Of a stretch of 64,000 bases of DNA, positions 1-64,000 are shown piece by piece (the stretch's first letter is position 1; each line of letters starts with the position of its first letter). The DNA lies in contig NZ_CANSMR010000006.1 in NCBI RefSeq assembly GCF_947648125.1, forward strand, positions 124,001 to 188,000, written 5' to 3'. A program made the position numbers and the translations under genes. The notes beneath the pieces are model-generated. The model saw only the letters and a list, made by a program, of their open reading frames with translations, did not search any database and had not been told where the DNA came from. The stretch comes from an uncultured Bradyrhizobium sp. (GTDB lineage Bacteria; Pseudomonadota; Alphaproteobacteria; Rhizobiales; Xanthobacteraceae).

Positions 1-267
1 CCGCGACGGTGTTCCCACCGCGATGAAGACGGCATCGGCGTCGCCGACGGCGCCCGCAAGCTCCGTCGTGAAGGTCAGCCGTCCGGCGGCGGCATTGGTC
101 TCGACGAGCTTATCGAGGTCGGTTTCGTAGATCGGGATCTTGCCGCGCTTCAGGGCCTCGATCTTGCCGGCGTCCTTGTCGACACAAACGACCTGATGGC
201 CGAAATCGGCAAAACACGCCCCGGATACGAGACCTACATATCCCGTTCCAACCATTGCAATCTTCAT
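1..267 (-). CDS. ugd: UDP-glucose 6-dehydrogenase, N-terminal part (cut by window edge)
   Basis: The first 89 codons of a gene running off the left edge. It starts [19 protein letters not shown], the glycine-rich GxGxxG Rossmann motif of UDP-glucose/GDP-mannose dehydrogenases, and later reads VFIAVGTPS, the second NAD-site signature of UDP-glucose dehydrogenase. The enzyme oxidises UDP-glucose to UDP-glucuronate for acidic surface polysaccharide. The segment that is normally EPGL after PIY or PIF reads ETDL here. It is divergent from the glycosyltransferase gene at 496, with 228 bp between them. The polysaccharide neighbours favour UDP-glucose over GDP-mannose, but the C-terminal part is not visible. 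Confidence 0.88.
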
Positions 268-495
268 GAATCCGCTCGTCGATCAGTGTGGAGAGGAGGA
301 GTTAGCACTAGCACAATTGGCGCCGATAACGCCAAGTTTTATGACGTATGGTTTGCGTTGGAGCTCGGCGGCTTTTTGTGCAAACGGTGATTGCCTCAGT
401 GCAGGTGAGTGCTCGCTAGTCACCTTGGGCGCGCCATGGACACATTCTCAACTTGAAATCGACCGACAATCGAGCCGCCGTTTTGAGGGGTGGAC

Positions 496-2835
496 ATGAG
501 CACGAAGACGATAGGCAAGCAGAGGCCCTCAGGAGCTGAATACGCGTCGTTGCAGACGCAATTCTCCAGATACGATCGCACCACGTTTTCTGGATTTGTT
601 TATGACCGCGCCGATCCCAGCCGACGCTACGCCGTCGAGCTGCTGGTCGACGGCGAGCCATACATGTCATCATTGTGTGACGAGTTTGTAACAGAGCTTG
701 CCGATGCCGGAATCGGCGACGGTCGATTTGGCTTTACGTTCAACGTGCAGGATGAGGTCAGCTCGAACGCTGCGATCATCGAGGCAAGACTGGCGAATAT
801 CGGAAGTCCGGTCGGTGCTCCGATTCGCTGCGATCTCGCTGCACCGGAAGCGCAGTGGCACCGAATCGGCGAGATCAAATGGGCCGGAGGCTTGCGCTTC
901 GAGGGCTGGCTCTCGCAGGACGTCGATGAAGACATCGAGATCCTGATCGCGCAACGGCCGGTGATGACGGTGAAGCCGACAGGGTGGACCAACGTTGCGC
1001 GGGGCAGCGAGTTCGGCGTCGGCCGCCGGATCGATTTTCACCTGCCCGAGCATTTCGCCGATGGTCGCGTGCGCGGGCTGTCCGCGCGGACAGTTTCGGG
1101 ACGGAGCCTGATCTCGGAGCCGGTTGCATTCGTCGCTTTCGAGCGCGGCCTGGAGCAGACCATCGCGGAGCTTGGACGCTGGGATAGCGAGCGGCTGCGC
1201 GGACAATTGTTCGATCAGCTGTTGCCTGCCTCGGTGCCGTTCCACACCTATCGCAGCTGGAAAGAGCGCTTCTCGCCGACAACACCGTCTGACGTTCCAT
1301 CCGAGGCCGCGGTCGTCCTGATCGGGGACGCCAGGGTGGAGGAAAGCATCGAGAGCCTAGAGGCCCAACGGCACTCGGCGTGGTCGGCGGTGTGCCTCCC
1401 GGCGCGCGGGTTCAGTCAGTTCGATTCCGGCGCTGCGCGCGAGTTCGTCGACGGCGATGCCGCCAACAGCGCGTTCTTCGTCTTCTGTTTGAGCGGGACG
1501 ATTCTTGCGGAAGATGCCTTGCAGCGCTTCGCCGATGTGTTCGCGTCCGAACCCGGCTGCGATCTCGTCTATGGCGACGTCGAGGTCTCGGCCGGCGCCG
1601 GCGCGGTCTGGCCGCTGGCGTTTTCGGCGTTCGACCTCGAACGTGCGCTCGAGCAGGGCTATGGCGCATATTGCTTTGCGGTGCGCCGGGAACGTGCCGT
1701 GGAAGCGTTGCGATCGGCGGCGTCGCTCTACGACATCTTCATTGGCTGCGTGGAGGCTGAGCGAATCTATCATCTGCCGGGATCGGTTGCGGCGTTGCCG
1801 CGGATTGATGCGTCGGCCGCAACCGCCGAACTGGTCGCTGCAAGCCAGGCGTATTTTGCCAGGACTGGCGTCGAGGCGAATGTCGAGCCGCGGAAAGCGG
1901 GGCTCCTTCCAGCGGTGCGGGTCAAGCGCGCGGTCGATTGGAACGAGCGCACCACCATCATCATCCCGACCAGAAACCGCGCCGAACTGCTCAAGCGCTG
2001 CATCGAGACGGTCTTGCCGGCCGCACATGAGACCAACGCTCGGATTCTCGTCGTCGACAACAGCTCGAGCGAGCCGGAAGCGCTGGATTATCTCGAAGGT
2101 CTCTCAGCGGACGAGATCGACGTCATTTCGGTCGAGGGGCCGTTCAACTTCGCGGCCATCAACAACGCCGCCGTCGATTGTGTTGATACGGACAACATCT
2201 GCTTCCTCAACAATGACGTCCAGGCGCTCGATGACGGCTGGCTGGCGGAGATGCTGTGGCGGCTGTCCGCGCCCGATGTCGGAGCCGTCGGCGCAAAGTT
2301 GCTCTGGCCGAGCAGCGTCGTGCAGCATGGCGGGGTGGTGCTGGGCGCCAATTTCTCCGCTGCGCACGCCTTCAACGACCGGATGGATGGTGATCCCGGC
2401 TACGGTGATCTGCTCCAGGTGGCGCATGAATGTTCGGCGGTGACGGCCGCCTGCCTCTTGATGCGCAAGCGTGATTTCGTGGCCGTCGGCGGCATGGACG
2501 AGATCCGCTTTCCCATCAGTTTCAACGATATCGATTTGTGCCTGAAGCTGCGCCAGCTCGGAAAGCGGATCGTATTCACGCCGGACGCGAAACTCGTTCA
2601 CCTGGAGTCGGCAAGCCGGGGCCGCGATTCCGCGCCGGACCGCAAGGCACGCTTCGGGCGCGAGCTGGCGATGCTGCGCGCGAAGTGGGGCGAGGTGCTG
2701 CTCGATGATCCCTATTACAGCCCGCTGCTGGGGCTGGATTCGACGCCGTTCTCGTCGCTCGCATGGCCGCCGCGGTCATGGAAGCCGCGCGCCAACCTCC
2801 CGCCTGTGCCGACTGCTCCACCGATCGGGATGTAA
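496..2835 (+). CDS. Large family 2 glycosyltransferase
   Basis: About 779 residues. The C-terminal third is a GT-A glycosyltransferase 2 domain: TTIIIPTRNR near residue 485 begins it, FLNNDVQ holds the DxD-like nucleotide-sugar and metal site, and FNDIDLCLKLR is the acceptor-side acidic motif. The first ~450 residues show no domain I can name. ATG 496 is preferred over GTG 490 because a GAGG sits about 8 bases before it. It probably adds sugars to a cell-surface polysaccharide or O-antigen in the cytoplasm. Its 3' end overlaps the convergent gene by 60 bp. The substrate cannot be read from sequence. Confidence 0.9.
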   Translation: MSTKTIGKQRPSGAEYASLQTQFSRYDRTTFSGFVYDRADPSRRYAVELLVDGEPYMSSLCDEFVTELADAGIGDGRFGFTFNVQDEVSSNAAIIEARLANIGSPVGAPIRCDLAAPEAQWHRIGEIKWAGGLRFEGWLSQDVDEDIEILIAQRPVMTVKPTGWTNVARGSEFGVGRRIDFHLPEHFADGRVRGLSARTVSGRSLISEPVAFVAFERGLEQTIAELGRWDSERLRGQLFDQLLPASVPFHTYRSWKERFSPTTPSDVPSEAAVVLIGDARVEESIESLEAQRHSAWSAVCLPARGFSQFDSGAAREFVDGDAANSAFFVFCLSGTILAEDALQRFADVFASEPGCDLVYGDVEVSAGAGAVWPLAFSAFDLERALEQGYGAYCFAVRRERAVEALRSAASLYDIFIGCVEAERIYHLPGSVAALPRIDASAATAELVAASQAYFARTGVEANVEPRKAGLLPAVRVKRAVDWNERTTIIIPTRNRAELLKRCIETVLPAAHETNARILVVDNSSSEPEALDYLEGLSADEIDVISVEGPFNFAAINNAAVDCVDTDNICFLNNDVQALDDGWLAEMLWRLSAPDVGAVGAKLLWPSSVVQHGGVVLGANFSAAHAFNDRMDGDPGYGDLLQVAHECSAVTAACLLMRKRDFVAVGGMDEIRFPISFNDIDLCLKLRQLGKRIVFTPDAKLVHLESASRGRDSAPDRKARFGRELAMLRAKWGEVLLDDPYYSPLLGLDSTPFSSLAWPPRSWKPRANLPPVPTAPPIGM

Positions 2836-5331
2836 CTGCACGTCTTCGACCGCCCAGTCGAGGACGGCGGCAACCGCGTCATCGGCGTCAAGGCCGGGCT
2901 GCAGCTTCAGGTCGGTCTTTCGGCGACGTTCTGGTGGTGCCGGAATCCATTCCGTCGTGGCGGCCGGCAATCCGGTCGCCAGCAGCGCGTCCAGCAGCGG
3001 ATGTCCGAATGCCGGTTCGCCGATGTCGAGAACCAGTTTCGTGATGCCGTGACCTTCGATGAGGGTAGCAACGTCGTCGACGGCGATTTCGCCGGTGACC
3101 ATCACATTGGTCCGCTGCATCAGCTTGAGATCGTCGAGGGTGGTGCCGAGCACGATGATCTCGACGTCTGCATCGGCATTGGCGACTTGATCGCTCAGCG
3201 CTCTCGCGAAGCGAAATTCCACCGCGCTGCCGTGCAGGGCAAGTAGGCCGATACGCACCGGGCCGTCCACGGCAGGATGTCGCACCGGCCGCGCCGGCGG
3301 GTCGCTCGGCCTGACCACTTGCAGGCCGAGAACCGACACCGCAAAGGCTGCCCCGTCTTCGCCGATCGCAATCACGCCTCGGGCCCGTTCGACGAGACCG
3401 GTCCAGTCCGGATGGAGGCCCGATCCAATCGCGGCGCGCGCGGCAAGGCTGGTGTCGGTGATCAGGAGCTCGTAGGCGAAATGTTGCGTAAGCTGCGCGA
3501 GACATGCGCCGGGGATGCGGTTCGGCTCCGCAATCTCCAGCGAGCGGATTCGGAGATCGGCGAGAAGCTTCAGAAAGGCGTCGCGACCCTTAGCTGTCGC
3601 AACGTCGAGTGCGATCGACTGCGGAGCTCCGCCGTCCGGCGCGAAGATCGCAGCCTGCTGGCGCTGTCCATCGATGCGGAAGTGCACGATCAGACCGCGC
3701 GTTTTGTCCGCCGCGAGCTGCCTGCACCGCCTGATCGCAATCTCGCGGCCGACGGCGGAGCCGCAGAGGATGACGTGCGGGCCGGCCGCGCGCTGGTCGT
3801 TGCAGAGCAGCTTGAGCTCGAGCGCCGCGCGGCAATCGCGGAGCGGATCGGCAAGCAGGAACGCCGCGCACTCCGTCGCATAGCGCCGGTAACGGTGCTC
3901 GAGCACGCGAAGATTGCGCAACACCAGCGAACGCTTCTCGCCAAGAAACGAGCGCGAACCTTCGTGGCCGACAAAGACCGAAGGGATGCACACGTTGCGG
4001 AAGCCGGCCTCCGCGGCGCGCAGGCAGAAGTCGACGTCTTCAAGATAGCCGCGATAGAAGTCATCGGAGAGCTCATGCACGGCGTCGAGGCATTCGCGGG
4101 TGATGTACAGGCAGAATCCGATGCCGTTGGGAATGTCGATGGCCATCCCGGGATTTGCCGTGCCGGCAAGTTCGTCCAGCAATTCCAGCTCGTCGGGCGA
4201 GGGCAGGGGGTTCGACCGGTTCGGAATTGGAAAGCTGGTATATTCGCCGTTGTTCGAGAGCGGGGTTGCCGTGCCCACGCCCGGCGTCGATTGCACGGCG
4301 CTTCGCAAGCGCTGCAGCGCGAATTTCGGCACCGTCGTGTCCGAGTTCAGCAGCACGACGTCGCCGGTATCAGTCTCGCCAAGCGCGCGGTTGACCGCGC
4401 CGACAAAGCCCAGATTGTGCGCGTTGGTCAGGAGCCGGATGCGCTGCTCGGACGCCAGCTCGCCGAGCAGGCGCTTGATGTCGGGCTCGGGCGAGGCATC
4501 ATCGACGACGACGATGGTCGCGCCCGGCGTGCAGGCCACCGCGGTCAATGCGCTCTCGATGCAGGCGCGCGTCGCGGCCAGATCCCGGTAGACCGGGATG
4601 ATGATGGTGAGCGGCGGAGTTTCGGCGCTCCCAGCGCGAGGCGGTCGTTGTGGCGCGTCGCGGCGATCCGGCGCGCGGTTGGCCGGGAGCTGAATGCTCG
4701 CGATGACGCGGCCCGCCTGCGCGATCTCGAGGCGTTGCGAGGCCGCGGACGCCGGCCGCATCAGACGGAAGCTCGCAGCACATCGCCCATTGAGCGCAAA
4801 CCTGTGACGGGGATCGGCAGGAAGCTGCACGGTGCTGGATTGATCCGCCTGCGCCAGTGAAAGGTGCGGCTCATCAGCGCCTCGCCACGTCACCCATCCC
4901 TTCACCTCCTCATCCAGGAAGTCGATACGGGCGCAGCTGTCCTGACCGTTCTGTTCGAGCAGCAGGAGAGCGGTCCTGACGGAATCCGGATCGTCATCGC
5001 GCCGCGCGACGCTTCGTGCGGCTTCGGTCTGCGCAGGACCGTCGCCCCAAGCCATCATCCGCCGCGCGGCGGCAAGATCGTCCGGTTCGAGCTCGAGCGC
5101 CCTGGTTACGCTGGCGACAGCCGCATCCCTCAGATCGAGGCGAAACAGCGCTTCTGCGCGCAGCAAATGGGCGCGGGCGCCCGGATGCGGCAAGATCCGG
5201 CAACGGCGGTCGGCGAGCGCGAATGCGCGACGGAAATCACGTGCCTCGAGCGCCGCGACAGCGGCCCGCTCGAGATCGACGTGGTGGAGCGTTCTGGAGG
5301 TGAAGGCGATCCTGCGCGCGTCGGCGGTCAA
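2776..5331 (-). CDS. TPR-containing family 2 glycosyltransferase, multi-domain
   Basis: About 851 residues. An N-terminal helical TPR-like section (residues ~20-95, with repeated A-LE/R-ALEL patterns) precedes a GT2 domain (~240-475) with PPLTIIIPVYRD, VVLLNSDTTVP (DxD-like) and YLEDVDFCLR (catalytic acidic pair). The last ~350 residues resemble a degenerate second glycosyltransferase fold but carry no clear motif. The start is a TTG at 5331 preceded by AAGG at good spacing. It lies 25 bp after the hypothetical gene at 5357-6292 and is probably co-transcribed with it. It ends inside the 3' end of the convergent glycosyltransferase gene. Likely role: surface polysaccharide assembly. Confidence 0.85.
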   Translation of the reverse strand: MTADARRIAFTSRTLHHVDLERAAVAALEARDFRRAFALADRRCRILPHPGARAHLLRAEALFRLDLRDAAVASVTRALELEPDDLAAARRMMAWGDGPAQTEAARSVARRDDDPDSVRTALLLLEQNGQDSCARIDFLDEEVKGWVTWRGADEPHLSLAQADQSSTVQLPADPRHRFALNGRCAASFRLMRPASAASQRLEIAQAGRVIASIQLPANRAPDRRDAPQRPPRAGSAETPPLTIIIPVYRDLAATRACIESALTAVACTPGATIVVVDDASPEPDIKRLLGELASEQRIRLLTNAHNLGFVGAVNRALGETDTGDVVLLNSDTTVPKFALQRLRSAVQSTPGVGTATPLSNNGEYTSFPIPNRSNPLPSPDELELLDELAGTANPGMAIDIPNGIGFCLYITRECLDAVHELSDDFYRGYLEDVDFCLRAAEAGFRNVCIPSVFVGHEGSRSFLGEKRSLVLRNLRVLEHRYRRYATECAAFLLADPLRDCRAALELKLLCNDQRAAGPHVILCGSAVGREIAIRRCRQLAADKTRGLIVHFRIDGQRQQAAIFAPDGGAPQSIALDVATAKGRDAFLKLLADLRIRSLEIAEPNRIPGACLAQLTQHFAYELLITDTSLAARAAIGSGLHPDWTGLVERARGVIAIGEDGAAFAVSVLGLQVVRPSDPPARPVRHPAVDGPVRIGLLALHGSAVEFRFARALSDQVANADADVEIIVLGTTLDDLKLMQRTNVMVTGEIAVDDVATLIEGHGITKLVLDIGEPAFGHPLLDALLATGLPAATTEWIPAPPERRRKTDLKLQPGLDADDAVAAVLDWAVEDVQLHPDRWSSRHRREVGARLP

Positions 5332-5356
5332 ATGTCGCCCTTGTCTGCCCGCATGG

Positions 5357-6292
5357 TCAGCTCGCCGTCTTGACGGCGTTCTGCCGGCTCCGGAACACGC
5401 GTACCCGTCCCTCGAGGCGCGGTGCCTCCTGGCGCGGCATCGGGGGGGCGGGTTCAGCAGGCCTTGGCTGCCGGGGCGCGAGGGGCGCTGCCTGTACCCG
5501 GTGCTCTTCGAGGCTGAGCTTGAGGCCCACCAGGGGTTCCCGGCCTGAAGGGCCCATCACCACAATCCGGTTCCCGGTTACGCGTAAAGCGGGAGCCCCC
5601 AGGAAGATGGTTTCGGCTGCGATGGCGTAGCGATCCGCGCCGGGGCCTGTGGCTTCCAGCGAGAACCCCGTGATGGCCAGCGCGCGCCCCCGGGTTCCGG
5701 CAAAGGTTCCGAGCGGAACGAACTGGTTGTCGCCGCGCTGCGGCCTGGCAAACTTGACCGCGTATTGCAGGTTCAGATCGTGCGGCTTGTTCGGCCATTC
5801 GAGCGAAATTCCCTCAATTCGGGCGGGCGCGGCCGGTCCGGCGACCCACGCATTCGGGCCGACCGTCACGTCACCCAGACCCGCGACATGCGCGAGCAGC
5901 TTGAGGTCGCTCAACTCGTCAGGGCCCGCTTCAGGCTCGTAGGTGTCGAATGGCTGGCTGGCCGGCTGCGCGGCCGGTTGTCCGACCGGTTGTCCCTGGG
6001 TCAGCGGTTCGATCTTGATGTTGGCGGCGGTCGAGCCGCCGACGCGCCCTGCCGTGACCTCGACGATGAGGCGGCTTGGCCGGGCCACCGACACGACCAG
6101 TGCGGTCTCGGGCGCAAACAGGGTTCCATTGGCCGCATCGGGCCCGGTAATAATGTTACAATTGTTAAGGCTGGCGCGATCGGCATAGACGCGCACCACC
6201 GGAGGTGATGTCTTGTCTTCCGCGCCATTGTAGCGAACAAGGAAAAGCCCCCGTGCCAGGTCAATGGTTTTCTGCTGAATCTGTTCGTTCAT
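5357..6292 (-). CDS. Conserved-looking hypothetical protein upstream of glycosyltransferase
   Basis: A 311-residue protein without a recognisable catalytic motif. It reads as mostly beta-strand with a Q/P-rich linker (repeats of QPVGQPAAQPASQP near residues 100-115) between two globular parts, and a Pro/Arg-rich tail. No signal peptide or membrane segment is evident. It is first in a two-gene unit with the TPR glycosyltransferase, 25 bp apart, so a part in the same polysaccharide process is plausible. GC-rich third positions and lack of internal stops support a real gene. Function unknown. Confidence 0.75.
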   Translation of the reverse strand: MNEQIQQKTIDLARGLFLVRYNGAEDKTSPPVVRVYADRASLNNCNIITGPDAANGTLFAPETALVVSVARPSRLIVEVTAGRVGGSTAANIKIEPLTQGQPVGQPAAQPASQPFDTYEPEAGPDELSDLKLLAHVAGLGDVTVGPNAWVAGPAAPARIEGISLEWPNKPHDLNLQYAVKFARPQRGDNQFVPLGTFAGTRGRALAITGFSLEATGPGADRYAIAAETIFLGAPALRVTGNRIVVMGPSGREPLVGLKLSLEEHRVQAAPLAPRQPRPAEPAPPMPRQEAPRLEGRVRVFRSRQNAVKTAS

Positions 6293-6332
6293 GGTCGCCT
6301 GCGAGCCTAACGGAATGGGTTGATATGTTTCT

Positions 6333-6343
6333 CACACAGTGTG
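6333..6343. promoter_or_regulatory. Perfect 11-bp palindrome in divergent intergenic region
   Basis: CACACAGTGTG lies between the divergent starts of the hypothetical protein (6292) and the GT4 gene (6430). A perfect short palindrome between divergent polysaccharide genes could be an operator. No regulator can be assigned from sequence. Confidence 0.3.
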
Positions 6344-6429
6344 CCCCAAAAATTGATGTGATAGAAGGGGGCTTAATGTTAATCCGGTGAGATAGTTCGC
6401 ACGTGCATATCGAAGACACCCTGCCGGTC

Positions 6430-7725
6430 ATGATCTCGACCCTGACCCCAATCGAAGACCGCGCGGCCGGGGGGCGCGCTCGCCCGCCAATGAACGTCCT
6501 CTTCGTCCACAACAACTTTCCAGCCCAGTACCGCCACATTGCGCGTGCGCTCGCGGAGCAGCCCGGAAACAAGGTCGTTGCGGTCGGATCATCGACCGCC
6601 AGCACGACGCGGGATATCCGGCTGCTGAAATATTCGACGACCAAGTCGGACTCCGCGATGGTCCATCCCTTTGCCCGCCGCTTCGATGTCGAAGCGCGGC
6701 GTGCCGAAGAGGTCCTGTATGCGCTGTCGTCGCTGTCGGGGCAGGGCTTCGTGCCCGACCTGATCTTCGCGCATCCCGGTTGGGGCGAGACGCTGCCGCT
6801 GCGCACGATGTTTCCGAAAGCGCGGATCATCCTCTATTGCGAATTCTACTACGGCGCCGAGGGCCGGGACGTCGGCTTCGATCCCGAGTTTCCGATGACG
6901 GGCCTCGACGGCAATGTCGCACTCCATCTGAAGAACGCGACGACGCTGCTGGCGCTCACGGAGTGCGATTCCGGCGTTTCGCCGACGCCATGGCAGAGGT
7001 CGACCTTTCCCCGCGAGTTTCAGAGCAAGATCGAGGTCATCCACGAGGGCGTCGACACCGACGAGGTGAAGCCCAATCCCGTCGCCAGCTTTCAGCTTCC
7101 GAACGGCGCGACACTGTCGGCGGACGACGAGGTGATCACCTACGTCTCGCGCAATCTGGAGCCGGTGCGCGGATTCCATGTCTTCATGCGATCGCTGCCG
7201 AGGATATTGGCTGCGCGGCCGCATGCGCAGGTGGTGATCGTCGGCGGCAGCGGGACATCCTACGGCGCCAATCCGCCGAAGGGCTCGAGCTGGAAGTCGA
7301 TGTTCCTGGACGAGATCAGGTCGGACATCGATCTCCGCCGCGTGCATTTCCTCGGCCGGATTCCCCGGGACCAGTATCTCGCGCTGCTGCAGATCTCCTC
7401 GGTGCACGTCTATCTGACCTATCCTTTCGTGCTGTCATGGTCGCTGCTGGAGGCCATGAGTGCCGGATGTGCGGTGGTGGCATCCGACACGGCCCCGCTT
7501 CGCGATATCATCTCGGACGGCAACGGCCTGCTGGCGCCGTTCTTTGATATTGATGCGCTGTCCGATCAGGTAGTCTCGGTGCTGTCACGGCCGAAAGCCT
7601 TCAAGAAGATGCGGATGAAGGCGAGGAGCTTTGTGAGAGACAATTACGACGCAAAGCGGGTCTGTCTGCCCCGGATGCTGACGCTCGTTGATGAAGGTGT
7701 CCTCCCGCGCACGTACGGCGGATAA
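6430..7725 (+). CDS. Family 4 glycosyltransferase
   Basis: About 431 residues, a GT-B fold retaining glycosyltransferase. MNVLFVHNNFPAQYRHIA (from 6490) is the first Rossmann strand; YVSRNLEPVRGFHVFMRSLP and VVIVGGSG belong to the C-terminal nucleotide-sugar domain; SLLEAMSAGCAVVASDTAPL is the GT4 EX7E-type region. The start is uncertain: GTG 6403, ATG 6430 and ATG 6490 are all in frame and none has a strong ribosome site. 6430 is chosen because coding-like codon use extends that far; the fold itself begins at 6490. The ParA-like gene follows after 15 bp. Likely cytoplasmic polysaccharide assembly. Confidence 0.88.
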   Translation: MISTLTPIEDRAAGGRARPPMNVLFVHNNFPAQYRHIARALAEQPGNKVVAVGSSTASTTRDIRLLKYSTTKSDSAMVHPFARRFDVEARRAEEVLYALSSLSGQGFVPDLIFAHPGWGETLPLRTMFPKARIILYCEFYYGAEGRDVGFDPEFPMTGLDGNVALHLKNATTLLALTECDSGVSPTPWQRSTFPREFQSKIEVIHEGVDTDEVKPNPVASFQLPNGATLSADDEVITYVSRNLEPVRGFHVFMRSLPRILAARPHAQVVIVGGSGTSYGANPPKGSSWKSMFLDEIRSDIDLRRVHFLGRIPRDQYLALLQISSVHVYLTYPFVLSWSLLEAMSAGCAVVASDTAPLRDIISDGNGLLAPFFDIDALSDQVVSVLSRPKAFKKMRMKARSFVRDNYDAKRVCLPRMLTLVDEGVLPRTYGG

Positions 7726-7740
7726 CGCCAGGAGCTAGCG

Positions 7741-8403
7741 ATGCCGCTCGTCATCTCGGTTGCCCAGCGCAAGGGCGGGGTCGGAAAGACAACTCTTGCG
7801 GTCTTGCTGGCCGCAGAACTGGACCGGCGTACGGGCGTGGTGGGACTGGTCGACGCCGACTCCCAGGCGTCCGCCTGTCACTGGGCCGAGCCCGGCAATT
7901 TGTCGTTCCCCGTCTACCAGCTTGATCCGGAAACCCGGCCGGTTGCCGAATGGGCCAAGCTGATGCGCCAGATTCCGCATCAGATCATCGTCGTGGATTC
8001 CGCACCCAACGACCGGGTGCTGGGCGCCGTGCTCGCGGTCGCCAATATCGTGCTGATGCCCTGTACGCCGTCGGGCCTCGACATCGAGGCCACCGCGCGG
8101 ACGCTCGACATCGTGCGTGAGGTACGTGCAACGCGACGAACGGCGCTCCGAGCCATGATCGTGCCGAACCGCGTCGACCAGCGCACGCTCGAAGGCCAAC
8201 AGTTGATCGAGGAGCTGGATGCGCTCGACGAAGAGATCGGGCCGATGATCGGAAGCCGCTCGGCCTATGTTCGCGCCGTCGCGCTGGGACAATCGGTTGC
8301 CGATTTCGCCAGCGGTACGCCCGCGGATATCGAGATCAAGACGCTCGCCGATCTGGTCATGAGCTGGTGCGGGATCGCACCCCGGCAGCGCGCGACGGTC
8401 TAG
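7741..8403 (+). CDS. ParA/MinD-like P-loop ATPase
   Basis: 220 residues. The deviant Walker A motif KGGVGKTT is at residues ~11-18, and VGLVDADSQASA and IIVVDSAP (Walker B) follow, as in ParA-family ATPases. A ribosome site AGGAG stands just upstream. There is no partner parB, so chromosome or plasmid partition is unlikely. Orphan ParA proteins position surface or chemotaxis complexes, or are retained next to polysaccharide genes. Close linkage to the GT4 gene (15 bp) suggests joint expression. No tyrosine-rich tail is present, so it is not a BY-kinase. Confidence 0.88.
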   Translation: MPLVISVAQRKGGVGKTTLAVLLAAELDRRTGVVGLVDADSQASACHWAEPGNLSFPVYQLDPETRPVAEWAKLMRQIPHQIIVVDSAPNDRVLGAVLAVANIVLMPCTPSGLDIEATARTLDIVREVRATRRTALRAMIVPNRVDQRTLEGQQLIEELDALDEEIGPMIGSRSAYVRAVALGQSVADFASGTPADIEIKTLADLVMSWCGIAPRQRATV

Positions 8404-8793
8404 ATTTAACTGAGCGCTCCGGCTGCTTCACATTAGGCTAACCATGCCTGCATGGGAACAAGAAATCCCGCGCCACAGCTGCCGCTTCATCTGACGGCGG
8501 CGTCCACCGAAACCGCAGGAAAAATGGCGCGCAAGCGCGATGGAGACGCGGTCCGTCGACCTGCACGCGCGTTATCATTCGGCAACCGAAAGGCTCGCGG
8601 GCGCGGCAATCCGGCTTGGTTAACGGACTGCTCGCGCGCATCCGCTGGGGGCGCGCTAACCGTCACTGCGGCGGTAAATCCGTTCGGTCTTAACGCTATT
8701 CCCATCGTCATTTTGCCGCGCCGGACGGAATGTCGTACCCATCATTGCGTTTGGTGAGGCGCGGGATTGGTCCGCGCAGGGACGGCATTTTCA
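8404..8793. other. 390-bp intergenic stretch, no gene seen
   Basis: Between the ParA-like gene and galE. It contains several TTAAC/TAACC words but none at the TTAA-N7-TTAA spacing of a CtrA site. An open frame covers most of it but has no homology I recognise. No terminator hairpin was found. Confidence 0.5.
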
Positions 8794-9789
8794 ATGGCGA
8801 GCAGGGATTCGATCCTCATCACGGGCGGCGCAGGATACATCGGATCCCATTGCGCCAAGGCTGTCGCCGAGGCCGGGTTTCTCCCGGTCGTCTACGACAA
8901 CCTCTCCACCGGCCATCGCAATTTCGTGCAATGGGGACCGCTCGTGATCGGCGACGTCGCCGATCACGACAAGATCGCCGGCACCATCCGCGAGCACAAG
9001 GCGCGCGCCGTGATGCATTTTGCTGCGTTCAGCGCGGTCGGCGAGTCCGTCGCGGATCCGCAGAAATACTTTGGCAACAACGTTGCCGGCACGCTCGGCC
9101 TGCTGCGCGGCATGCGTGAGGCTGGCTGCGACCGCCTGGTGTTTTCCAGCACCGGCGCCGTCTATGGCAATGCCGGGCGCGAGCCCATTCCCGAGAGCGC
9201 TGCAGGGCCGACCGTCAATCCCTACGGCCGCTCCAAATTCATGATCGAGCAGATGCTCGATGATTATCGCGCCGCCTATCGGTTCAAATCGGTCTGCCTG
9301 CGCTACTTCAACGCCTGCGGCGCCGATGCATCCGGCACCATCGGCGAGCTCCGCGATCCCGAGACGCATTTGATTCCGCGCGCGCTGATGGCGCTGCTCG
9401 GGCACGTGCCGGACTTTGCGATCTTTGGCGAAGACTATGAGACGTCTGACGGCACCGCGGTGCGCGACTACATCCATGTCGACGATCTCGCCGCCGCCCA
9501 TATCGCAGCGCTCGAGCTGCTGTTGAAGGGGAGCGCCGGCGGTGTGTTCAACCTCGGCACCGGCACCGGCTATTCGGTCCGCGAGGTGCTCGACGCGATC
9601 CGCGCCGAGACCGGTGAAGCGGTGCCGAGCGTGGTGCGCGAACGCAGGGCAGGCGATCCGCCGATCCTGGTCGCTGATCCCGCCAAATCGGAGAGCGGCC
9701 TCGGCTTCAAGGCGAGCCGGTCGGATCTCGGCTACATCATCCGCTCGGCCTGGGCGTGGCACCAGAAGGCGCATCCGCGCCGGCGATAA
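8794..9789 (+). CDS. galE: UDP-glucose 4-epimerase
   Basis: 331 residues, extended short-chain dehydrogenase. GGAGYIGSH at residues ~10-18 binds NAD, the catalytic YxxxK is in NPYGRSKFM near residue 150, and VRDYIHVDDLA and LGTGTGYSVREV are GalE signatures. It interconverts UDP-glucose and UDP-galactose for exopolysaccharide or LPS. ATG 8794 is chosen over TTG 8767 because alignment with the family begins there and GCAGGGA lies upstream. It ends the polysaccharide region before the VanZ-like gene on the other strand. Confidence 0.95.
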   Translation: MASRDSILITGGAGYIGSHCAKAVAEAGFLPVVYDNLSTGHRNFVQWGPLVIGDVADHDKIAGTIREHKARAVMHFAAFSAVGESVADPQKYFGNNVAGTLGLLRGMREAGCDRLVFSSTGAVYGNAGREPIPESAAGPTVNPYGRSKFMIEQMLDDYRAAYRFKSVCLRYFNACGADASGTIGELRDPETHLIPRALMALLGHVPDFAIFGEDYETSDGTAVRDYIHVDDLAAAHIAALELLLKGSAGGVFNLGTGTGYSVREVLDAIRAETGEAVPSVVRERRAGDPPILVADPAKSESGLGFKASRSDLGYIIRSAWAWHQKAHPRRR

Positions 9790-9807
9790 ACGCGCCGCCG
9801 CGGAGCA

Positions 9808-9960
9808 TCAATCCAGCGTGATGTCGTGCTGCTCCGTCAGCCGGGCGAGGAACGGCATATCGACGAAGCTTGCCACCAGGAAGACGGCGACCAGCGCTAG
9901 CCGGAAGACTAAGCTGCGTCCGTGCGCGACCTCAACCGGCCGAACTGGCTGCGCAGCACC
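9808..9960 (-). pseudogene. Possible orphan C-terminal coding remnant
   Basis: On the minus strand, immediately after the VanZ-like gene and overlapping its 3' end in another frame, an open stretch translates to about 50 residues with a hydrophobic segment (LVFRLALVAVFLVASFVDM) and the end LTEQHDITLD before a stop. It has no start codon or ribosome site of its own. It may be the tail of a membrane protein truncated by deletion, or chance. I do not recognise the family. Confidence 0.3.
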
Positions 9961-10295
9961 AGCAGGATGAAGTGGCCCGCGCCGACGCCGGCAAGACCTC
10001 CCGCCACCTTGACGATCGCGTCAAGCAGGCGGCCGTGACGGTCCGGTGTCAGCAGTTGCATCGCTTCGAGTGTGAACGAGCTGAAGACGACGAAGAGCAC
10101 GATCAGCGCGGTACGCCGCGGGTATCCCAGCACAAAGGCCATTGCCATCATTGCATATGCGGCGAAGCGCTCGGTCTGAGGATGGAAAAACGACGGACGG
10201 TCCTGGATCGGCGACAGCGTCACGAAGGCGATAAAGGCGAGCGCGAGCCAGCCCGCAATCACGCCGAACTTCCGTATCTGTGAATTATGCAACAA
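9909..10295 (-). CDS. VanZ-like small membrane protein
   Basis: 128 residues with about four hydrophobic segments (VIAGWLALAFIAFVTLSP, FAAYAMMAMAFVLGY, TALIVLFVVFSSFTLEAMQL and a C-terminal helix). The pattern VTLSPI near the start, then FAAYAMMA, a central FTLEAMQLLTPDRHG loop and D-hxxxxGGhxG matches VanZ-like proteins. In rhizobia these often lie next to polysaccharide loci. It is convergent with galE. The exact role is unknown. Confidence 0.75.
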   Translation of the reverse strand: MLHNSQIRKFGVIAGWLALAFIAFVTLSPIQDRPSFFHPQTERFAAYAMMAMAFVLGYPRRTALIVLFVVFSSFTLEAMQLLTPDRHGRLLDAIVKVAGGLAGVGAGHFILLVLRSQFGRLRSRTDAA

Positions 10296-10433
10296 AGTAT
10301 TCCCGGTCCTGTACCGCAGGCGAGCCCTGGCTGGATTAGCGCATCACTCGTGTCAGCGACATGGAAATGGTCGCCGAAGGTTAACTTGCCCGCCGACTGT
10401 GACAGACACGACGCGCCGTCCTGTTGCCAATAG

Positions 10434-10451
10434 TAGGTACTAAAATACCTA
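10434..10451. promoter_or_regulatory. 18-bp inverted repeat in divergent intergenic region
   Basis: TAGGTA-CTAAAA-TACCTA is a perfect 6-bp inverted repeat, AT-rich against its surroundings. It lies between the starts of the VanZ-like gene (10295) and the response regulator gene (10638). A hairpin-forming GGGAACC...GGTTCCC also occurs at about 10491-10520. The inverted repeat could be an operator or a promoter element. The rest of the 342-bp gap shows no gene. Confidence 0.35.
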
Positions 10452-10637
10452 GTTCTGAAACTCAATCCCATCTGGCGCGCATCTCTCTGCGGGAACCTGT
10501 CGCGCTTGCGCGGGTTCCCGGGATGGTGCACCTGACGAAAAAATAAGGTTTCGCCTGCGGCTCCATTCATAGGCCGTTCACGGCCGGAAGCCTCATTTGA
10601 TGCCGGAATATCGCAATGCTCACTCTCGGAGGCTAAA

Positions 10638-11300
10638 GTGCGTCTGCTCGTCGTTGAGGATGACCCGGATCTGAACCGCCAGCTCACCACTGCCCTGACG
10701 GACGCCGGCTATGTGGTCGATCGCGCGTTCGACGGCGAGGAGGGGCATTTCCTGGGCGACAGCGAGCCCTACGACGCGGTCGTGCTGGATATCGGCCTGC
10801 CGAAGATGGACGGTATCTCGGTGCTCGAGGCCTGGCGGCGGAACAAGCGGGTGATGCCGGTGCTGATTCTCACCGCGCGCGACCGCTGGAGCGACAAAGT
10901 TCAGGGGTTCGATGCCGGCGCCGACGACTATGTCGCAAAGCCCTTCCATCTGGAGGAGGTGCTGGCGCGGATCCGCGCGCTGCTGCGCCGCGCGACCGGG
11001 CATGCCCAGGTCGAGCTGGTCTGCGGGCCGGTGGCGCTCAACACCCGCACCAAGCGGGTCACCGTCAACGGCAACCCGATCAAGCTGACCTCGCACGAGT
11101 ACAACCTGCTTGATTACCTGATGCACCACACCGGGCGGGTGGTCTCGCGCACCGAGCTGGTCGAGCATCTCTACGACCAGGACTTCGACCGCGACTCCAA
11201 CACGATCGAGGTGTTCGTTGGCCGCATCCGCAAGAAGCTGGAAGTCGATATTATCCAGACTGTTCGCGGCCTCGGCTACATGCTGTCGCCGCCGACCTAA
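10638..11300 (+). CDS. feuP: OmpR/PhoP-family response regulator, FeuP-like
   Basis: 220 residues. The receiver domain opens MRLLVVEDDPDLN (acidic pocket), carries the phospho-acceptor Asp in VVLDIGLPKMDG (~51) and the Lys in YVAKPF (~101). A winged-helix effector follows (LTSHEYNLLDYLM, SNTIEVFVGRIRKKL, TVRGLGYML). The words GEEGHFLGDSEPYDAV and YDQDFDRDSNTIEV resemble rhizobial FeuP, which with FeuQ controls cyclic glucan export and iron-related genes in Sinorhizobium. The start is GTG with GGAGG upstream. The kinase gene follows after 218 bp. Confidence 0.88.
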   Translation: MRLLVVEDDPDLNRQLTTALTDAGYVVDRAFDGEEGHFLGDSEPYDAVVLDIGLPKMDGISVLEAWRRNKRVMPVLILTARDRWSDKVQGFDAGADDYVAKPFHLEEVLARIRALLRRATGHAQVELVCGPVALNTRTKRVTVNGNPIKLTSHEYNLLDYLMHHTGRVVSRTELVEHLYDQDFDRDSNTIEVFVGRIRKKLEVDIIQTVRGLGYMLSPPT

Positions 11301-11402
11301 AGCGTTTTCGAGCGAAGTGGATAGCGGTTCGCTCATATGAAGAAAACGCGACCAAACAAAAGGATGAGAGCATATCCTATTCAATCGGATCATGCTCTTA
11401 GA
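11301..11402. repeat. Two adjacent palindromic intergenic repeats
   Basis: The first has arms GCGTTTTC (11302-11309) and GAAAACGC (11342-11349). The second has arms AGAGCAT (11367-11373) and ATGCTCT (11392-11398) around CAATCGGA. Both look like dispersed palindromic elements common in Bradyrhizobium intergenic DNA (from memory, not searched). They separate feuP from feuQ, so they may affect mRNA stability between the two. Confidence 0.65.
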
Positions 11403-11518
11403 GCGCTTGATCGGCGTACACGGGCATTGGCATGATCCGCGCCGGGAGGACTGGATTCGCCAATGTTTGAATCCCTGATGTCTGTTGTCGCTGACGCGCT
11501 GTTCGAGCCCGTGCCCTG

Positions 11519-12895
11519 ATGGGCGGCAGCTCGCTTGCGACCCGCCTGTTCGTCTCGGCGACCGCCTGGGTGGTGGTGATCCTGGCGATCACCGGCGTCA
11601 TCCTGTCGTCGGTCTATCGCGACGCCACTGAGCGCGCCTTCGATCGGCGACTCAATCTCTATTTGCGCACCCTGATCGCCGAGGTGGCGACGCCGGACGA
11701 GCCGGCGGACCGCCAGTTCCAGTCGCTCGGCGAGCCGCTGTTCGACCTGCCGCTGTCGGGCTGGTACTGGCAGATCACCCGCACCGATACCGAGAAGGGC
11801 GAGACCCGCGCCTCGCGCTCGCTGTGGGACAAGAAGCTGCCGAAGCTCGAGGAGCACGGTGCCGAGCTGACCGCCGCCGGCGTCCGCCTCGGCTATGTCG
11901 ATGGGCCCGAGGGCCAGAGCCTGCGCGTGGTGGAGCGGCCGGTCGATCTCGGCGCCGACGGCAAGTTCCTGGTCAGCGTCGCCGGCGATGCCACCGAGAT
12001 CTTCGATGAGACGCGCAGCTTCGACTATTATCTCGGCGGCACCTTCGCCGCCCTCGGCATCGTGCTGCTGCTGACCACGATCTTCCAGGTGCGCTATGGC
12101 CTCGCGCCGCTCAAGCGCATTTCGGATTCGATTGCCGATATCCGCTCCGGCCGCGCCGAGCGGCTGGAGGGCCGGTTTCCGGTCGAGATCGCGCCGCTCG
12201 CGCGCGAGACCAATGCGCTGATCGATGCCAACCGCGAGATCGTCGAGCGCTCGCGCACCCATGTCGGCAACCTCGCCCATGCGATCAAGACGCCGCTGTC
12301 GGTGATCGTGAACGAAGCGGGCACGCATACCGGCGATCCCTTTGCCAGCAAGGTGCTGGAGCAGGCCGACCTGATGCGTGACCAGGTCGCGCACCACCTC
12401 GAGCGCGCGCGGATCGCCGCCCGCGCCACCATCGTCAGCACCATCACCGACGTCGCCCCCGTCATCGAGGCGCTGCGCCGGACCATGGAGAAGATCCATC
12501 GCGATCGCGATCTCGCGATCGAGGCGAAGGCGGACCCGGCGGCGCGGTTTCGCGGCGAGCGGCAGGACCTCGAGGAGATGGTCGGCAATCTCGTCGACAA
12601 CGCCTGCAAATGGGCGGCTTCTCAGGTGTTCATCGAGGTCAGCGTGGTCCCGCCGGAGGCGTCGGGCGCTGGTCCCAGGCTGCGCATCGTGGTTGACGAC
12701 GACGGGCGCGGCCTGTCGGAAGCCGAGCGCGCCCAGGTGTCGCGGCGCGGCCAGCGGCTCGACGAATCCAAGCCCGGCTCGGGGCTTGGACTATCGATCG
12801 TGACCGATCTCGCCGGTCTCTATGGCGGCAAGCTCGCGCTGAATGACGCCCCGATCGGCGGCCTGCGGGCCGAGCTCGTGCTGCCGGCGGTGTAG
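11519..12895 (+). CDS. feuQ: Membrane sensor histidine kinase, FeuQ-like
   Basis: 458 residues. An N-terminal membrane helix (residues ~8-32), a periplasmic domain of ~140 residues, a second helix (~170-195) and HAMP lead to the kinase core. The H box is GNLAHAIKTPLSVIVNE, the N box NLVDNACKWA, and G boxes are DDDGRGLS and GSGLGLSIV. The LAHAIKTPL form of the H box is typical of PhoQ/FeuQ-type kinases. It is the partner of the upstream response regulator. ATG 11519 is fixed by an in-frame stop a few codons upstream. The inducing signal is not evident. Confidence 0.88.
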   Translation: MGGSSLATRLFVSATAWVVVILAITGVILSSVYRDATERAFDRRLNLYLRTLIAEVATPDEPADRQFQSLGEPLFDLPLSGWYWQITRTDTEKGETRASRSLWDKKLPKLEEHGAELTAAGVRLGYVDGPEGQSLRVVERPVDLGADGKFLVSVAGDATEIFDETRSFDYYLGGTFAALGIVLLLTTIFQVRYGLAPLKRISDSIADIRSGRAERLEGRFPVEIAPLARETNALIDANREIVERSRTHVGNLAHAIKTPLSVIVNEAGTHTGDPFASKVLEQADLMRDQVAHHLERARIAARATIVSTITDVAPVIEALRRTMEKIHRDRDLAIEAKADPAARFRGERQDLEEMVGNLVDNACKWAASQVFIEVSVVPPEASGAGPRLRIVVDDDGRGLSEAERAQVSRRGQRLDESKPGSGLGLSIVTDLAGLYGGKLALNDAPIGGLRAELVLPAV

Positions 12896-12930
12896 ACCGG
12901 GATGAAATCACTATGGCCACGAACACGGTT

Positions 12931-13052
12931 CACCTCTCCCCGACGGGGAGAGGTCGATTTGCGCAGCAAATCGGGGAGGGGCCGCAGTTCTAACGAGAGA
13001 CCGTAATCCCTCACCCGGCGCTGCGCGCCGACCTCTCCCAAGGGAGAGGTGA
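12931..13052. repeat. Palindromic repeat pair (CCTCTCCCC type)
   Basis: Two inverted repeats with CCTCTCCC arms: 12933-12953 and 13031-13050 (ACCTCTCCC/GGGAGAGGT separated by two bases). GATTTGCGCAGCAAATC between them forms another hairpin. This is the composite dispersed repeat often seen in Bradyrhizobium and relatives. It fills most of the 299-bp gap after feuQ and could act as a transcription end. Confidence 0.7.
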
Positions 13053-13194
13053 GCCTCCGTTGCCGCTCCAGCTCAACCTAATAGCGGGCTCGGCGCCGTC
13101 ATTATTCCTAAACGGCTTCTTAACGCGCCCACCTCTATCATCGCGGGCGGACGGGCTGCGGCGTTTGCCGGGCACCTAGCTTTCACGACCGGGC

Positions 13195-14589
13195 ATGAGC
13201 CAGAAATCGACCGAGCGGCTGAGGGATTATCTCGCGCAGCTTCCGCCGCAATCGCAGGCGCTGCTGATGCGGGAATTGGAGCGCGCCGTCGAACGCGGCG
13301 ATGATGTCGCCGTCGCCAACCTGGTGCTGGAGCAGCTCCGCAAGATCGTGCGCGGGGCCGAGGAGGCCGAACAGATCCAGCCGCGCAGCGACGACCCGGC
13401 GCGGCTCCTGTTCCGGCCGCTCGAGCCGTTCCTTGCCGAGACCAATTTCCCGACCCGGCCCGGCCAGCTCCGGCGCGCCTCGCTGCTGCCGATCTGGCAG
13501 TGGCTGGCCCGCGAGGGCGCGCCTGAGGCTACCCGCGAATTCGAGACGGCGCTGGCGGCGGCCACGGAGAGCGGTCCGATGGAGATCGCCGCGCGCAAGT
13601 TCCAGCTTGCGGCTGCGGAAGCCATCCTCAAGATCGCGGGGCCGATGCAGGACGACCGTCAGCGCGCGCTGGCACGCGTGGGCCCGCCGAACGTTGTCGA
13701 GGATCTGCTGCCGATCGGCCTCGTGTTGCAGGCCCGTGAAGCCCTGGAAACCCTGGGCAGCCGGCTGCCGAGCCAGATCAGGGTGTTTTCCGATTCCCAG
13801 ATCGCCTCCGCGATGGATGCGCTCAAGCTGCCGTCGCTGCAGACGCCGCAACTGCTGCCGTTCGCGTTGTCATTGATTGCGCAGCGGCTCGCCGCGCCAT
13901 GGCAGCTCATCCGCCTTGCCATCAAGATGGCGGCCTCCGACGACGAGCTGCGGGTCGCGGCAACGCCGTACGGCATCGCCGTCACCATCGCGCTGCACGA
14001 CCTGTCATTCGTCGCAGCCTGTCTGCGCACCGACATCAGGCGCGGACATTTCGATTATGTCGGCGAGCAGCTCAAGACCCTGCATGACGGGGTCCGCGGC
14101 CTGCGCACCGAGCTTGACCTGCGCAACGATTCCACCTGGGGCCGCCAGCTCACCTCGGTGCGCGCCGATACCTCCAACGCGCTGCAATCGGAGATCGACA
14201 GCGTGCCGGGCCGGGTCCGCCGGATCCTGCGTCAGCGCGCCGACAAGGACATTACGGCCGGCGCCAAGATCGATGCGTCGGAGGTCGAGGATGCCGCGGC
14301 CCTGATCGACTTTGTCGCGGTGTGCCGCACCTACGCCAGCGAGCTCGCCATCAACGAGGTGACGCTGCGGACCTTCTCGGACCTGCAACATTATGTCGAG
14401 CAGTCGACCGAGGGGCTGGTGCAGTCGCTGCGCGGCGGCGATGCGCGGGTCCGCGCCTTCCGGCAGCAGCAGGTCAAGGCCGCGATCCGCTTCTGCGAGG
14501 TGCTGTTCGGCCACGACTACGCCTCCCTGATGAACCGGGCGGCCGAGAACGCCGTGACCGGCGAGCGGAAGTCGTCTCGCGCGGGTTAG
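13195..14589 (+). CDS. Hypothetical protein, all-alpha, 464 residues
   Basis: A soluble, probably wholly helical protein with many Leu/Ala/Arg heptad-like stretches (LRDYLAQLPPQSQALLMREL at the start, then VLEQLRKIV). There is no signal peptide, membrane helix or catalytic motif. Length and strong third-position GC support a real gene. It stands alone between the feuPQ system and the accessory gene group, with no operon partner. I do not recognise the family. Confidence 0.8.
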   Translation: MSQKSTERLRDYLAQLPPQSQALLMRELERAVERGDDVAVANLVLEQLRKIVRGAEEAEQIQPRSDDPARLLFRPLEPFLAETNFPTRPGQLRRASLLPIWQWLAREGAPEATREFETALAAATESGPMEIAARKFQLAAAEAILKIAGPMQDDRQRALARVGPPNVVEDLLPIGLVLQAREALETLGSRLPSQIRVFSDSQIASAMDALKLPSLQTPQLLPFALSLIAQRLAAPWQLIRLAIKMAASDDELRVAATPYGIAVTIALHDLSFVAACLRTDIRRGHFDYVGEQLKTLHDGVRGLRTELDLRNDSTWGRQLTSVRADTSNALQSEIDSVPGRVRRILRQRADKDITAGAKIDASEVEDAAALIDFVAVCRTYASELAINEVTLRTFSDLQHYVEQSTEGLVQSLRGGDARVRAFRQQQVKAAIRFCEVLFGHDYASLMNRAAENAVTGERKSSRAG

Positions 14590-14696
14590 CGATACCTAGT
14601 GCGCTGTTACCGCAATTTCTGGCGCTTTTCGCGACATCGATTGAGGCTGAACTGATTTGCGCCGCCTGAGTAGTCAGTTGGGTCATCTTCCCAGCC

Positions 14697-14939
14697 TCAT
14701 CTGTCACATATCTCATACGCTCCCACCTCCATGAGAACTTCGGAAGCGCAGTAGGGGCACAGAAGGAGGGCTTTTTCCGGTGTTGTGGCGCTCGCGGCCT
14801 CGACGTGCCGCATTTGCTCGTTCAAGGCGTCGTGCTGTTGCCGGTTCGCGAGTATCTGCCCGCCCAGCTCCATATGGAGCCGTTCAAGGGTGTTGATCGC
14901 CGGTCGGGTGTGAGGGTCTTTCGTCGGTCTGCCGCGCAT
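14697..14939 (-). CDS. Small hypothetical protein with single CPYC motif
   Basis: 80 residues: basic N-terminus, central helix rich in Gln/Asn/His, and a C-terminal CPYCASEVLMEVGAYEICDR that could be half of a zinc ribbon (CxxC plus one further Cys). Codon use is less GC-biased than the core genes. Its start is only 9 bp from the divergent start of the DUF6471 gene, so promoters must lie within coding DNA or only one of the two is expressed. Function unknown. Confidence 0.5.
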   Translation of the reverse strand: MRGRPTKDPHTRPAINTLERLHMELGGQILANRQQHDALNEQMRHVEAASATTPEKALLLCPYCASEVLMEVGAYEICDR

Positions 14940-14948
14940 TGAGATGCC

Positions 14949-15191
14949 ATGGTCCTACCCACGGCGGAAGAGGAATGGGGCCAGCGCGCCAGCGCCTTCC
15001 TCAAGGCGGAGATGAAGAAGGCCGATGTGACCTATGCCGATCTGGTGAAGCGGCTGACAAAGCACGGCCTCAAAGACGAGACCGAGGCCGGGATCACCAT
15101 GAAGCTCAAGCGGGGGTCGTTTACGGCGATTTTCTTTCTTGCATGCGTTGCAGCGTTGGAGCTTGAACAGGTGGTGTTGGAAGAGATTTGA
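14949..15191 (+). CDS. DUF6471-like small protein
   Basis: 80 residues matching the DUF6471 pattern: EEEWGQRASAFLKAEMKKA, then VTYADLVKRLTKHG, ETEAGITMKLKRG and FTAIFFLACVAALEL. The arrangement looks like a small helix-turn-helix (the TYADLVKRL helix followed by the ITMKLKRGSF recognition-like helix), so DNA binding is possible but unproven. The next gene follows almost directly. The family occurs in accessory regions of alphaproteobacteria. Confidence 0.7.
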   Translation: MVLPTAEEEWGQRASAFLKAEMKKADVTYADLVKRLTKHGLKDETEAGITMKLKRGSFTAIFFLACVAALELEQVVLEEI

Positions 15192-15196
15192 GGATC

Positions 15197-15460
15197 ATGC
15201 GCTGGCTTATTTATGTCTGGGGATCAGCAATACCTGTTTTTGCGTATCTCGAACTGCGTTTCGGCAGACAGGCGTTGCAGAACCTAGCTCCCGGCGTTGA
15301 GCCAAATGGCGTGAACTTCGTCCGCAAATTCGCGGCGCAGGTCGAGCCTCAGTACTTTAACGAACGGGGTCGGAAGTACCGAGCCCTAATGATTAGGAAT
15401 GAAATCGTCTACGTGTTCTGGATTTTTGTGATTGGTCCAATAGCTATCCACTTTTCGTAG
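15197..15460 (+). CDS. Small membrane hypothetical protein
   Basis: 87 residues with an N-terminal hydrophobic segment (WLIYVWGSAIPVFAYLEL) and a C-terminal one (IVYVFWIFVIGPIAIHF), so probably two membrane helices with a cytoplasmic or periplasmic loop between. ATG 15197 is five bases after the DUF6471 stop, which suggests translational coupling. A TTG at 15188 is an alternative. Lower GC than neighbours fits acquired DNA. Function unknown. Confidence 0.55.
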   Translation: MRWLIYVWGSAIPVFAYLELRFGRQALQNLAPGVEPNGVNFVRKFAAQVEPQYFNERGRKYRALMIRNEIVYVFWIFVIGPIAIHFS

Positions 15461-15544
15461 GCTTGTGGCGTTTGCGCCATAATATGGGGTCCCGCCCAAG
15501 GCCGGCACGACAAGCATTTGCGCAATTTCGGAATAATGGAAGTG

Positions 15545-15640
15545 TGGCGCTGATTTGCCCGACGTGTCAAGTCGTCAAGCGAGCGTCGGCGGCCCCTGCT
15601 ACTTTGCATGGGGTTGTTTTCGATATTTTGGTCGCGCGCG
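15545..15640. repeat. Dispersed intergenic repeat (TTGCCCGACG type)
   Basis: Contains TTGCCCGACGTGTCAA and CTACTTTGCATGGGGTTG, words I recall as a widespread Bradyrhizobium intergenic repeat. A related word TTGCCCGTCGTGTCGAA occurs at about 38670 in this window. The 348-bp gap from 15461 to 15808 holds this repeat and the hairpin before cycH, and no gene. Confidence 0.5.
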
Positions 15641-15766
15641 CCTTCGCCCGGAGACGCCGTTGCAACATCGCCGGAACGGCGCCGGAAACCGGCTGATTTC
15701 GACCTTCGGTCGATCCAGCAATTGTCAATTGCCGGGCTTGGCGTGGGTAGTGTAAAGCGATTCTAA

Positions 15767-15787
15767 GGCGGCTTGCCGGAAGCCGCC
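15767..15787 (+). promoter_or_regulatory. Hairpin just upstream of cycH
   Basis: GGCGGCTT-GCCGG-AAGCCGCC is a perfect 8-bp stem with a 5-base loop ending 21 bp before the cycH start codon. There is no following T-run, so it is unlikely to be a terminator. It could affect translation initiation or mRNA stability of the cyc operon. Confidence 0.4.
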
Positions 15788-15808
15788 GTTCCATCCGGGA
15801 ACCGCTTG

Positions 15809-16930
15809 ATGACGCTGTGGTTTGTGTTCGCGCTGATGACGGTCGCGGCGATCTTTGCCGTGCTGTGGCCGCTCAGCCGCCGCGGACTGGCGGATACCGG
15901 CGGCAGCGAGGTCGTGGTCTACCGGGACCAGCTCGCCGAAATCGACCGCGATATGGCCTCAGGCATCATCGGCGCCGCCGAGGCCGATGCTGCGCGGATC
16001 GAGATCAGCCGCCGGCTGCTGGCCGCCGCCGACCAGAGCGGACGTGACGCTCCGGTGACAGGCAGTCTCAGTCTGCGGCGCGCCGCCGCAGTCGTGGCCC
16101 TGGTCGGGCTGCCGGTGATTGCCTCGGGCTTCTATCTCGCGCTCGGCTCGCCGCGGCTTGGCGACTTTCCGCTGGCCGAGCGCAGCCGGGTGGCGGATGT
16201 CAATCAGCCGCTCGCCAACCTGGTCGCGCAGGTCGAGGCCCATCTGGAGAAGAACCCGACCGACGGCCGCGGCTGGACGGTGCTGGCGCCGGTGCTGTCG
16301 CACCTCGGCCGCTACGATGACGCGGTCCGGGCCTATCGCAATGCCATCACCTATGCCGGCGATAGCGCCGACCGCCGCGCCGATCTCGGCGAGGCGTTGA
16401 TGGGGAGCGCCGGCGGCGTCGTCACCGCGGACGCCAAGGCAGAGTTCGAGCGCTCGGTCGCGCTGAATGGCGACGACGCCAAGGCGAACTATTTCCTCGG
16501 TCTCGCCGCCGAGCAGGACGGCCGCAAGGCGGACGCCGCGGCGCTCTGGCAGAAGATGCTGGCGAAGGGGCCGTCCGATGCACCGTGGCGGCCGCTGGTG
16601 CAGGCCGCGTTGGTGCGGGTCGGCGGGAGTGTGCCCGCTGGCGTCAGCGCACCTGCGCTGCCGGATGGCGCGGTGGCGGCGGCCAGGGACATGAGCGAGG
16701 CCGATCGCGGTACCATGATCAAAAGCATGGTCGATCGGCTGGCGACGCGGCTGAAGACGAATGGCGACGACGTCGAGGGCTGGCTGCGGCTGGTCCGCGC
16801 CTATCTCGTGATGGGAGAGCGCGACAAGGCGATGAGCGCGCTCGCGGATGCCCGCCAGGCGGTGGGCAATGATGCGGATCGGTTGCGTCAGCTCAATGAA
16901 GGGCTGAAGAGTCTCGGATTGGATGGATAA
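15809..16930 (+). CDS. cycH: Cytochrome c maturation protein CcmI/CycH
   Basis: 373 residues. Two N-terminal membrane helices (MTLWFVFALMTVAAIFAVLW and the one around residues 90-110) flank a cytoplasmic loop with VVYRDQLAEIDRD, the CcmI signature. The periplasmic C-terminal part holds TPR repeats (NPTDGRGWTVLAPVLSHLGRYDDA and following). CcmI presents apocytochrome c to the heme ligation complex. The start is set at the family start MTLWF. It is first of the cycHJKL operon. The hairpin at 15767 lies in its leader. Confidence 0.95.
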   Translation: MTLWFVFALMTVAAIFAVLWPLSRRGLADTGGSEVVVYRDQLAEIDRDMASGIIGAAEADAARIEISRRLLAAADQSGRDAPVTGSLSLRRAAAVVALVGLPVIASGFYLALGSPRLGDFPLAERSRVADVNQPLANLVAQVEAHLEKNPTDGRGWTVLAPVLSHLGRYDDAVRAYRNAITYAGDSADRRADLGEALMGSAGGVVTADAKAEFERSVALNGDDAKANYFLGLAAEQDGRKADAAALWQKMLAKGPSDAPWRPLVQAALVRVGGSVPAGVSAPALPDGAVAAARDMSEADRGTMIKSMVDRLATRLKTNGDDVEGWLRLVRAYLVMGERDKAMSALADARQAVGNDADRLRQLNEGLKSLGLDG

Positions 16931-16989
16931 CGCATGATGCCGAAACATGTGCAGCGGTTTTCGGCTGACGTCATGCGCAAGGAAGCACC

Positions 16990-17487
16990 ATGACCAGGAA
17001 GCAACGGCGTTTGACACTGATCGGCTGCGCGCTCGTCGTGCTCGCGATCGCCGCGGGCCTGGTGCTGAACGCGCTGCGCGATTCTATCGTGTTCTTCTCG
17101 ACGCCGTCGATGGTGGCTGAAAAGCATCTCGGTCCGGGCAAGCGGTTCCGCCTCGGTGGCCTGGTGGAGCAAGGCTCGCTCAAGCGCGGCGACAACCTCG
17201 CGGTGACCTTCACCGTCGGCGACGGCGGCGCGACGCTGCCGGTCGCCTACAAGGGTATCCTGCCGGACCTGTTCCGCGAGGGGCAGGGCGTCGTGGCCGA
17301 AGGCGCGCTCGATGCTGACGGCGTGTTCCGCGCCGACACTGTGCTCGCCAAGCATGACGAGACCTACATGCCGAAGGACGTCGCCGACGCCCTGAAGAAG
17401 CAGGGCCACTGGAAGGACGATTACGGCGCCAAACCAAACAGCATGCCGAGCGCCTCCGCGGCACCGACCCAGGGAGCGATGCGGTGA
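16990..17487 (+). CDS. cycJ: Heme chaperone CcmE/CycJ
   Basis: 165 residues. An N-terminal membrane anchor ([19 protein letters not shown]) is followed by a beta-barrel OB-fold periplasmic domain. The heme-binding His lies in [14 protein letters not shown] (~residue 122) with the conserved Tyr four residues on. CcmE carries heme covalently from CcmC to CcmF. It lies 59 bp after cycH and its stop overlaps the cycK start by 4 bp (GTGA). Confidence 0.96.
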
Positions 17488-19469
17488 TCGCCGAAAGCGG
17501 ACATTATGCCCTGGTGCTCGCGCTCGCCCTCGCGCTGATCCAGTCGATCGTGCCGATCGTCGGGGCGCGCTGGCGCGATGCGGCGTTGATGAATGTCGCG
17601 CGCTCGACCGCGCTCGCCCAATTGCTGTTCGTCGCGGCGTCGTTCGCGGCGCTGGTGACCTTGCACGTCACCTCGGATTTCTCGGTTGCCAATGTCTTCG
17701 AGAATTCGCATTCGCTGAAGCCGCTGCTCTACAAGATCACCGGCGTCTGGGGCAACCATGAAGGCTCGATGCTGCTGTGGGTGTCGATCCTGGCGCTGTT
17801 CGGCGGCCTCGTCGCCGCCTTCGGCAACAATCTGCCGCTGTCGCTGCGCGCGCATGTGCTGGCGGTGCAGGCCTGGGTCGCCAGCGCGTTCTATCTGTTC
17901 ATCCTGATCACCTCGAACCCATTCCTGCGCATCGCCAATCCGCCGATCGAGGGACGCGACCTCAATCCGGTGCTGCAGGACATCGGCCTCGCGGTGCATC
18001 CGCCGATGCTCTATCTCGGCTATGTCGGCTTCTCGATCTCGTTCTCGTTCGCGGTGGCGGCGCTGCTGGAAGGGCGGATCGACGCCGCCTGGGCGCGCTG
18101 GGTGCGGCCGTGGACGCTGATGGCGTGGATCTTCCTGACGCTAGGCATCGCGATGGGCTCCTACTGGGCCTATTACGAGCTCGGCTGGGGCGGCTGGTGG
18201 TTCTGGGATCCGGTTGAGAACGCCTCGTTGATGCCGTGGCTGGCCGGCACCGCGCTGTTGCATTCGGCGCTGGTGATGGAGAAGCGCAACGCGCTGAAGG
18301 TGTGGACCGTGCTGCTGTCGATCCTGACCTTCTCGCTGTCGCTGCTCGGCACCTTCCTGGTGCGCTCCGGCGTGCTGACCTCGGTTCACGCCTTCGCCAC
18401 CGATCCGACGCGCGGTGTGTTCATCCTGCTGATCCTGTTCGTCTTCATCGGCGGCAGCCTGTCGCTCTATGCCTGGCGCGCGCCGGCGCTGAAGCAGGGC
18501 GGGCTGTTCGCGCCGATCTCGCGCGAGGGCGCGCTGGTGCTCAACAATCTGCTGCTCACCACCGCCTGCGCGACGGTGTTCATCGGCACGCTGTATCCGC
18601 TGGCGCTCGAGGTCCTGACCGGCGAGAAGATCTCGGTCGGCGCGCCGTTCTTCAATTTCACCTTCGCGCCGCTGTTCGTGCCGCTCTTGCTCGCGGTGCC
18701 GTTCGGGCCGCTGCTGGCCTGGAAGCGCGGCGACCTGCTCGGCGCGGCGCAGCGGCTGATGGTCGCCGGCATCGTCGCGCTGGTTGCGATCGCGGTGGTG
18801 TTTGCGTGGACCTATGGCGGCGCGACGCTGGCGCCGCTCGCGATCGGGCTTGCCGTCTTCGTGATCATGGGCGCGCTGTGCGACCTCGCCGAACGTATCG
18901 CGCTGTTCCGGATTCCGCTGTCGCTCTCGCTGCGCCGTGCACGCGGCCTGCCGCGCGCGACCTGGGGCACGGTCTTCGCGCATGCCGGCCTCGGCGTCGC
19001 ACTGATCGGAATCGTCTGCGAGACCACCTGGAACAGCGAATATATCGGCTCCATGAAGCCGGACGACGTTGCCAAGCTCGCCGGCTACGAGCTGCGGCTT
19101 GACGGCCTGAACCCACGGCAGGGGCCGAACTTCCGCGAGATGGTCGCGCAATTCACCGTGACACGTGACGGCGAGAAGGTCAGCGTGATGACGCCGTCAA
19201 AGCGCAACTTCACGACCCGCGGCGCTTCGACGACCGAGGCCGCGCTGCTGACGCGCGGCGCCAGCCAGCTCTATATCTCGCTCGGCGATACCTCGGCCGA
19301 CGGCGCGATCGCGGTGCGCATCTATCACAAGCCGCTGGTGCTGATGATCTGGTGGGGGCCGGTGCTGATGGCCTTCGGCGGCATGCTGTCGCTGTCCGAC
19401 CGGCGCTTGCGGGTCGGTGCGCCGAAGCCGGCCAAAGCAGCGGCGCGCGCATTGCAGGCGGCCGAGTGA
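17484..19469 (+). CDS. cycK: Cytochrome c heme lyase subunit CcmF/CycK
   Basis: 661 residues, about 14-15 membrane helices. The WWD heme-handling motif is in [20 protein letters not shown] near residues 232-251, and conserved His residues ([23 protein letters not shown]) are present. It transfers heme from CcmE to apocytochrome c with CcmI and CcmH in the inner membrane. The GTG start overlaps the cycJ stop, and the stop overlaps the cycL start by one base, so expression is tightly coupled. Confidence 0.97.
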
Positions 19470-19975
19470 TGCGGTCGCGCGGTCTTGCAGCCTCCGTGCT
19501 TGCGGCGAGCCTGATGCTCGGCGCGATGCCTGCCCGGGCGGTGCTGCCCGACGAGATCATGGCGGATCCGGCGAAGGAGGCGAGGGCGCGCGAGCTCTCC
19601 AAGGAACTGCGCTGCATGGTTTGCCAGAACCAGTCGATCGACGATTCGGAGGCGCCGCTGGCGCGCGACCTGCGCCTCCTGGTGCGCGAGCGCATCTCGG
19701 CCGGCGACAGCGACCGCCAGGTGATCGATTTCCTGGTGGCCCGCTATGGCGAATTCGTGCTGCTCAAGCCGCGCCTCAACGAGCATACGCTGGTGCTGTG
19801 GCTGACCCCGCCGCTGGCGCTTTTGCTGGGCGGCTTCGCGCTCTGGCGCCTCGGCCGCCGCAAGGCAAATCCGGCCGCCGGCGGGGGCGATTCCACCCCC
19901 GGATTGACGTCCGACGAACAAGCGCGCCTGGAGCGGCTGCTGGCTGCCGAATCCGCGCCGGACAAGCCGCTTTAG
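19469..19975 (+). CDS. cycL: Cytochrome c maturation thiol protein CcmH/CycL
   Basis: 168 residues. A signal peptide ends at about ARA-VLPDE; the redox [10 protein letters not shown] (CxxC) near residue 50 reduces the heme-binding cysteines of apocytochrome c. A C-terminal membrane helix ([19 protein letters not shown]) anchors it. The ATG overlaps the cycK stop (TGATG). It ends the cyc operon; 171 bp without a clear terminator separate it from degP. Confidence 0.95.
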
Positions 19976-20146
19976 TTCCTTTCTAAGCCCTTAATTTGCA
20001 TGCGCTATTCTGCCGCAGCACCGGCCGGCTCAATTACCAAAGTTTAATTCCGCAGCCAGCGCGCCGTAAGGCTGATGACCCCATGTTCAGACGCATCAGG
20101 TGCTCGCCCGCGCACCGAATGATTCTGGCCCTGGAGATCTCAAGAC

Positions 20147-21733
20147 ATGACCGACCGTCCCGACCTCTCGACCCTTCCGTCCTACAAGGCGCCGAAGCGC
20201 TCGCTGTTCTCTGCCCGCAAACTCGCGCTGATGGCGTCGGTCGTGGCCGGCCTCGGTGCCGCCACCTACGGCTTCAGCCCCACCCACAACCCGGCCGACC
20301 TGTTCACGACCCCCGCGCACGCGCAGGTCAATAACGAGGTCAAGAAGGTTCAGCAGCCGGTCGGCTTTGCCGACATCGTCGAGCGGGTGAAGCCGTCGGT
20401 GATCTCGGTCAAGGTCAACATTCGCGAGAAGGTCGCGAAGGACGACAGTGGCAATAATGACGATTCGCCGTTCCAGCCGGGTTCGCCGATGGAGCGCTTC
20501 TTCCGCCGCTTCGGCGGTCCGGATGGCTTGCCCCCGGGTCTGCGCGGTGGACCGCGTGGCGGCGGCGTGGTGACGGGCCAGGGCTCCGGCTTCTTCATCT
20601 CGGCTGACGGCTATGCCGTGACCAACAATCACGTCGTCGACGGCGCCGACAAGGTCGAGGTCACGACCGACGACGGCAAGACCTATTCCGCCAAGGTGAT
20701 CGGCACCGATCCGCGCACCGACCTCGCGCTGATCAAGGTCGAGGGCGGCTCCAACTTCCAGTTCGCCAAGCTCTCCGACACCAAGCCGCGCATCGGCGAC
20801 TGGGTGCTGGCGGTCGGCAATCCCTTCGGTCTCGGCGGCACCGTGACCGCGGGCATCGTCTCGGCCTCCGGCCGTGACATCGGCAATGGTCCGTACGACG
20901 ATTTCATCCAGATCGATGCGCCCGTGAACAAGGGCAATTCGGGCGGCCCGGCGTTCGACGTGTCCGGTGAGGTGATGGGCGTCAACACCGCGATCTACTC
21001 GCCGTCCGGCGGCAGCGTCGGCATCGCGTTCTCGATCCCGGCCCAGACCGTCAAGAGCGTCGTTGCCCAGCTGAAGGACAAGGGCTCGGTCAGCCGCGGC
21101 TGGATCGGCGTCCAGATCCAGCCGGTGACATCAGACATCGCCGACAGCCTCGGCATGAAGAAGGCCGAAGGCGCGCTGGTTGCCGAACCGCAGGCCAACG
21201 GCCCCGCGGCCAAGGCCGGCATCGAGTCCGGTGACGTCATCACCGCCGTCAACGGCGAGCCGGTGAAGGATGCGCGCGAACTCGCCCGCACCATCGGCGG
21301 CCTCGCGCCCGGCAATGCGGTGAAGCTGAACGTGCTGCACAAGGGTCAGGACAAGACCGTCAACCTCACGCTCGGCCAGTTGCCGAACAACCTGGAGGCC
21401 AAGGCTGACACCGACAACAGCGACAAGGGCAACTCGTCCCGCGGCACCGACGTGCCGAAACTGGGCCTCACTGTGGCACCCGCCAACAGCGTGGCCGGCG
21501 CCGGCAAGGAAGGCGTGGTTGTGACCGAAGTCGATCCCAAGAGTGCTGCCGCTGAGCGGGGCTTCAAGGAAGGCGACGTGATCCTCGAGGTCGCCGGCAA
21601 GACCGTCGGCACCGCCGGTGAGGTGCGTGATGCGATCACCGCGGCGCGCAATGACAACAAGAACAGCGTTCTCATGCGCGTGAAGAGCGGCGGTTCGTCG
21701 CGCTTTGTGGCAGTGCCGCTGGCCAAGGGATAA
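20147..21733 (+). CDS. degP: DegP/HtrA-family periplasmic serine protease
   Basis: 528 residues. An N-terminal membrane or signal segment (LALMASVVAGLGAATYGF, then PAHAQ) is followed by a trypsin-like domain with catalytic His in TNNHVVDGA, Asp in DPRTDLALIK and Ser in NKGNSGGPAFD. Two PDZ domains follow (GWIGVQIQPVT... and PKLGLTVAPAN...). It degrades or refolds damaged envelope proteins. Position after cycHJKL is a known arrangement in Bradyrhizobium. The Gly/Pro/Arg-rich loop near residues 120-140 is typical. A terminator follows at 21865. Confidence 0.95.
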   Translation: MTDRPDLSTLPSYKAPKRSLFSARKLALMASVVAGLGAATYGFSPTHNPADLFTTPAHAQVNNEVKKVQQPVGFADIVERVKPSVISVKVNIREKVAKDDSGNNDDSPFQPGSPMERFFRRFGGPDGLPPGLRGGPRGGGVVTGQGSGFFISADGYAVTNNHVVDGADKVEVTTDDGKTYSAKVIGTDPRTDLALIKVEGGSNFQFAKLSDTKPRIGDWVLAVGNPFGLGGTVTAGIVSASGRDIGNGPYDDFIQIDAPVNKGNSGGPAFDVSGEVMGVNTAIYSPSGGSVGIAFSIPAQTVKSVVAQLKDKGSVSRGWIGVQIQPVTSDIADSLGMKKAEGALVAEPQANGPAAKAGIESGDVITAVNGEPVKDARELARTIGGLAPGNAVKLNVLHKGQDKTVNLTLGQLPNNLEAKADTDNSDKGNSSRGTDVPKLGLTVAPANSVAGAGKEGVVVTEVDPKSAAAERGFKEGDVILEVAGKTVGTAGEVRDAITAARNDNKNSVLMRVKSGGSSRFVAVPLAKG

Positions 21734-21864
21734 CTATCTATGAGTTGGAACGCGTCGCCGGCATTCGTCGCCCCCGCCGACGGCGCGTTCCGGGGGGCGG
21801 GCCCCTTGCTCGCTCCCTATGTTGCCTTTCGATGGAATATGCCCCCCTCTGTCGGAAGGTCTCA

Positions 21865-21902
21865 GGGCGGTGAGGTCCCCCAGCTTCACCGCCCACTTTT
21901 TT
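21865..21902 (+). terminator. Rho-independent terminator after degP
   Basis: Stem GGGCGGTGA (21865-21873) pairs with TCACCGCCC (21886-21894), then A-C-TTTTTT. It is well placed to end degP transcription before the next two-component operon. Confidence 0.85.
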
Positions 21903-21977
21903 CAGACAATCTGGAATATTCGCGGTCGTCTTGCATGTGCAGGCCGGCCGCGCCATGCTGACAGAGGGCCCATTCCC

Positions 21978-22679
21978 GTGACCGCAACCGCTCCGCAAAT
22001 GCGCATCCTGATCATCGAAGACGACCGCGAGTCAGCCGACTATCTGGTCAAGGCATTCCGTGAAGTCGGCTATATCGCCGATCTCGCCTCCGACGGCGAG
22101 GAAGGCTTGTCGATGGCTGAGACCGGCGATTACGACGTGATGGTTGTGGATCGCATGCTGCCGAAGCGGGACGGCCTGTCGCTGATCGGCATTCTGCGCG
22201 ACAAGGGCAACCGGACGCCGGTCCTGATTCTTTCGGCGCTCGGCCAGGTCGATGACCGCATCAAGGGCCTGCGCGCCGGCGGCGACGACTATCTGCCAAA
22301 GCCCTATTCCTTCGCCGAGCTGCTCGCGCGCGTCGAGGTGCTGTCGCGGCGCAATGTCGGGCCGGCCGAGGAGACGACTTATCGGGTCGGCGATCTCGAG
22401 CTCGACCGGCTGTCGCATCGCGTCGCCCGCGGCAAGGATGAGCTGACCTTGCAGCCGCGCGAGTTCCGCCTGCTCGAATATTTGATGAAGCATGCAGGGC
22501 AGGTGGTGACACGCACCATGCTGCTCGAGAACGTCTGGGATTATCATTTCGATCCGCAGACCAACGTCATCGACGTCCACATCTCGCGGCTGCGGTCCAA
22601 GATCGACAAGGGATTTGAGCGGCCGCTGCTGCATACCATCCGCGGCGCGGGGTATATGATCAGAGACGGTATCAGGTAG
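21978..22679 (+). CDS. OmpR-family response regulator
   Basis: 233 residues from the preferred GTG start at 21978 (AGAGGG 9-10 bases upstream); ATG 21999 is the alternative. The receiver domain opens MRILIIEDDRES, with Asp in VMVVDRMLPKRDG and Lys in YLPKPYSFAELLARVE. The winged-helix domain is LTLQPREFRLLEYLMKH and NVIDVHISRLRSKID. The sensor kinase gene follows after 3 bp, and then glnE. In B. diazoefficiens-like genomes this pair lies between degP and glnE. Signal unknown; envelope stress is an inference from linkage to degP. Confidence 0.92.
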   Translation: MTATAPQMRILIIEDDRESADYLVKAFREVGYIADLASDGEEGLSMAETGDYDVMVVDRMLPKRDGLSLIGILRDKGNRTPVLILSALGQVDDRIKGLRAGGDDYLPKPYSFAELLARVEVLSRRNVGPAEETTYRVGDLELDRLSHRVARGKDELTLQPREFRLLEYLMKHAGQVVTRTMLLENVWDYHFDPQTNVIDVHISRLRSKIDKGFERPLLHTIRGAGYMIRDGIR

Positions 22680-22682
22680 ATC

Positions 22683-24137
22683 GTGACGGCATTCGGCAAA
22701 CTGATCCGGACCACGGCGTTTCGGCTGACGCTGGTCTACCTGTTCCTGTTCGCGCTGTTTGCCGCCTCGCTGCTGGCCTACTTCGCCTGGAACACGCGGC
22801 GGCTGATCACCGAGCAGATCACGACAACCGTCAACGTCGAGATCGGCGAGATCACGGCCATCTATAATCGCCGCGGCCTGCACGGCCTGCTGACCACCAT
22901 GGGCAATCGTGCGCTGCGGCCGGGCGCCAACCTCTATCTCCTGACGGCGCCGAACGGGCAGGCGCTGGCCGGCAATGTCGGCTCGCTGGCGCCGGGCGTA
23001 ATGAGCGTCCAGGGCTGGAGCGAGACCGCCTATCGCCGGTTCGACGACCAGGACAAGACCGATCACCGCGCGCTGGTGCGGGTCACCGAGATGGACAACG
23101 GTTTCCGCCTCCTGGTCGGGCGCGACCTTGAGGAGCGGCGGCGGCTGTTCGGCATCGTCGCGAAGGCCGCGCAATGGTCGATCCTCGTCGTCGTCGTGCT
23201 CGGCATCGGCGGCGGCATCTTCGTCGCGCGCCGCGTGCTGCGCCGGATCGACGCCATGACCGGCACCACCAAACGCATCATGGCGGGCGATCTGTCCGGC
23301 CGGCTGCCGGTCGGCCGCAGCGGCGACGAGCTCGACCGTCTCGCGGAAAATCTCAATGCCATGCTGGAGCGCATCGAGGCGCTGATGACGGGGCTGAAGG
23401 AGGTCTCCGACAACATCGCCCATGACCTCAAGACGCCGCTGACGCGGCTGCGCAACCGCGCCGAGGAGGCGCTGGCGCGCTCTAGCAGCGAGGCCGATTA
23501 TCGCGCGGCGCTGGAGCGGACGATCGAGGAGTCCGACGGCTTGATCCGCACCTTCAACGCGCTGCTGATGATCGCGCGGGCCGAGTCCGGCCAGGCGCGC
23601 GGCAACATGGATGATTTCGACGGCGCCGACGTCGCCAACGGCATCCACGAATTGTACGAGCCGCTGGCCGAGGACGACGGCATGACGCTGCAGGTGAAGA
23701 CCGCGCCGGCGCCGATTCACGGCAACCGCGAATTGATCAGCCAGGCGGTCGCCAACCTGGTCGAGAACGCCATCAAATATGGCAAGCCCGAACCGGGCGT
23801 GGAGCCGATGAAGGCCGATGCGCGGGAGATCCTGATCGAAGCCCGGCGCGAGGGCGATCAGGTCCTGCTCAGCGTCACCGACCACGGTCCCGGCATCCCC
23901 GAGGGCGACCGCAAGCACGCGGTGGAGCGCTTCGTTCGGCTCGAGGCCAGCCGCACCTTACCCGGGTCCGGTCTCGGCCTCAGCCTGGCCTCGGCGGTTG
24001 CCACGCTCCATGGCGGCGAGCTGCGGCTCGGTGATGCCCATCCGGGGCTGGTGGCCACCCTGGTGCTGCCGGCGCGGGCGGGCGGCAGTGACAGGCTTGC
24101 GGCTCAAACGCAGGATGTGCCACAGAAGGCGGCATGA
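22683..24137 (+). CDS. Membrane sensor histidine kinase
   Basis: 484 residues. TM1 (LTLVYLFLFALFAASLLAYF, ~residues 15-34), periplasmic domain, TM2 (~160-182), HAMP (RRIDAMTGTTKRIMAGDLSGRLP), H box SDNIAHDLKTPLTRLRNRAE, N box NLVENAIKYG and G boxes DHGPGIPEG and GSGLGLSLA. The kinase type is close to CusS/QseC-like OmpR-linked sensors. GTG start 3 bp after the regulator. Its stop overlaps the glnE start (ATGA), which ties glnE expression to this operon. Confidence 0.93.
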   Translation: MTAFGKLIRTTAFRLTLVYLFLFALFAASLLAYFAWNTRRLITEQITTTVNVEIGEITAIYNRRGLHGLLTTMGNRALRPGANLYLLTAPNGQALAGNVGSLAPGVMSVQGWSETAYRRFDDQDKTDHRALVRVTEMDNGFRLLVGRDLEERRRLFGIVAKAAQWSILVVVVLGIGGGIFVARRVLRRIDAMTGTTKRIMAGDLSGRLPVGRSGDELDRLAENLNAMLERIEALMTGLKEVSDNIAHDLKTPLTRLRNRAEEALARSSSEADYRAALERTIEESDGLIRTFNALLMIARAESGQARGNMDDFDGADVANGIHELYEPLAEDDGMTLQVKTAPAPIHGNRELISQAVANLVENAIKYGKPEPGVEPMKADAREILIEARREGDQVLLSVTDHGPGIPEGDRKHAVERFVRLEASRTLPGSGLGLSLASAVATLHGGELRLGDAHPGLVATLVLPARAGGSDRLAAQTQDVPQKAA

Positions 24138-27097
24138 ATGCCGCCGCGCCGGGAAACGCGGATCGACACCATCTGGCCGCGCGGTTCGCGGACGGACCGC
24201 GTGTCGCCGTTTCCGTATCTGCCGATCAGCGCCTGACTGACTGGTTCGCCGAGCTCGAACCGGCGCAATCGGCCGCGCTCGCGGCGCTGCTGGAGCACCC
24301 ATTCGCACGGGACATCCTGCGCGGCATTGCCGAGTTCTCGCCCTATCTGTTCGAGCTCGCGCGGGCTGATGCCGCGCGGCTGATCCGGGTCCTGTCATGC
24401 GACCCGGAGTCGCATCTGGCGGGCCTGATTGAGACCACCTCGCGCGACGTGCTTGCCGCCGGCAGCGAGGCCGATGTGATGGTTCTGCTTCGCCGCATGA
24501 AGGCGGAGGCCGCGCTGATGATCGCGCTGTGCGACATCGGCGGCGTCTGGCCGGTGATGCGGGTGACGGCGGCGCTGACCGACATTGCGGTGAATTCGGT
24601 GCAGTCGGCGCTGCGATTTCTGTTCCGGCAGGAGGTCGCCCGCGGCCGGATGACCGCCGCCGACCCTGACCATCCCGAGATCGGCTCGGGCCTGATCGTG
24701 CTCGCGATGGGCAAGATGGGCGCGGGCGAGCTGAACTATTCCAGCGACATCGACCTGATCGTGTTCTTCGATCGCACAGCCACCTCGCTCGCCGAGGATA
24801 TCGAGCCACAGCCGTTCTTCGTCCGCGTCACCCAGGCGATGGCGCGGATGCTGCAGCAGCGCTCGGGCGAGGGCTATGTGTTCCGGGTCGATCTCAGGCT
24901 GCGTCCCGACCCGGCCTCGACCCAGGTCGCGATCTCGACCGACGCGGCCTTGCATTATTACGAGCGCGAAGGGCGCACCTGGGAGCGCGCCGCGATGATC
25001 AAGGCGCGGCCTTGCGCCGGCGATCCCAAGGCCGGCGACGCGCTGATCGCCGAGCTCGCGCCCTTCGTCTGGCGCAAGCATCTGGACTTCGCCGCGCTGG
25101 CTGACGTCCACGACATGAAGCGGCAGATGCAGACCTATCGCGGCCAGAGCGAGATCTCGGTCGAGGGGCACAACGTCAAGGTCGGCCGCGGCGGCATCCG
25201 CGAGATCGAGTTCTTCGCCCAGACCCAGCAGCTGATCGCCGGCGGCCGTCATCCGGAGTTGCGGGTCCGGCCGACCCTGGAGGCGCTCAATGTGCTCGCG
25301 GACAGCAACTGGATCACCTTTGAAGCGCGCGACGAACTGACGACGGCCTACGAATTCCTGCGCCGGGTCGAGCACCGGCTGCAGATGATCGCCGACGAGC
25401 AGACCCACTCGTTGCCCGAGGAGCCGGAAGCGGTCGAGCGCTTTGCGCATTTCTTCGGCTACGAGAATCGCGAGGCCTTCGCCAGGGATCTGCTCGGCCA
25501 GCTCAACATCGTGCAGAACCACTACAGCAAGCTGTTCGAGGGCGACGATCCGACCGGAAGCGCGAAGCTGCCGGATGTCGACTACGGGGCGGGCCCCGAA
25601 GACGGTCGCCTGATCGAGCATCTCGCCAGTCTCGGCTTCAAGAAGCCGGTCATGGTCGCCGGCACCGTGCAGCAATGGATCGAAGGCGACTATCGCGCGT
25701 TGCGCGTGGAGGCGACGCGGGCGGCGTTCCTCGAATTCATTCCCGGCCTGATCGACGGCCTCGCGGATGCCGAGGAGCCTGACGATGCGGTCGCGGCGTT
25801 CGACCGTTTCCTCGGCGCGTTGCAGCGGGGCGGGCGGCTGATCTCGCTGCTCAGCCAGAACCGCGATTTCGTCGCGCTGGTGGCGCTGATCCTTGGCGCG
25901 GCACCGCGGCTCGGCGACATGCTGGCGCGGAAGCCGCAGATCATGGACGGCCTGGTCGATCCACGCTTCTTCGGCGCGATGCCGGACAAGAAGGAGCTGT
26001 CGGAGCGGCTTGCCGCCACGCTGCAGGATGCGTCGTCTTATGAGGACTTCCTCGATCGTCTGAGACTGTTCGGCCAGGAGAGCCTGTTCCTGATCGGCAC
26101 GCGAATCCTGTCCGGCACCGTGTCGGCGCAACATGCCAGCACCGCCTTTGCCGATGTCGCCGAAGGCATCGTGCACACCGTGCACGGTCTCGTCACCGAT
26201 CAGTTCGCCGCGCAATACGGCCGGATCAAGGGGCAGGAGACCGCGATCATCGCGATGGGCCGGCTCGGCAGCCGGGAGATGACGGCGTCCTCCGACCTCG
26301 ATTTGATTCTGCTCTACGATTTCGACAGTGAGACGCCGGACTCCGACGGCGAACGCTCACTGCACGGCGCGCAGTATTTTGCCCGCTTCACCCAGCGCCT
26401 GATCAGCGCCTTCACGACCCGGACCAATTACGGCGTGCTCTATGAGGTCGACATGCGGCTGCGGCCGTCGGGGCGTGCCGGCCCTGTCGCCTCGCGGATC
26501 GATTCGTTTTCCGACTACCAGGAGCGTGAAGCGTGGACCTGGGAGCACATGGCGCTGACGCGCGCGCGCGTGATCTCGTCGTCAGCGGAATTCTGCGAGA
26601 AGATCGAGGCGATCATCCGCAGCGTGCTGACGCGGCCGCGCGACGCGGCGTCGACCGCGGCTGACGTTGCCGACATGCGGCGCGCGATCGCGCTGGAGAA
26701 AGGCGAGGACGATGTCTGGGACCTCAAGCTTGCCGCCGGCGGGCTCGTCGACATCGATTTCATCGCGCAATATCTCCAGCTCGCGCACGCATCAGTGAAG
26801 CCGGAGATCCTCAGCGTCTCGACGCTGCAGGTGCTCGAGCATGCCGCCAAGCTCGGCCTGCTCGGCCAATCCGAGGCCGAGATCCTGCGCTCGGCGGCAC
26901 GGCTCTATCATGACCTGACGCAGATCCTGCGGCTGTGCGTCACCGGCAAGTTCAATCCGGAGACCGCGGGCGAGGATCTGCGGCGCGTGATGGCGCGGGC
27001 CGGCGACGCGCCGGATTTCTCCGCCCTGGAAGCCCGCCTGCGCGAGACGCAGAGCGAAGTGCGCCGCGTCTTCAACGCGATTGTGGGCGGGGGATAG
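24134..27097 (+). CDS. glnE: Glutamine synthetase adenylyltransferase/deadenylase
   Basis: 987 residues, family length. Two nucleotidyltransferase halves: the deadenylase half with GKMGAGELNYSSDIDLIVFF (~residues 195-214) and the adenylylating half with GRLGSREMTASSDLDLILLY (~710-729); both keep the G-S/T-x-DxD metal motif. GlnE modifies glutamine synthetase in response to PII and glutamine. The start overlaps the kinase stop by 4 bp, so glnE is probably transcribed from the two-component promoter. The gene ends before a palindromic repeat. Confidence 0.97.
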   Translation: MNAAAPGNADRHHLAARFADGPRVAVSVSADQRLTDWFAELEPAQSAALAALLEHPFARDILRGIAEFSPYLFELARADAARLIRVLSCDPESHLAGLIETTSRDVLAAGSEADVMVLLRRMKAEAALMIALCDIGGVWPVMRVTAALTDIAVNSVQSALRFLFRQEVARGRMTAADPDHPEIGSGLIVLAMGKMGAGELNYSSDIDLIVFFDRTATSLAEDIEPQPFFVRVTQAMARMLQQRSGEGYVFRVDLRLRPDPASTQVAISTDAALHYYEREGRTWERAAMIKARPCAGDPKAGDALIAELAPFVWRKHLDFAALADVHDMKRQMQTYRGQSEISVEGHNVKVGRGGIREIEFFAQTQQLIAGGRHPELRVRPTLEALNVLADSNWITFEARDELTTAYEFLRRVEHRLQMIADEQTHSLPEEPEAVERFAHFFGYENREAFARDLLGQLNIVQNHYSKLFEGDDPTGSAKLPDVDYGAGPEDGRLIEHLASLGFKKPVMVAGTVQQWIEGDYRALRVEATRAAFLEFIPGLIDGLADAEEPDDAVAAFDRFLGALQRGGRLISLLSQNRDFVALVALILGAAPRLGDMLARKPQIMDGLVDPRFFGAMPDKKELSERLAATLQDASSYEDFLDRLRLFGQESLFLIGTRILSGTVSAQHASTAFADVAEGIVHTVHGLVTDQFAAQYGRIKGQETAIIAMGRLGSREMTASSDLDLILLYDFDSETPDSDGERSLHGAQYFARFTQRLISAFTTRTNYGVLYEVDMRLRPSGRAGPVASRIDSFSDYQEREAWTWEHMALTRARVISSSAEFCEKIEAIIRSVLTRPRDAASTAADVADMRRAIALEKGEDDVWDLKLAAGGLVDIDFIAQYLQLAHASVKPEILSVSTLQVLEHAAKLGLLGQSEAEILRSAARLYHDLTQILRLCVTGKFNPETAGEDLRRVMARAGDAPDFSALEARLRETQSEVRRVFNAIVGGG

Positions 27098-27121
27098 CGC
27101 CTCCAATCACGGCTCTATCTG

Positions 27122-27205
27122 CGTCATTGCGAGCGAAGCGAAGCAATCCATCGCTCCGCAAGCGGAGAAATGGATTGCTTCGTCGCTATCGCTCCTCGCA
27201 ATGAC
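27122..27205. repeat. Palindromic repeat (CATTGCGAG type), copy 1
   Basis: Left arm 27124-27151 and right arm 27170-27203 pair over CATTGCGAG...AAGCAATCCAT / ATGGATTGCTT...CTCGCAATG. The same element occurs at 45939-46021. It lies between convergent genes (glnE and fdsD), so it may serve as a bidirectional transcription end. Confidence 0.8.
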
Positions 27206-27269
27206 GCCGGGGATAAGGCGTCACAATCTCTCGGAAGACGGTGAGTAGGCTGGAACAGGGCTCCGAGAG

Positions 27270-27491
27270 CTACGCCTGCTGCTGCAGCTTCTGCAAGGCG
27301 TCGCGGACGTCGGGGTCGAGGCCGAAACCGCCGGCATCGAGATGGGCGAAGATCTGCTTGCGCATCCGCGGATCCCAGAACTTCCAGATGTGCTCGGAAA
27401 TGCCCTGCACCGCGCGGTCGTGCCCCTGGCTGTGGAAGAACTTTCCGATCTGGTTCGCCATATAGACCAGTTTGTCAGGCGACGACGACAT
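27270..27491 (-). CDS. fdsD: Formate dehydrogenase delta subunit FdsD
   Basis: 73 residues starting MSSSPDKLVYMANQIGKFF, then HSQGHDRAVQGISEHIWKFW and DPRMRKQIFAHLD, the FdsD pattern. It is a small accessory protein needed for assembly or stability of molybdenum NAD-dependent formate dehydrogenase. The start is inside the fdhD end (17-bp overlap), and it is last in the fdsGBA-fdhD-fdsD operon. A longer upstream frame exists but belongs to fdhD DNA in another frame. Confidence 0.93.
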   Translation of the reverse strand: MSSSPDKLVYMANQIGKFFHSQGHDRAVQGISEHIWKFWDPRMRKQIFAHLDAGGFGLDPDVRDALQKLQQQA

Positions 27492-28311
27492 AGGCGGACT
27501 CCTTGCCGGGCACCACGCCTGTGACGCGTTCCGGATGCGTAAAGATTTCAAATCCATCGGCGCGGGCGATCGCGGCAAGCGTGATGCCGGCGGCATCCGC
27601 CATCCGTACCGCAAGCGCGGTCGGGGCCGACACGGCAGCAATCAGCGGCGCGCCGATCGCGGCGGTCTTCTGCACCATCTCGACCGAGACGCGGCTGGTC
27701 ACCAGCACGATGCCATCACTTGCGACGATCTTGTCGCAGGCCAGCGCGCCGGCGAGCTTGTCGAGCGCATTGTGGCGCCCGACATCCTCGCGCAGCGCGA
27801 CGATGCCGCGCGCGGCGGTCCAGAACGCAGCGGCGTGCACTGCGCGGGTCTGGTGGTTGATCTCTTGCAGCGGCGCGACCGCCGCCACGGCGCTCATGAT
27901 CTCGCGCGGCGAGAACACGCGGCTCGCCGGCACCACCGCGGCCGGCCGGACGGCCTCGGCGATGGAATCGATGCCGCACAGGCCGCAGCCGGTCGGGCCG
28001 GCGATGTTCCTGCGGCGTTGGGCGATCTGCTCGGCCTTGTCGGGCTTGAGCCACATCCGCAGCTCGATGCCGTCGTCGAGCTCGACGATGTCGAGGGTCT
28101 CGATCTCGTCGGCCGATTGCACGATGCCTTCGCTCAGGCTGAATCCGACCGCGAAATCGCCGAGGTCCTCGGGCGAACCCATCATCACGGCGTAGGTGCC
28201 GCCATTGTAGGTCAGCGCCAGCGGCGTCTCCTCCGGGATCAGACGCGCGCCGTCGCTGAAGACGCCGTCACGCCAGACCTTTCGGTTCGCCTTGTGGACC
28301 GGCTCGCGCAT
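27475..28311 (-). CDS. fdhD: Formate dehydrogenase sulfurtransferase FdhD/FdsC
   Basis: 278 residues. TGCGLCGIDSI near residue 108 holds the CxxC that carries sulfur from a cysteine desulfurase to the Mo-bis-MGD cofactor; REDVGRHNALDK and LVTSRVSVEMVQK are FdhD signatures. It activates FdsA by sulfuration. It starts 2 bp after the fdsA stop and overlaps fdsD. Confidence 0.95.
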   Translation of the reverse strand: MREPVHKANRKVWRDGVFSDGARLIPEETPLALTYNGGTYAVMMGSPEDLGDFAVGFSLSEGIVQSADEIETLDIVELDDGIELRMWLKPDKAEQIAQRRRNIAGPTGCGLCGIDSIAEAVRPAAVVPASRVFSPREIMSAVAAVAPLQEINHQTRAVHAAAFWTAARGIVALREDVGRHNALDKLAGALACDKIVASDGIVLVTSRVSVEMVQKTAAIGAPLIAAVSAPTALAVRMADAAGITLAAIARADGFEIFTHPERVTGVVPGKESAYVVVA

Positions 28312-28313
28312 CG

Positions 28314-31190
28314 TTACTCCGCGGCTTCCACCACCGGCGCGATGCGGCGCGAATGGCGAGCCTGCTCGTCATAGGCCTTCTGCCAGTCGGACGGACCGTT
28401 CGACGGCGAGATCTGCACGGCAGTGACCTTGTACTCCGGACAGTTGGTCGCCCAGTCCGAGAAGTCGGTCGTGATGACGTTGGCCTGGGTGTCCGGATGG
28501 TGGAACGTGGTGTAGACCACGCCCGGCGCCACGCGGTCGGTGATCTCGGCCCGCAGCGTCGTCTCGCCGGCGCGGCTCGCCAGCCGAACCCAGTCGCCGT
28601 CGCGCACGCCGCGCTGCTCGGCGTCGTGCGGATGGATCTCGAGCCGGTCCTCGGCGTGCCACACCACGTTCTCGGTGCGGCGGGTCTGCGCCCCGACATT
28701 GTACTGGCTGAGGATGCGCCCCGTCGTGAGCAGCAGCGGGTAGCGCGGGCCGGTGCGCTCGTCGGTCGCGATATATTCGGTGATGATGAACTTGCCCTTG
28801 CCGCGTACGAAGCCGCCGATGTGCATCACCGGCGTACCCTCAGGCGCCTTCTCGTTGCAGGGCCACTGCACCGAGCCGAACTCGTCGAGCTTGGCGTAAG
28901 AGACGCCGGTAAAGGTCGGCGTCAGCGCCGCGATCTCGTCCATGATTTCCGACGGATGGTTGTAGTGCATCTCGAAACCCATCGCCTTGGCGAGCAGGAT
29001 CGTCACTTCCCAGTCGGCATAGCCGTTGAGCGGCGTCATCACCTTGCGGACGCGCTGGATGCGGCGTTCGGCGTTGGTGAACGTACCGTCTTTCTCGAGG
29101 AAGGTCGAGCCGGGCAGGAAGACGTGGGCGTAATTCGCGGTCTCGTTCAGGAAGAGATCGTGAACGATGACACATTCCATCGCCGACAGCGCCGCCACCA
29201 CATGCTTGGTGTTCGGATCGGACTGCAGGATGTCCTCGCCCTGCACGTAGAGCCCCATGAAGCTGCCCTCGATCGCGGCGTCGAACATGTTGGGGATGCG
29301 CAGGCCGGGCTCGTTGTTGAGCTTGACGTTCCACATCGCCTCGAACTGCTCGCGCACGGCATCGCCCGAGATATGGCGGTAGCCGGGCAGCTCGTGTGGG
29401 AACGAACCCATGTCGCAGGAGCCCTGCACGTTGTTCTGGCCGCGCAGCGGGTTCACGCCGACGCCGGGCCGGCCGATATTGCCGGTCACCATCGCGAGGT
29501 TGGCAATCGCGATCACCGTGGTCGAGCCCTGGCTGTGCTCGGTGACGCCGAGCCCGTAATAGATCGCGCCGTTGCCGCCGGTGGCATAGATCCGCGCCGC
29601 TTCGCGCAGATCCTTCGGATCGACGCCGGTCATGATCGCAGTGGCTTCAGGGCTGTGCTTCGGGTCTGCGACGAAGGCGGCCCAATCCTCGAACTCGCTC
29701 CAGTCGCAGCGCTCGCGCACGAAGGCCTCGTCGACCAGTCCTTCGGTCACGATGACATGGGCGAGCGCGGTGAGCACGGCGACATTGGTGCCGGGCATCA
29801 AGGGCAGATGCAGCGCCTTCACATGCGGCGATTCCACCATCTCGGTGCGGCGCGGATCGATCACGATCAGCCTGGCGCCCTGGCGCAGCCGCTTCTTCAG
29901 CCGCGAGGCGAACACCGGGTGAGCCGAGGCCGGGTTGGCACCGATGATCAGCACGACGTCGGTGTCCTCAACCGAATCGAAATCCTGCGTGCCGGCCGAG
30001 GTGCCGAAGGTCTGCGACAGGCCGTAGCCGGTCGGCGAATGGCAGACGCGGGCGCAGGTGTCGACATTGTTGTTGCCGAAGCCGGCGCGGATCAGCTTCT
30101 GCACCAGGTAGGTCTCTTCGTTGGTGCAGCGCGACGAGGTGATGCCGCCGACCGCGTCGCGGCCGTATTTCTGCTGGATGCCCTTGAACTTCGCGGCGGC
30201 GAAATTCAGCGCCTCGTCCCACGACACCTCCTGCCAGGGATCCTCGATCCGCTCGCGGATCATCGGCTTCAGGATGCGCTCCTTGTGGGTGGTGTAGCCC
30301 CAGGCGAAGCGGCCCTTGACGCAGGAATGGCCGCGATTGGCCTTGCCGTCCTTCCACGGCACCATGCGCACCACTTCCTCGCCGCGCATCTCGGCCTTGA
30401 AGGCGCAGCCGACGCCGCAATAGGCGCAGGTGGTGACCACCGAGTGCTCGGGCTGCCCGATCTCGATCACGGATTTTTCGGTCAGCGTCGCGGTCGGGCA
30501 GGCCTGCACGCAGGCGCCGCAGGACACGCATTCGGAGCCGAGGAAGCTCTCGCTCATGCCGGGCGAGACGCGGCTGTCGAAGCCGCGGCCGGAGATCGTC
30601 AGCGCGAACGTGCCTTGCACTTCCTCGCAGGCGCGGACGCAGCGCGAGCAGACGATGCACTTCGAGGGATCGTAGGTGAAGTACGGATTGGATTCGTCCT
30701 TCGGCATCCAGTTGTCGTTTTCGCAGCCGTGCGATTTGGCGAAGACGTGGTTCTCGCCCTCATAGCCGTAGCGCACGTCGCGCAGGCCGACGGCGCCCGC
30801 CATGTCCTGCAATTCGCAGTCGCCGTTCGCGGCGCAGGTCAGGCAGTCCAGCGGATGGTCTGAGATGTAGAGCTCCATCACGCCCTTGCGCAGCTTCTTC
30901 AGCCGCTCGCTCTGGGTATGCACGACGAGGCCGGGCATGACTGGCGTGGTGCAGGAGGCAGGCGTGCCGGCGCGGCCCTCGATCTCGACCAGGCAGAGCC
31001 GGCAGGAGCCGAAGGCGTCGACCATGTCGGTCGCGCAGAGCTTTGGAATCTGGGTGCCGGCCTCCATCGCCGCGCGCATGATCGAGGTGCCCTCGGGCAC
31101 GGTGATCTGATTGCCGTCGATGGTCAGCGTGACCATCGCCTCGGATTTGGACTTGGGCGTGCCGAAATCGATTTCCTGGATCAGCGACAT
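28314..31190 (-). CDS. fdsA: NAD-dependent formate dehydrogenase, molybdenum alpha subunit
   Basis: 958 residues. An N-terminal [2Fe-2S] ferredoxin domain, a His-Cys3 cluster (HPLDCLTCAANGDCELQ), two [4Fe-4S] clusters (CIVCSRCVRACEE and CVSCGACVQACP), then the Mo-bis-MGD domain with its own cluster (CAYCGVGC...) and active-site Cys-His in NVDTCARVCHSPT. The catalytic residue is Cys, not selenocysteine. It oxidises formate to CO2. The ATG has AGGA upstream and lies 13 bp after fdsB. No signal peptide, so the complex is cytoplasmic. Confidence 0.97.
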   Translation of the reverse strand: MSLIQEIDFGTPKSKSEAMVTLTIDGNQITVPEGTSIMRAAMEAGTQIPKLCATDMVDAFGSCRLCLVEIEGRAGTPASCTTPVMPGLVVHTQSERLKKLRKGVMELYISDHPLDCLTCAANGDCELQDMAGAVGLRDVRYGYEGENHVFAKSHGCENDNWMPKDESNPYFTYDPSKCIVCSRCVRACEEVQGTFALTISGRGFDSRVSPGMSESFLGSECVSCGACVQACPTATLTEKSVIEIGQPEHSVVTTCAYCGVGCAFKAEMRGEEVVRMVPWKDGKANRGHSCVKGRFAWGYTTHKERILKPMIRERIEDPWQEVSWDEALNFAAAKFKGIQQKYGRDAVGGITSSRCTNEETYLVQKLIRAGFGNNNVDTCARVCHSPTGYGLSQTFGTSAGTQDFDSVEDTDVVLIIGANPASAHPVFASRLKKRLRQGARLIVIDPRRTEMVESPHVKALHLPLMPGTNVAVLTALAHVIVTEGLVDEAFVRERCDWSEFEDWAAFVADPKHSPEATAIMTGVDPKDLREAARIYATGGNGAIYYGLGVTEHSQGSTTVIAIANLAMVTGNIGRPGVGVNPLRGQNNVQGSCDMGSFPHELPGYRHISGDAVREQFEAMWNVKLNNEPGLRIPNMFDAAIEGSFMGLYVQGEDILQSDPNTKHVVAALSAMECVIVHDLFLNETANYAHVFLPGSTFLEKDGTFTNAERRIQRVRKVMTPLNGYADWEVTILLAKAMGFEMHYNHPSEIMDEIAALTPTFTGVSYAKLDEFGSVQWPCNEKAPEGTPVMHIGGFVRGKGKFIITEYIATDERTGPRYPLLLTTGRILSQYNVGAQTRRTENVVWHAEDRLEIHPHDAEQRGVRDGDWVRLASRAGETTLRAEITDRVAPGVVYTTFHHPDTQANVITTDFSDWATNCPEYKVTAVQISPSNGPSDWQKAYDEQARHSRRIAPVVEAAE

Positions 31191-31203
31191 CGTGATTTCC
31201 TTG

Positions 31204-32772
31204 CTATTCCGCGGCCTGCAGGTGGGCCGGTGCGGGACCTAAATCTCCGCCAAAATCTTCCCGGAAGTGTTTCAGTGCGCTCATCACGGGGTAGGGCGTG
31301 AAGCCGCCGAGTGCGCAGAGCGAGCCGAATTTCATCGTGTTGCAGAGGTCTTCGATCACGGCGAGGTTTTCCGCGACGCGCTCGCCGTTGATGATCTTGT
31401 TGATGGTCTCGACCCCGCGGGTCGAGCCGATCCGGCACGGCGTGCACTTGCCGCAGGATTCGACAGCGCAGAATTCCATCGCAAAGCGCGCCTGCTTGAC
31501 CATGTCGACGGTGTCGTCGAACACCACGATGCCGCCATGGCCGATCAGGCCGTCGCGCGCGGCGAATGCCTCATAGTCGAACGGCGTATCGAACAGCGCG
31601 CGCGGGAAATAGGCGCCGAGCGGACCGCCGACCTGCACCGCGCGCACCTCCCGTCCGGTGAAGGTGCCGCCGCCGATCTCGTCGACGAGCTCGCCGAGCG
31701 TGACGCCGAACGCGGTCTCGAACAGCCCGCCATGTCTGATGTTGCCGGCGAGCTGGATCGGCATCGTGCCGCGCGAGCGGCCCATGCCGAAATCGGCATA
31801 GGCCTTGGCGCCGTTGTCGAGAATGAAGGGGATCGCCGCAAACGACAGCACGTTGTTGATCACGCTCGGGCGGCCGAACAGGCCCTTGTGCGCCGGCAGC
31901 GGTGGCTTGGCCCGCACGATGCCGCGCCGGCCCTCGAGGCTTTCCAGAAGCGAAGTCTCTTCGCCGCAGACATAGGCGCCGGCGCCGACCCGCACCTCGA
32001 GATCGAACTCATGCTTGGTGCCGCCAATGCGCTTGCCGAGGAAGCCGGCGCGCCGTGCGGCCGCGATCGCCGCGTTCATCGCCTCGACCGCATGCGGATA
32101 TTCCGAGCGGATGTAGATGTAGCCCTTGGTGGCGCCGACCGTGATACCCGCGATCGTCATGCCCTCGATCACGACGAAGGGGTCGCCTTCCATGATCATG
32201 CGGTCGGCGAAGGTGCCGCTGTCGCCTTCGTCGGCGTTGCAGACGATGTATTTGCGGTCGGCGCTGGCCTGCGCCACCGTCTTCCACTTGATGCCGGTGG
32301 GGAAGCCGGCGCCGCCGCGGCCGCGCAGGCCCGACGTGGTGACGTCGGCAAGGATCTGGTCGGAGTTCAACGTCAGCGCCCGCTCGAGGCCCTTGTAGCC
32401 GCCATGGGCACGGTAGTCGTCGACCGAGCACGGATCGACCACGCCGCAGCGGACGAAGGTCAGTCTCGTCTGACGCTTCAGCCAGGGGATCTCATCCGTG
32501 ACACCAAGCCGCAGGGCATGCTGGCCGTTGCCCGCCATCGCATCGAGCAGTGACGGAACGTCGGCCGGCGTCACCGGGCCGAACGCAATGCGGCCCTGGG
32601 CGGTCGAAAGCTCGACCATCGGCTCCAGCCAGCACAGCCCGCGCGAGCCGTTCCTGACGATCTCGATTGCCGCGCCACGTGCTGCTGCGGCCTGCGCGAA
32701 GGCGAGGGCGACATCGTCGGCGCCGACCGCGACGGCTGCGGCATCGCGAGGGACGTAAATTCGCATCGTCAT
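31204..32772 (-). CDS. fdsB: NAD-dependent formate dehydrogenase beta subunit
   Basis: 522 residues. NuoF-like: GLRGRGGAGFPTGIKWK and ADEGDSGTFADR bind FMN and NADH, GAGAYVCGEETSLLES follows, and ESCGKCTPCRIG with a later Cys holds a [4Fe-4S] cluster. The first ~120 residues form the thioredoxin-like NuoE-type extension of FdsB. It passes electrons from FdsA to NAD. The ATG overlaps the fdsG stop (ATGA). Confidence 0.96.
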   Translation of the reverse strand: MTMRIYVPRDAAAVAVGADDVALAFAQAAAARGAAIEIVRNGSRGLCWLEPMVELSTAQGRIAFGPVTPADVPSLLDAMAGNGQHALRLGVTDEIPWLKRQTRLTFVRCGVVDPCSVDDYRAHGGYKGLERALTLNSDQILADVTTSGLRGRGGAGFPTGIKWKTVAQASADRKYIVCNADEGDSGTFADRMIMEGDPFVVIEGMTIAGITVGATKGYIYIRSEYPHAVEAMNAAIAAARRAGFLGKRIGGTKHEFDLEVRVGAGAYVCGEETSLLESLEGRRGIVRAKPPLPAHKGLFGRPSVINNVLSFAAIPFILDNGAKAYADFGMGRSRGTMPIQLAGNIRHGGLFETAFGVTLGELVDEIGGGTFTGREVRAVQVGGPLGAYFPRALFDTPFDYEAFAARDGLIGHGGIVVFDDTVDMVKQARFAMEFCAVESCGKCTPCRIGSTRGVETINKIINGERVAENLAVIEDLCNTMKFGSLCALGGFTPYPVMSALKHFREDFGGDLGPAPAHLQAAE

Positions 32773-33245
32773 CGCTGTGCCTCCGCGACCAGCGCGTCGA
32801 TGCGCGCTTCGTCGAGCCGGCCAACCAGCCGGCCATCCAGCATCGCCGACGGCGCGGTGGCGCAGAGCCCGAGGCAGTAGATCGGCTCCAGCGTCACGCG
32901 CTCATCCGCCGTGGTGTTTCCCAGGGATACGCCGAGCTTGGCCTCCGCGCGCGCCGCAAGCCGGTCGCCGCCAGCAGCCTGGCAGGCCTCGGCGCGGCAG
33001 AGCTTGAGGACGTGGCGTCCGGCAGGTCGCTTCCGGAAGTCGTGGTAGAAAGTGAACACGCCGTGCACCTCGGCGCGGGACAAATTGAGCGCCTCGGCCA
33101 CCATCGGGATCGCTGGCTCCGGCACATAGCCAAAGGCTTCCTGCAGCGCGTGCAGGATCACCAGCGTGGCGCCTTCAAGCCCGGCATGCTCGGCGACGAT
33201 TTCAGCGCCGCGCGCCTTGTCCCAAGGTTCGTATCCCACCGTCAT
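32769..33245 (-). CDS. fdsG: NAD-dependent formate dehydrogenase gamma subunit
   Basis: 158 residues, NuoE-like. Four ligands for a [2Fe-2S] cluster are seen in CRAEACQA and CLGLCATAP. VHGVFTFYHDFR is a family signature. It is the first gene of the fds operon, so the operon promoter is in the 256-bp gap to the divergent LysR gene, where a T-N11-A palindrome is found. Confidence 0.95.
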   Translation of the reverse strand: MTVGYEPWDKARGAEIVAEHAGLEGATLVILHALQEAFGYVPEPAIPMVAEALNLSRAEVHGVFTFYHDFRKRPAGRHVLKLCRAEACQAAGGDRLAARAEAKLGVSLGNTTADERVTLEPIYCLGLCATAPSAMLDGRLVGRLDEARIDALVAEAQR

Positions 33246-33328
33246 CAGCGCTTCTCACGATCAGTTTTTTGCTTTGCACATGAGAATTGGAATCCTTCGA
33301 AACATCAATAAAGCTGTCTCATGCGGCG

Positions 33329-33343
33329 ATTGCGAAACGCGAT
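33329..33343. promoter_or_regulatory. LysR-type T-N11-A palindrome between fdsG and lysR gene
   Basis: ATTGCG-AAA-CGCGAT has arms agreeing at 5 of 6 positions and contains T-N11-A, the core of LysR-family sites. It lies 84 bp upstream of fdsG and 159 bp upstream of the regulator gene, a usual place for a shared activation site. Direct evidence of binding is absent. Confidence 0.45.
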
Positions 33344-33501
33344 TAATAGCGTTGCCGAATGGGTCGATCCGGGATCGCAATAATGTTCTGGAATCACGCA
33401 CTTCCGGGGCGCTTTGGATTTCGGGATCGCACCCCGATCGTGCTACCTATGGACAGGTCGGGCCGCCATTGGGGGCCCCGTTTTCCGAAGGGATTTGAAC
33501 G

Positions 33502-34398
33502 TTGATCGACAAGCTGGAACTTCTGCTGGCGCTGGCCAAGGAACGGCATTTCGGCCGCGCTGCGGAGGCCTGCGGGGTCACCCAGCCGACCATGTCGACC
33601 AGTCTCAAGCAGCTCGAGGAAATCCTCGGCGTCATGCTGGTGCAGCGCGGATCGCGGTTTCAGGGTTTCACGCCGGAGGGCGAACGGACGCTGGACTGGG
33701 CGCGGCGCATCGTCGGCGATGCGCGGGCGATGAAGCAGGAGATCAACAGCCTCAAGGACAAGCTGTCGGGCGAGATCCGGATCGCGGCGATCCCGACCGC
33801 GCTGGGCATGGTGGCCTCGCTCACCACGCCGTTCCGGGCGCGCCATCCTGATGTGCGGTTTCGTATCCAGTCGTGCACGTCCGCCGACGTGCTCGGCCTG
33901 CTCGAAAATCTCGAGGTCGATGCGGGGCTGACCTATATCGAGAACGAGCCGATCGGCAAGGTCCGCACCATCCCGCTCTACAATGAGAGCTATCGTCTGC
34001 TGACGGCGCCGGATGCGATGTTCGGCGACCGCAAGCAGGTGACGTGGAAGGAAGTCGGCACCGTGCCGCTGTGCCTGCTCACGCCCGACATGCAGAACCG
34101 CCGCATCATCGATCGCGCGCTGACCTCGGTCGGTGCGGAGGCGACGCCGTCGCTGACGTCGAATTCACTGCTCGTGCTCTACACCCATGTGAAGACCGGA
34201 CGCTGGGCCAGCGTGATGCCGGCCAAGCTCGCCGAGACGCTTGGCCTTGCCGATGCCGTGCGCAGCATTCCGATCGTCGATCCGGTGGTCGACTACAGCA
34301 TCGGCCTCGTGATCCCGCAGCGCGATCCGATGACGCCGCTGATCGCAGCCCTGGTGCAGGTCGCGCGCGAGGTCGCGCCGAAGCTGGAGAGCGCGTAG
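33502..34398 (+). CDS. LysR-family regulator divergent from fds operon
   Basis: 298 residues. The N-terminal winged helix-turn-helix is ALAKERHFGRAAEACGVTQPT followed by MSTSLKQLEEILGVMLVQR; the periplasmic-binding-like effector domain starts about residue 92 (EIRIAAIPTALG). TTG start with GAAGGGA upstream. Divergent placement suggests it controls the fds genes, like FdsR of Cupriavidus (established there, inferred here). The inducer could be formate. Confidence 0.9.
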   Translation: MIDKLELLLALAKERHFGRAAEACGVTQPTMSTSLKQLEEILGVMLVQRGSRFQGFTPEGERTLDWARRIVGDARAMKQEINSLKDKLSGEIRIAAIPTALGMVASLTTPFRARHPDVRFRIQSCTSADVLGLLENLEVDAGLTYIENEPIGKVRTIPLYNESYRLLTAPDAMFGDRKQVTWKEVGTVPLCLLTPDMQNRRIIDRALTSVGAEATPSLTSNSLLVLYTHVKTGRWASVMPAKLAETLGLADAVRSIPIVDPVVDYSIGLVIPQRDPMTPLIAALVQVAREVAPKLESA

Positions 34399-34403
34399 CC
34401 AGC

Positions 34404-36725
34404 CTAGGCCGCCTCCTGCAGCTTCGCCCGCAAGCTACGCGGATCGCGCGGCAGCGTGACACGGACGACGGTGCCGACGCCGAGCTTGGAGCGCAGCTTC
34501 ATCGAGCCGCCGTGCAGGTTGGTGAGCGAGCGCGCGATCGCCAGTCCGAGGCCCGAGCCCTGGTAGCTCTTGGTGAGTTGGCTCTCGACCTGCTCGAACG
34601 GCTTGCCGAGCCGCCGCAGCGATTCCGGCGCGATGCCGATCCCGCTGTCGGCAATCAGGAGCACGATCGAGTCATCCAGCATCTGGCCGCGCACCAGCAC
34701 GCGGCCGTTGTCGGGCGTGAACTTCACGGCGTTGGAGAGCAGGTTGACGATGATCTGCTTGACCGCGCGGCGGTCGGCGACGACCGAGATCGTGCTCTCG
34801 ATATCCGATTCCAGCGACAGGCCCTTATGCTCGGCACGGCCGGAAACCACCCGCAGCGACTCGGCGAGGATGCCGGAGAGATCGAGCGGCTCCATGTCGA
34901 ACTTCATGCGGCCGGCTTCGATCTTCGACATGTCCAAGATGTCGTTGATGACCTCGAGCAGGTATTTCCCCGAGGTCAGGATGTCGTGGCAGTACTCCGC
35001 GTATTTGTCCGAGCCCAGCGTTCCGAACAGGCCGGAGCCCATGATCTCGGAGAAGCCGATGATGGCGTTGAGCGGCGTGCGCAGCTCATGGCTCATATTG
35101 GCGAGGAATTTCGACTTCGCGGCGTTGGCATCCTCGGCGCGGGTCTTCTCCTGCGAGTACTTCTCGGCGAGGTCGGCGAGCTCGACGGCCTGGCGCTCCA
35201 GCTCGGATTGCGAGCGCTGCAGGTCGATCACGGTGGCGCGCAGGCGGAGGTCGTTGTCGACCAGCTTCTGCTCGTGCGCCTTGATGCGGGTGATGTCGGT
35301 GCCGACAGAGACGTAGCCGCCGTCCTTGGTGCGGCGCTCGCTGATGTGCAGCCAGCTGCCGTCGTCGAGCTGCGCCTCGAAGGTGCGAGCGCCCGGAGCC
35401 GGCACGCCGCTCTCGTGCAGGCGGGTGCGCACCTCGGGCATGCTGCCGACCTCGATCACGGTCTCATAGGAGGTGCCGGGGCTGACCGCGGTGTCCGGCA
35501 GCTTGTGCAGCCGCTGGAAGTGCGAGTTACACAGCACGAGGCGGTCCTCGGCGTCCCAGAGCACGAAGGCCTCCGGAATGGTTTCGATGGCGTCGCGCAG
35601 CCGGAGGTCGGCTTCCACCGACTTCTCGGCGAGGCTCTTCTGTTCGGTGATGTCGACCGCGATGCCGATCAGATGCAGGCCGCTGTCGGCCGCGGCGTGG
35701 CTGAGCTCGCAACGCACGCGCAGCCAGATCCAGTGGCCGCCGACATGCCGCATGCGGAAGCTCTGGTCGATGTGATCGATCTTGCCCGAGATCAGCTGGT
35801 CGGCGATGTCGAACAGGTTGATGTCGTCGGAGTTCACCAGCGCGTTGACCTCGCCGAAGGTGAGGAGGTCGTTGCGGGTATCGAGGCCGAGCAGCGTGAA
35901 CATCGACTGCGACCAGAAGATCCGGCCGCGCGACAGGTCCCAGTCCCACAATCCGCAACGGCCGCGATTGAGCGCGGTGTCGATCCGGCCGCGCACGGCG
36001 TCGTTGATCAGGTCGCCCTCGCGGGCGCGGGTCGATTGCCAGTGGAAGGCGAAGCCGAGGATCAGCACCACGAAGCTCGTGGTCGCCGACAGCGTCACCG
36101 AGAGCGCAGCGTCCGATCCCCAGATAGGCTCGTTCATCTCCTGGATGACGACGACCTGGCCGGGTAGCGACTTGACGAGCTGCGAGATCGCCAGCGCGCC
36201 GGTGCCGCCCGGCAGCGTCATGTCGCTGACGGCACCCTGCTGGCCCGGTGCGACCAGGAGCTGCGCGGTGGAGACGATGTCGAGGACGCGGTCGTTCTCG
36301 CCGGCGACGTCGATCGGCGCGCGCGCCAGCACGCGATGATCGGCGCTGGTGATGATGACGTGGCGGCCGTTGGCGATGCCCCAGGACGGGATCAGGTCGG
36401 GCAGCAGCTCCTGCATCCGCTCGATATTGGCGAGCCGGTCGCGGCGCACCGAGGTCAGGCGGTCGAGGCGCTCGGCGAGGATGTCGGAGAGCGCGGCCAG
36501 GTCGCGCTTCATCGCACCGCGCTTCTGCCGGTTCTGGTCGATCACCTGGACGAAGGCGCCGAGGCAGATCGTAATGAGGAAGGCGATGATCAGCGTAGGA
36601 ACAGCGCGGCGCAGTGCAGGCTCGGCCGTCAAGAGCCTGTGATAGGCCGGTTTCGCGATCGACTGCGCCAATCCCTTGATCGAATCGGATTGGACGCAAG
36701 CGTTCGCTGCATGCGCGCGCGCCAT
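34404..36725 (-). CDS. PAS-domain histidine kinase, PleC/DivJ-like
   Basis: 773 residues. TM1 (VPTLIIAFLITICLGAFVQ, ~43-61), periplasmic region, TM2 (~210-228), two PAS domains (~255-370 and ~380-490), a coiled coil (LVDNDLRLRATVIDLQ...) and the kinase core: H box FLANMSHELRTPLNAIIGFS, N box NLLSNAVKFT, G boxes ADSGIGIAPE and GSGLGLAIA. No receiver domain. The H box and following region match alphaproteobacterial cell-cycle kinases of the PleC/DivJ/PdhS group, so DivK or PleD could be the partner (inference). It converges with the LysR gene, 5 bp apart. Confidence 0.88.
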   Translation of the reverse strand: MARAHAANACVQSDSIKGLAQSIAKPAYHRLLTAEPALRRAVPTLIIAFLITICLGAFVQVIDQNRQKRGAMKRDLAALSDILAERLDRLTSVRRDRLANIERMQELLPDLIPSWGIANGRHVIITSADHRVLARAPIDVAGENDRVLDIVSTAQLLVAPGQQGAVSDMTLPGGTGALAISQLVKSLPGQVVVIQEMNEPIWGSDAALSVTLSATTSFVVLILGFAFHWQSTRAREGDLINDAVRGRIDTALNRGRCGLWDWDLSRGRIFWSQSMFTLLGLDTRNDLLTFGEVNALVNSDDINLFDIADQLISGKIDHIDQSFRMRHVGGHWIWLRVRCELSHAAADSGLHLIGIAVDITEQKSLAEKSVEADLRLRDAIETIPEAFVLWDAEDRLVLCNSHFQRLHKLPDTAVSPGTSYETVIEVGSMPEVRTRLHESGVPAPGARTFEAQLDDGSWLHISERRTKDGGYVSVGTDITRIKAHEQKLVDNDLRLRATVIDLQRSQSELERQAVELADLAEKYSQEKTRAEDANAAKSKFLANMSHELRTPLNAIIGFSEIMGSGLFGTLGSDKYAEYCHDILTSGKYLLEVINDILDMSKIEAGRMKFDMEPLDLSGILAESLRVVSGRAEHKGLSLESDIESTISVVADRRAVKQIIVNLLSNAVKFTPDNGRVLVRGQMLDDSIVLLIADSGIGIAPESLRRLGKPFEQVESQLTKSYQGSGLGLAIARSLTNLHGGSMKLRSKLGVGTVVRVTLPRDPRSLRAKLQEAA

Positions 36726-36829
36726 GCCTTAGACCCCCATCTAAGCTGATTTTTTACCCGGATCGGATGCTCCCCACGTCGCATCCGAATCATGATGATT
36801 TGAATCCAGATTTCGCGGGCTGTCGAGAG

Positions 36830-36844
36830 TCAACGATTCGTTAA
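36830..36844. promoter_or_regulatory. CtrA-like box upstream of the PAS kinase
   Basis: TCAA-CGATTCG-TTAA departs by one base from TTAA-N7-TTAA, the CtrA consensus. It also forms an inverted repeat AACGA-TT-CGTT. It lies 105 bp upstream of the kinase start. Candidate only. Confidence 0.3.
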
Positions 36845-36917
36845 TGCGAAAAAATTCTTGTCCAAGAGAGAATCATGGGGCGCAAAGTGAGTCCGAAACA
36901 GGAACGGCTCCGTAGAA

Positions 36918-38291
36918 TTACGCGCGCGCCGGTTCTGCGTGACTGATCACACGCTTCACGGTGGGGAACGTGCGACGCAGCTTGCGTTCGATCTCGTCGA
37001 CGCTTTCGTGCACCTTGATCACACTCATCGAGGGCGCGGCGCGGCAATGGAAGTTGACGATCTCGCCGGCGTCGGTGTTGCGGACCCGCACATTATGGAT
37101 GTCATGGATCGCGCCGCCATCGGCAAAGCCGGTCAGCGCGGTCTTGATGGCTTCGACGCGGTCGGGCGCGGCGTCGGTTCCCCACGGCAGTTCGGGCTCG
37201 AGCGGCTCGATATGGGTGTCGACCTCGACGTCCTCGCCAAAATCCTCGCGGATCGCGCGCTCGAGCTCGTGGGCGATGTCGTGGGCGGCGTCCAGCGCCA
37301 TGTCGCTGTCCACCTCGAGGTCGATGCCGACGATCAGCTTGCCGCCGATATCGTGCACCGTGACGTGGTGGATGGCGAGGCCGGAATTGCGCGCGATCAC
37401 CATGATGCGCTCGCGCACGCTCTCATTGTCGCGCGCCACCGGCACCGCGGTGAAGGTGAGGTCGGCGTCGCCGAACGTCTTGGTCATCGCCTGCTGCGCC
37501 CGGCGCTTGATGTCCTCGACGCGGTCGATCGGGTAGGTGCGCGGCACGGCGGCAATGGCGTCGATGAAATGCGTGGCGCCGACCATGCGGACCCGCAGCC
37601 GCTCGACGTCGACGACGCCCGGCACGGCCTTGATCGCCGCGGTGGCCTTTTCCAGCGCGCCTTCGGGCGCGCGGTCGAGCAGGGTCTCGACCGTCTCCCG
37701 CGCCATGCGCAGGCCGAGCAGGGCGATCATCACGGCAACCGCGATGGCGGCCGCGGCATCGCCCCACCAGAAGCCGAAGCCCGCCAGCACCAGGCCGACG
37801 ATGACTGCCGCAGATCCCATCACGTCGGAGGCGAAATGCAGCGCGTCGGCGGCGAGCGCCTGGCTCTTGGTGTCGCGCGCGGCGCGGTGCAGCGCGCGGG
37901 CGCGCCACAGATTGACGCCGATATCGAGGACGAGGACGATGAAGGGAATGGCTGAGATCGACGGCGGCGGCGCGCCTTCGCGCAGATGGCTGTAGGCCTG
38001 CACCAGGATGCCACCGGCCAGCACGTAGAGCAGGGCGATGATGAAGAGCGCCGAGACGCTCTCGAACTTGCCGTGGCCGTAATGATGCTCGGCGTCGGCC
38101 GGCTGGTCCGACACCCGCACCACCGCCCAGGTGATGATGGTGGCGACCAGGTCGATCGAGGAGTGCAGCGCCTCGGAGATCAGCGCCAGCGACCCGATGG
38201 CGATACCGACGACGAACTTCGCCGCGGCCATGCTGCCGCTGGCAAGGATCGAGATCGCGGCGACTGATGTCTTGGTGCTGGATGCGCTCAT
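36918..38291 (-). CDS. Cation diffusion facilitator with extended C-terminus
   Basis: 457 residues. Six membrane helices in the first ~210 residues, with metal-site motifs HSSID (TM2) and HFASD (TM5) of the CDF family (Zn/Fe/Mn/Co export). After them come three ferredoxin-like stretches instead of one: ~212-285 (VPGVVDVERLRVRMVG), ~295-368 (IHHVTVHDIGGKLIVGIDLE) and ~375-455 (IHDIHNVRVRNTDAGEIVNFH). Usual CDF length is about 300. The third is His-rich and might bind metal. The metal specificity is not certain. Confidence 0.88.
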   Translation of the reverse strand: MSASSTKTSVAAISILASGSMAAAKFVVGIAIGSLALISEALHSSIDLVATIITWAVVRVSDQPADAEHHYGHGKFESVSALFIIALLYVLAGGILVQAYSHLREGAPPPSISAIPFIVLVLDIGVNLWRARALHRAARDTKSQALAADALHFASDVMGSAAVIVGLVLAGFGFWWGDAAAAIAVAVMIALLGLRMARETVETLLDRAPEGALEKATAAIKAVPGVVDVERLRVRMVGATHFIDAIAAVPRTYPIDRVEDIKRRAQQAMTKTFGDADLTFTAVPVARDNESVRERIMVIARNSGLAIHHVTVHDIGGKLIVGIDLEVDSDMALDAAHDIAHELERAIREDFGEDVEVDTHIEPLEPELPWGTDAAPDRVEAIKTALTGFADGGAIHDIHNVRVRNTDAGEIVNFHCRAAPSMSVIKVHESVDEIERKLRRTFPTVKRVISHAEPARA

Positions 38292-38394
38292 GGGCGGCGG
38301 TTTAGCAGGGAGTCCGTGAACATCAAGTGTCAGTCGTCACGCGCAATCGCCACTCACTTGCAATTGCATCTTTGTGCCAACCACGCCGCCGTCG

Positions 38395-38500
38395 TGGCGA
38401 AAGCCAGGATCCATAGCCACAGGGTTGTGTTGTTGAAGTGAGCTGTAGCAACTGCCGTGTCATGACCCGCATCCGGGGTAATGGGTCCTGGCTTTCGCCA
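38395..38500. repeat. Inverted repeat with 20-bp arms (GGCGAAAGCCAGGA type)
   Basis: Left arm 38395-38414 and right arm 38481-38500 match at 19 of 20 positions when inverted. The arm core GGCGAAAGCCAGGAT is, from memory, a common rhizobial intergenic repeat. Together with the repeat at 38723 it fills the 570-bp gap from 38292 to 38861, in which no gene was found. Confidence 0.75.
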
Positions 38501-38722
38501 GGACGACACTGGAAGTGGTGCGCAGTGTGTGAAGCATACATCCTCGTTTTCGCGGCGCGCTTCACCCGAGCTTTGCAAAATCTTTTCCGCCCCGAAGCGC
38601 AGGGAATGCCAGGTGCGCGCTGCACCCGCGGTCTTGTGTTTGAGGCGAGGGATTGAGGGGTTTTGCTGAGTTGCCCGTCGTGTCGAACATGCAATACATG
38701 TCGCCAGTCACGATCTGTGATC

Positions 38723-38800
38723 GTAGGATGGGTAGAGCGAAGCGAAACCCATCAATTGCGCGGTGAGGTGATGGGTTTCGCTTCGCTCTACCCATCCTAC
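38723..38800. repeat. Long perfect-arm palindrome (GTAGGATGGGTAGAGCG type), copy 1
   Basis: Left arm 38723-38754 and right arm 38769-38800 are inverted copies of GTAGGATGGGTAGAGCGAAG and what follows, about 32 bp each. A partial second copy lies at 39171-39238, so the pair brackets the DUF5076 gene. Confidence 0.85.
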
Positions 38801-38861
38801 GCACTATGGCGCAAGCGCCACAAGGGTACGGCAGTGATCAGCGTCAAAGGAGATCAACCAT

Positions 38862-39164
38862 ATGAACGAGAGGCCGATCCCAGAAGCTGCCCTACGCGAT
38901 AAGAACGCAGTGGAAATGTTGCGTGTCTGGATCGCGGAAGAGCAGTTACAATGTTCGATGAAAGTTGGAATGTATCAGGAGACCATGAATATCCCAGAAG
39001 GTCGTGCTTGGGGGGTCATTCTTGCCGATGTAACCCGGCACGTCGCATCGGCGCTGGAAGCTGGCTATTCGGCCGATCGAGCCGAAATTATTCAGGAGAT
39101 TCGTGCCAGTTACTTGAGGGAGCTTGGAAAGCCTTCGTCAGGCGCTACCGGCGAATTCATATAG
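38862..39164 (+). CDS. DUF5076 protein
   Basis: 100 residues with the family pattern LRDKNAVEMLRVWIAEEQLQ, CSMKVGMY and EGRAWGVILADVTRHVASAL. Soluble, mixed fold, no catalytic motif. AAAGGAG at good spacing precedes ATG 38862. It stands alone between two copies of a palindromic repeat. Function of the family is unknown. Confidence 0.85.
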   Translation: MNERPIPEAALRDKNAVEMLRVWIAEEQLQCSMKVGMYQETMNIPEGRAWGVILADVTRHVASALEAGYSADRAEIIQEIRASYLRELGKPSSGATGEFI

Positions 39165-39170
39165 TTCAAA

Positions 39171-39238
39171 AGCGAAACCCATCATCTCACCGCGTGGCCG
39201 CAATGGATGGGTTTCGCTTCGCTCTACCCATCCTACGG
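39171..39238. repeat. Palindrome copy 2 (left arm truncated)
   Basis: AGCGAAACCCATCAT at 39171-39185 and the full right arm GGATGGGTTTCGCTTCGCTC and onward to 39238 repeat the element at 38723-38800. It follows the DUF5076 stop by 6 bp and also lies just after the 3' end of the convergent VOC gene. Confidence 0.8.
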
Positions 39239-39242
39239 ACCA

Positions 39243-39833
39243 CTACGCCGGCAATCCGATGCTCGGAATTTGCTCGGGCAAATAATGGCCCGCACGAATT
39301 TCTTTCAGCAGGGTGCCGAAATCGGTGCCGGATTTGAAGCTCTGGTGGACGCGCGCCGGATCGAAGAATACGCCGATCGGATTTTCGGAGAATGCTCGGG
39401 ACGTCCGCATGTACTCGGTCGACAGCTTCCAATCGGAAAAATTGTCGCTTTGCAGTTCAACGTAGTTGGCCTCGGGGTCCTGATAGTAGATCGAGATCGT
39501 CAAGCCATGATCGACGCTGAACGCCGGCTCGACGCCGGCCTTGCGCAAACGGTCGTACGACGACATCAGGTCAGCGAAGCTCGCGTATTCGAACGCACAA
39601 TGGTGCATCCCGTTGTGACGGATCTTGTCGGCGTCGTCTCCGAGACCGGGCACAGCCAGGAATGCGATCCGATGGTTTGCCTCGTCATTCGACGTCCAGG
39701 CGGCCACTTCGTTTCGGAACTGCACCTGCGTGCCGAGAACAAGACCATACCATTCGATCATCTGGTCGAGGCGGCTGGTTTTCATCGTCACGTGGTGGAG
39801 CGAGGGTCTGATGACGGTCGTGGAAGTTGTCAT
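39243..39833 (-). CDS. VOC-family (glyoxalase/extradiol dioxygenase-like) protein
   Basis: 196 residues. Two beta-alpha-beta-beta-beta modules; metal ligands of the family are seen as His in SLHHVTMKT, His in GMHHCAFEY and Glu in YVELQSDNF, as in catechol 2,3-dioxygenase-type proteins. ATG 39833 is chosen as the family start. It is divergent from the TetR gene with ~240 bp between. Substrate unknown; it could act on an aromatic compound or on a toxic electrophile exported by the linked DMT protein. Confidence 0.85.
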   Translation of the reverse strand: MTTSTTVIRPSLHHVTMKTSRLDQMIEWYGLVLGTQVQFRNEVAAWTSNDEANHRIAFLAVPGLGDDADKIRHNGMHHCAFEYASFADLMSSYDRLRKAGVEPAFSVDHGLTISIYYQDPEANYVELQSDNFSDWKLSTEYMRTSRAFSENPIGVFFDPARVHQSFKSGTDFGTLLKEIRAGHYLPEQIPSIGLPA

Positions 39834-40043
39834 GGCTTTCTCCTTTTCGCCGCAGAGTGTTCGCGTCAGGCCGCCGCGCAACGAGGATATCAAGCCGGGC
39901 GTGACGGCGGCAGCTTTTCCGGTTCAATTGAACCCGACATCGCTGATCTAGGTGGGCATCGCGTCGCGATGTCGCCAAAGCACCCACGAATCCCGCCAGC
40001 CCTGCCGCAGCTCGCGGGCTCGTGATCCAAAGCGACTACTTGC

Positions 40044-40068
40044 CATATATGGACCAATCGGTCTATAT
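40044..40068. promoter_or_regulatory. Candidate TetR operator 1
   Basis: ATATGGACCAATCGGTCTAT is an imperfect palindrome with GACC/GGTC half sites at the start of the TetR gene. CATATATGGACCAATCGGTC (40044-40063) agrees at 17 of 20 positions with 40727-40746 before the DMT gene. This fits autoregulation by the adjacent TetR protein. Confidence 0.6.
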
Positions 40069-40075
40069 GTGGGGA

Positions 40076-40690
40076 ATGAGCCGCCAAGCCCCCGTGCAGT
40101 TGCCCCGTGGCCGCCCGCGAAGCTTCGACATGGAAGCCGCCGTCGAACGTGCGATGGATGTGTTTTGGTCGCGCGGCTATCATGCCACGGCGCTTCCGGA
40201 CCTGCTTCGTGCGACGAAGCTCTCGCGTGGCAGCCTTTATGCCGCTTTCGGCGACAAGCACTCGCTGTTCCTGCGCGCACTCGATCGCTACATCGCCGAT
40301 GCGCTGACTCGGATGGATGTCGAACTCGCCCCCCGCAAAGAGCCGGTTGCCGGTCTGCGGACCTACCTTGCCGGTTACGTCGAGCGCGCCAGCGGCGCCA
40401 ATGGCCGGCGCGGATGCCTGCTGGTGGCGACAGCCATGGAACTGGCCGGCCAGGATGCCGAGGTTGGCCGTCGCGTCGCAAGCTTTTTCAAAACCATGGA
40501 AGCCAGGGTGGCAGACGTGCTGTCTCGCGCGGAGGCGGCGGGCAGATTGGCCGATGGCGTCGAGCCCGCAAGTGCCGCCCGAATTCTCGTCTGTTTCGTT
40601 TGGGGGTTACGAGTGGTCGCCAAAACGGCACAGACGCGGATCACATGGCAAGCCACCGCTGACGCGCTTCTCGATCGCTTCATCAGATAA
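40076..40690 (+). CDS. TetR-family repressor
   Basis: About 204 residues from ATG 40076. The helix-turn-helix is AMDVFWSRGYHATALPDLLR followed by TKLSRGSLYAAFGDKHSLFL, a very typical TetR domain; the ligand domain follows with GCLLVATAMELAGQD. Upstream in-frame starts at 40022, 40049 and 40067 overlap the operator-like palindrome, so the real start is probably the later one. Likely controls itself, the DMT exporter and perhaps the VOC gene. Confidence 0.9.
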   Translation: MSRQAPVQLPRGRPRSFDMEAAVERAMDVFWSRGYHATALPDLLRATKLSRGSLYAAFGDKHSLFLRALDRYIADALTRMDVELAPRKEPVAGLRTYLAGYVERASGANGRRGCLLVATAMELAGQDAEVGRRVASFFKTMEARVADVLSRAEAAGRLADGVEPASAARILVCFVWGLRVVAKTAQTRITWQATADALLDRFIR

Positions 40691-40726
40691 ACGATAACCC
40701 ATGGACGCCTTCGATATTGGTGCGTC

Positions 40727-40746
40727 CATATTTGGACTGATCGGTC
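40727..40746. promoter_or_regulatory. Candidate TetR operator 2, upstream of DMT exporter
   Basis: CATATTTGGACTGATCGGTC shares 17 of 20 positions with the site at 40044-40063. It also contains GTCCA-TATT-TGGAC, a perfect inverted repeat at 40725-40738. It lies 18 bp before the DMT start codon. Confidence 0.6.
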
Positions 40747-40763
40747 TTGAAAGGAATGATGCC

Positions 40764-41627
40764 ATGACTGCCATCCAGATCGTCTGCGCAGTGGCCGTTC
40801 CCTTGCTCTGGGGTCTTCAGTTCGTGGCCATCAAGGTGGGCGTCGCGGAGTTTCCGCCGCTGTTCTTCCTTGCACTGCGCTTCCTGGCGATCGCGCTGCT
40901 GCTCGTTCCGTTCGTCAAAAAGCCCACGCGTCAACAGTTCGGCCCTGTCGCAGCTATTTCGCTTTTCCTTGGTGGACTGAACTTCGGGCTGTTCTATGTT
41001 GGCCTTGGGCTCGGCTCGGGAAGCATATCGGCTGTCGCATATCAACTCGCGCCGCCTTTCACCGTCCTGCTGGCCTGGCCGCTGCTCGCGGAAAGGCCGT
41101 CTCTCGTCACGTCAGCCGGCGTGGTGCTTGCATTCGCCGGCGTGGTGGTGTTGGCAGCGGGGCCGGGGCTGTCGACCAACGCGCTTCCGCTGCTGCTTGT
41201 GGTCGGGGCGGCGTTCGCGTTCGCGGTGTCCAACGTCCTGACGAAACGCTACGGCCCGTTTGATCCCCTGATGTTGATGGGCTGGTCCTCGCTGCTCACC
41301 GTGCCGCAGGTGATGGTGATGTCGCTGCTGCTCGAATATGGACAGCTGGCGAGCCTTGGTACGGCGGATCAACGCGGCTGGCTGGCGCTCGCCTACACCA
41401 TCTTCATCGGAGGCATTGTCGGCTTTGGCCTCTGGTTCTGGCTGATCGCGCGTTGCTCGATGGGCCGCGTCGCACCCTTCGGGCTGCTGCTACCGGTATT
41501 CGCGCTGATCTCGAGCGTGATGTTCCTTGGCGACAGCGTGACGCCGAAATTGGTTGTCGGCGGGCTGCTCGCAATCTCCGGCGTCGCCATTACACAGGTA
41601 AGACCGAGGCAGGCGCGTAGCGCGTAG
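40764..41627 (+). CDS. EamA/DMT-family exporter
   Basis: 287 residues, ten hydrophobic helices in two EamA repeats (first ~1-135, second ~145-285; PLLWGLQFVAIKVGV and AFAVSNVLTKRYGPFDPL start similar motifs). It resembles amino-acid/metabolite exporters (YdcZ/EamA type). ATG 40764 has AAGGA about 8 bases upstream; an earlier ATG at 40701 would read through the operator. Substrate unknown. Confidence 0.88.
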   Translation: MTAIQIVCAVAVPLLWGLQFVAIKVGVAEFPPLFFLALRFLAIALLLVPFVKKPTRQQFGPVAAISLFLGGLNFGLFYVGLGLGSGSISAVAYQLAPPFTVLLAWPLLAERPSLVTSAGVVLAFAGVVVLAAGPGLSTNALPLLLVVGAAFAFAVSNVLTKRYGPFDPLMLMGWSSLLTVPQVMVMSLLLEYGQLASLGTADQRGWLALAYTIFIGGIVGFGLWFWLIARCSMGRVAPFGLLLPVFALISSVMFLGDSVTPKLVVGGLLAISGVAITQVRPRQARSA

Positions 41628-41972
41628 GGCGGATTAGCCCACCGGGTCCGCGCGTAGCGCAGCCCGATGACAGGCTCCGGCGTAATCCGCCGTTGCACCC
41701 GATAGAAGATGGCGGAACTACGCTTCGCTAATCCGCCCTACGCACCTCGTCGCTACAGCGTCACCACGATCTTGCCGAGGTGCTTGTTGGCTTCCATGTG
41801 TTCGAACGCCTTGCCGACGTCGGCGAATTTGTAGACCTGGTCGATCGGCAGCCGCAGCTTGTGCGCCTCAACCGCGGGCCAGATGTCCTTGCGCCACCTC
41901 GTCGAAGATCTCGCGGATCTCCTCGATCGGGCGGGTGCGGAAGGTGTCGCCGATATACTATTCGCGCGCCGC
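41621..41972. repeat. Duplicated segment, copy A (repeat plus gene 3' end)
   Basis: About 350 bp that match 42711-43059: a palindromic repeat (GCGGATTAGCCCACCGGGTC ... GCTAATCCGCC) followed by the antisense 3' end of a quinone oxidoreductase gene. Copy A has substitutions and a one-base insertion relative to the intact copy. It ends abruptly at about 41972. Confidence 0.85.
41753..41972 (-). pseudogene. 3' fragment of quinone oxidoreductase gene
   Basis: Encodes the last ~70 residues of the enzyme whose intact gene is at 42841-43809, ending FEHMEANKHLGKIVVTL. One extra base at about 41895 shifts the frame (GCGCCACC against GCGGACC in the intact copy). It has no start. It arose by duplication of the 3' end with its downstream repeat. 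Confidence 0.88.
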
Positions 41973-42192
41973 CGAAGAGGATCTGTCCAGTCATGTTGCT
42001 GACGCAATCTCTGTCTTAGTCGGGCGAGAACTAAAAACACTGTGTGGGGCCGCTCCGGTTCCCACATTGGTTCCGTCGCCGGAGTTGGCGCGAATCCGCA
42101 AAGAATTGGCACGCGTTAACGCCTCCGCGTTCGCTCCACCAAGTCTTGCGGAATCGGGAACCGAACGATCAAAAATCAGTCAAGGAGTTATG

Positions 42193-42684
42193 ATGCTGTT
42201 CGGCTCGAGCGCCGCAGTTTGCGGCGCCGTAGTTGCGCTTGCCGTTTTTGGCCCCGCTGCTGGAAGTGAAGTCGGTGCGGTTCATTCAAGCGATGTCGTC
42301 AATGCCGCTCGTGGGGATGCGATCGTTGGCGCGGCATCCATGTACAATCCGTTCAAGCCCGGCAAGGAGGAGGGCGGTCCGAGCACAGCCTCCGGCGAGC
42401 GCTATGATCGCTCGGTCTGGGCCGCTGCCATCAAGACAAGTTTGCGTCGGAAGTTTGGTGGGGTCGAATTCGGCGCGAGGCCGAAATATGCCTTGGTCGA
42501 GGCCGTAGGCAAGAAGGTCATCGTCAAGATAAATGATGTGGGGCCACTACGGCCTGGCCGCATCATTGACCTCAATGAGCGGACGATGCGCTATTTCGAT
42601 CCAAGCCTGGAGCTCGGAGTCATTAGTGACGTAAAAGTTAGCCCGCTTGCGGGGGATTATTGGGTTCCCGGACCGGTCGGCTGA
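42193..42684 (+). CDS. RlpA-like secreted double-psi beta-barrel protein
   Basis: 163 residues. AAGGAG at 42182-42187 selects ATG 42193 (or 42190). A signal-like segment (SSAAVCGAVVALAVFGPAAG) precedes a domain with GAASMYNPF, GGPSTASGERYD, WAAAIKTSL, VIVKINDVGP and GRIIDLNERTMRYF, which follows the RlpA/DPBB fold pattern (A-S-x-Y, GE-x-Y/F, V-x-V-x-I-N-D-x-GP, R-x-I-D-L-S/N). These act on or bind peptidoglycan in the envelope. It lies inside the bracket of a ~350-bp direct duplication and has lower GC than its neighbours. Confidence 0.8.
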   Translation: MLFGSSAAVCGAVVALAVFGPAAGSEVGAVHSSDVVNAARGDAIVGAASMYNPFKPGKEEGGPSTASGERYDRSVWAAAIKTSLRRKFGGVEFGARPKYALVEAVGKKVIVKINDVGPLRPGRIIDLNERTMRYFDPSLELGVISDVKVSPLAGDYWVPGPVG

Positions 42685-42710
42685 ACACCGCACGCGAAAG
42701 AGCCAGGGCA

Positions 42711-43059
42711 TAGCGCGTAGCAGGCGGATTAGCCCACCGGGTCCGCGCGAAGCGCGGCCCGATGACAGGCTCCAGCGTAACCCGCCGTTCCATCCGGAGA
42801 AAGGATGGCGGATTACGCTTCGCTAATCCGCCCCTCGTCGCTAGAGCGTCACCACGATCTTGCCGAGGTGCTTGTTGGCTTCCATGTGTTCGAATGCCTT
42901 GCCGATGTCGGCGAATTTGTAGACCTGGTCGATCGGCAGCTGCAGCTTGCGCGCTTCGACCGCGGGCCAAATGTCCTTGCGGACCTCGTCGAAGATTTCG
43001 CGGATCTCCTCGATCGAGCGGGTGCGGAAGGTGACGCCGATGTACTGGATGCGGCGCGC
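42711..43059. repeat. Duplicated segment, copy B
   Basis: The intact copy of the ~350-bp segment also found at 41621-41972. It contains the GCGGATTAGCCCACCGGGTC-type palindrome and the true 3' end of the quinone oxidoreductase gene. Confidence 0.85.
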
Positions 43060-43809
43060 CGCGTGCAGGTCGAAGTTGAAGTCGGCGTGGGTGCCGCCGA
43101 GCCGGCCGACATTGACGATGCGGCCCTTGACCTTGGTCGCCTTCAGGTTCTGGTTTGCGACGGGTCCTGAGATCTGATCGACGATCAGATCGACGCCTTC
43201 GCCGCCGGTGGCTTGCAGCACCTGATCGACCCAGCCGGGATCCTTCGAGTCCACGGCGAGATCGGCGCCGAATTCCTTCAAGCGCCCGCGGCGCATCGCA
43301 TCGGTCGATGATCCCACCACGAGCTTGGCGCCCTTCAGTTTTGCGATCTGCATCGCCATCAGGCCGACGCCGGAACTCGCGCCCTGGATCAGCACGGTCT
43401 GGCCCGGTTGCAAAGCGCCGTTGGTGACGACGGCGTTGTGCATGGTGGCGAGCGCGACGGGGAGGGTGGCGGCCTCGTCGAAGTTCATGTTCGAGGGGCT
43501 GCGAAACAGCCGGCCGTGATCGGCGAGCGTGTATTCGGCGAAGGCCGCTCCGCCCGAGCCCATGATCTTGTCGCCGACCTTGACGCCCTTGGCGTCGGGA
43601 CCGAGCTCGGCGACCTCGCCGGCCCATTCCATGCCGAGCACGGTGCCGACGCCGCCGGCTGCGCCGTGGGCATGGCCCTTGGTCATGCCGAGATCGGCGC
43701 GGTTCAGGCCGCAGGCGTGAACCTTGACCAGCACCTGGGTGCCCTTCGGCGTGGGCTTCGCGACGTCGGTGATTTCAGGGCCGTTGGCTCCGTACACATA
43801 GGCTTTCAT
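42841..43809 (-). CDS. Zinc-less quinone oxidoreductase (MDR family)
   Basis: 322 residues, medium-chain reductase without catalytic or structural zinc ligands. HACGLNRADLGM is typical of quinone oxidoreductases, LIQGASSGVGLMAMQIAKLKG is the NADPH site and VDLIVDQISG follows. It probably reduces quinones or enones. The C-terminal third was duplicated upstream (pseudogene at 41753). A palindromic repeat separates it from the nitronate monooxygenase gene, so these are not clearly one operon. Confidence 0.92.
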   Translation of the reverse strand: MKAYVYGANGPEITDVAKPTPKGTQVLVKVHACGLNRADLGMTKGHAHGAAGGVGTVLGMEWAGEVAELGPDAKGVKVGDKIMGSGGAAFAEYTLADHGRLFRSPSNMNFDEAATLPVALATMHNAVVTNGALQPGQTVLIQGASSGVGLMAMQIAKLKGAKLVVGSSTDAMRRGRLKEFGADLAVDSKDPGWVDQVLQATGGEGVDLIVDQISGPVANQNLKATKVKGRIVNVGRLGGTHADFNFDLHAARRIQYIGVTFRTRSIEEIREIFDEVRKDIWPAVEARKLQLPIDQVYKFADIGKAFEHMEANKHLGKIVVTL

Positions 43810-43854
43810 GGGCTTCTTCTCGTTTGGGTCTAACGTGAGGTGAACTCTGTTCCG

Positions 43855-43990
43855 TCATCCCCGCGCAAAGGCTTCGCCTTTGTCGCTTGAGGTGCGAGCG
43901 AAGCGAGCCTCGAAGGATAAACGGCCCGGCCGGTGGCCGTCGACCCTTCGAGACGGCCGCTGCGCGGCCTCCTCGGGGTGACGGCACTTG
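43855..43990. repeat. Palindromic intergenic repeat (CTCGAAGG type)
   Basis: Arms CTCGAAGG (43909-43916) and CCTTCGAG (43945-43952), plus AAAGGCTTCGCCTTT and GGCCGCTGCGCGGCC hairpins. It occupies the gap between the nitronate monooxygenase and the quinone oxidoreductase genes. Confidence 0.7.
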
Positions 43991-43994
43991 AGAC

Positions 43995-45140
<1,146 letters not shown>

Positions 45141-45178
45141 TCAGGCGAGGGCAGAACGGAAATCTTTCGTCATCTCTT

Positions 45179-45207
45179 CAGGCGCTGCTGATCGCACGCA
45201 GCGCCTG
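45179..45207 (-). terminator. Hairpin after CBS gene
   Basis: CAGGCGCTGC-N9-GCAGCGCCTG is a perfect 10-bp stem about 30 bp beyond the CBS gene stop. There is no T-run on the minus strand after it, so termination is only likely, perhaps Rho-dependent or a 3' stability element. Confidence 0.45.
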
Positions 45208-45236
45208 GCCGAGAGCAGTGACAGCCGGGATGCTGG

Positions 45237-45671
45237 TTACGCTGGCACGGCGTCCTTCTTCGACGCGGAAGTTTCCTCGTCGAACGCGGCCGCGATGTCG
45301 CGCATGCTGACGACGCCGATCAGGCTGTAATTGTCGATCACGGGCACGTGGCGAATGTGGTGCTTGGTCATGAGATGACGGATGTGCTCGAGCGTGTCGC
45401 TCGAGGTGCACGACACCAGCTGCTGCACCGAGACCAGCTGCGAGACCTTCATGCTGGCGCCCGCGGCGCCGTGCTCGGCAATCGCGCGCACCACGTCGCG
45501 CTCGGTGAACATGCCGACGGCGGTGTTGCCCTCGGTGCGAACGACATCCTTGACCACGAGCGCGCTGATATTGCTGGCGCGCATCAATTGCGCGGCGATC
45601 GCCACCGTCTCGTTCATGCGAACCGTGGCGACGCGAGGGGTCTTCTTGCGCAGGATATCTCCGACTTGCAT
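45237..45671 (-). CDS. Two-CBS-domain protein under the oxalate operator
   Basis: 144 residues, two CBS motifs: VGDILRKKTPRVATVRMNET...ALVVKD...VGMFTERDVVRAI and VSQLVSVQQLVSCTSSDT...HVPVIDNYSLIGVVSMRDI. Such proteins bind adenine nucleotides or related ligands and act as stand-alone sensors. ATG 45671 has an AGGAGG-like site upstream. The 17-bp palindrome at 45704-45720 is in its promoter, so it is probably induced with the oxalate genes. Its job in oxalate metabolism is not known. Confidence 0.9.
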   Translation of the reverse strand: MQVGDILRKKTPRVATVRMNETVAIAAQLMRASNISALVVKDVVRTEGNTAVGMFTERDVVRAIAEHGAAGASMKVSQLVSVQQLVSCTSSDTLEHIRHLMTKHHIRHVPVIDNYSLIGVVSMRDIAAAFDEETSASKKDAVPA

Positions 45672-45703
45672 GGCAACCTCCTTGGTTATCGTTGACAGGA
45701 TTC

Positions 45704-45720
45704 TGGTATACAAAATGCCA
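45704..45720 (-). promoter_or_regulatory. GntR-type operator, CBS gene promoter
   Basis: TGGTAT-ACAAA-ATGCCA. On the minus strand a TTGACA -35 box (45728-45723) stands 2 bp upstream of the palindrome, and CAGAAT is at the -10 position after a 17-bp spacer. It matches the five other copies of TGGYAT-N5-ATRCCA in the window. Confidence 0.82.
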
Positions 45721-45870
45721 ATTGTCAACGCCGCCGTGACTGGAATCTACCACCTGGAAACAGCCGAAATAGGCAGAGTCGCTGACGTTTCAGACGATTG
45801 TGACCTGTTGTGAGCGGGCAGGCCATCGGCCGCTCAAGGTCCTTGTGGTATCTGGCATCCCTGTCGGGTC

Positions 45871-45900
45871 AAACGAAAGAGGCGCACCGAAGTGCGCCTC
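45871..45900 (-). terminator. Rho-independent terminator after first OFA transporter
   Basis: GAGGCGCAC (45879-45887) and GTGCGCCTC (45892-45900) form a perfect 9-bp stem with a CGAA-type loop, followed on the minus strand by TTTCGTTT. It is downstream of the transporter gene at 46044-47360, beyond the repeat at 45939. Confidence 0.75.
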
Positions 45901-45938
45901 CATCCGTTCCGTGAAAAGCTCGGGACGACATTTGCTCC

Positions 45939-46021
45939 GTCATTGCGAGGAGCGAAGCGACGAAGCAATCCATCCCTCGCCGGGGGGATAAATGGATTGC
46001 TTCGCTCCGCTCGCAATGACG
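45939..46021. repeat. Palindromic repeat (CATTGCGAG type), copy 2
   Basis: CATTGCGAGGAGCGAAGCGA and its inverted partner ending at 46021 repeat the element at 27122-27205. It lies between the OFA transporter stop and its terminator. The 372-bp gap 45672-46043 therefore holds the CBS promoter with its operator, the terminator and this repeat, with no gene. Confidence 0.8.
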
Positions 46022-46043
46022 GCTAGAGAGTGGCGCGCTTCTT

Positions 46044-47360
46044 TCAAGCGGTCTTGGCGTTCGTCGCGGTCTCGGCTGCGGCGGCAGCCTCGTTGCCGTT
46101 GATGAAGGCGCGGCGCATCGGCTTGATCACGAACAGCGCCATCAGCGCGGCGGTGGCATTGAGCGCGACCGCGATCACAAACACCGCCTGCCAGCCATAG
46201 CTGGCGGCAACGATGCTGGCGGCCGGCACCAACAGCGCGGCGGTGCCCTTTGCGGTGTAGAGCATGCCGTTGTTGGTGGTCGCGAACTTCGAGCCGAAGG
46301 TGTCGCCGGAGGTCGCCGGGAACAACGAGTAGATCTCGCCGAACACGCCGAAATAGACCGCGGTCGCCAGCACGAACACCAGCGGGTTGTGGCCCCAGGT
46401 GGACAGCGTCAGCAGCATCAGCGCGCCGGTACCGAACGCGATGAACATGGTGTGCTCGCGGCCGATATTGTCGGAGACCCAGCCGAAGAACGGCCGTCCG
46501 AAGCCGTCGAAGATGCGGTCGAGCGAGATCGCAAAGGTCAGCGCGGCCATCTGGAAGCCGGCAAGCGAGACCGGCGTGGTGGCGATCTTGTAGTCGTGCG
46601 CGATCGGCGCGATCTGCGCCGCCGCCATCAGGCCGCCGGAGGCGACCATCACGAACACCAGATACATCACCCAGAAGATCGGGCTGCGCAGCACCTGCGG
46701 CGGCGTGAAGTCGATCTTGGTCTGCGGCAGGTTGAGCTGCTTCTTCTTCGGCGGGATCGTGACCGCAGGCTTCTGGATGAAGAACGCGAGCAGGAACACG
46801 ATCAGGCCTTGCCCGATTCCGAAATCGAAGAACGCGGTCTGATAGCCGCTCGAGGCGATCATGTTGGCGATCGGCACCACGGTCAGCGCAGCGCCGGCGC
46901 CGAAGCCTGCGGCGGTTGCGCCGGCGGCGAGGCCGCGGCGATCGGGAAACCATTTCAGCGCATTGCCGACGCAGGTGCCGTACACCGAGCCGGCGCCGAT
47001 GCCACCGATGACAGCCGCGGCGTAGAGCAGGGTGAGTGAGTCAGCGTAGGAGTTCAGCACCCAGGACAGCGTGATCATGACGCCGCCGAACATGATGACG
47101 ATCCGCGGGCCGTATTTGTCGACGAACCAGGCCTCGACCGGCACCAGCCAGGTCTCCGTCACCACGAAGATCGTGAAGGCGAACTGGATCGCCGCGCGGC
47201 CCCAGTGATGCGCGCCGTCGATCGGATCGACGAACAGCGTCCAGCCATATTGCAGGTTGGCGATCATCGCCATGCAGACGATGCCCATGACGAGCTGAAG
47301 CCAGCGGAAGCCACTGGACGAAGGTTGTGCTTGTGTTACGGCGGCATTGCTGGAAACCAT
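46044..47360 (-). CDS. OFA-family (oxalate/formate antiporter) MFS transporter 1
   Basis: 438 residues, 12 membrane helices. Family signs are YGWTLFVDPI, WLVPVEAWFVDKYGPR (MFS loop 2-3), GGIGAGSVYGTCVGNALKWFPDRRGLAAG, and FDGFGRPFFGWVSDNIGRE. ATG 47360 has GGGAGGA five bases upstream. A longer frame to 47429 would run toward the operator. It most likely imports oxalate, perhaps in exchange for formate as OxlT does; substrate inferred from co-regulation with oxc and frc. Confidence 0.92.
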   Translation of the reverse strand: MVSSNAAVTQAQPSSSGFRWLQLVMGIVCMAMIANLQYGWTLFVDPIDGAHHWGRAAIQFAFTIFVVTETWLVPVEAWFVDKYGPRIVIMFGGVMITLSWVLNSYADSLTLLYAAAVIGGIGAGSVYGTCVGNALKWFPDRRGLAAGATAAGFGAGAALTVVPIANMIASSGYQTAFFDFGIGQGLIVFLLAFFIQKPAVTIPPKKKQLNLPQTKIDFTPPQVLRSPIFWVMYLVFVMVASGGLMAAAQIAPIAHDYKIATTPVSLAGFQMAALTFAISLDRIFDGFGRPFFGWVSDNIGREHTMFIAFGTGALMLLTLSTWGHNPLVFVLATAVYFGVFGEIYSLFPATSGDTFGSKFATTNNGMLYTAKGTAALLVPAASIVAASYGWQAVFVIAVALNATAALMALFVIKPMRRAFINGNEAAAAAETATNAKTA

Positions 47361-47445
47361 CAAATCCTCCCGAGCGCGCCTGGTCTTGTTGTGACCCAGT
47401 GTCGCAATTCTTGTGGCGTATCGTCGCAAGCGCTTAGTCGGAGGT

Positions 47446-47462
47446 TGGTATACTATATTCCA
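47446..47462 (-). promoter_or_regulatory. GntR-type operator, OFA transporter 1 promoter
   Basis: TGGTAT-ACTAT-ATTCCA, one mismatch from TGGYAT-N5-ATRCCA. On the minus strand a TTGCTT box (47470-47465) stands 2 bp before the palindrome. Located 86 bp upstream of the start codon. Confidence 0.78.
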
Positions 47463-47560
47463 GAAAGCAAGCCCATCTTTCTGCTGCGTCGCAACAAAAC
47501 TGGCATACGAAGCGCCGGTTCGGGCGCGTATCCGAGCTCCTTAAGGGACGCCGGAAAATG

Positions 47561-47585
47561 AAAACGCCCGGCGTTGGCCGGGCGC
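47561..47585 (-). terminator. Rho-independent terminator after second OFA transporter
   Basis: CGCCCGGC (47565-47572) pairs with GCCGGGCG (47577-47584), loop GTTG; on the minus strand it is followed by TTTTCATTTT. It follows the stop of the transporter gene at 47614. Confidence 0.85.
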
Positions 47586-47613
47586 TTTCGTCAGCTGAAG
47601 AGTGGCGCGTTGC

Positions 47614-48909
47614 TTAGGCCATCGCCGCCGATTTCTCGACCACGATTTTCCGCCAAGGCTTGAGCACGGCGATCGCAAGCAGCGAGGCAAGGATGTTGGC
47701 GCCGGCTGCGATGATGAACACGTTGTCCCAATGGCCCGACGACTGCTGCATGTAATTGGCGATCGGCACAAGGAGCGCAGCAGTGCCTTTCGCGGTGTAG
47801 AGCAGGCCCGCATTGGTCGTCGCGAACTTTGCGCCGAATGTGTCGGTGCAGGTCGAGGGGAAGAGCGAGTAGATCTCACCCCAGGCGAAGAACACGAAGC
47901 CCGAGAGCAGCACGAACCAGACCGGGTCGTGGCCCCAGAGGTAGAGCATCCAGATGCCGAGGCCTTCCATGCCGAAGGCGATGAACATCGTGTTCTCGCG
48001 GCCGATCATGTCGGAGATCCAGCCGAAGAACGGACGCGTCAGACCGTTGAGGACGCGGTCGATGGTGGCCGCGAAGGTCACGGCCGTCATCGTCACCGCC
48101 ATCAGCGTGACCGGCACGCTGTCGACCTTCCAGTCGACCGCGATAGGCTTCAGGTTCGCCGTCACCATCAGGCCGCCGGCGCCGACGATCACGAACATGA
48201 AGTACATCAGCCAGAAGATCGGCTGCCGCAGCACTTCGGTCGGCTGATAGTTGCGTCGGGTCTGGATGATGTTGGCATTCGCGACGACGGCCGGCACCTG
48301 ACCGGCCTTCGGCGCGAGCAGGAAGAAGGCGAGCAGCACGATGATGATGCCCTGGCCGAGACCGAAATAAAGGAAGGTGGTCTGGAAGCCGGAGTCCTTG
48401 ATCATCGCCTGGATCGGCGCGACCGTGAGCGCGGAGCCCGCGCCGAAACCGGCTGCGGTGATGCCCGCCGCAAGACCGCGCTTGTCGGGAAACCATTTCA
48501 GCGCGTTGCCGACGCAGGTGCCATAGACGCCGCCGGCGCCGATGCCGGCGATGATCATGCCGAGATAGTAGCCGTTCAGCGAGGTCGCCTGCGCGTTGAT
48601 CGCCCACCCGATCGCGCAGAGAATGCCGCCGATCAGCACGACGAGGCGCGGACCATATTTATCGACGAACCAGCCTTCGACCGGCACCAGCCAGGTCTCG
48701 AACAGCACGAACAGCGTGAAGGCCCACTGGATCGATGCGCGATCCCATCCGAATTTCTTCTGGATGTCGGGGACGAAGAACGTCCACCCGTATTGATAGT
48801 TTGCGATCATCACCATTGCGGCGACGCCGATCGCAAGTTGCGTCCAGCGATAGGCATCGCTGACACGTGCGGCCGCGGGGGCCGCAGTTGCATGAACCAT
48901 GTCCGACAT
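47614..48909 (-). CDS. OFA-family (oxalate/formate antiporter) MFS transporter 2
   Basis: 431 residues, clearly a paralogue of the gene at 46044-47360 (shared NYQYGWTFFVPDI, WLVPVEGWFVDKYGPR, GGVYGTCVGNALKWFPDKRG, GLTRPFFGWISDMIGRE). ATG 48909 has GGGAGGA upstream. It has its own operator and terminator and so forms a separate transcription unit. Likely oxalate or formate transport; why two copies are kept is unknown. Confidence 0.92.
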   Translation of the reverse strand: MSDMVHATAAPAAARVSDAYRWTQLAIGVAAMVMIANYQYGWTFFVPDIQKKFGWDRASIQWAFTLFVLFETWLVPVEGWFVDKYGPRLVVLIGGILCAIGWAINAQATSLNGYYLGMIIAGIGAGGVYGTCVGNALKWFPDKRGLAAGITAAGFGAGSALTVAPIQAMIKDSGFQTTFLYFGLGQGIIIVLLAFFLLAPKAGQVPAVVANANIIQTRRNYQPTEVLRQPIFWLMYFMFVIVGAGGLMVTANLKPIAVDWKVDSVPVTLMAVTMTAVTFAATIDRVLNGLTRPFFGWISDMIGRENTMFIAFGMEGLGIWMLYLWGHDPVWFVLLSGFVFFAWGEIYSLFPSTCTDTFGAKFATTNAGLLYTAKGTAALLVPIANYMQQSSGHWDNVFIIAAGANILASLLAIAVLKPWRKIVVEKSAAMA

Positions 48910-48963
48910 TGATCCTCCCAGTGCGCGCTTTGTCATTCTGCTTGTGGCGCGGCTCGGTCATCT

Positions 48964-48980
48964 TGGTATTTGATATGCCA
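48964..48980 (-). promoter_or_regulatory. GntR-type operator, OFA transporter 2 promoter
   Basis: TGGTAT-TTGAT-ATGCCA, extended to CTTGGTAT...ATGCCAAG. On the minus strand TTGAAC (48988-48983) stands 2 bp before it, and CAAGAT is at -10 after a 17-bp spacer. Located 55 bp upstream of the start codon. Confidence 0.83.
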
Positions 48981-49064
48981 AGGTTCAAGCTGACGCAGAG
49001 GTCGCGTGCGCATATGCCGCAGAGAACTCAAGGCGGTCACCGCGGTGAGAGTAATTCAGCGCGC

Positions 49065-49095
49065 AAAAAAAATGGCCCCGAAAATCGGGGCCATT
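49065..49095 (-). terminator. Rho-independent terminator after the 45-codon gene
   Basis: ATGGCCCCGA and TCGGGGCCAT form a near-perfect stem with an A-A-A loop; on the minus strand a run of eight T follows. It is 75 bp beyond the stop codon of the small gene at 49170-49307, which defines a transcript of about 290 bases together with the promoter at 49365-49390. Confidence 0.88.
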
Positions 49096-49169
49096 GGTCG
49101 AAGGTTCAATGCACGTCGCGCGTCGCGACGAAACAGTCTCGGTGAAGCGTGTGCAGAATCCTTCAGGCC

Positions 49170-49307
49170 TCAGAGGCCGAAGCGCGGCAGGTCGCCATTA
49201 CGGTTCGCGATTTCCGCGCTCTTCATCAGCAGGCGGTCGATCGTGGCCATCAGGCGGCCGAACAGGGTGGAGGAGGGCGCGAGCGCGAGTGCAGAAGTCT
49301 TGGACAT
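49170..49307 (-). CDS. 45-residue protein in the oxalate regulon
   Basis: Reads MSKTSALALAPSSTLFGRLM then ATIDRLLMKSAEIANRNGDL and PRFGL. Codons show strong third-position G/C (for example CTG, CTC, GCG, GGC), as in core genes here. AAAGGGG lies 7-10 bases before ATG 49307. The middle (LFGRLMATIDRLLMKSAEIA) would make an amphipathic helix; there is no membrane segment and no Cys. Its promoter carries an operator like those of oxc/frc and the transporters, and a strong terminator follows. Function unknown; I do not recognise a named family. Confidence 0.78.
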   Translation of the reverse strand: MSKTSALALAPSSTLFGRLMATIDRLLMKSAEIANRNGDLPRFGL

Positions 49308-49366
49308 TGGTGTCCCCTTTGGCTGGAGGGCCAGCAACGGGCCGGCTCATCATCTGCAGCCAAATT

Positions 49367-49383
49367 ATGTATACCAGATGCCA
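49367..49383 (-). promoter_or_regulatory. GntR-type operator, 45-codon gene promoter
   Basis: ATGTAT-ACCAG-ATGCCA on the plus strand. The right half is perfect; the left half matches 4 of 6. On the minus strand TTGTCT (49390-49385) stands 1 bp before it and CATAAT (49369-49364) overlaps its end. Located 60 bp upstream of the small gene's start codon. Confidence 0.65.
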
Positions 49384-49585
49384 GAGACAATGGACTTGTT
49401 TGCATAGCAGCATACGCGATTGTGCAATGCAACAAGATAGGTGGGGTTGGCATCCCAGATTGAAGGGGAGCGCATTGAAACCACGGCCAAGTCCAAGCAA
49501 TCGCGGGCCTTCGCCAGATCCAGCAATCCTGCTGCTCTTGCGCGGTGCCCTTCGATGCGGCCGGACCGACGCCGTCGCTGCCGTC

Positions 49586-49616
49586 ATAAAGAAAGGCCGC
49601 CGAATGCGGCGGCCTT
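49586..49616 (-). terminator. Rho-independent terminator after DUF2147 gene
   Basis: AAGGCCGCCG and CGGCGGCCTT form a perfect 10-bp stem with loop AATG (49593-49616); the minus strand then reads TTCTTTAT. It follows the stop of the DUF2147 gene at 49672. The 364-bp gap 49308-49671 holds this terminator and the promoter of the 45-codon gene, with no other gene. Confidence 0.8.
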
Positions 49617-49671
49617 GAGTGACTGGGTTTGCTTTTCTTCTTGGCCGATGAAGGGTCGGGGCCAGATCCCT

Positions 49672-50175
49672 TCACCGCGTCCAGTCTTCGCCCGCGCACA
49701 GCGTTCCCATGCAGCCGCGAACGTTCAGCGTGCCCGACGACACCAGCGTCACCGAGCTCTCATAGGTCTTGCCGTCATCGGCGTTGTAGATCCTGCCGGC
49801 CCATTTGTTCGGGCCTGCGGGCTGCATGTTGATGAAGAGCGAGATGCCCATCACCGGCCGGGTCCGCAGCGTGGGATCGGCATTCTTGTCGTCGCGCTGC
49901 GGCTTGCCGGTGGCCTTGTCGGTCGGCTCCTTCAGCCAGACGACGCGGCCGCACAGCGCGCTGCCGCAGCGGTGGACCTTGATCCTGGCGTCACCGGACT
50001 GGGTCAGCCAGACGCCGGCCGGATCGTTGGCCTTGTCGTTGGCTTTGGCGGCATCGGCGGCGCTGCCGAGCAGTGGAATGTAGAACGCTGCCACGATCAG
50101 GCGGCGCGTGAGGTGAGCGCGAATCAGCTGTTTCAGGGCCTTGGCGAGGCCGTCATTATCTGGGGGTAACGTCAT
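49672..50175 (-). CDS. DUF2147 secreted protein
   Basis: 167 residues. An N-terminal hydrophobic stretch (RRLIVAAFYIPLLGSAADA) looks like an export signal with a long N-region. The mature part has DPAGVWLTQSGDARIKVHRC, GSALCGRVVWLKEP and GRIYNADDGKTYESSVTL, the DUF2147 lipocalin-like pattern. ATG 50175 has GGTGGA upstream. It is divergent from the DUF2975-XRE pair, and they share an AT-rich intergenic region with palindromes. Role of the family is unknown. Confidence 0.88.
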   Translation of the reverse strand: MTLPPDNDGLAKALKQLIRAHLTRRLIVAAFYIPLLGSAADAAKANDKANDPAGVWLTQSGDARIKVHRCGSALCGRVVWLKEPTDKATGKPQRDDKNADPTLRTRPVMGISLFINMQPAGPNKWAGRIYNADDGKTYESSVTLVSSGTLNVRGCMGTLCAGEDWTR

Positions 50176-50188
50176 TATCCACCTTCTT

Positions 50189-50216
50189 CATGAAAAATTT
50201 CATGATAAACATGAAA
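50189..50216. promoter_or_regulatory. CATGAAA repeated half-sites between divergent genes
   Basis: CATGAAAAATTTCATG (50189-50204) is a near-perfect palindrome, and a further CATGAAA lies at 50210-50216. The region is AT-rich and lies between the DUF2147 gene and the DUF2975-XRE operon, so it may be bound by the XRE protein encoded there. Confidence 0.5.
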
Positions 50217-50304
50217 TAAATCACGTTTAAGGTTGAGTCAACAACATTACCGCAGCATGATGCTGCCCGGCCGTAACGGCCTGCATGGGCAAAAAATTAT
50301 TCGG

Positions 50305-50871
50305 ATGGATGCGATGAGGAAATCGGTTCGTGAGCAGCGCCAGCTTTGGTTTCGCCGGCTCGATCGGACGTTCTGGGTGATCTGGGCCGCGCTGCCGGTG
50401 GTGCTGTGGCTGGCCTATTACCGCAGCACGACTGCCGCGGGCGCGATCGCCGAAAGCCTCACCGCCGAGCAGGCGAAATGCGCGGCCATCGTCGCCGACC
50501 CGCTCACCATGTCGGCCAAGGGGCAGATGCTGTTCTGGGCGCTGTTCGCGCTTGGGGTATCGTTTTATGCCGTGTTGATCGGCATCCTTCATCGCATGGT
50601 GAACCGATTCGCCAATGGGCGAATCTTCGTGTCGGAAACCTTGCAGGGTGTGTGGTGGATGGGGATCTTCCTGGTGGTCTGGCCGTTTGTCGATACGATC
50701 ACCACCAACGCGGTCGCCTATGCCTTGTACAAGCTCGGCGACATCAAGTTCTTCCTGCCGAGCTACGGCGTCGACGTCGGCACCATCGCAGGCGGCGTTT
50801 TCCTGATGGCGCTGAAGTTCGTGATCGAGCACGCCATCCTGCTGCAGTCCGAAAACGAGCTCACGATCTGA
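50305..50871 (+). CDS. DUF2975 membrane protein
   Basis: About 188 residues, four membrane helices (FWVIWAALPVVLWLAYY, MLFWALFALGVSFYAVLIG, VWWMGIFLVVWPFVDTI and GTIAGGVFLMALKFVIEHA). DUF2975 proteins are regularly paired with a small XRE regulator, as here. Start codon uncertain among ATG 50305, 50314 and an earlier frame to 50233. It is followed after 5 bp by the regulator gene. Function unknown. Confidence 0.8.
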   Translation: MDAMRKSVREQRQLWFRRLDRTFWVIWAALPVVLWLAYYRSTTAAGAIAESLTAEQAKCAAIVADPLTMSAKGQMLFWALFALGVSFYAVLIGILHRMVNRFANGRIFVSETLQGVWWMGIFLVVWPFVDTITTNAVAYALYKLGDIKFFLPSYGVDVGTIAGGVFLMALKFVIEHAILLQSENELTI

Positions 50872-50876
50872 GGTGA

Positions 50877-51122
50877 ATGCTGGTGCCCATCGTGGTGAAC
50901 CTCGATGTCATGCTTGCAAAGCGCAAGCGCCGCCTCGGAGACCTCGCGGAGGCGATCGGCATCTCGATCCAGAACCTGTCGATCCTGAAAACCGGCAAGG
51001 CGAAGGCGATGCGCTTCTCGACGCTGTCGGCGATCTGCCGCGAGCTGGACTGTCGGCCGGGCGACATTCTGGAATATGTGCCGGGCGATGAGGGTGAGGC
51101 CGAAGGCGGCGAGGGCGGATGA
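50877..51122 (+). CDS. XRE-family (YozG-like) regulator
   Basis: 81 residues with a helix-turn-helix: VNLDVMLAKRKRRLGDLAEA, IGISIQNLSILKTGKAKAMR and STLSAICRELDCRPGDILEY. GAGGTGA precedes ATG 50877. The short acidic/Gly tail is unremarkable. Probably an autoregulator of the DUF2975 operon; palindromes at 50189-50216 are candidate sites. Confidence 0.9.
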   Translation: MLVPIVVNLDVMLAKRKRRLGDLAEAIGISIQNLSILKTGKAKAMRFSTLSAICRELDCRPGDILEYVPGDEGEAEGGEGG

Positions 51123-51570
51123 TCGAGCGGGATTGATCGCGCGCGAGTGTCCCCGAGCACACCCTGGTCCATTGGTCCAATGTCGGCGTGTCAGATTTTG
51201 CTTCTCGGCTGCCCCTTCGAGTTCCGCCGCCCCTCGTTAATCACGGCAGTGGTTTGCCTCTTTGCCTAGACAAGATGCAAATCGCACTAAGGTCCGCTTC
51301 TGATCTGAAGTGGTCATCAGAGCGACAGCGAGAGTTCTTGCGCCAACAGGGAAAATGATTGCTGATGATCTCACCGAAACGCGGCGGGATCGGCCCGATT
51401 CGTATTCCGGATGCCGCCGCGCCTAGTGTACCATCGCTGTTGGGTCAACGGTGCTGCCCGATGGCCCCTCGTTCCGAAGTTGGCTAGCGCCACTCTACTC
51501 ACGATCGTGCGGCCATGTTTTGGTCAAAACTGCGTCCGCATTGTTGAGATGCCCACTGCAAAGGCTTGCG
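51123..51570. other. 448-bp intergenic stretch, no gene seen
   Basis: Between the XRE gene and the MASE1 kinase. No hairpin terminator, repeat or conserved small frame was recognised. The long upstream extension of the kinase frame (from 51451) lacks domain similarity, so it is treated as leader. Confidence 0.45.
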
Positions 51571-54174
51571 ATGGAAAGGGCAACGTTCGCCAAGGCCAAG
51601 ATTGTCGCTTTTGGCGACGCTCGGAGCGTTGCGACCTACGCGGTCGAAATCCTGATAGTTGCCGCGATTTATGCTGGTCTTGCCGAATCCGCGCGGTTCC
51701 TTCCCGCAATAAATCCAACGGCGACACCGCTATGGCCACCAACCGGGCTTGCCCTCGCGCTGGTCCTGCTGCGCGGCTACCGGATCTGGCCCGCGGTCCT
51801 GGTGGGGGCCGTCTCGCCTTACCTCATGGCCGACCGATCGCTCCTGGAGATCGGCGCCGCCGGGATCGGCAGCCTCCTTGCCGCATGTGCCGGGACATGG
51901 CTGATCGGCCGCTGGTCGAACGGTCGCCAGACGTTTGCCACGCCGTCCGGTGTCGCTAAGTTTGCAATCATTTCGTTTGCGCCGACCACGATGATCAGTT
52001 CAGCCATCGCCTTGGCCGGCTTCACGCTCACCAACGAATCGAGCTTTTCCGATTCTGTCGTCGCCGGGTTGACCTGGTGGCTTGCGGACGCCGCCGGGGC
52101 CCTGGTGATTGCTCCGGTCATCGTGCTCTGGGCGACGATGCCGTTACGCATTGCTTCCAGATGGGCGTCGTTGGAATCGATCACGGTCGCTGCTCTCGCT
52201 GGTATCATCGGGCTCGCTACTTACAGCCCGCTGATCGGTAGCGATCTCGTCAGCAACGGCCTCGACGTGTTGCTGCCACATCGCAGCCTTCTGGGCTTTC
52301 TGGTTCTGCTGCCCTTGATCTGGGCCGGTCTGCGCGGCGATCGATGCACCGTGGCGACGGCCGCGTTCATTTTCATCGGAACTGCCGTGTGGGGGTTCTC
52401 GGTGGGGAATGATCCATTTCCGAAAATCGATCCAAACGGTGCGCTGTTATCCTTGTTCGTGCTTTCGATCATCGTGTCGGCGCCTCCGCTTGCGCTGGCC
52501 GCGGCCAGCGCGACGCGCCAGGCCAGAGAAGCCCATTTGCTTTCAATCCAGGATCAGCTGAACGGTCAACTTGAACGGAAAGCCCTGGCGCTCGACAGCA
52601 TCAGACGGCACTTCCAGACCCTTATCGAGGGCGTTGTCGACTACGCAATCTTTGCGCTTGATCGAGAAGGACACGTGACGAGCTGGAATAGCACCGCTCA
52701 AAAGATCATCGGCTACAGCTCGGAAGAAATCATAGGCAAGCACTTCGGGATCTTCTATCGGCCGGACGAACGCCGCGCGGGTTCACCGACACACGCGCTG
52801 GAGTCGGCAATCGAAAGCGGCAAGTACGACGTAGAGGGTTGGCGTATCAGAAAGAATGGTACGCCGTTTTTCATCACGGGCTCAGTCTCTTCGAGCCATG
52901 ATGATGCAGGAAATCTGATCGGTTTTATCAGTATCCTGCGCGACGCGACGGAGCGCCGCGACGCGGAGGAGAAGCTGGTCCAGGCGCGCGAACAGCTCGC
53001 GATGTCTCAGAAGATGGAGGCAATCGGCAAGCTGACTGGCGGGATTGCACACGACTTCAATAATCTATTGATGATCATCGGAGGCAGTGCTCAGATATTT
53101 CAACGCCTGCTTGATCCAAAACTGCCAAAGGCCATCGAAGCCATACAAACCGCGGCCAAACGCGGCGAGAGCCTCACGCGCCAATTGTTGACATTCTCTC
53201 GTCACCAGCACCTCAGCCCGACGGTCGTCGATCTGAATGCGTCCATCAAGAACATGCGGACCATGATCGAGAGCTCGCTGCGCGGCAACATCGTGTACAA
53301 CGAGAACGTTGGCGACGGTGTTTCGCCGGTCAAGGTGGACCTCGCCGAGCTGGAGCTTGCGATCGTCAACATCGCCGTTAACGCGCGAGATGCAATGACA
53401 AGCGGCGGCACATTCACGTTGTCCGTCCACGCGGTCACCGCCAATCAGGAAACCGGCGGCGATCGGCGTGGCAAGGCCTTCTTTGCGATCACGCTTGGCG
53501 ATACGGGCACCGGTATTCCGCCAAATCTTCTGTCCAAGATGTTCGATCCGTTCTTCACGACCAAGGAGGTCGGCAAAGGGACCGGGCTCGGTTTGTCCCA
53601 GGTCTATGGTTTTGCGCACCAGGCGGGCGGAACCGTGACGGCAGACAGCAAGGTTGGACAAGGGACAACGATTACAATCTATCTGCCATCCTGTGCGGAC
53701 GAGCAAATCACCAGCAAGGAGCTCGCCGCTGCCCGGGCAAAGCCAAGGCAGCCGCCGCGGCAGACGGTTCTCGTTGTCGACGACAGCCCCGAAGTGGCGG
53801 ACGTGACATCCTCGCTGTTCGAGCATCTGGGTTATGAAACCATCTACCGAGATTCGGCCGAAGCGGCATTGAAGTTGCTCGATAGCGGTACAAGGATCGA
53901 TCTCGTCTTCAGCGATATCGTCATGCCGGGGACCATCGATGGCGTCGGGCTCGCGAGAGAAGTTCGGTCGCGGTACCCCGGTTTGCCCATAGCCCTCACA
54001 ACCGGTTACAGCGACGCCGCAAAGGCAGCCCCGCCAAGCCTGAAAATCCTCCGCAAGCCGTTCGATACCGAGGCGCTCAGAGACTTTATCCAGGATCTTG
54101 CGCCGCCGAGATCGACGCGCTCATCCGGCGTACCTTTGGCGTCAAACACGACTGACGCTGTGCGCAGAAGCTGA
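51571..54174 (+). CDS. MASE1-PAS hybrid histidine kinase with receiver domain
   Basis: About 867 residues. MASE1 membrane sensor (~20-310; PLWPPTGLALALVLLRGYRI and WWLADAAGALVIAP), PAS (~345-465; YAIFALDREGHVTSWNSTAQ), kinase core with H box GKLTGGIAHDFNNLLMIIGG, and a CheY-like receiver (~735-855) with phospho-Asp in DLVFSDIVMPG and Lys in ILRKPFD. ATG 51571 has AAAGG six bases upstream; a GTG at 51451 is the earlier choice. No partner regulator nearby. It lies amid oxalate genes but no operator of theirs is seen upstream. Confidence 0.9.
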   Translation: MERATFAKAKIVAFGDARSVATYAVEILIVAAIYAGLAESARFLPAINPTATPLWPPTGLALALVLLRGYRIWPAVLVGAVSPYLMADRSLLEIGAAGIGSLLAACAGTWLIGRWSNGRQTFATPSGVAKFAIISFAPTTMISSAIALAGFTLTNESSFSDSVVAGLTWWLADAAGALVIAPVIVLWATMPLRIASRWASLESITVAALAGIIGLATYSPLIGSDLVSNGLDVLLPHRSLLGFLVLLPLIWAGLRGDRCTVATAAFIFIGTAVWGFSVGNDPFPKIDPNGALLSLFVLSIIVSAPPLALAAASATRQAREAHLLSIQDQLNGQLERKALALDSIRRHFQTLIEGVVDYAIFALDREGHVTSWNSTAQKIIGYSSEEIIGKHFGIFYRPDERRAGSPTHALESAIESGKYDVEGWRIRKNGTPFFITGSVSSSHDDAGNLIGFISILRDATERRDAEEKLVQAREQLAMSQKMEAIGKLTGGIAHDFNNLLMIIGGSAQIFQRLLDPKLPKAIEAIQTAAKRGESLTRQLLTFSRHQHLSPTVVDLNASIKNMRTMIESSLRGNIVYNENVGDGVSPVKVDLAELELAIVNIAVNARDAMTSGGTFTLSVHAVTANQETGGDRRGKAFFAITLGDTGTGIPPNLLSKMFDPFFTTKEVGKGTGLGLSQVYGFAHQAGGTVTADSKVGQGTTITIYLPSCADEQITSKELAAARAKPRQPPRQTVLVVDDSPEVADVTSSLFEHLGYETIYRDSAEAALKLLDSGTRIDLVFSDIVMPGTIDGVGLAREVRSRYPGLPIALTTGYSDAAKAAPPSLKILRKPFDTEALRDFIQDLAPPRSTRSSGVPLASNTTDAVRRS

Positions 54175-54331
54175 CCGGTCGCACCATCGCGGGCATTGCC
54201 CTGCGGTGCCGACGCAGTGATCGAACAGGCTATCGTCGCAAAAGCTGAATGGATTGTCCGCATCTCGCCCTGGGCAGACATGAGGCATCGAGCTCATCAA
54301 TGTCCGCCATTGATGCGGCGAGCGGCAGTCG

Positions 54332-54365
54332 AAACAAAAATGGCCGCGGTTGCCCGCGGCCATTT
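54332..54365 (-). terminator. Rho-independent terminator after frc
   Basis: AAATGGCCGCGG and CCGCGGCCATTT form a 12-bp stem with loop TTGC; the minus strand then reads TTTTTGTTT. It ends the gntR-oxc-frc unit. Confidence 0.88.
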
Positions 54366-54388
54366 GTAGTCTCGTCAGTATGCCGCCG

Positions 54389-55666
54389 TTACTCGGCCGC
54401 CTGCTTGCGCGGCGGATCGAGTGCGCCGGAGCCGTGGATCTCGGCGACCTGGTGATCGCTGAAGCCGAGCACCTCGCGCAGGATTTCGTCAGTGTGCTCG
54501 CCGAGCAGCGGCGAGCGCTGAACGTCGCTCGGCGAATCCGACAGCTTGATCGGGTTGCCCACCGAGATGTACTTGCCGCGGGTCGGGTGATCGACCTCGA
54601 CCACGGTACCGGTCGCGCGCAGCGACTGGTCTTCCGCGATCTCCTTCATCGACAGGATCGGGCCGCAGGGGATGTCGTCCTTGTTGAGGATCTCCATCGC
54701 CTCGAACTTGGTCTTGGTCATCGTCCACTGCTCGATGCGGGCGAAGATCTCGTTGAGGCGCGGCAGGCGGGCCGGCGGCTTGGCGTAGTTCGGATCGGTC
54801 TTCCAGGTCGGCTCGCCGATCACGTCGCAGATCTTCTCCCAAACCTGCGCCTGGGTGATGAAGTAGATGTAGGCGTTCGGGTCGGTCTCCCAGCCCTTGC
54901 ACTTCAGGATGCGGCCGGGCTGGCCGCCGCCGGAATCGTTGCCGGCGCGCGGCACCGCGTCGCCGAACGGAATGCCTTCGCCGAACTGGCTGTATTCCCT
55001 GAGCGGACCATGGGCGAGGCGCTGCTGGTCGCGCAGCTTGACGCGCGCCAGGTTGAGCACGCCGTCCTGCATCGCGGCGGTGACCTTCTGGCCCTTGCCG
55101 GTCGTGGTGCGCTGATGGAGAGCGGCCAGGATGCCGATCGCAAGATGCAGGCCGGTGCCGGTGTCGCCGATCTGCGCGCCGGTGACCAGCGGCAGGCCGT
55201 CGCGGAAGCCGGTGGTCGAGGCGGCGCCGCCGGTGCACTGCGCGACGTTCTCGTAGACCTTGCAATCCTCATACGGGCCGGGACCGAAACCCTTGATCGA
55301 GGCGACGATCATCTTCGGGTTGAGGCTGTGGATCTTCTCCCAGGGGAAGCCCATGCGATCGAGCACGCCCGGGCCGAAATTCTCGACCAGCACGTCGCAC
55401 TGCTTGATCAGCGCGGTCAGCACTTCCTTGCCCTTCGGGTTCTTGGTGTCGAGCGTGATCGAGCGCTTGTTGTGGTTCAGCATGGTGAAATACAGGCTGT
55501 CCACGTTCGGGATGTCCTGCAACTGGCCGCGCGTAATGTCGCCGACGCCGGGACGCTCGACCTTGATCACGTCGGCGCCGAACCAGGCCAGCAATTGCGT
55601 GCAGGTCGGACCCGACTGGACGTGGGTGAAATCGAGAATGCGAACGCCCTTGAGCGCCTTGGTCAT
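54389..55666 (-). CDS. frc: Formyl-CoA:oxalate CoA-transferase
   Basis: 425 residues, class III CoA-transferase of typical length. The catalytic Asp is in [11 protein letters not shown] (residue 168, equal to Asp169 of Oxalobacter Frc) and the glycine loop [12 protein letters not shown] is present near residue 260. It moves CoA from formyl-CoA to oxalate, giving oxalyl-CoA and formate in the cytoplasm. ATG 55666 is the family start. It follows oxc by 59 bp on the same strand and ends at the terminator at 54332-54365. Confidence 0.96.
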
Positions 55667-55725
55667 ATCTATTGCTCCGTACTCTATCTGCCCCTGCACC
55701 CGCAGGGAGTGGTGGGGTTAGGGGG

Positions 55726-57462
55726 TTACTTCTTCTTCAGAACGCTCTGAGGATTGAGGTTGCCGATGCGGCCGCTCTCCGAGCCCGCCGCCGGATCGAT
55801 CACGGCGTTGATCAAGGTCGGCTTGCCGGAATCCAGTGCCGCATTGACCGCGCGCTTCAGCTCGTCGGGCGAGGTGGCGTTGACGCCGACGCCGCCGAAG
55901 GCTTCCATCATCTTGTCGTAGCGCGAGCCCTTGACGAACACGGTGGTCGCCGGATCGTCGCCGGCGCTGTTGACGTCGGTGCCGCGATAGATGCCGTCAT
56001 TGTTGAAGATCACGACGCAGATCGGCAGCTTGTAGCGGCAGATCGTCTCGACCTCCATCCCGGAGAAGCCGAACGCGCTGTCGCCTTCGACCGCGAGCAC
56101 GGGCAGGCCAGTCTCGACCGCGGCCGCGATCGAATAGCCCATGCCGATGCCCATCACGCCCCAGGTGCCGACGTCAAGCCGCTTGCGTGGCTTGTGCATG
56201 TCGACGACGCCGCGGGCGAGGTCGAGCGTGTTGGCGCCTTCGTTGACGAAGATGGTGTCGGGGCGTTCCGCGATGATGGTGCGCAGCGCGCCGAGCGCAC
56301 CGTGATAATCCATCGGCGAGGCGTTGCTCATCAGCTTCGGCGCCATCTTGGCGACGTTGTCGTCGCGCTTCTTCGCCACGGTGGCGAGCCAGTCGCTCGG
56401 TGCGGCCGACCAGTTTGCGCCCATGGCGTCGAGGAAGGCGGACACGCAGGAGCCGATATCGCCGACGACGGGGGCGACGATCTCGACGTTGGAATCCATT
56501 TCCTTCGGCTCGATGTCGACCTGGATGAACTTCTTCGGGGCCTCGCCCCAGGTCTTGCCCTTGCCGTGCGACAGCAGCCAGTTGAGGCGGGCGCCGATCA
56601 GCATCACGACGTCGGCTTCCTTCAGCACGGTCGAGCGCGCCGCACCCGCGCATTGCGGATGCAGATCGGGCAGCAAGCCCTTGGCCATGCTCATCGGCAG
56701 GAACGGCACGCCGCTCTTCTCGACGAAATTCTTGATCGCCTCGTCGGCCTGCGCATAGGCAGCGCCCTTGCCGAGGATGATCAGCGGGCGTTTCGCGTTC
56801 TTCAGCACGTCGAGCGCGCGCTTGACCGCCGACGGGGCAGGCAGCTGCGCCGGCGCAGCATCGATCACCTTGACCAGCGACTTCTCGCCGGCAGCCGCGT
56901 CCATGACCTGGCCGAACAGCTTTGCGGGGAGATCGAGATAGACGCCGCCGGGACGGCCTGACACCGCGGCGCGGATCGCGCGCGCGAGGCCGATGCCGAT
57001 GTCCTGGGCGTGCAGCACGCGGAACGCCGCCTTGCAGAGCGGCTTGGCGATCGCGAGCTGGTCCATCTCCTCATAGTCGCCCTGCTGCAGGTCGACGATC
57101 TCGCGCTCGGACGAGCCCGAGATCAGGATCATCGGGAAGCAGTTGGTGGTGGCGTGGGCAAGGGCAGTGAGGCCGTTGAGGAAGCCGGGCGCCGACACCG
57201 TGAGGCAGACGCCGGGACGCCTGGTCAGGAAGCCGGCGATCGAGGCCGCATATCCGGCATTCTGCTCGTGGCGGAACGAGAGCACGCGAATGCCCGCCGC
57301 CTGGGCCATGCGGCCCAGGTCCGTGATCGGGATACCCGGCACACCATAGACGGTGTCGATGCCGTTGAGCTTGAGCGCATCGATGACAAGGTGGAAGCCA
57401 TCGGTTAGTTCCTGCTCGGTGCCCGGTGCCTCGGACTTCGTAGCGGTATTCAGCATCGGCAT
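55726..57462 (-). CDS. oxc: Oxalyl-CoA decarboxylase
   Basis: 578 residues, thiamine diphosphate enzyme. [15 protein letters not shown] holds the catalytic Glu; [18 protein letters not shown]...FNN is the GDG-N type Mg/ThDP motif. [15 protein letters not shown] and [18 protein letters not shown] are oxalyl-CoA decarboxylase features. It converts oxalyl-CoA to formyl-CoA and CO2. ATG 57462 or 57456 is the start (GGGAG just upstream). It lies 67 bp after gntR and 59 bp before frc. Confidence 0.96.
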
Positions 57463-57529
57463 CGTCTCCCTGATCGTTCTTTGTTCGGACGATCTGATCG
57501 TCGTCTGAAGCGGGTGTGGACTCTCAAAC

Positions 57530-58261
57530 TTACGTGAACAACTCTTGGCCATGCGCCTCGACATAGGCGGCAAGCCCAAGGGTGTGATCGCGGGCGCGCT
57601 TTTCGGCGAGCTCGGTGTCGCGTGCTTCCAGCGCCTCGATGATCCCGAGATGCTCGGGCAGCGAGGTCGCGGTGCGGTCCTTGCGGCCGATCGTGAGCTG
57701 GCGATAGCCGCGCACATGCAGCAGCAGGTCATTGGTGAGGTCGACCAGCACAGGCGATTCCGACAGCGAGATCAGCGCCTGGTGGAAGGCGATGTTGGCC
57801 TTGGAATATTCCTCGACGTGATCCTGCGGCAGGCGGTCGTCGCTGAAGTCCTTGAAGAAGTCGCGCAGCGCAGTGATGTCCTTCTTGCGCGCCGTGGTCG
57901 TGATCAGGCGTGCGGCCATGCTCTCCAGCGCCGCCCAGGCACGGATCATGTCGACGATCTCCGCCTTGGTGCGGCGGACCACGACGATGCCGCGGCGCGG
58001 CACGGTCTTCACGAATCCGTCCTGCTCGAGCATCGCGATCGCTTCGCGGATCGGCGTGCGGCTGACGCCGAGGCGCTCGGACAATGCGCGCTCGTCGAGC
58101 ATCACGGGCTCCGGCGTTGCGTAGATGTCCATCTTCAGGATCGCTTCCTTCAAGGCCTCATAGGCCTTGTTCTTGAAGCTCGTCTCCGGCGCGATCCGGA
58201 CGATGGCGATATCTGTGTCAGCCATGGTGGGCGACGCCTTGGTCTGTTTCGGTTCTGGCAC
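57530..58261 (-). CDS. GntR/FCD regulator of the oxalate genes
   Basis: 243 residues. The winged helix is [35 protein letters not shown] and [20 protein letters not shown]; an FCD ligand domain follows ([36 protein letters not shown]). GTG 58261 has GGAGGAG upstream; ATG 58225 lacks a site. It is first of the gntR-oxc-frc unit and its promoter contains TGGCATGCCAAATACCA. It probably represses itself and all genes with the palindrome; the inducer may be oxalate or an oxalate-derived CoA ester (inference). Confidence 0.92.
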
Positions 58262-58318
58262 GACTCGTCTCCTCCTCTTGGAGACGTCTTCTTAGCAGAA
58301 GAAATTACCTTAGATTTT

Positions 58319-58335
58319 TGGCATGCCAAATACCA
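58319..58335 (-). promoter_or_regulatory. GntR-type operator, gntR-oxc-frc promoter
   Basis: TGGCAT-GCCAA-ATACCA. On the minus strand TTGACA (58344-58339) stands 3 bp upstream and CCAAAA is at the -10 position after 17 bp. It is 58 bp before the gntR start codon. Confidence 0.85.
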
Positions 58336-58400
58336 GAATGTCAAGCTGCCTATATTTTTCGGCATTTTTGGACATCGACGGACCTTGACAATTACGTTTT

Positions 58401-58417
58401 TGGCATACCAAATGCCA
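58401..58417 (+). promoter_or_regulatory. GntR-type operator, acyl-CoA synthetase promoter
   Basis: TGGCAT-ACCAA-ATGCCA is a perfect 17-bp palindrome in the half sites. TTGACA at 58385-58390 is the -35 box; the operator starts 10 bp after it and covers the -10 position. It is 26 bp upstream of the start codon. Confidence 0.87.
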
Positions 58418-58442
58418 CGAAATCTGTCCCAGGAGGAAGCCA

Positions 58443-60572
58443 ATGTCAAATTCGAAGGATGCGGTCCGCAAAATTCTCGATGCGGTCAGGGCCGACAAGC
58501 GCACGAGCCTCACCGCGCCCGAAGGCAAGGTGGTCTGCGACGCCTACGGCATTCCGGTGCCGAAAGAGGGCGTCGCCAAGTCGGCCGCCGAGGCTGCCCG
58601 GATCGCCTCCGACATGGGCTTCCCGGTCGTGATGAAGATCGTCTCGCCCGACATCCTCCACAAGACCGAGGCGGGCGGCGTGATTGTCGGCGTCAAGAGC
58701 GCAGCGGACGCCGAGAAGAGCTACGAGACCATTCTGGCCAACGCCCGGAAGTACAAGGCCGATGCCAAGATCGAGGGCATCCAGGTCCAGCAGATGCTGG
58801 GCGGCGGCACCGAGGTGATCGTCGGTTCGATCACCGACGGCTCGTTCGGCAAGCTGGTCGCCTTCGGCCTCGGCGGCGTGCTGGTCGAAATCCTCAAGGA
58901 CATCACCTTCCGCCTCGCGCCGGCGACCAAGGAAGATGCGCTGTCGATGCTCGACGGCATCCAGGCCCATGAGATGCTGAAGGGCGTGCGCGGCGGCGAG
59001 CCGGTCAATCGCGAGGCGCTCGCCGACGTCATCGTCAAGGTGTCGCAGCTGGTCAGCGATTTCCCCGAGATCGTCGAGCTCGACCTCAATCCAGTGTTCG
59101 CCACCAGCAAGAACGCGATCGCCGCCGACGTCCGCATCGTTGTCGACTTCGACTACAAGCCGCGTCCGGCGCCGCGTCCGACCGAAGAGATCGTCGCGGC
59201 GATGAGCCGCATCATGCAGCCGAAGGGCGTCGCGGTCATCGGCGCCTCCGCCGAGGACGGCAAGATCGGCAACTCCGTGATGAAGAACCTCATCAACGGC
59301 GGCTACAAGGGCGAGATCTATCCGATCCACCCGAAGGCCGCGGAGATCCTCGGCTACAAGGCCTACAAGAGTGTCAAGGACGTGCCCGGCGTGATCGACA
59401 CGGCGGTGTTTGCGATCCCGGCGAAATTCGTCGCCGGCGCGCTCGTCGAGTGCGGCGAGAAGAAAATCCCCGGTGCGGTGCTGATTCCCTCGGGTTTTGC
59501 CGAAGCCGGCGCGCCCGAATTGCAGGCCGAGATCGTCGAGGTCGGCAAGAAGTACAACATCCGCCTGATGGGGCCGAACATCTACGGCTTCTATTATACC
59601 CCGGCCAATCTTTGCGCCACGTTCTGCACCGCCTATGACGTCAAGGGCCACGCGGCGCTGTCGTCGCAGTCGGGCGGTATCGGCATGGCGATCATCGGCT
59701 TCTCGCGTTCGGCGAAGATGGGCGTGTCGGCGATCGTCGGTCTCGGCAACAAGTCCGACATCGACGAGGACGATCTGCTCGCCTTCTTCGAGCAGGACCC
59801 CAACACCAATCTGATCGCGCAGCACTGCGAAGACCTGAAGGACGGCCGTGCCTTCGCGGAGGCCGCCAAACGCGTCTCCAAGAAGAAGCCGGTGGTCGTG
59901 CTCAAGGCCGGCCGCACTTCTGCGGGTGCCAAGGCAGCGTCGTCGCACACCGGCGCGCTCGCCGGCAACGACAAGATCTATGAGGATGTGTTCAAGCAGT
60001 CCGGCGTGATCCGTGCTCGCTCGCTCCGGCAGCTGCTCGAATTCGCCCGCGGCGTACCGGTGCTGCCGACGCCGAAGGGCGAGAATGTCCTGATCATCAC
60101 CGGTGCCGGCGGCTCCGGCGTGCTGCTCTCCGACTCGGTCGTCGACAACGGCCTGTCGCTGATGCAGATGCCGCCGGATCTCGATGCGGCGTTCCGCAAG
60201 TTCATCCCGCCGTTCGGCGCGGCCGGAAATCCTGTGGATATCACCGGCGGCGAGCCGCCGATTACCTACGTCAACACGGTGAAACTCGGTCTCTCCGATG
60301 AGCGCATCCACGCGTTGATCCTCGGCTACTGGCACACCATCGTGACGCCGCCGATGGTGTTCGCGCGCAACATGGTCGAGGTGAAGAAGGAGATGGAAGC
60401 GAAGGGCTTCGTGAAGCCGATCGTCGCCTCGCTCGCCGGCGACGTCGAGGTCGAGGAAGCCGCCGAGTATCTCTACCAGAACGGCATTCCGGCCTACGCC
60501 TATTCGACCGAACTGCCGGTCGAGGTGCTCGGCGCCAAGTACAAGTGGGCCCGCGGCGCGGGTCTGCTCTGA
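58443..60572 (+). CDS. NDP-forming acyl-CoA synthetase in the oxalate regulon
   Basis: 709 residues. Order: ATP-grasp domain first (~10-235; GFPVVMKIVSPDILHKTEAGG), then CoA-binding Rossmann domain (~250-345; PKGVAVIGASAEDGKIGNSV), then the succinyl-CoA ligase-like domain (~385-540; LSSQSGGIGMAIIG) with a candidate phospho-His in ASSHTGALAGND (~502). It makes an acyl-CoA from an acid, CoA and ATP, or the reverse with ATP gain. AGGAGGAA precedes ATG 58443. It shares the divergent region with gntR and has its own operator and terminator. The substrate is not shown; oxalate or formate are candidates from context. Confidence 0.9.
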   Translation: MSNSKDAVRKILDAVRADKRTSLTAPEGKVVCDAYGIPVPKEGVAKSAAEAARIASDMGFPVVMKIVSPDILHKTEAGGVIVGVKSAADAEKSYETILANARKYKADAKIEGIQVQQMLGGGTEVIVGSITDGSFGKLVAFGLGGVLVEILKDITFRLAPATKEDALSMLDGIQAHEMLKGVRGGEPVNREALADVIVKVSQLVSDFPEIVELDLNPVFATSKNAIAADVRIVVDFDYKPRPAPRPTEEIVAAMSRIMQPKGVAVIGASAEDGKIGNSVMKNLINGGYKGEIYPIHPKAAEILGYKAYKSVKDVPGVIDTAVFAIPAKFVAGALVECGEKKIPGAVLIPSGFAEAGAPELQAEIVEVGKKYNIRLMGPNIYGFYYTPANLCATFCTAYDVKGHAALSSQSGGIGMAIIGFSRSAKMGVSAIVGLGNKSDIDEDDLLAFFEQDPNTNLIAQHCEDLKDGRAFAEAAKRVSKKKPVVVLKAGRTSAGAKAASSHTGALAGNDKIYEDVFKQSGVIRARSLRQLLEFARGVPVLPTPKGENVLIITGAGGSGVLLSDSVVDNGLSLMQMPPDLDAAFRKFIPPFGAAGNPVDITGGEPPITYVNTVKLGLSDERIHALILGYWHTIVTPPMVFARNMVEVKKEMEAKGFVKPIVASLAGDVEVEEAAEYLYQNGIPAYAYSTELPVEVLGAKYKWARGAGLL

Positions 60573-60598
60573 TCGTCTGATCTGTCGAAGACCAGAGG

Positions 60599-60632
60599 CC
60601 GCCTCGGACATTGTCCGGGGCGGCTTTTTTCA
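60599..60632 (+). terminator. Rho-independent terminator after acyl-CoA synthetase
   Basis: GCCGCC...GGCGGC with an inner TCGGAC/GTCCGG pairing, followed by TTTTTT at 60626-60631. Confidence 0.85.
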
Positions 60633-60797
60633 TGAGTCGCCTCGTTGTCGAGGTGGACGGGAAGGGGCGGCATCGGCCCGATCGTTCGAAAACCAGCCCA
60701 GGCTTCCTGGCCGCCTTGCGCGGGTTCCGCGCGCCATCCCTTTTCCCGACCGCGTCCGGCCCACCAAGGCAGCTTGCCTTTCGCATCTGATGTGCTA

Positions 60798-60809
60798 CTG
60801 ATATGTCAG
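60798..60809 (+). promoter_or_regulatory. CTGATATGTCAG palindrome upstream of hydroxylase gene
   Basis: The inverted repeat CTGATA/TGTCAG (5 of 6) lies 24 bp before ATG 60833, with TTGCCT at 60776-60781 as a weak -35. GntR-FCD proteins often use T-G-x-x-A-T-x-x-x-C-A-type sites, and a GntR-FCD gene lies at the right edge. Binding is inference. Confidence 0.4.
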
Positions 60810-60832
60810 ATAAGAATGATGGAGGACCCGCG

Positions 60833-61630
60833 ATGGAGTTGGCTGCAACAGGGATGACCGACCGCCAGCGCAAATATCGCGCGACCTACCGCGAGCGTGT
60901 GGTGGGCTGGTACAATGGCTGGCTGCACGTCGTGCTGATCTACACGATCGGCTTCACCGCGCTGTACGTCTATCTGGCCAATGTGCACGACGTGAAGTGG
61001 TGGGAATACCTCACCATTCCGGCGGTCTTCCTGATTGCGAACTTCTTCGAATGGGCGGTGCATCGCTTCGTCATGCACCGGCCCTCGAATGTGCCCTTGC
61101 TGCGCGCGATCTACAGCCGCCACACCCTGATGCACCATCAGTTCTTCACCGAGGAGGAAATGCGCTTCGCCGATCACCACGATTGGCGCGTCACCTTCTT
61201 CCCGCCCTATGCGCTCGTGGTGTTTACCCTGATGTCGATCCCGCCGGCGATCGTCGCAGGGCTCGTGATCTCGGCCAATACCGGCTGGCTGCTGATCACC
61301 ACGACCACGTCGATGTACCTGATCTACGAATTCATGCATTTCTGCTGCCACGTCGAGGAAAACGCCTTCGTGCGCAACATGCCCTTCGTCAACACCATCC
61401 GCCGGCATCATACCGCCCATCATAACCAGTCGATCATGATGGAGCGGAACATGAACCTGACCTTCCCGGTGATGGACTATGTGTTCGGCACCTCCGACCT
61501 CAATCGCGGCCTGCTTGGCCACGTCTTCAACGGCTACAGCACGCGCTACGTGAAGACCGACATGCGACGGACGGCGCGGACGCCGCGGGTCGTGGTGAAG
61601 GAGCAATCGGTGCCGCATGGCGCAGCTTGA
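60833..61630 (+). CDS. Fatty acid hydroxylase/sterol desaturase superfamily membrane protein
   Basis: 265 residues, about four or five membrane helices. Histidine clusters of the di-iron family are seen: HRFVMH, HTLMHHQ, HFCCH and RRHHTAHHN. ATG 60833 has TGGAGGAC at good spacing; an earlier ATG 60803 lies inside the palindrome. It probably hydroxylates or desaturates a lipid in the inner membrane. It overlaps the next gene by 14 bp and begins a run of five plus-strand genes. Confidence 0.85.
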   Translation: MELAATGMTDRQRKYRATYRERVVGWYNGWLHVVLIYTIGFTALYVYLANVHDVKWWEYLTIPAVFLIANFFEWAVHRFVMHRPSNVPLLRAIYSRHTLMHHQFFTEEEMRFADHHDWRVTFFPPYALVVFTLMSIPPAIVAGLVISANTGWLLITTTTSMYLIYEFMHFCCHVEENAFVRNMPFVNTIRRHHTAHHNQSIMMERNMNLTFPVMDYVFGTSDLNRGLLGHVFNGYSTRYVKTDMRRTARTPRVVVKEQSVPHGAA

Positions 61631-61991
61631 ACCCAATCTCGCCGGCCTCGCCTGGTTCGGCCTGCTGTGGAGCGTGTGCTGCATCGGCTTCCTGCAACTG
61701 GCCGGGATGTATCCGCTGCGCAGACGCGCCGTTCTGCCGGTGACGATGACGACCGCATTGTGGGCGATGTTGCTCGCCGGCACGCTGGCGTTCGCCTCGG
61801 CCGAGCTGCGCTGGACCACCGTCGTTGTCGTGGGCGGTGTGCTGTTCCTGTTCCTGCCCGGGCTGTTTCAGGCGCTGCCGGAATGGTGGCGCGACGGACG
61901 CGCGGGATTGCGCCTGTCCTGTTGCGCCATGATTGCGGCGCTGGCGCTGCTGGTCGGCGTGGCTGCACCGTCGTTTCACATGTGGACCTAG
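61617..61991 (+). CDS. Hypothetical four-helix membrane protein
   Basis: 124 residues with hydrophobic segments LAWFGLLWSVCCIGFLQLAG, TTALWAMLLAGTLAFAS, TTVVVVGGVLFLFLPGLF and LSCCAMIAALALLVGVA. It overlaps the hydroxylase gene end, which suggests translational coupling, and may partner the hydroxylase. I do not recognise the family. Confidence 0.75.
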   Translation: MAQLEPNLAGLAWFGLLWSVCCIGFLQLAGMYPLRRRAVLPVTMTTALWAMLLAGTLAFASAELRWTTVVVVGGVLFLFLPGLFQALPEWWRDGRAGLRLSCCAMIAALALLVGVAAPSFHMWT

Positions 61992-62003
61992 AGGGAGGGC
62001 TCG

Positions 62004-62201
62004 ATGCCAAGCCACATCAAGCTCATGCTGTCGCTGGCGTGCCTCGCCACGGCGGCCTGCGGATATTTCTTCATGGTCTATCTGGGACAGCAGGGACCGA
62101 GCTACGCGGTCGCCTTCCTCGGCGTATTCGCTACCGTCGCGATGTGGATCTTCCCCGAGGTCGTCAAGAAGGACCTCAAGATGCGTCCGCCGGGATCCTG
62201 A
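62004..62201 (+). CDS. Hypothetical small membrane protein
   Basis: 65 residues with two hydrophobic helices (LMLSLACLATAACGYFFMVY and YAVAFLGVFATVAMWIF) and a basic tail. GAGGGAG precedes ATG 62004. It follows the previous gene by 12 bp. Probably an inner-membrane partner of the same unit. Confidence 0.7.
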   Translation: MPSHIKLMLSLACLATAACGYFFMVYLGQQGPSYAVAFLGVFATVAMWIFPEVVKKDLKMRPPGS

Positions 62202-62229
62202 TATGATGCTGCAGCACAGGGAGACTCCG

Positions 62230-62538
62230 ATGGCGAGCTATGCCGGGGACCGTACCATCGACGGCATTTCCGTGCTGGTCGACGGCGAGCCGCTGTCACC
62301 GCATTACGACCAGCTTCGTCTCACCGAACACGGATTCGAATGGAGCTACGAGGGGCCGGAGCCGGCACAACTCGCCTTCGCGCTGCTCTATGATCATCTG
62401 CACGACGCCACTTCTGCAAAGGCGCTGCACGAGAGCTTCATGCGGCGCATCGTCGCCAATTTCGGCAATGAATGGGAGCTCTCCTCGGCCGATCTCGACG
62501 AGGCGGTCGCGGCGCTGCGGTCCGGACCAACGGCCTGA
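62230..62538 (+). CDS. DUF6166-like protein
   Basis: 102 residues. The pattern DGISVLVDGEPLSPHYDQ, then HGFEWSYEGPEPAQLAFALL and YDHLHDATSAKALHESFMRR matches the DUF6166 family. GGGAG lies 8 bases before ATG 62230. Soluble, no catalytic motif. Same strand as the hydroxylase unit. Confidence 0.75.
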   Translation: MASYAGDRTIDGISVLVDGEPLSPHYDQLRLTEHGFEWSYEGPEPAQLAFALLYDHLHDATSAKALHESFMRRIVANFGNEWELSSADLDEAVAALRSGPTA

Positions 62539-62573
62539 CCCCACGCTGATTTCCCGGCGAGAGAATTTTTGAG

Positions 62574-63683
62574 ATGACCCTGACCTGTCGCGCGGCGGTG
62601 CTGCACCAGAGCGGAACGCCGCTCTCCATCGAGCGCGTTTCGCTTGCACCACCGATGCCGACCGACGTCGTGGTGAAGGTGCGTGCCGCCGGGCTCTGCC
62701 ACACCGATCTGGAGGTGATCGACGGATCTCTGCGCTATCCCTTGCCGATGATCCTCGGGCACGAGGCCGCCGGCGTGGTCGAGGAGGTCGGCAGCGCGGT
62801 GCGTGACGTGCGCGCCGGCGATCACGTGATCCTGTCCTGGAATCCGCATTGCGGGCATTGCTTTCACTGCGACCGCGGGCAGCCGATCCTGTGCGAGACC
62901 TATCTCGCCAGGGGCGCGGAAGGCGTGCATTTCGACGGCGCCTCGAAGGCGCAGCTTATGGGCGGCGGCGGCCTGGCGCATCTGATGTTCCTCGGCGCGT
63001 TCTCGGAATATGTCGTGCTGCCGGCGCAGCAGGCGATTGTCGTGCCCAAGGAGATCCCCTTCGATCGCGCCTGCCTGATCGGCTGCGGCGTCATGACCGG
63101 CGTTGGCGCCGCGCTCAACGTCGCGGCCATCGGCTATGGCGATACCGTGATGGTCACCGGCTGCGGCGCGGTCGGGCTGGCAGCGGTGCAGGGCGCCCGG
63201 CTCGCCGGCGCCGGTGCTGTTATCGCGGTCGACCTCGATGATGCAAAGCTTGCGCTGGCGCGGCAGCTCGGCGCCACACACGCCGTCAACGCGACGCGCG
63301 AGGACCCGGTCCAGTTCGCAAGGGAGGCGACGCACGGGCGAGGGGCCGACGTCATCCTCGAGGCGGCGGGCCATCCCACGGCGTTCCGGCAGACCGCGGA
63401 GGCGGTGCGGCCGGGCGGCGAGGTGATCTGGCTCGGCAAGATCGACGTCGCGCAGGACGTGAGTTTCCGCTGGGGGGCGTTGATGGGCGAGAAGCGATTT
63501 CGCCGCTCGAGCTACGGCGGCGCGCGGCCACGGCGCGACTTCCCCTTGCTGGCGCAGGCCTATCTCGACGGCCGGCTCAAGCTCGACGAACTGATCACTG
63601 GCCGCTGCAGCCTCGACGGCATCAATGACGGCTTCGAGGCGTTGCGGCGCGGCCGCTCGATCCGCACGGTCGTCGAGTTCTGA
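62574..63683 (+). CDS. Zinc-dependent alcohol dehydrogenase
   Basis: 369 residues, medium-chain dehydrogenase. Catalytic zinc ligands: Cys in AAGLCHTDLEV (~42), His in LGHEAAGVVEEVG (~63) and Cys in LIGCGVMTG (~169). The structural zinc loop is PHCGHCFHCDRGQPILC. The NAD site is VTGCGAVGLAAVQGARL. Class III-like length (369). Substrate could be a fatty or aromatic alcohol made by the hydroxylase unit (inference). No overlap with the preceding gene; 35 bp apart. Confidence 0.94.
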   Translation: MTLTCRAAVLHQSGTPLSIERVSLAPPMPTDVVVKVRAAGLCHTDLEVIDGSLRYPLPMILGHEAAGVVEEVGSAVRDVRAGDHVILSWNPHCGHCFHCDRGQPILCETYLARGAEGVHFDGASKAQLMGGGGLAHLMFLGAFSEYVVLPAQQAIVVPKEIPFDRACLIGCGVMTGVGAALNVAAIGYGDTVMVTGCGAVGLAAVQGARLAGAGAVIAVDLDDAKLALARQLGATHAVNATREDPVQFAREATHGRGADVILEAAGHPTAFRQTAEAVRPGGEVIWLGKIDVAQDVSFRWGALMGEKRFRRSSYGGARPRRDFPLLAQAYLDGRLKLDELITGRCSLDGINDGFEALRRGRSIRTVVEF

Positions 63684-63689
63684 AAGCTC

Positions 63690-64000
63690 TTAGAGCGTCG
63701 AACGCGCAAAACTCTCGATGTAGTCGATCAGGCTGTCGGAGGCTGCGCCGGCGGCATCGACGCGGCGCTCGGCGACGGCTTCGGCGACGTCGGCATGCAG
63801 CCGTGCTGCGAGCGGCAGATCGGCCGCTTCCTTGTAATGCTGGTACCAGAATCGGCGCGACAGCCCGTGCATCAGGCCCATGGCGCGGGAGGCGAACTCG
63901 TTGCGTGACGCCGCCGAGATCAGTGTGTTGAACTGGTGATCCAGCCGCATGAACAGCAGATCGTCGGATTTTTCCGACGCGCGCCGCATGCCGGCGGCGA
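63690..64000 (-). CDS. GntR-family regulator, FCD C-terminal part (cut by window edge)
   Basis: About 103 C-terminal residues visible. MRLDHQFNTLISAASRNEFA and HGLSRRFWYQHYKEAADLPL followed by HADVAEAVAERRVDAA is the ligand-binding FCD (FadR C-terminal) pattern; the DNA-binding part is outside the window. It converges with the alcohol dehydrogenase gene with 6 bp between. It may control the hydroxylase/dehydrogenase unit. Confidence 0.75.
   Translation of the reverse strand, partial: AAGMRRASEKSDDLLFMRLDHQFNTLISAASRNEFASRAMGLMHGLSRRFWYQHYKEAADLPLAARLHADVAEAVAERRVDAAGAASDSLIDYIESFARSTL

Follow-up and report, generated by a model that had tools for sequence, protein, structure and literature searches.

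The window, by which we mean the whole 64-kb stretch of Bradyrhizobium DNA analyzed, carries a gene for a GntR-family regulator together with genes for the transport and breakdown of oxalate, several of them preceded by predicted operators:

45237..45671, minus strand: cbs, CBS-domain protein, 144 aa (PF00571, 81.9 bits, two matched stretches)
45704..45720, minus strand: predicted cbs operator, exact; inner 10-mer TTGTATACCA on the minus strand
45723..45728, minus strand: putative cbs −35-like hexamer TTGACA, 2 bp before the cbs operator
45846..45862, minus strand: possible weak second cbs operator, two mismatches, score 13.2, 174 bp upstream
46044..47360, minus strand: ofa1, oxalate/formate antiporter family, 438 aa (TIGR04259, 646.5 bits, cut-off 335)
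47446..47462, minus strand: predicted ofa1 operator, one mismatch
47614..48909, minus strand: ofa2, oxalate/formate antiporter family, 431 aa (TIGR04259, 650.2 bits, cut-off 335)
48964..48980, minus strand: predicted ofa2 operator, exact
49170..49307, minus strand: orf45, conserved 45-residue protein with a conserved, NGDLPRFGL-like C-terminus
49367..49383, minus strand: candidate orf45 operator, two mismatches
54389..55666, minus strand: frc, formyl-CoA:oxalate CoA-transferase, 425 aa (TIGR03253, 754.1 bits, cut-off 504.2)
55726..57462, minus strand: oxc, oxalyl-CoA decarboxylase, 578 aa (TIGR03254, 1028 bits, cut-off 739.4)
57530..58261, minus strand: gntR, FCD-domain GntR regulator, 243 aa, GTG start (PF00392 and PF07729)
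58319..58335, minus strand: predicted gntR-proximal operator, exact; 10-mer TGGCATGCCA inside
58339..58344, minus strand: putative gntR −35-like TTGACA, adjoining the site in relatives also
58385..58390, plus strand: putative acs −35-like TTGACA, 10 bp before the acs operator, also in relatives
58401..58417, plus strand: predicted acs-proximal operator, exact; 10-mer TGGCATACCA inside; 82 bp from the gntR site
58443..60572, plus strand: acs, NDP-forming acyl-CoA synthetase, 709 aa (Pfam domains)

The acs product reaches no cut-off among the NCBIfam models, and orf45 has no match in Pfam or NCBIfam. Searching by the GntR protein alone yielded 223 loci, the best 80 of which we refer to as the named loci; among these, frc lies beside gntR in 79, oxc in 78, and acs in 79, and orf45 is present in at least 38, with loci ending 10 kb from gntR.

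An earlier note on this DNA described TGGYAT-N5-ATRCCA at six promoter positions, 45704, 47446, 48964, 49367, 58319, and 58401. All six coordinates are confirmed, and all six sites lie 26 to 140 bp upstream of a start codon: 33 bp for cbs, 86 for ofa1, 55 for ofa2, 60 for orf45, and, for the pair between gntR and acs, 58 and 140 bp from gntR and 108 and 26 bp from acs. The consensus is exact at 45704, 48964, 58319, and 58401, but site 47446 (TGGTATACTATATTCCA) departs from it at one position and site 49367 (ATGTATACCAGATGCCA) at two. The four exact matches compare with 0.01 expected from 100 dinucleotide shuffles of the window, and the 11 matches with up to two mismatches compare with 3.51 expected, with none of the 100 shuffles having as many. 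The statement that no clear copies occur elsewhere in the 64 kb holds for exact sites, but there are five more places with two mismatches, one of which, 45846, corresponds to the place of a second cbs operator in several relatives. Nor are the middle five positions simply free bases, as the element is often an off-center 10-bp palindrome plus a third half-site. We note that a second cbs site lies 160 to 196 bp upstream in some relatives (e.g., loci L091, L048, L072, L084, and L201).

Most of the operators begin 1 to 3 bp past a −35-like TTG hexamer, extending toward the −10 region. A TTG is positioned 8 bp before all 11 distinct ofa1 sites and all 28 distinct ofa2 sites, and at a fixed offset from 19/25 distinct sites for cbs, 23/39 for orf45, 9/12 for sucC (see below), and 40/69 for gntR (both operators pooled); fds sites have no fixed TTG offset. 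The acs operator is further from its −35-like box than the others, and for the commonest acs site at least 53 of 60 loci have a TTG 16 bp upstream; in 35 of these there is another at 8 bp. Two sites precede gntR in all 80 named loci (best 80 of 223), and in 87/87 when seven further loci, picked around known sites, are included; across these 87 the gntR and acs sites are 81 bp apart in 68, 82 in 13, 80 in two, 71 in one, and 90 in three. The more distant loci L198, L202, and L203, outside this count, have none or one site.

An operator was counted in an upstream region if it scored at least 17. In a pooled set comprising the window, the named loci, and regions partly chosen because they bear sites, such operators are present before gntR in 90/92 regions (the other two have no site), acs in 89/89, cbs in 21/21, and ofa genes in 49/56. 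The orf45 sites are weak, with 15/45 regions reaching 17 and a median best score of 17.0. None scores 17 before frc (0/91), oxc (0/86), mdh (0/11), sucD (0/13), or nmo (0/7) in the pooled set, and no own site is seen before gcl (0/22), hyi (0/17), or glxR (0/16), with only 1/57 for iclR and 1/12 for panE. The fds regions and most sucC regions of this set were selected by site, and for both genes only the protein-selected counts given below are valid.

The GntR protein has a winged helix-turn-helix domain (PF00392, 47.8 bits, cut-off 27) and an FCD domain (PF07729, 78 bits, cut-off 24.3), in which candidate metal ligands N156, H160, H204, and H226 are invariant in 24/24 sequences and align with the zinc ligands reported for Atu1419. 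The palindromic operator at its own promoter (90/92 upstream regions) accords with membership of the FCD GntR group. The best NCBIfam match, phosphonate regulator phnR_burk (TIGR03338), was rejected, scoring 96.8 bits against a cut-off of 271.5. Homologues in other genera that are 50 to 57% identical and lie next to oxc retain the design: TGGNAT-N5-ATNCCA occurs 12 to 56 bp before gntR in 11 of 20 hand-chosen loci, and none of 1000 shuffles has as many. In more distant families, only 2/18 loci have the exact form before gntR.

Presence of the sites follows presence of the regulator. Exact sites average 4.5 per genome in 48 genomes with a strong gntR orthologue (E below 1e-80) and 0.3 in 20 genomes without a match at 1e-20 (p = 6e-10, uncorrected for relatedness; the 81 of 149 genomes with intermediate matches were excluded). 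Only one or two exact sites are present in 14 of the 48, and 13 of these 14 lack oxc (nine by subtraction). Two further targets, sucC and fdsB, were selected by protein rather than by site in 30 hand-chosen genomes, 18 with gntR and 12 without. All 30 have sucC, and an operator precedes it in 11 of the 18 compared with none of the 12; the 12 include six congeners of G119, which itself has both gntR and the sucC operator. The operator is absent in seven of the 18, four of which have a second sucC copy, that of G110 having no site directly before it. fdsB is present in 13 of the 30 genomes, all with gntR, and a site scoring at least 17 precedes it in 11 of these 13; the fds operator is found in the eight congeners examined. 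Because of this co-occurrence, the site pairs at gntR in all 80 named loci (best 80 of 223), and the design kept in homologues at 50 to 57% identity, we assign the sites to the linked GntR protein.

In the 8.57-Mb genome there are seven exact matches, four of them in the window, compared with one for a reversed control pattern, and 35 matches with at most one mismatch, compared with seven for the control. An earlier concern was that the motif might prove common at unrelated genes; the scan instead yielded clear additional sites at sucCD, at a cbs-panE-like operon, and at sdhCDAB, all of which fit metabolic oxalate use. The six sites of the initial description are real, but the regulon has more members (sucCD, cbs-panE, and perhaps sdh). 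The three exact matches outside the window lie before sucCD, before a second cbs gene (contig C27), and at C14:20106, the last being inside a coding frame and judged a chance occurrence. The second cbs gene heads a run of panE-like, OFA, and glycerate-kinase genes, with gcl beside it. At C18:147781, a site with one mismatch lies 160 bp before sdhC; in relatives the sdh site is a 10-mer without a full third half-site, and sdhC was not found in G135 over the 100 kb searched. The fds site of this genome has two mismatches, and its fds alpha subunit (C49; TIGR01591, 734.2 bits, cut-off 666.25) identifies an NAD-linked formate dehydrogenase.

Some other matches are doubtful as operators: C17:62268 is inside frames on both strands, and exact sites of relatives in L175, L180, L181, and L186 are inside frames. 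Direct control of gcl-hyi-glxR finds no support, there being no site before gcl. A BhcA-like aminotransferase has a site in one relative only (L190) and none in the window genome. A one-mismatch site at C12:139036 falls within the start region of a TetR-like frame and 19 bp upstream of a gene whose match to ApbA is below threshold, and exact sites are also present in relatives L194, L199, and G024 (C89:67192). The IclR protein encoded next to the second cbs-panE operon reaches 282.4 against the BhcR model, short of the cut-off of 350. The C27 panE-like protein passes only the cut-offs of 2-dehydropantoate reductase subfamilies. panE2 itself was reportedly treated by Schneider et al. in 2012. 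From its context and the pathways outlined in the available text of PMC8411744 and PMC7486775, we infer that the C27 protein may be a PanE2-type oxalyl-CoA reductase yielding glyoxylate.

We favor a reading, to which we give a probability of roughly 0.8, in which the linked FCD GntR protein is the repressor of a dispersed oxalate regulon and is released by a ligand. The placement of operators 1 to 3 bp behind a −35-like TTG makes repression relieved by an oxalate-derived ligand most likely. Ligand-free GntR dimers would bind the 17-bp operator, which usually combines the 10-bp palindrome TGGYATRCCA with a third half-site 7 bp away, and by sitting just behind the −35 box would block RNA polymerase. 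The releasing ligand would be either oxalate or a compound made from it (oxalyl-CoA or a close product), which the FCD-domain metal may hold. Derepression would then turn on uptake by the OFA transporters, CoA transfer by frc, decarboxylation by oxc, panE-like reduction to glyoxylate (encoded on another contig), the acs acyl-CoA synthetase, and sucCD succinyl-CoA synthetase, joined by formate dehydrogenase in the congeners examined. GntR would also regulate its own gene through the site pair in the gntR-acs interval. As judged from the sequences, one DNA switch stands before both oxalate-use and central-metabolism genes, very probably allowing a single repressor to turn on the whole oxalate program.

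Instead of oxalate, GntR could sense the status of glyoxylate, formate, or succinyl-CoA and govern a wider C2/C1 regulon. We regard this as a minority possibility. In its favor are the sites at sucCD and sdhC in this genome, at fds in relatives, at the BhcA-like aminotransferase in one relative, and at the cbs-panE operon, which has gcl and glycerate kinase next to it; moreover, 14 of the 48 strong-orthologue genomes have gntR but no oxc. However, oxc is also missing from the 20 genomes that have no gntR match at 1e-20 (11 of the 20 by subtraction), and frc, oxc, and acs are near-constant neighbors of gntR in the named loci (best 80 of 223). That GntR is instead an activator or dual regulator, recruiting polymerase in a ligand-dependent manner, seems improbable. 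The distance of the acs operator from its −35-like box would suit such a role, and the accessible part of PMC11323563 proposes that pathway regulators, among them the IclR-type BhcR, have dual roles, but at most sites a bound protein should block polymerase, and Atu1419, an FCD relative with palindromes between or on the −35 and −10 boxes, is described as a repressor in the portion of PMC7797058 available. It is very unlikely that the neighboring gntR is a bystander and that the sites are bound by another FCD-GntR protein encoded in this genome. Besides gntR, there are 15 other GntR matches in the genome at E 1e-5, FCD operators resemble one another, and the sdh 10-mer of relatives could belong to another FCD protein; nonetheless, none of the 15 loci reaches a score of 17, the best being 15.0 before a paralogue on C64, and the sites track presence or absence of the linked gntR and stay at its promoter at 50 to 57% identity.

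A more tentative extension of the repressor model is that the regulator has captured TCA-cycle genes, with succinyl-CoA priming the frc cycle, acs acting as an oxalate/formate CoA ligase, and the two gntR/acs operators bridged by the repressor on one face of the helix. This is possible rather than probable. It would place sucCD (perhaps also sdhCDAB) under oxalate control, would give acs the same priming role as sucCD, and would have the second sucC copy stand in for the operator in four of the seven gntR genomes without it.

The closest known system, as far as the consulted part of PMC7797058 describes it, is Atu1419 of Agrobacterium fabrum, an FCD/VanR-type GntR repressor (PDB 6z74). Both proteins have the FCD Asn and three His, both have a divergent promoter with two palindromes, and Atu1419 similarly places palindromes on or between −35 and −10 boxes and counts its own gene among its targets. 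In contrast, Atu1419 uses the 10-mer ATGTATACAT at sites 190 bp apart, controls hydroxycinnamate genes, and has a folate effector, whereas here there is a 17-bp element, mostly 81- to 82-bp spacing, and oxalate genes. The gntR/acs site spacing is compatible with an Atu1419-type tetramer that bridges two palindromes. Palindromic operators are also reported for the FadR-subfamily regulons of Suvorova et al. 2015 (PMC4494728), the available main text of which contains no mention of Bradyrhizobium, Rhizobiales, or formyl, its matches to 'oxal' not being oxalate regulons. The operators of the FadR-subfamily GntR protein NanR are similar in having TGGTATA half-sites, more than two in each, but, in the text available, are direct repeats at sialic acid genes, in contrast to the inverted 10-mer and one extra half-site seen here (PMC8012715, PMC4494728). 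Use of the C2 acids glycolate and glyoxylate is likewise under IclR- and GntR-type control in the alphaproteobacterium Paracoccus (BhcR/GlcR), although with other genes and regulators, according to the part of PMC11323563 consulted. Oxalate assimilation in Cupriavidus necator and Methylobacterium extorquens involves similar enzymes (panE2/apbA2, frc, oxc, and gcl), and the accessible text of these reports (PMC7486775, PMC8411744) names no GntR regulator for the pathways, the term 'GntR' being absent from that of PMC7486775. A search of the open-access literature found no description of a GntR-controlled oxalate regulon in Bradyrhizobium.

Oxalate is plentiful around plants and fungi. Bradyrhizobium is reported as an oxalate user, with Frc and Oxc expressed in soybean nodules, in the part of PMC4926349 available. 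A defined operator makes the 'oxalate genes' a testable regulon, points to acs and orf45 as parts of oxalate use, and offers in GntR a clear regulator for oxalate-sensing constructs. It also predicts that sucCD, encoding a central enzyme, would be under control of a dietary signal, and the main point of interest is that a TCA-cycle operon may have been captured by an oxalate regulator.

The earlier note had placed six 17-bp elements in the window, each in a promoter region, and all six are present at those positions and upstream of start codons; its consensus, TGGYAT-N5-ATRCCA, holds exactly for four of them but is one base off at 47446 and two bases off at 49367. The four exact matches compare with 0.01 expected in shuffled sequence. 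The gene identities are likewise borne out by domain and family profile matches. The gntR product (window 57530..58261, minus strand) carries a GntR domain and an FCD domain in profile searches, the oxc and frc products both score above curated family cut-offs, the two antiporters (ofa1 and ofa2) pass the TIGR04259 cut-off, and cbs and acs encode a CBS-domain protein and an NDP-forming acyl-CoA synthetase. The 45-residue protein (orf45, window 49170-49307) has no family match in Pfam and NCBIfam profile searches; it is conserved in the genus, with an NGDLPRFGL-like C terminus, and its gene is found in at least 38 of 80 named loci (the best 80 of 223), a lower bound as these loci stop 10 kb from gntR. 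A weak seventh site with two mismatches occupies window 45846-45862, 174 bp upstream of cbs, at the place of a second cbs operator in some relatives. About 5 kb (window 49400-54380) run from orf45 to the end of frc; in loci L193 and L196 the orf45 and frc starts are about 1.5 kb apart, and the longer gap here is apparently an insertion or rearrangement.

The named loci were obtained by searching with the GntR protein alone, and 76 of the 80 are titled Bradyrhizobium. Two sites precede gntR in 87 of 87 loci (the 80 named plus seven further), a count from which three distant loci with none or one site each were kept out. The paired sites are spaced by 81 bp in 68 loci, 82 in 13, 80 in two, 71 in one and 90 in three, and the DNA between them varies although the spacing is held. 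Same-face placement is suggested by spacings that differ by roughly one helical turn, but few independent events underlie these differences. In pooled upstream regions a site is present for gntR (90/92), acs (89/89), cbs (21/21) and ofa (49/56), and absent for frc (0/91), oxc (0/86), mdh (0/11), sucD (0/13) and nmo (0/7). Sites before gntR and none before oxc or frc fit a single gntR-oxc-frc transcript.

Across 149 genomes of the family, exact sites average 4.5 per genome in the 48 with a strong gntR orthologue versus 0.3 in the 20 without a match at 1e-20 (p = 6e-10, uncorrected for relatedness), the 81 intermediate genomes being left out. Because oxc is also absent from those 20 genomes (for 11 of them by subtraction, among the matches listed), a gene present everywhere gives the cleanest test. 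The gene sucC is present in all 30 of a hand-chosen set, and has an operator 54-59 bp upstream in 11 of the 18 genomes with gntR versus none of the 12 without. Genome G119 has both gntR and the sucC site, and six of its congeners have neither. Seven of the 18 gntR genomes lack the sucC site, and four of the seven carry an additional copy of sucC. This copy lies about 8-10 kb from gntR in G110, G023 and G015 and about 43 kb from it in G085; in G110 it is within the oxalate cluster, behind ofa. In other families, 7 of 18 loci have a sucD (79-87% identity) near gntR. Of the 30 genomes, 13 have the formate dehydrogenase gene fdsB, and each of the 13 also has gntR. The fdsB site scores at least 17 in 11 of them, including all eight congeners; the remaining two are weaker, and the window genome's fds site has two mismatches. 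Among homologues in other genera (50-57% identical, adjoining oxc), TGGNAT-N5-ATNCCA precedes gntR in 11 of 20 loci versus 0 of 1,000 shuffles, and five of the 11 read TGGAATATTGTATNCCA. Of 18 more distant gntR loci, two have the exact form; 14 have a site when as many as two mismatches are allowed (about 7% in shuffles), and in four of the 14 it is 141-276 bp away from the start. No site scoring 17 occurs at the 15 other GntR loci of the window's genome. A score-15 site, TGGAATACGGAATTCCG, stands directly before a GntR paralogue's own gene on contig C64 (L107 1644-1660), and FCD operators of this genome thus resemble each other.

A whole-genome scan for the consensus returned seven exact matches in 8.57 Mb, four of them in the window (contig C6), and one match to a reversed control pattern. 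One exact site (C18:84265) is 54 bp before sucCD, adjoining mdh. Another, C27:82323, is flanked by an IclR gene, after which comes gcl-hyi-glxR, and by a second cbs gene of 57% identity; a one-mismatch partner stands at 82433. With its two sites, this cbs is the first gene of a series that continues with panE-like, FAH, third OFA, glycerate kinase and pyruvate kinase genes (L114 6240-6510 and 8855-10186). Since several relatives, L191, L201 and L204 among them, keep cbs and panE-fah inside the gntR cluster, the operon has apparently been broken up in this genome. The match at C14:20106 is inside a coding frame and is probably due to chance. A one-mismatch site at C12:139036 (L115 6037-6053) has a complete inner 10-mer; it adjoins a TetR-like gene and is 19 bp upstream of a gene whose ApbA match is below threshold. 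In one relative (G135), an exact site (L190 3059-3075) is 72 bp before a BhcA-like aminotransferase gene, whose match of 436 bits is under the cut-off of 650. A further one-mismatch site, TTGCATCTGGTATACCA (C18:147781; L117 6782-6798), has a score of 20.0 and stands 160 bp upstream of sdhC in an sdhCDAB operon, whose sdhD is assigned by position only. Its 10-mer, TGGTATACCA, is kept in two and changed by one base in one of the three congeners where sdhC was found, but all three lack a complete 17-bp site there (the best scores are 6.1, 8.0 and 3.7), and we therefore regard sdh as a lead rather than a settled regulon member.

Of 61 distinct sites, 39 contain an off-centre 10-mer that fits TGGYATRCCA at nine or ten positions (64%, a share somewhat favoured because the site-finding matrix was built from the six window sites), versus 14% with a random middle. 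The five middle bases are not free, and the operator is thus typically an FCD-type 10-bp palindrome with a third half-site. The TTG of a -35-like hexamer lies 8 bp before the site at ofa1 (11/11), ofa2 (28/28) and cbs (19/25), 9 bp before gntR sites (40/69, counting gntR- and acs-side operators together), 7 bp before the orf45 site (23/39) and 12 bp before the sucC site (9/12). For the commonest acs site, 53 or more of 60 loci have a TTG 16 bp before it, and 35 of these have another at 8; no fixed TTG offset was found for the fds sites. With these fixed offsets, most sites fall within the -35/-10 spacer, where a repressor would be expected to bind.

GntR is most likely a ligand-released repressor. 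Residues N156, H160, H204 and H226 do not vary among 24 GntR sequences and align with Asn137, His141, His192 and His214 of Atu1419, a GntR repressor of Agrobacterium fabrum, which are described as holding zinc (PMC7797058); a small acid bound by such a metal would be a plausible releasing ligand. For B. diazoefficiens, Table 2 of PMC5996035 gives a higher abundance of Frc, Oxc, Gcl, Hyi, tartronate semialdehyde reductase and the NuoF-like blr2316 with arabinose than with mannitol, in one or more cell fractions, which fits joint control; we infer that blr2316 corresponds to the FdsB of our searches. PanE2 is described as a putative oxalyl-CoA reductase, and apbA2 as its relative (PMC8411744, PMC7486775). 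The oxc gene is absent from 14 of the 48 strong-gntR genomes (nine by subtraction, among the matches listed), including G026, G036, G041, G059 and G063. The two of these 14 that were examined (L201 and L203) retain frc and panE, and genomes of this kind may have a reductive-only oxalate route.
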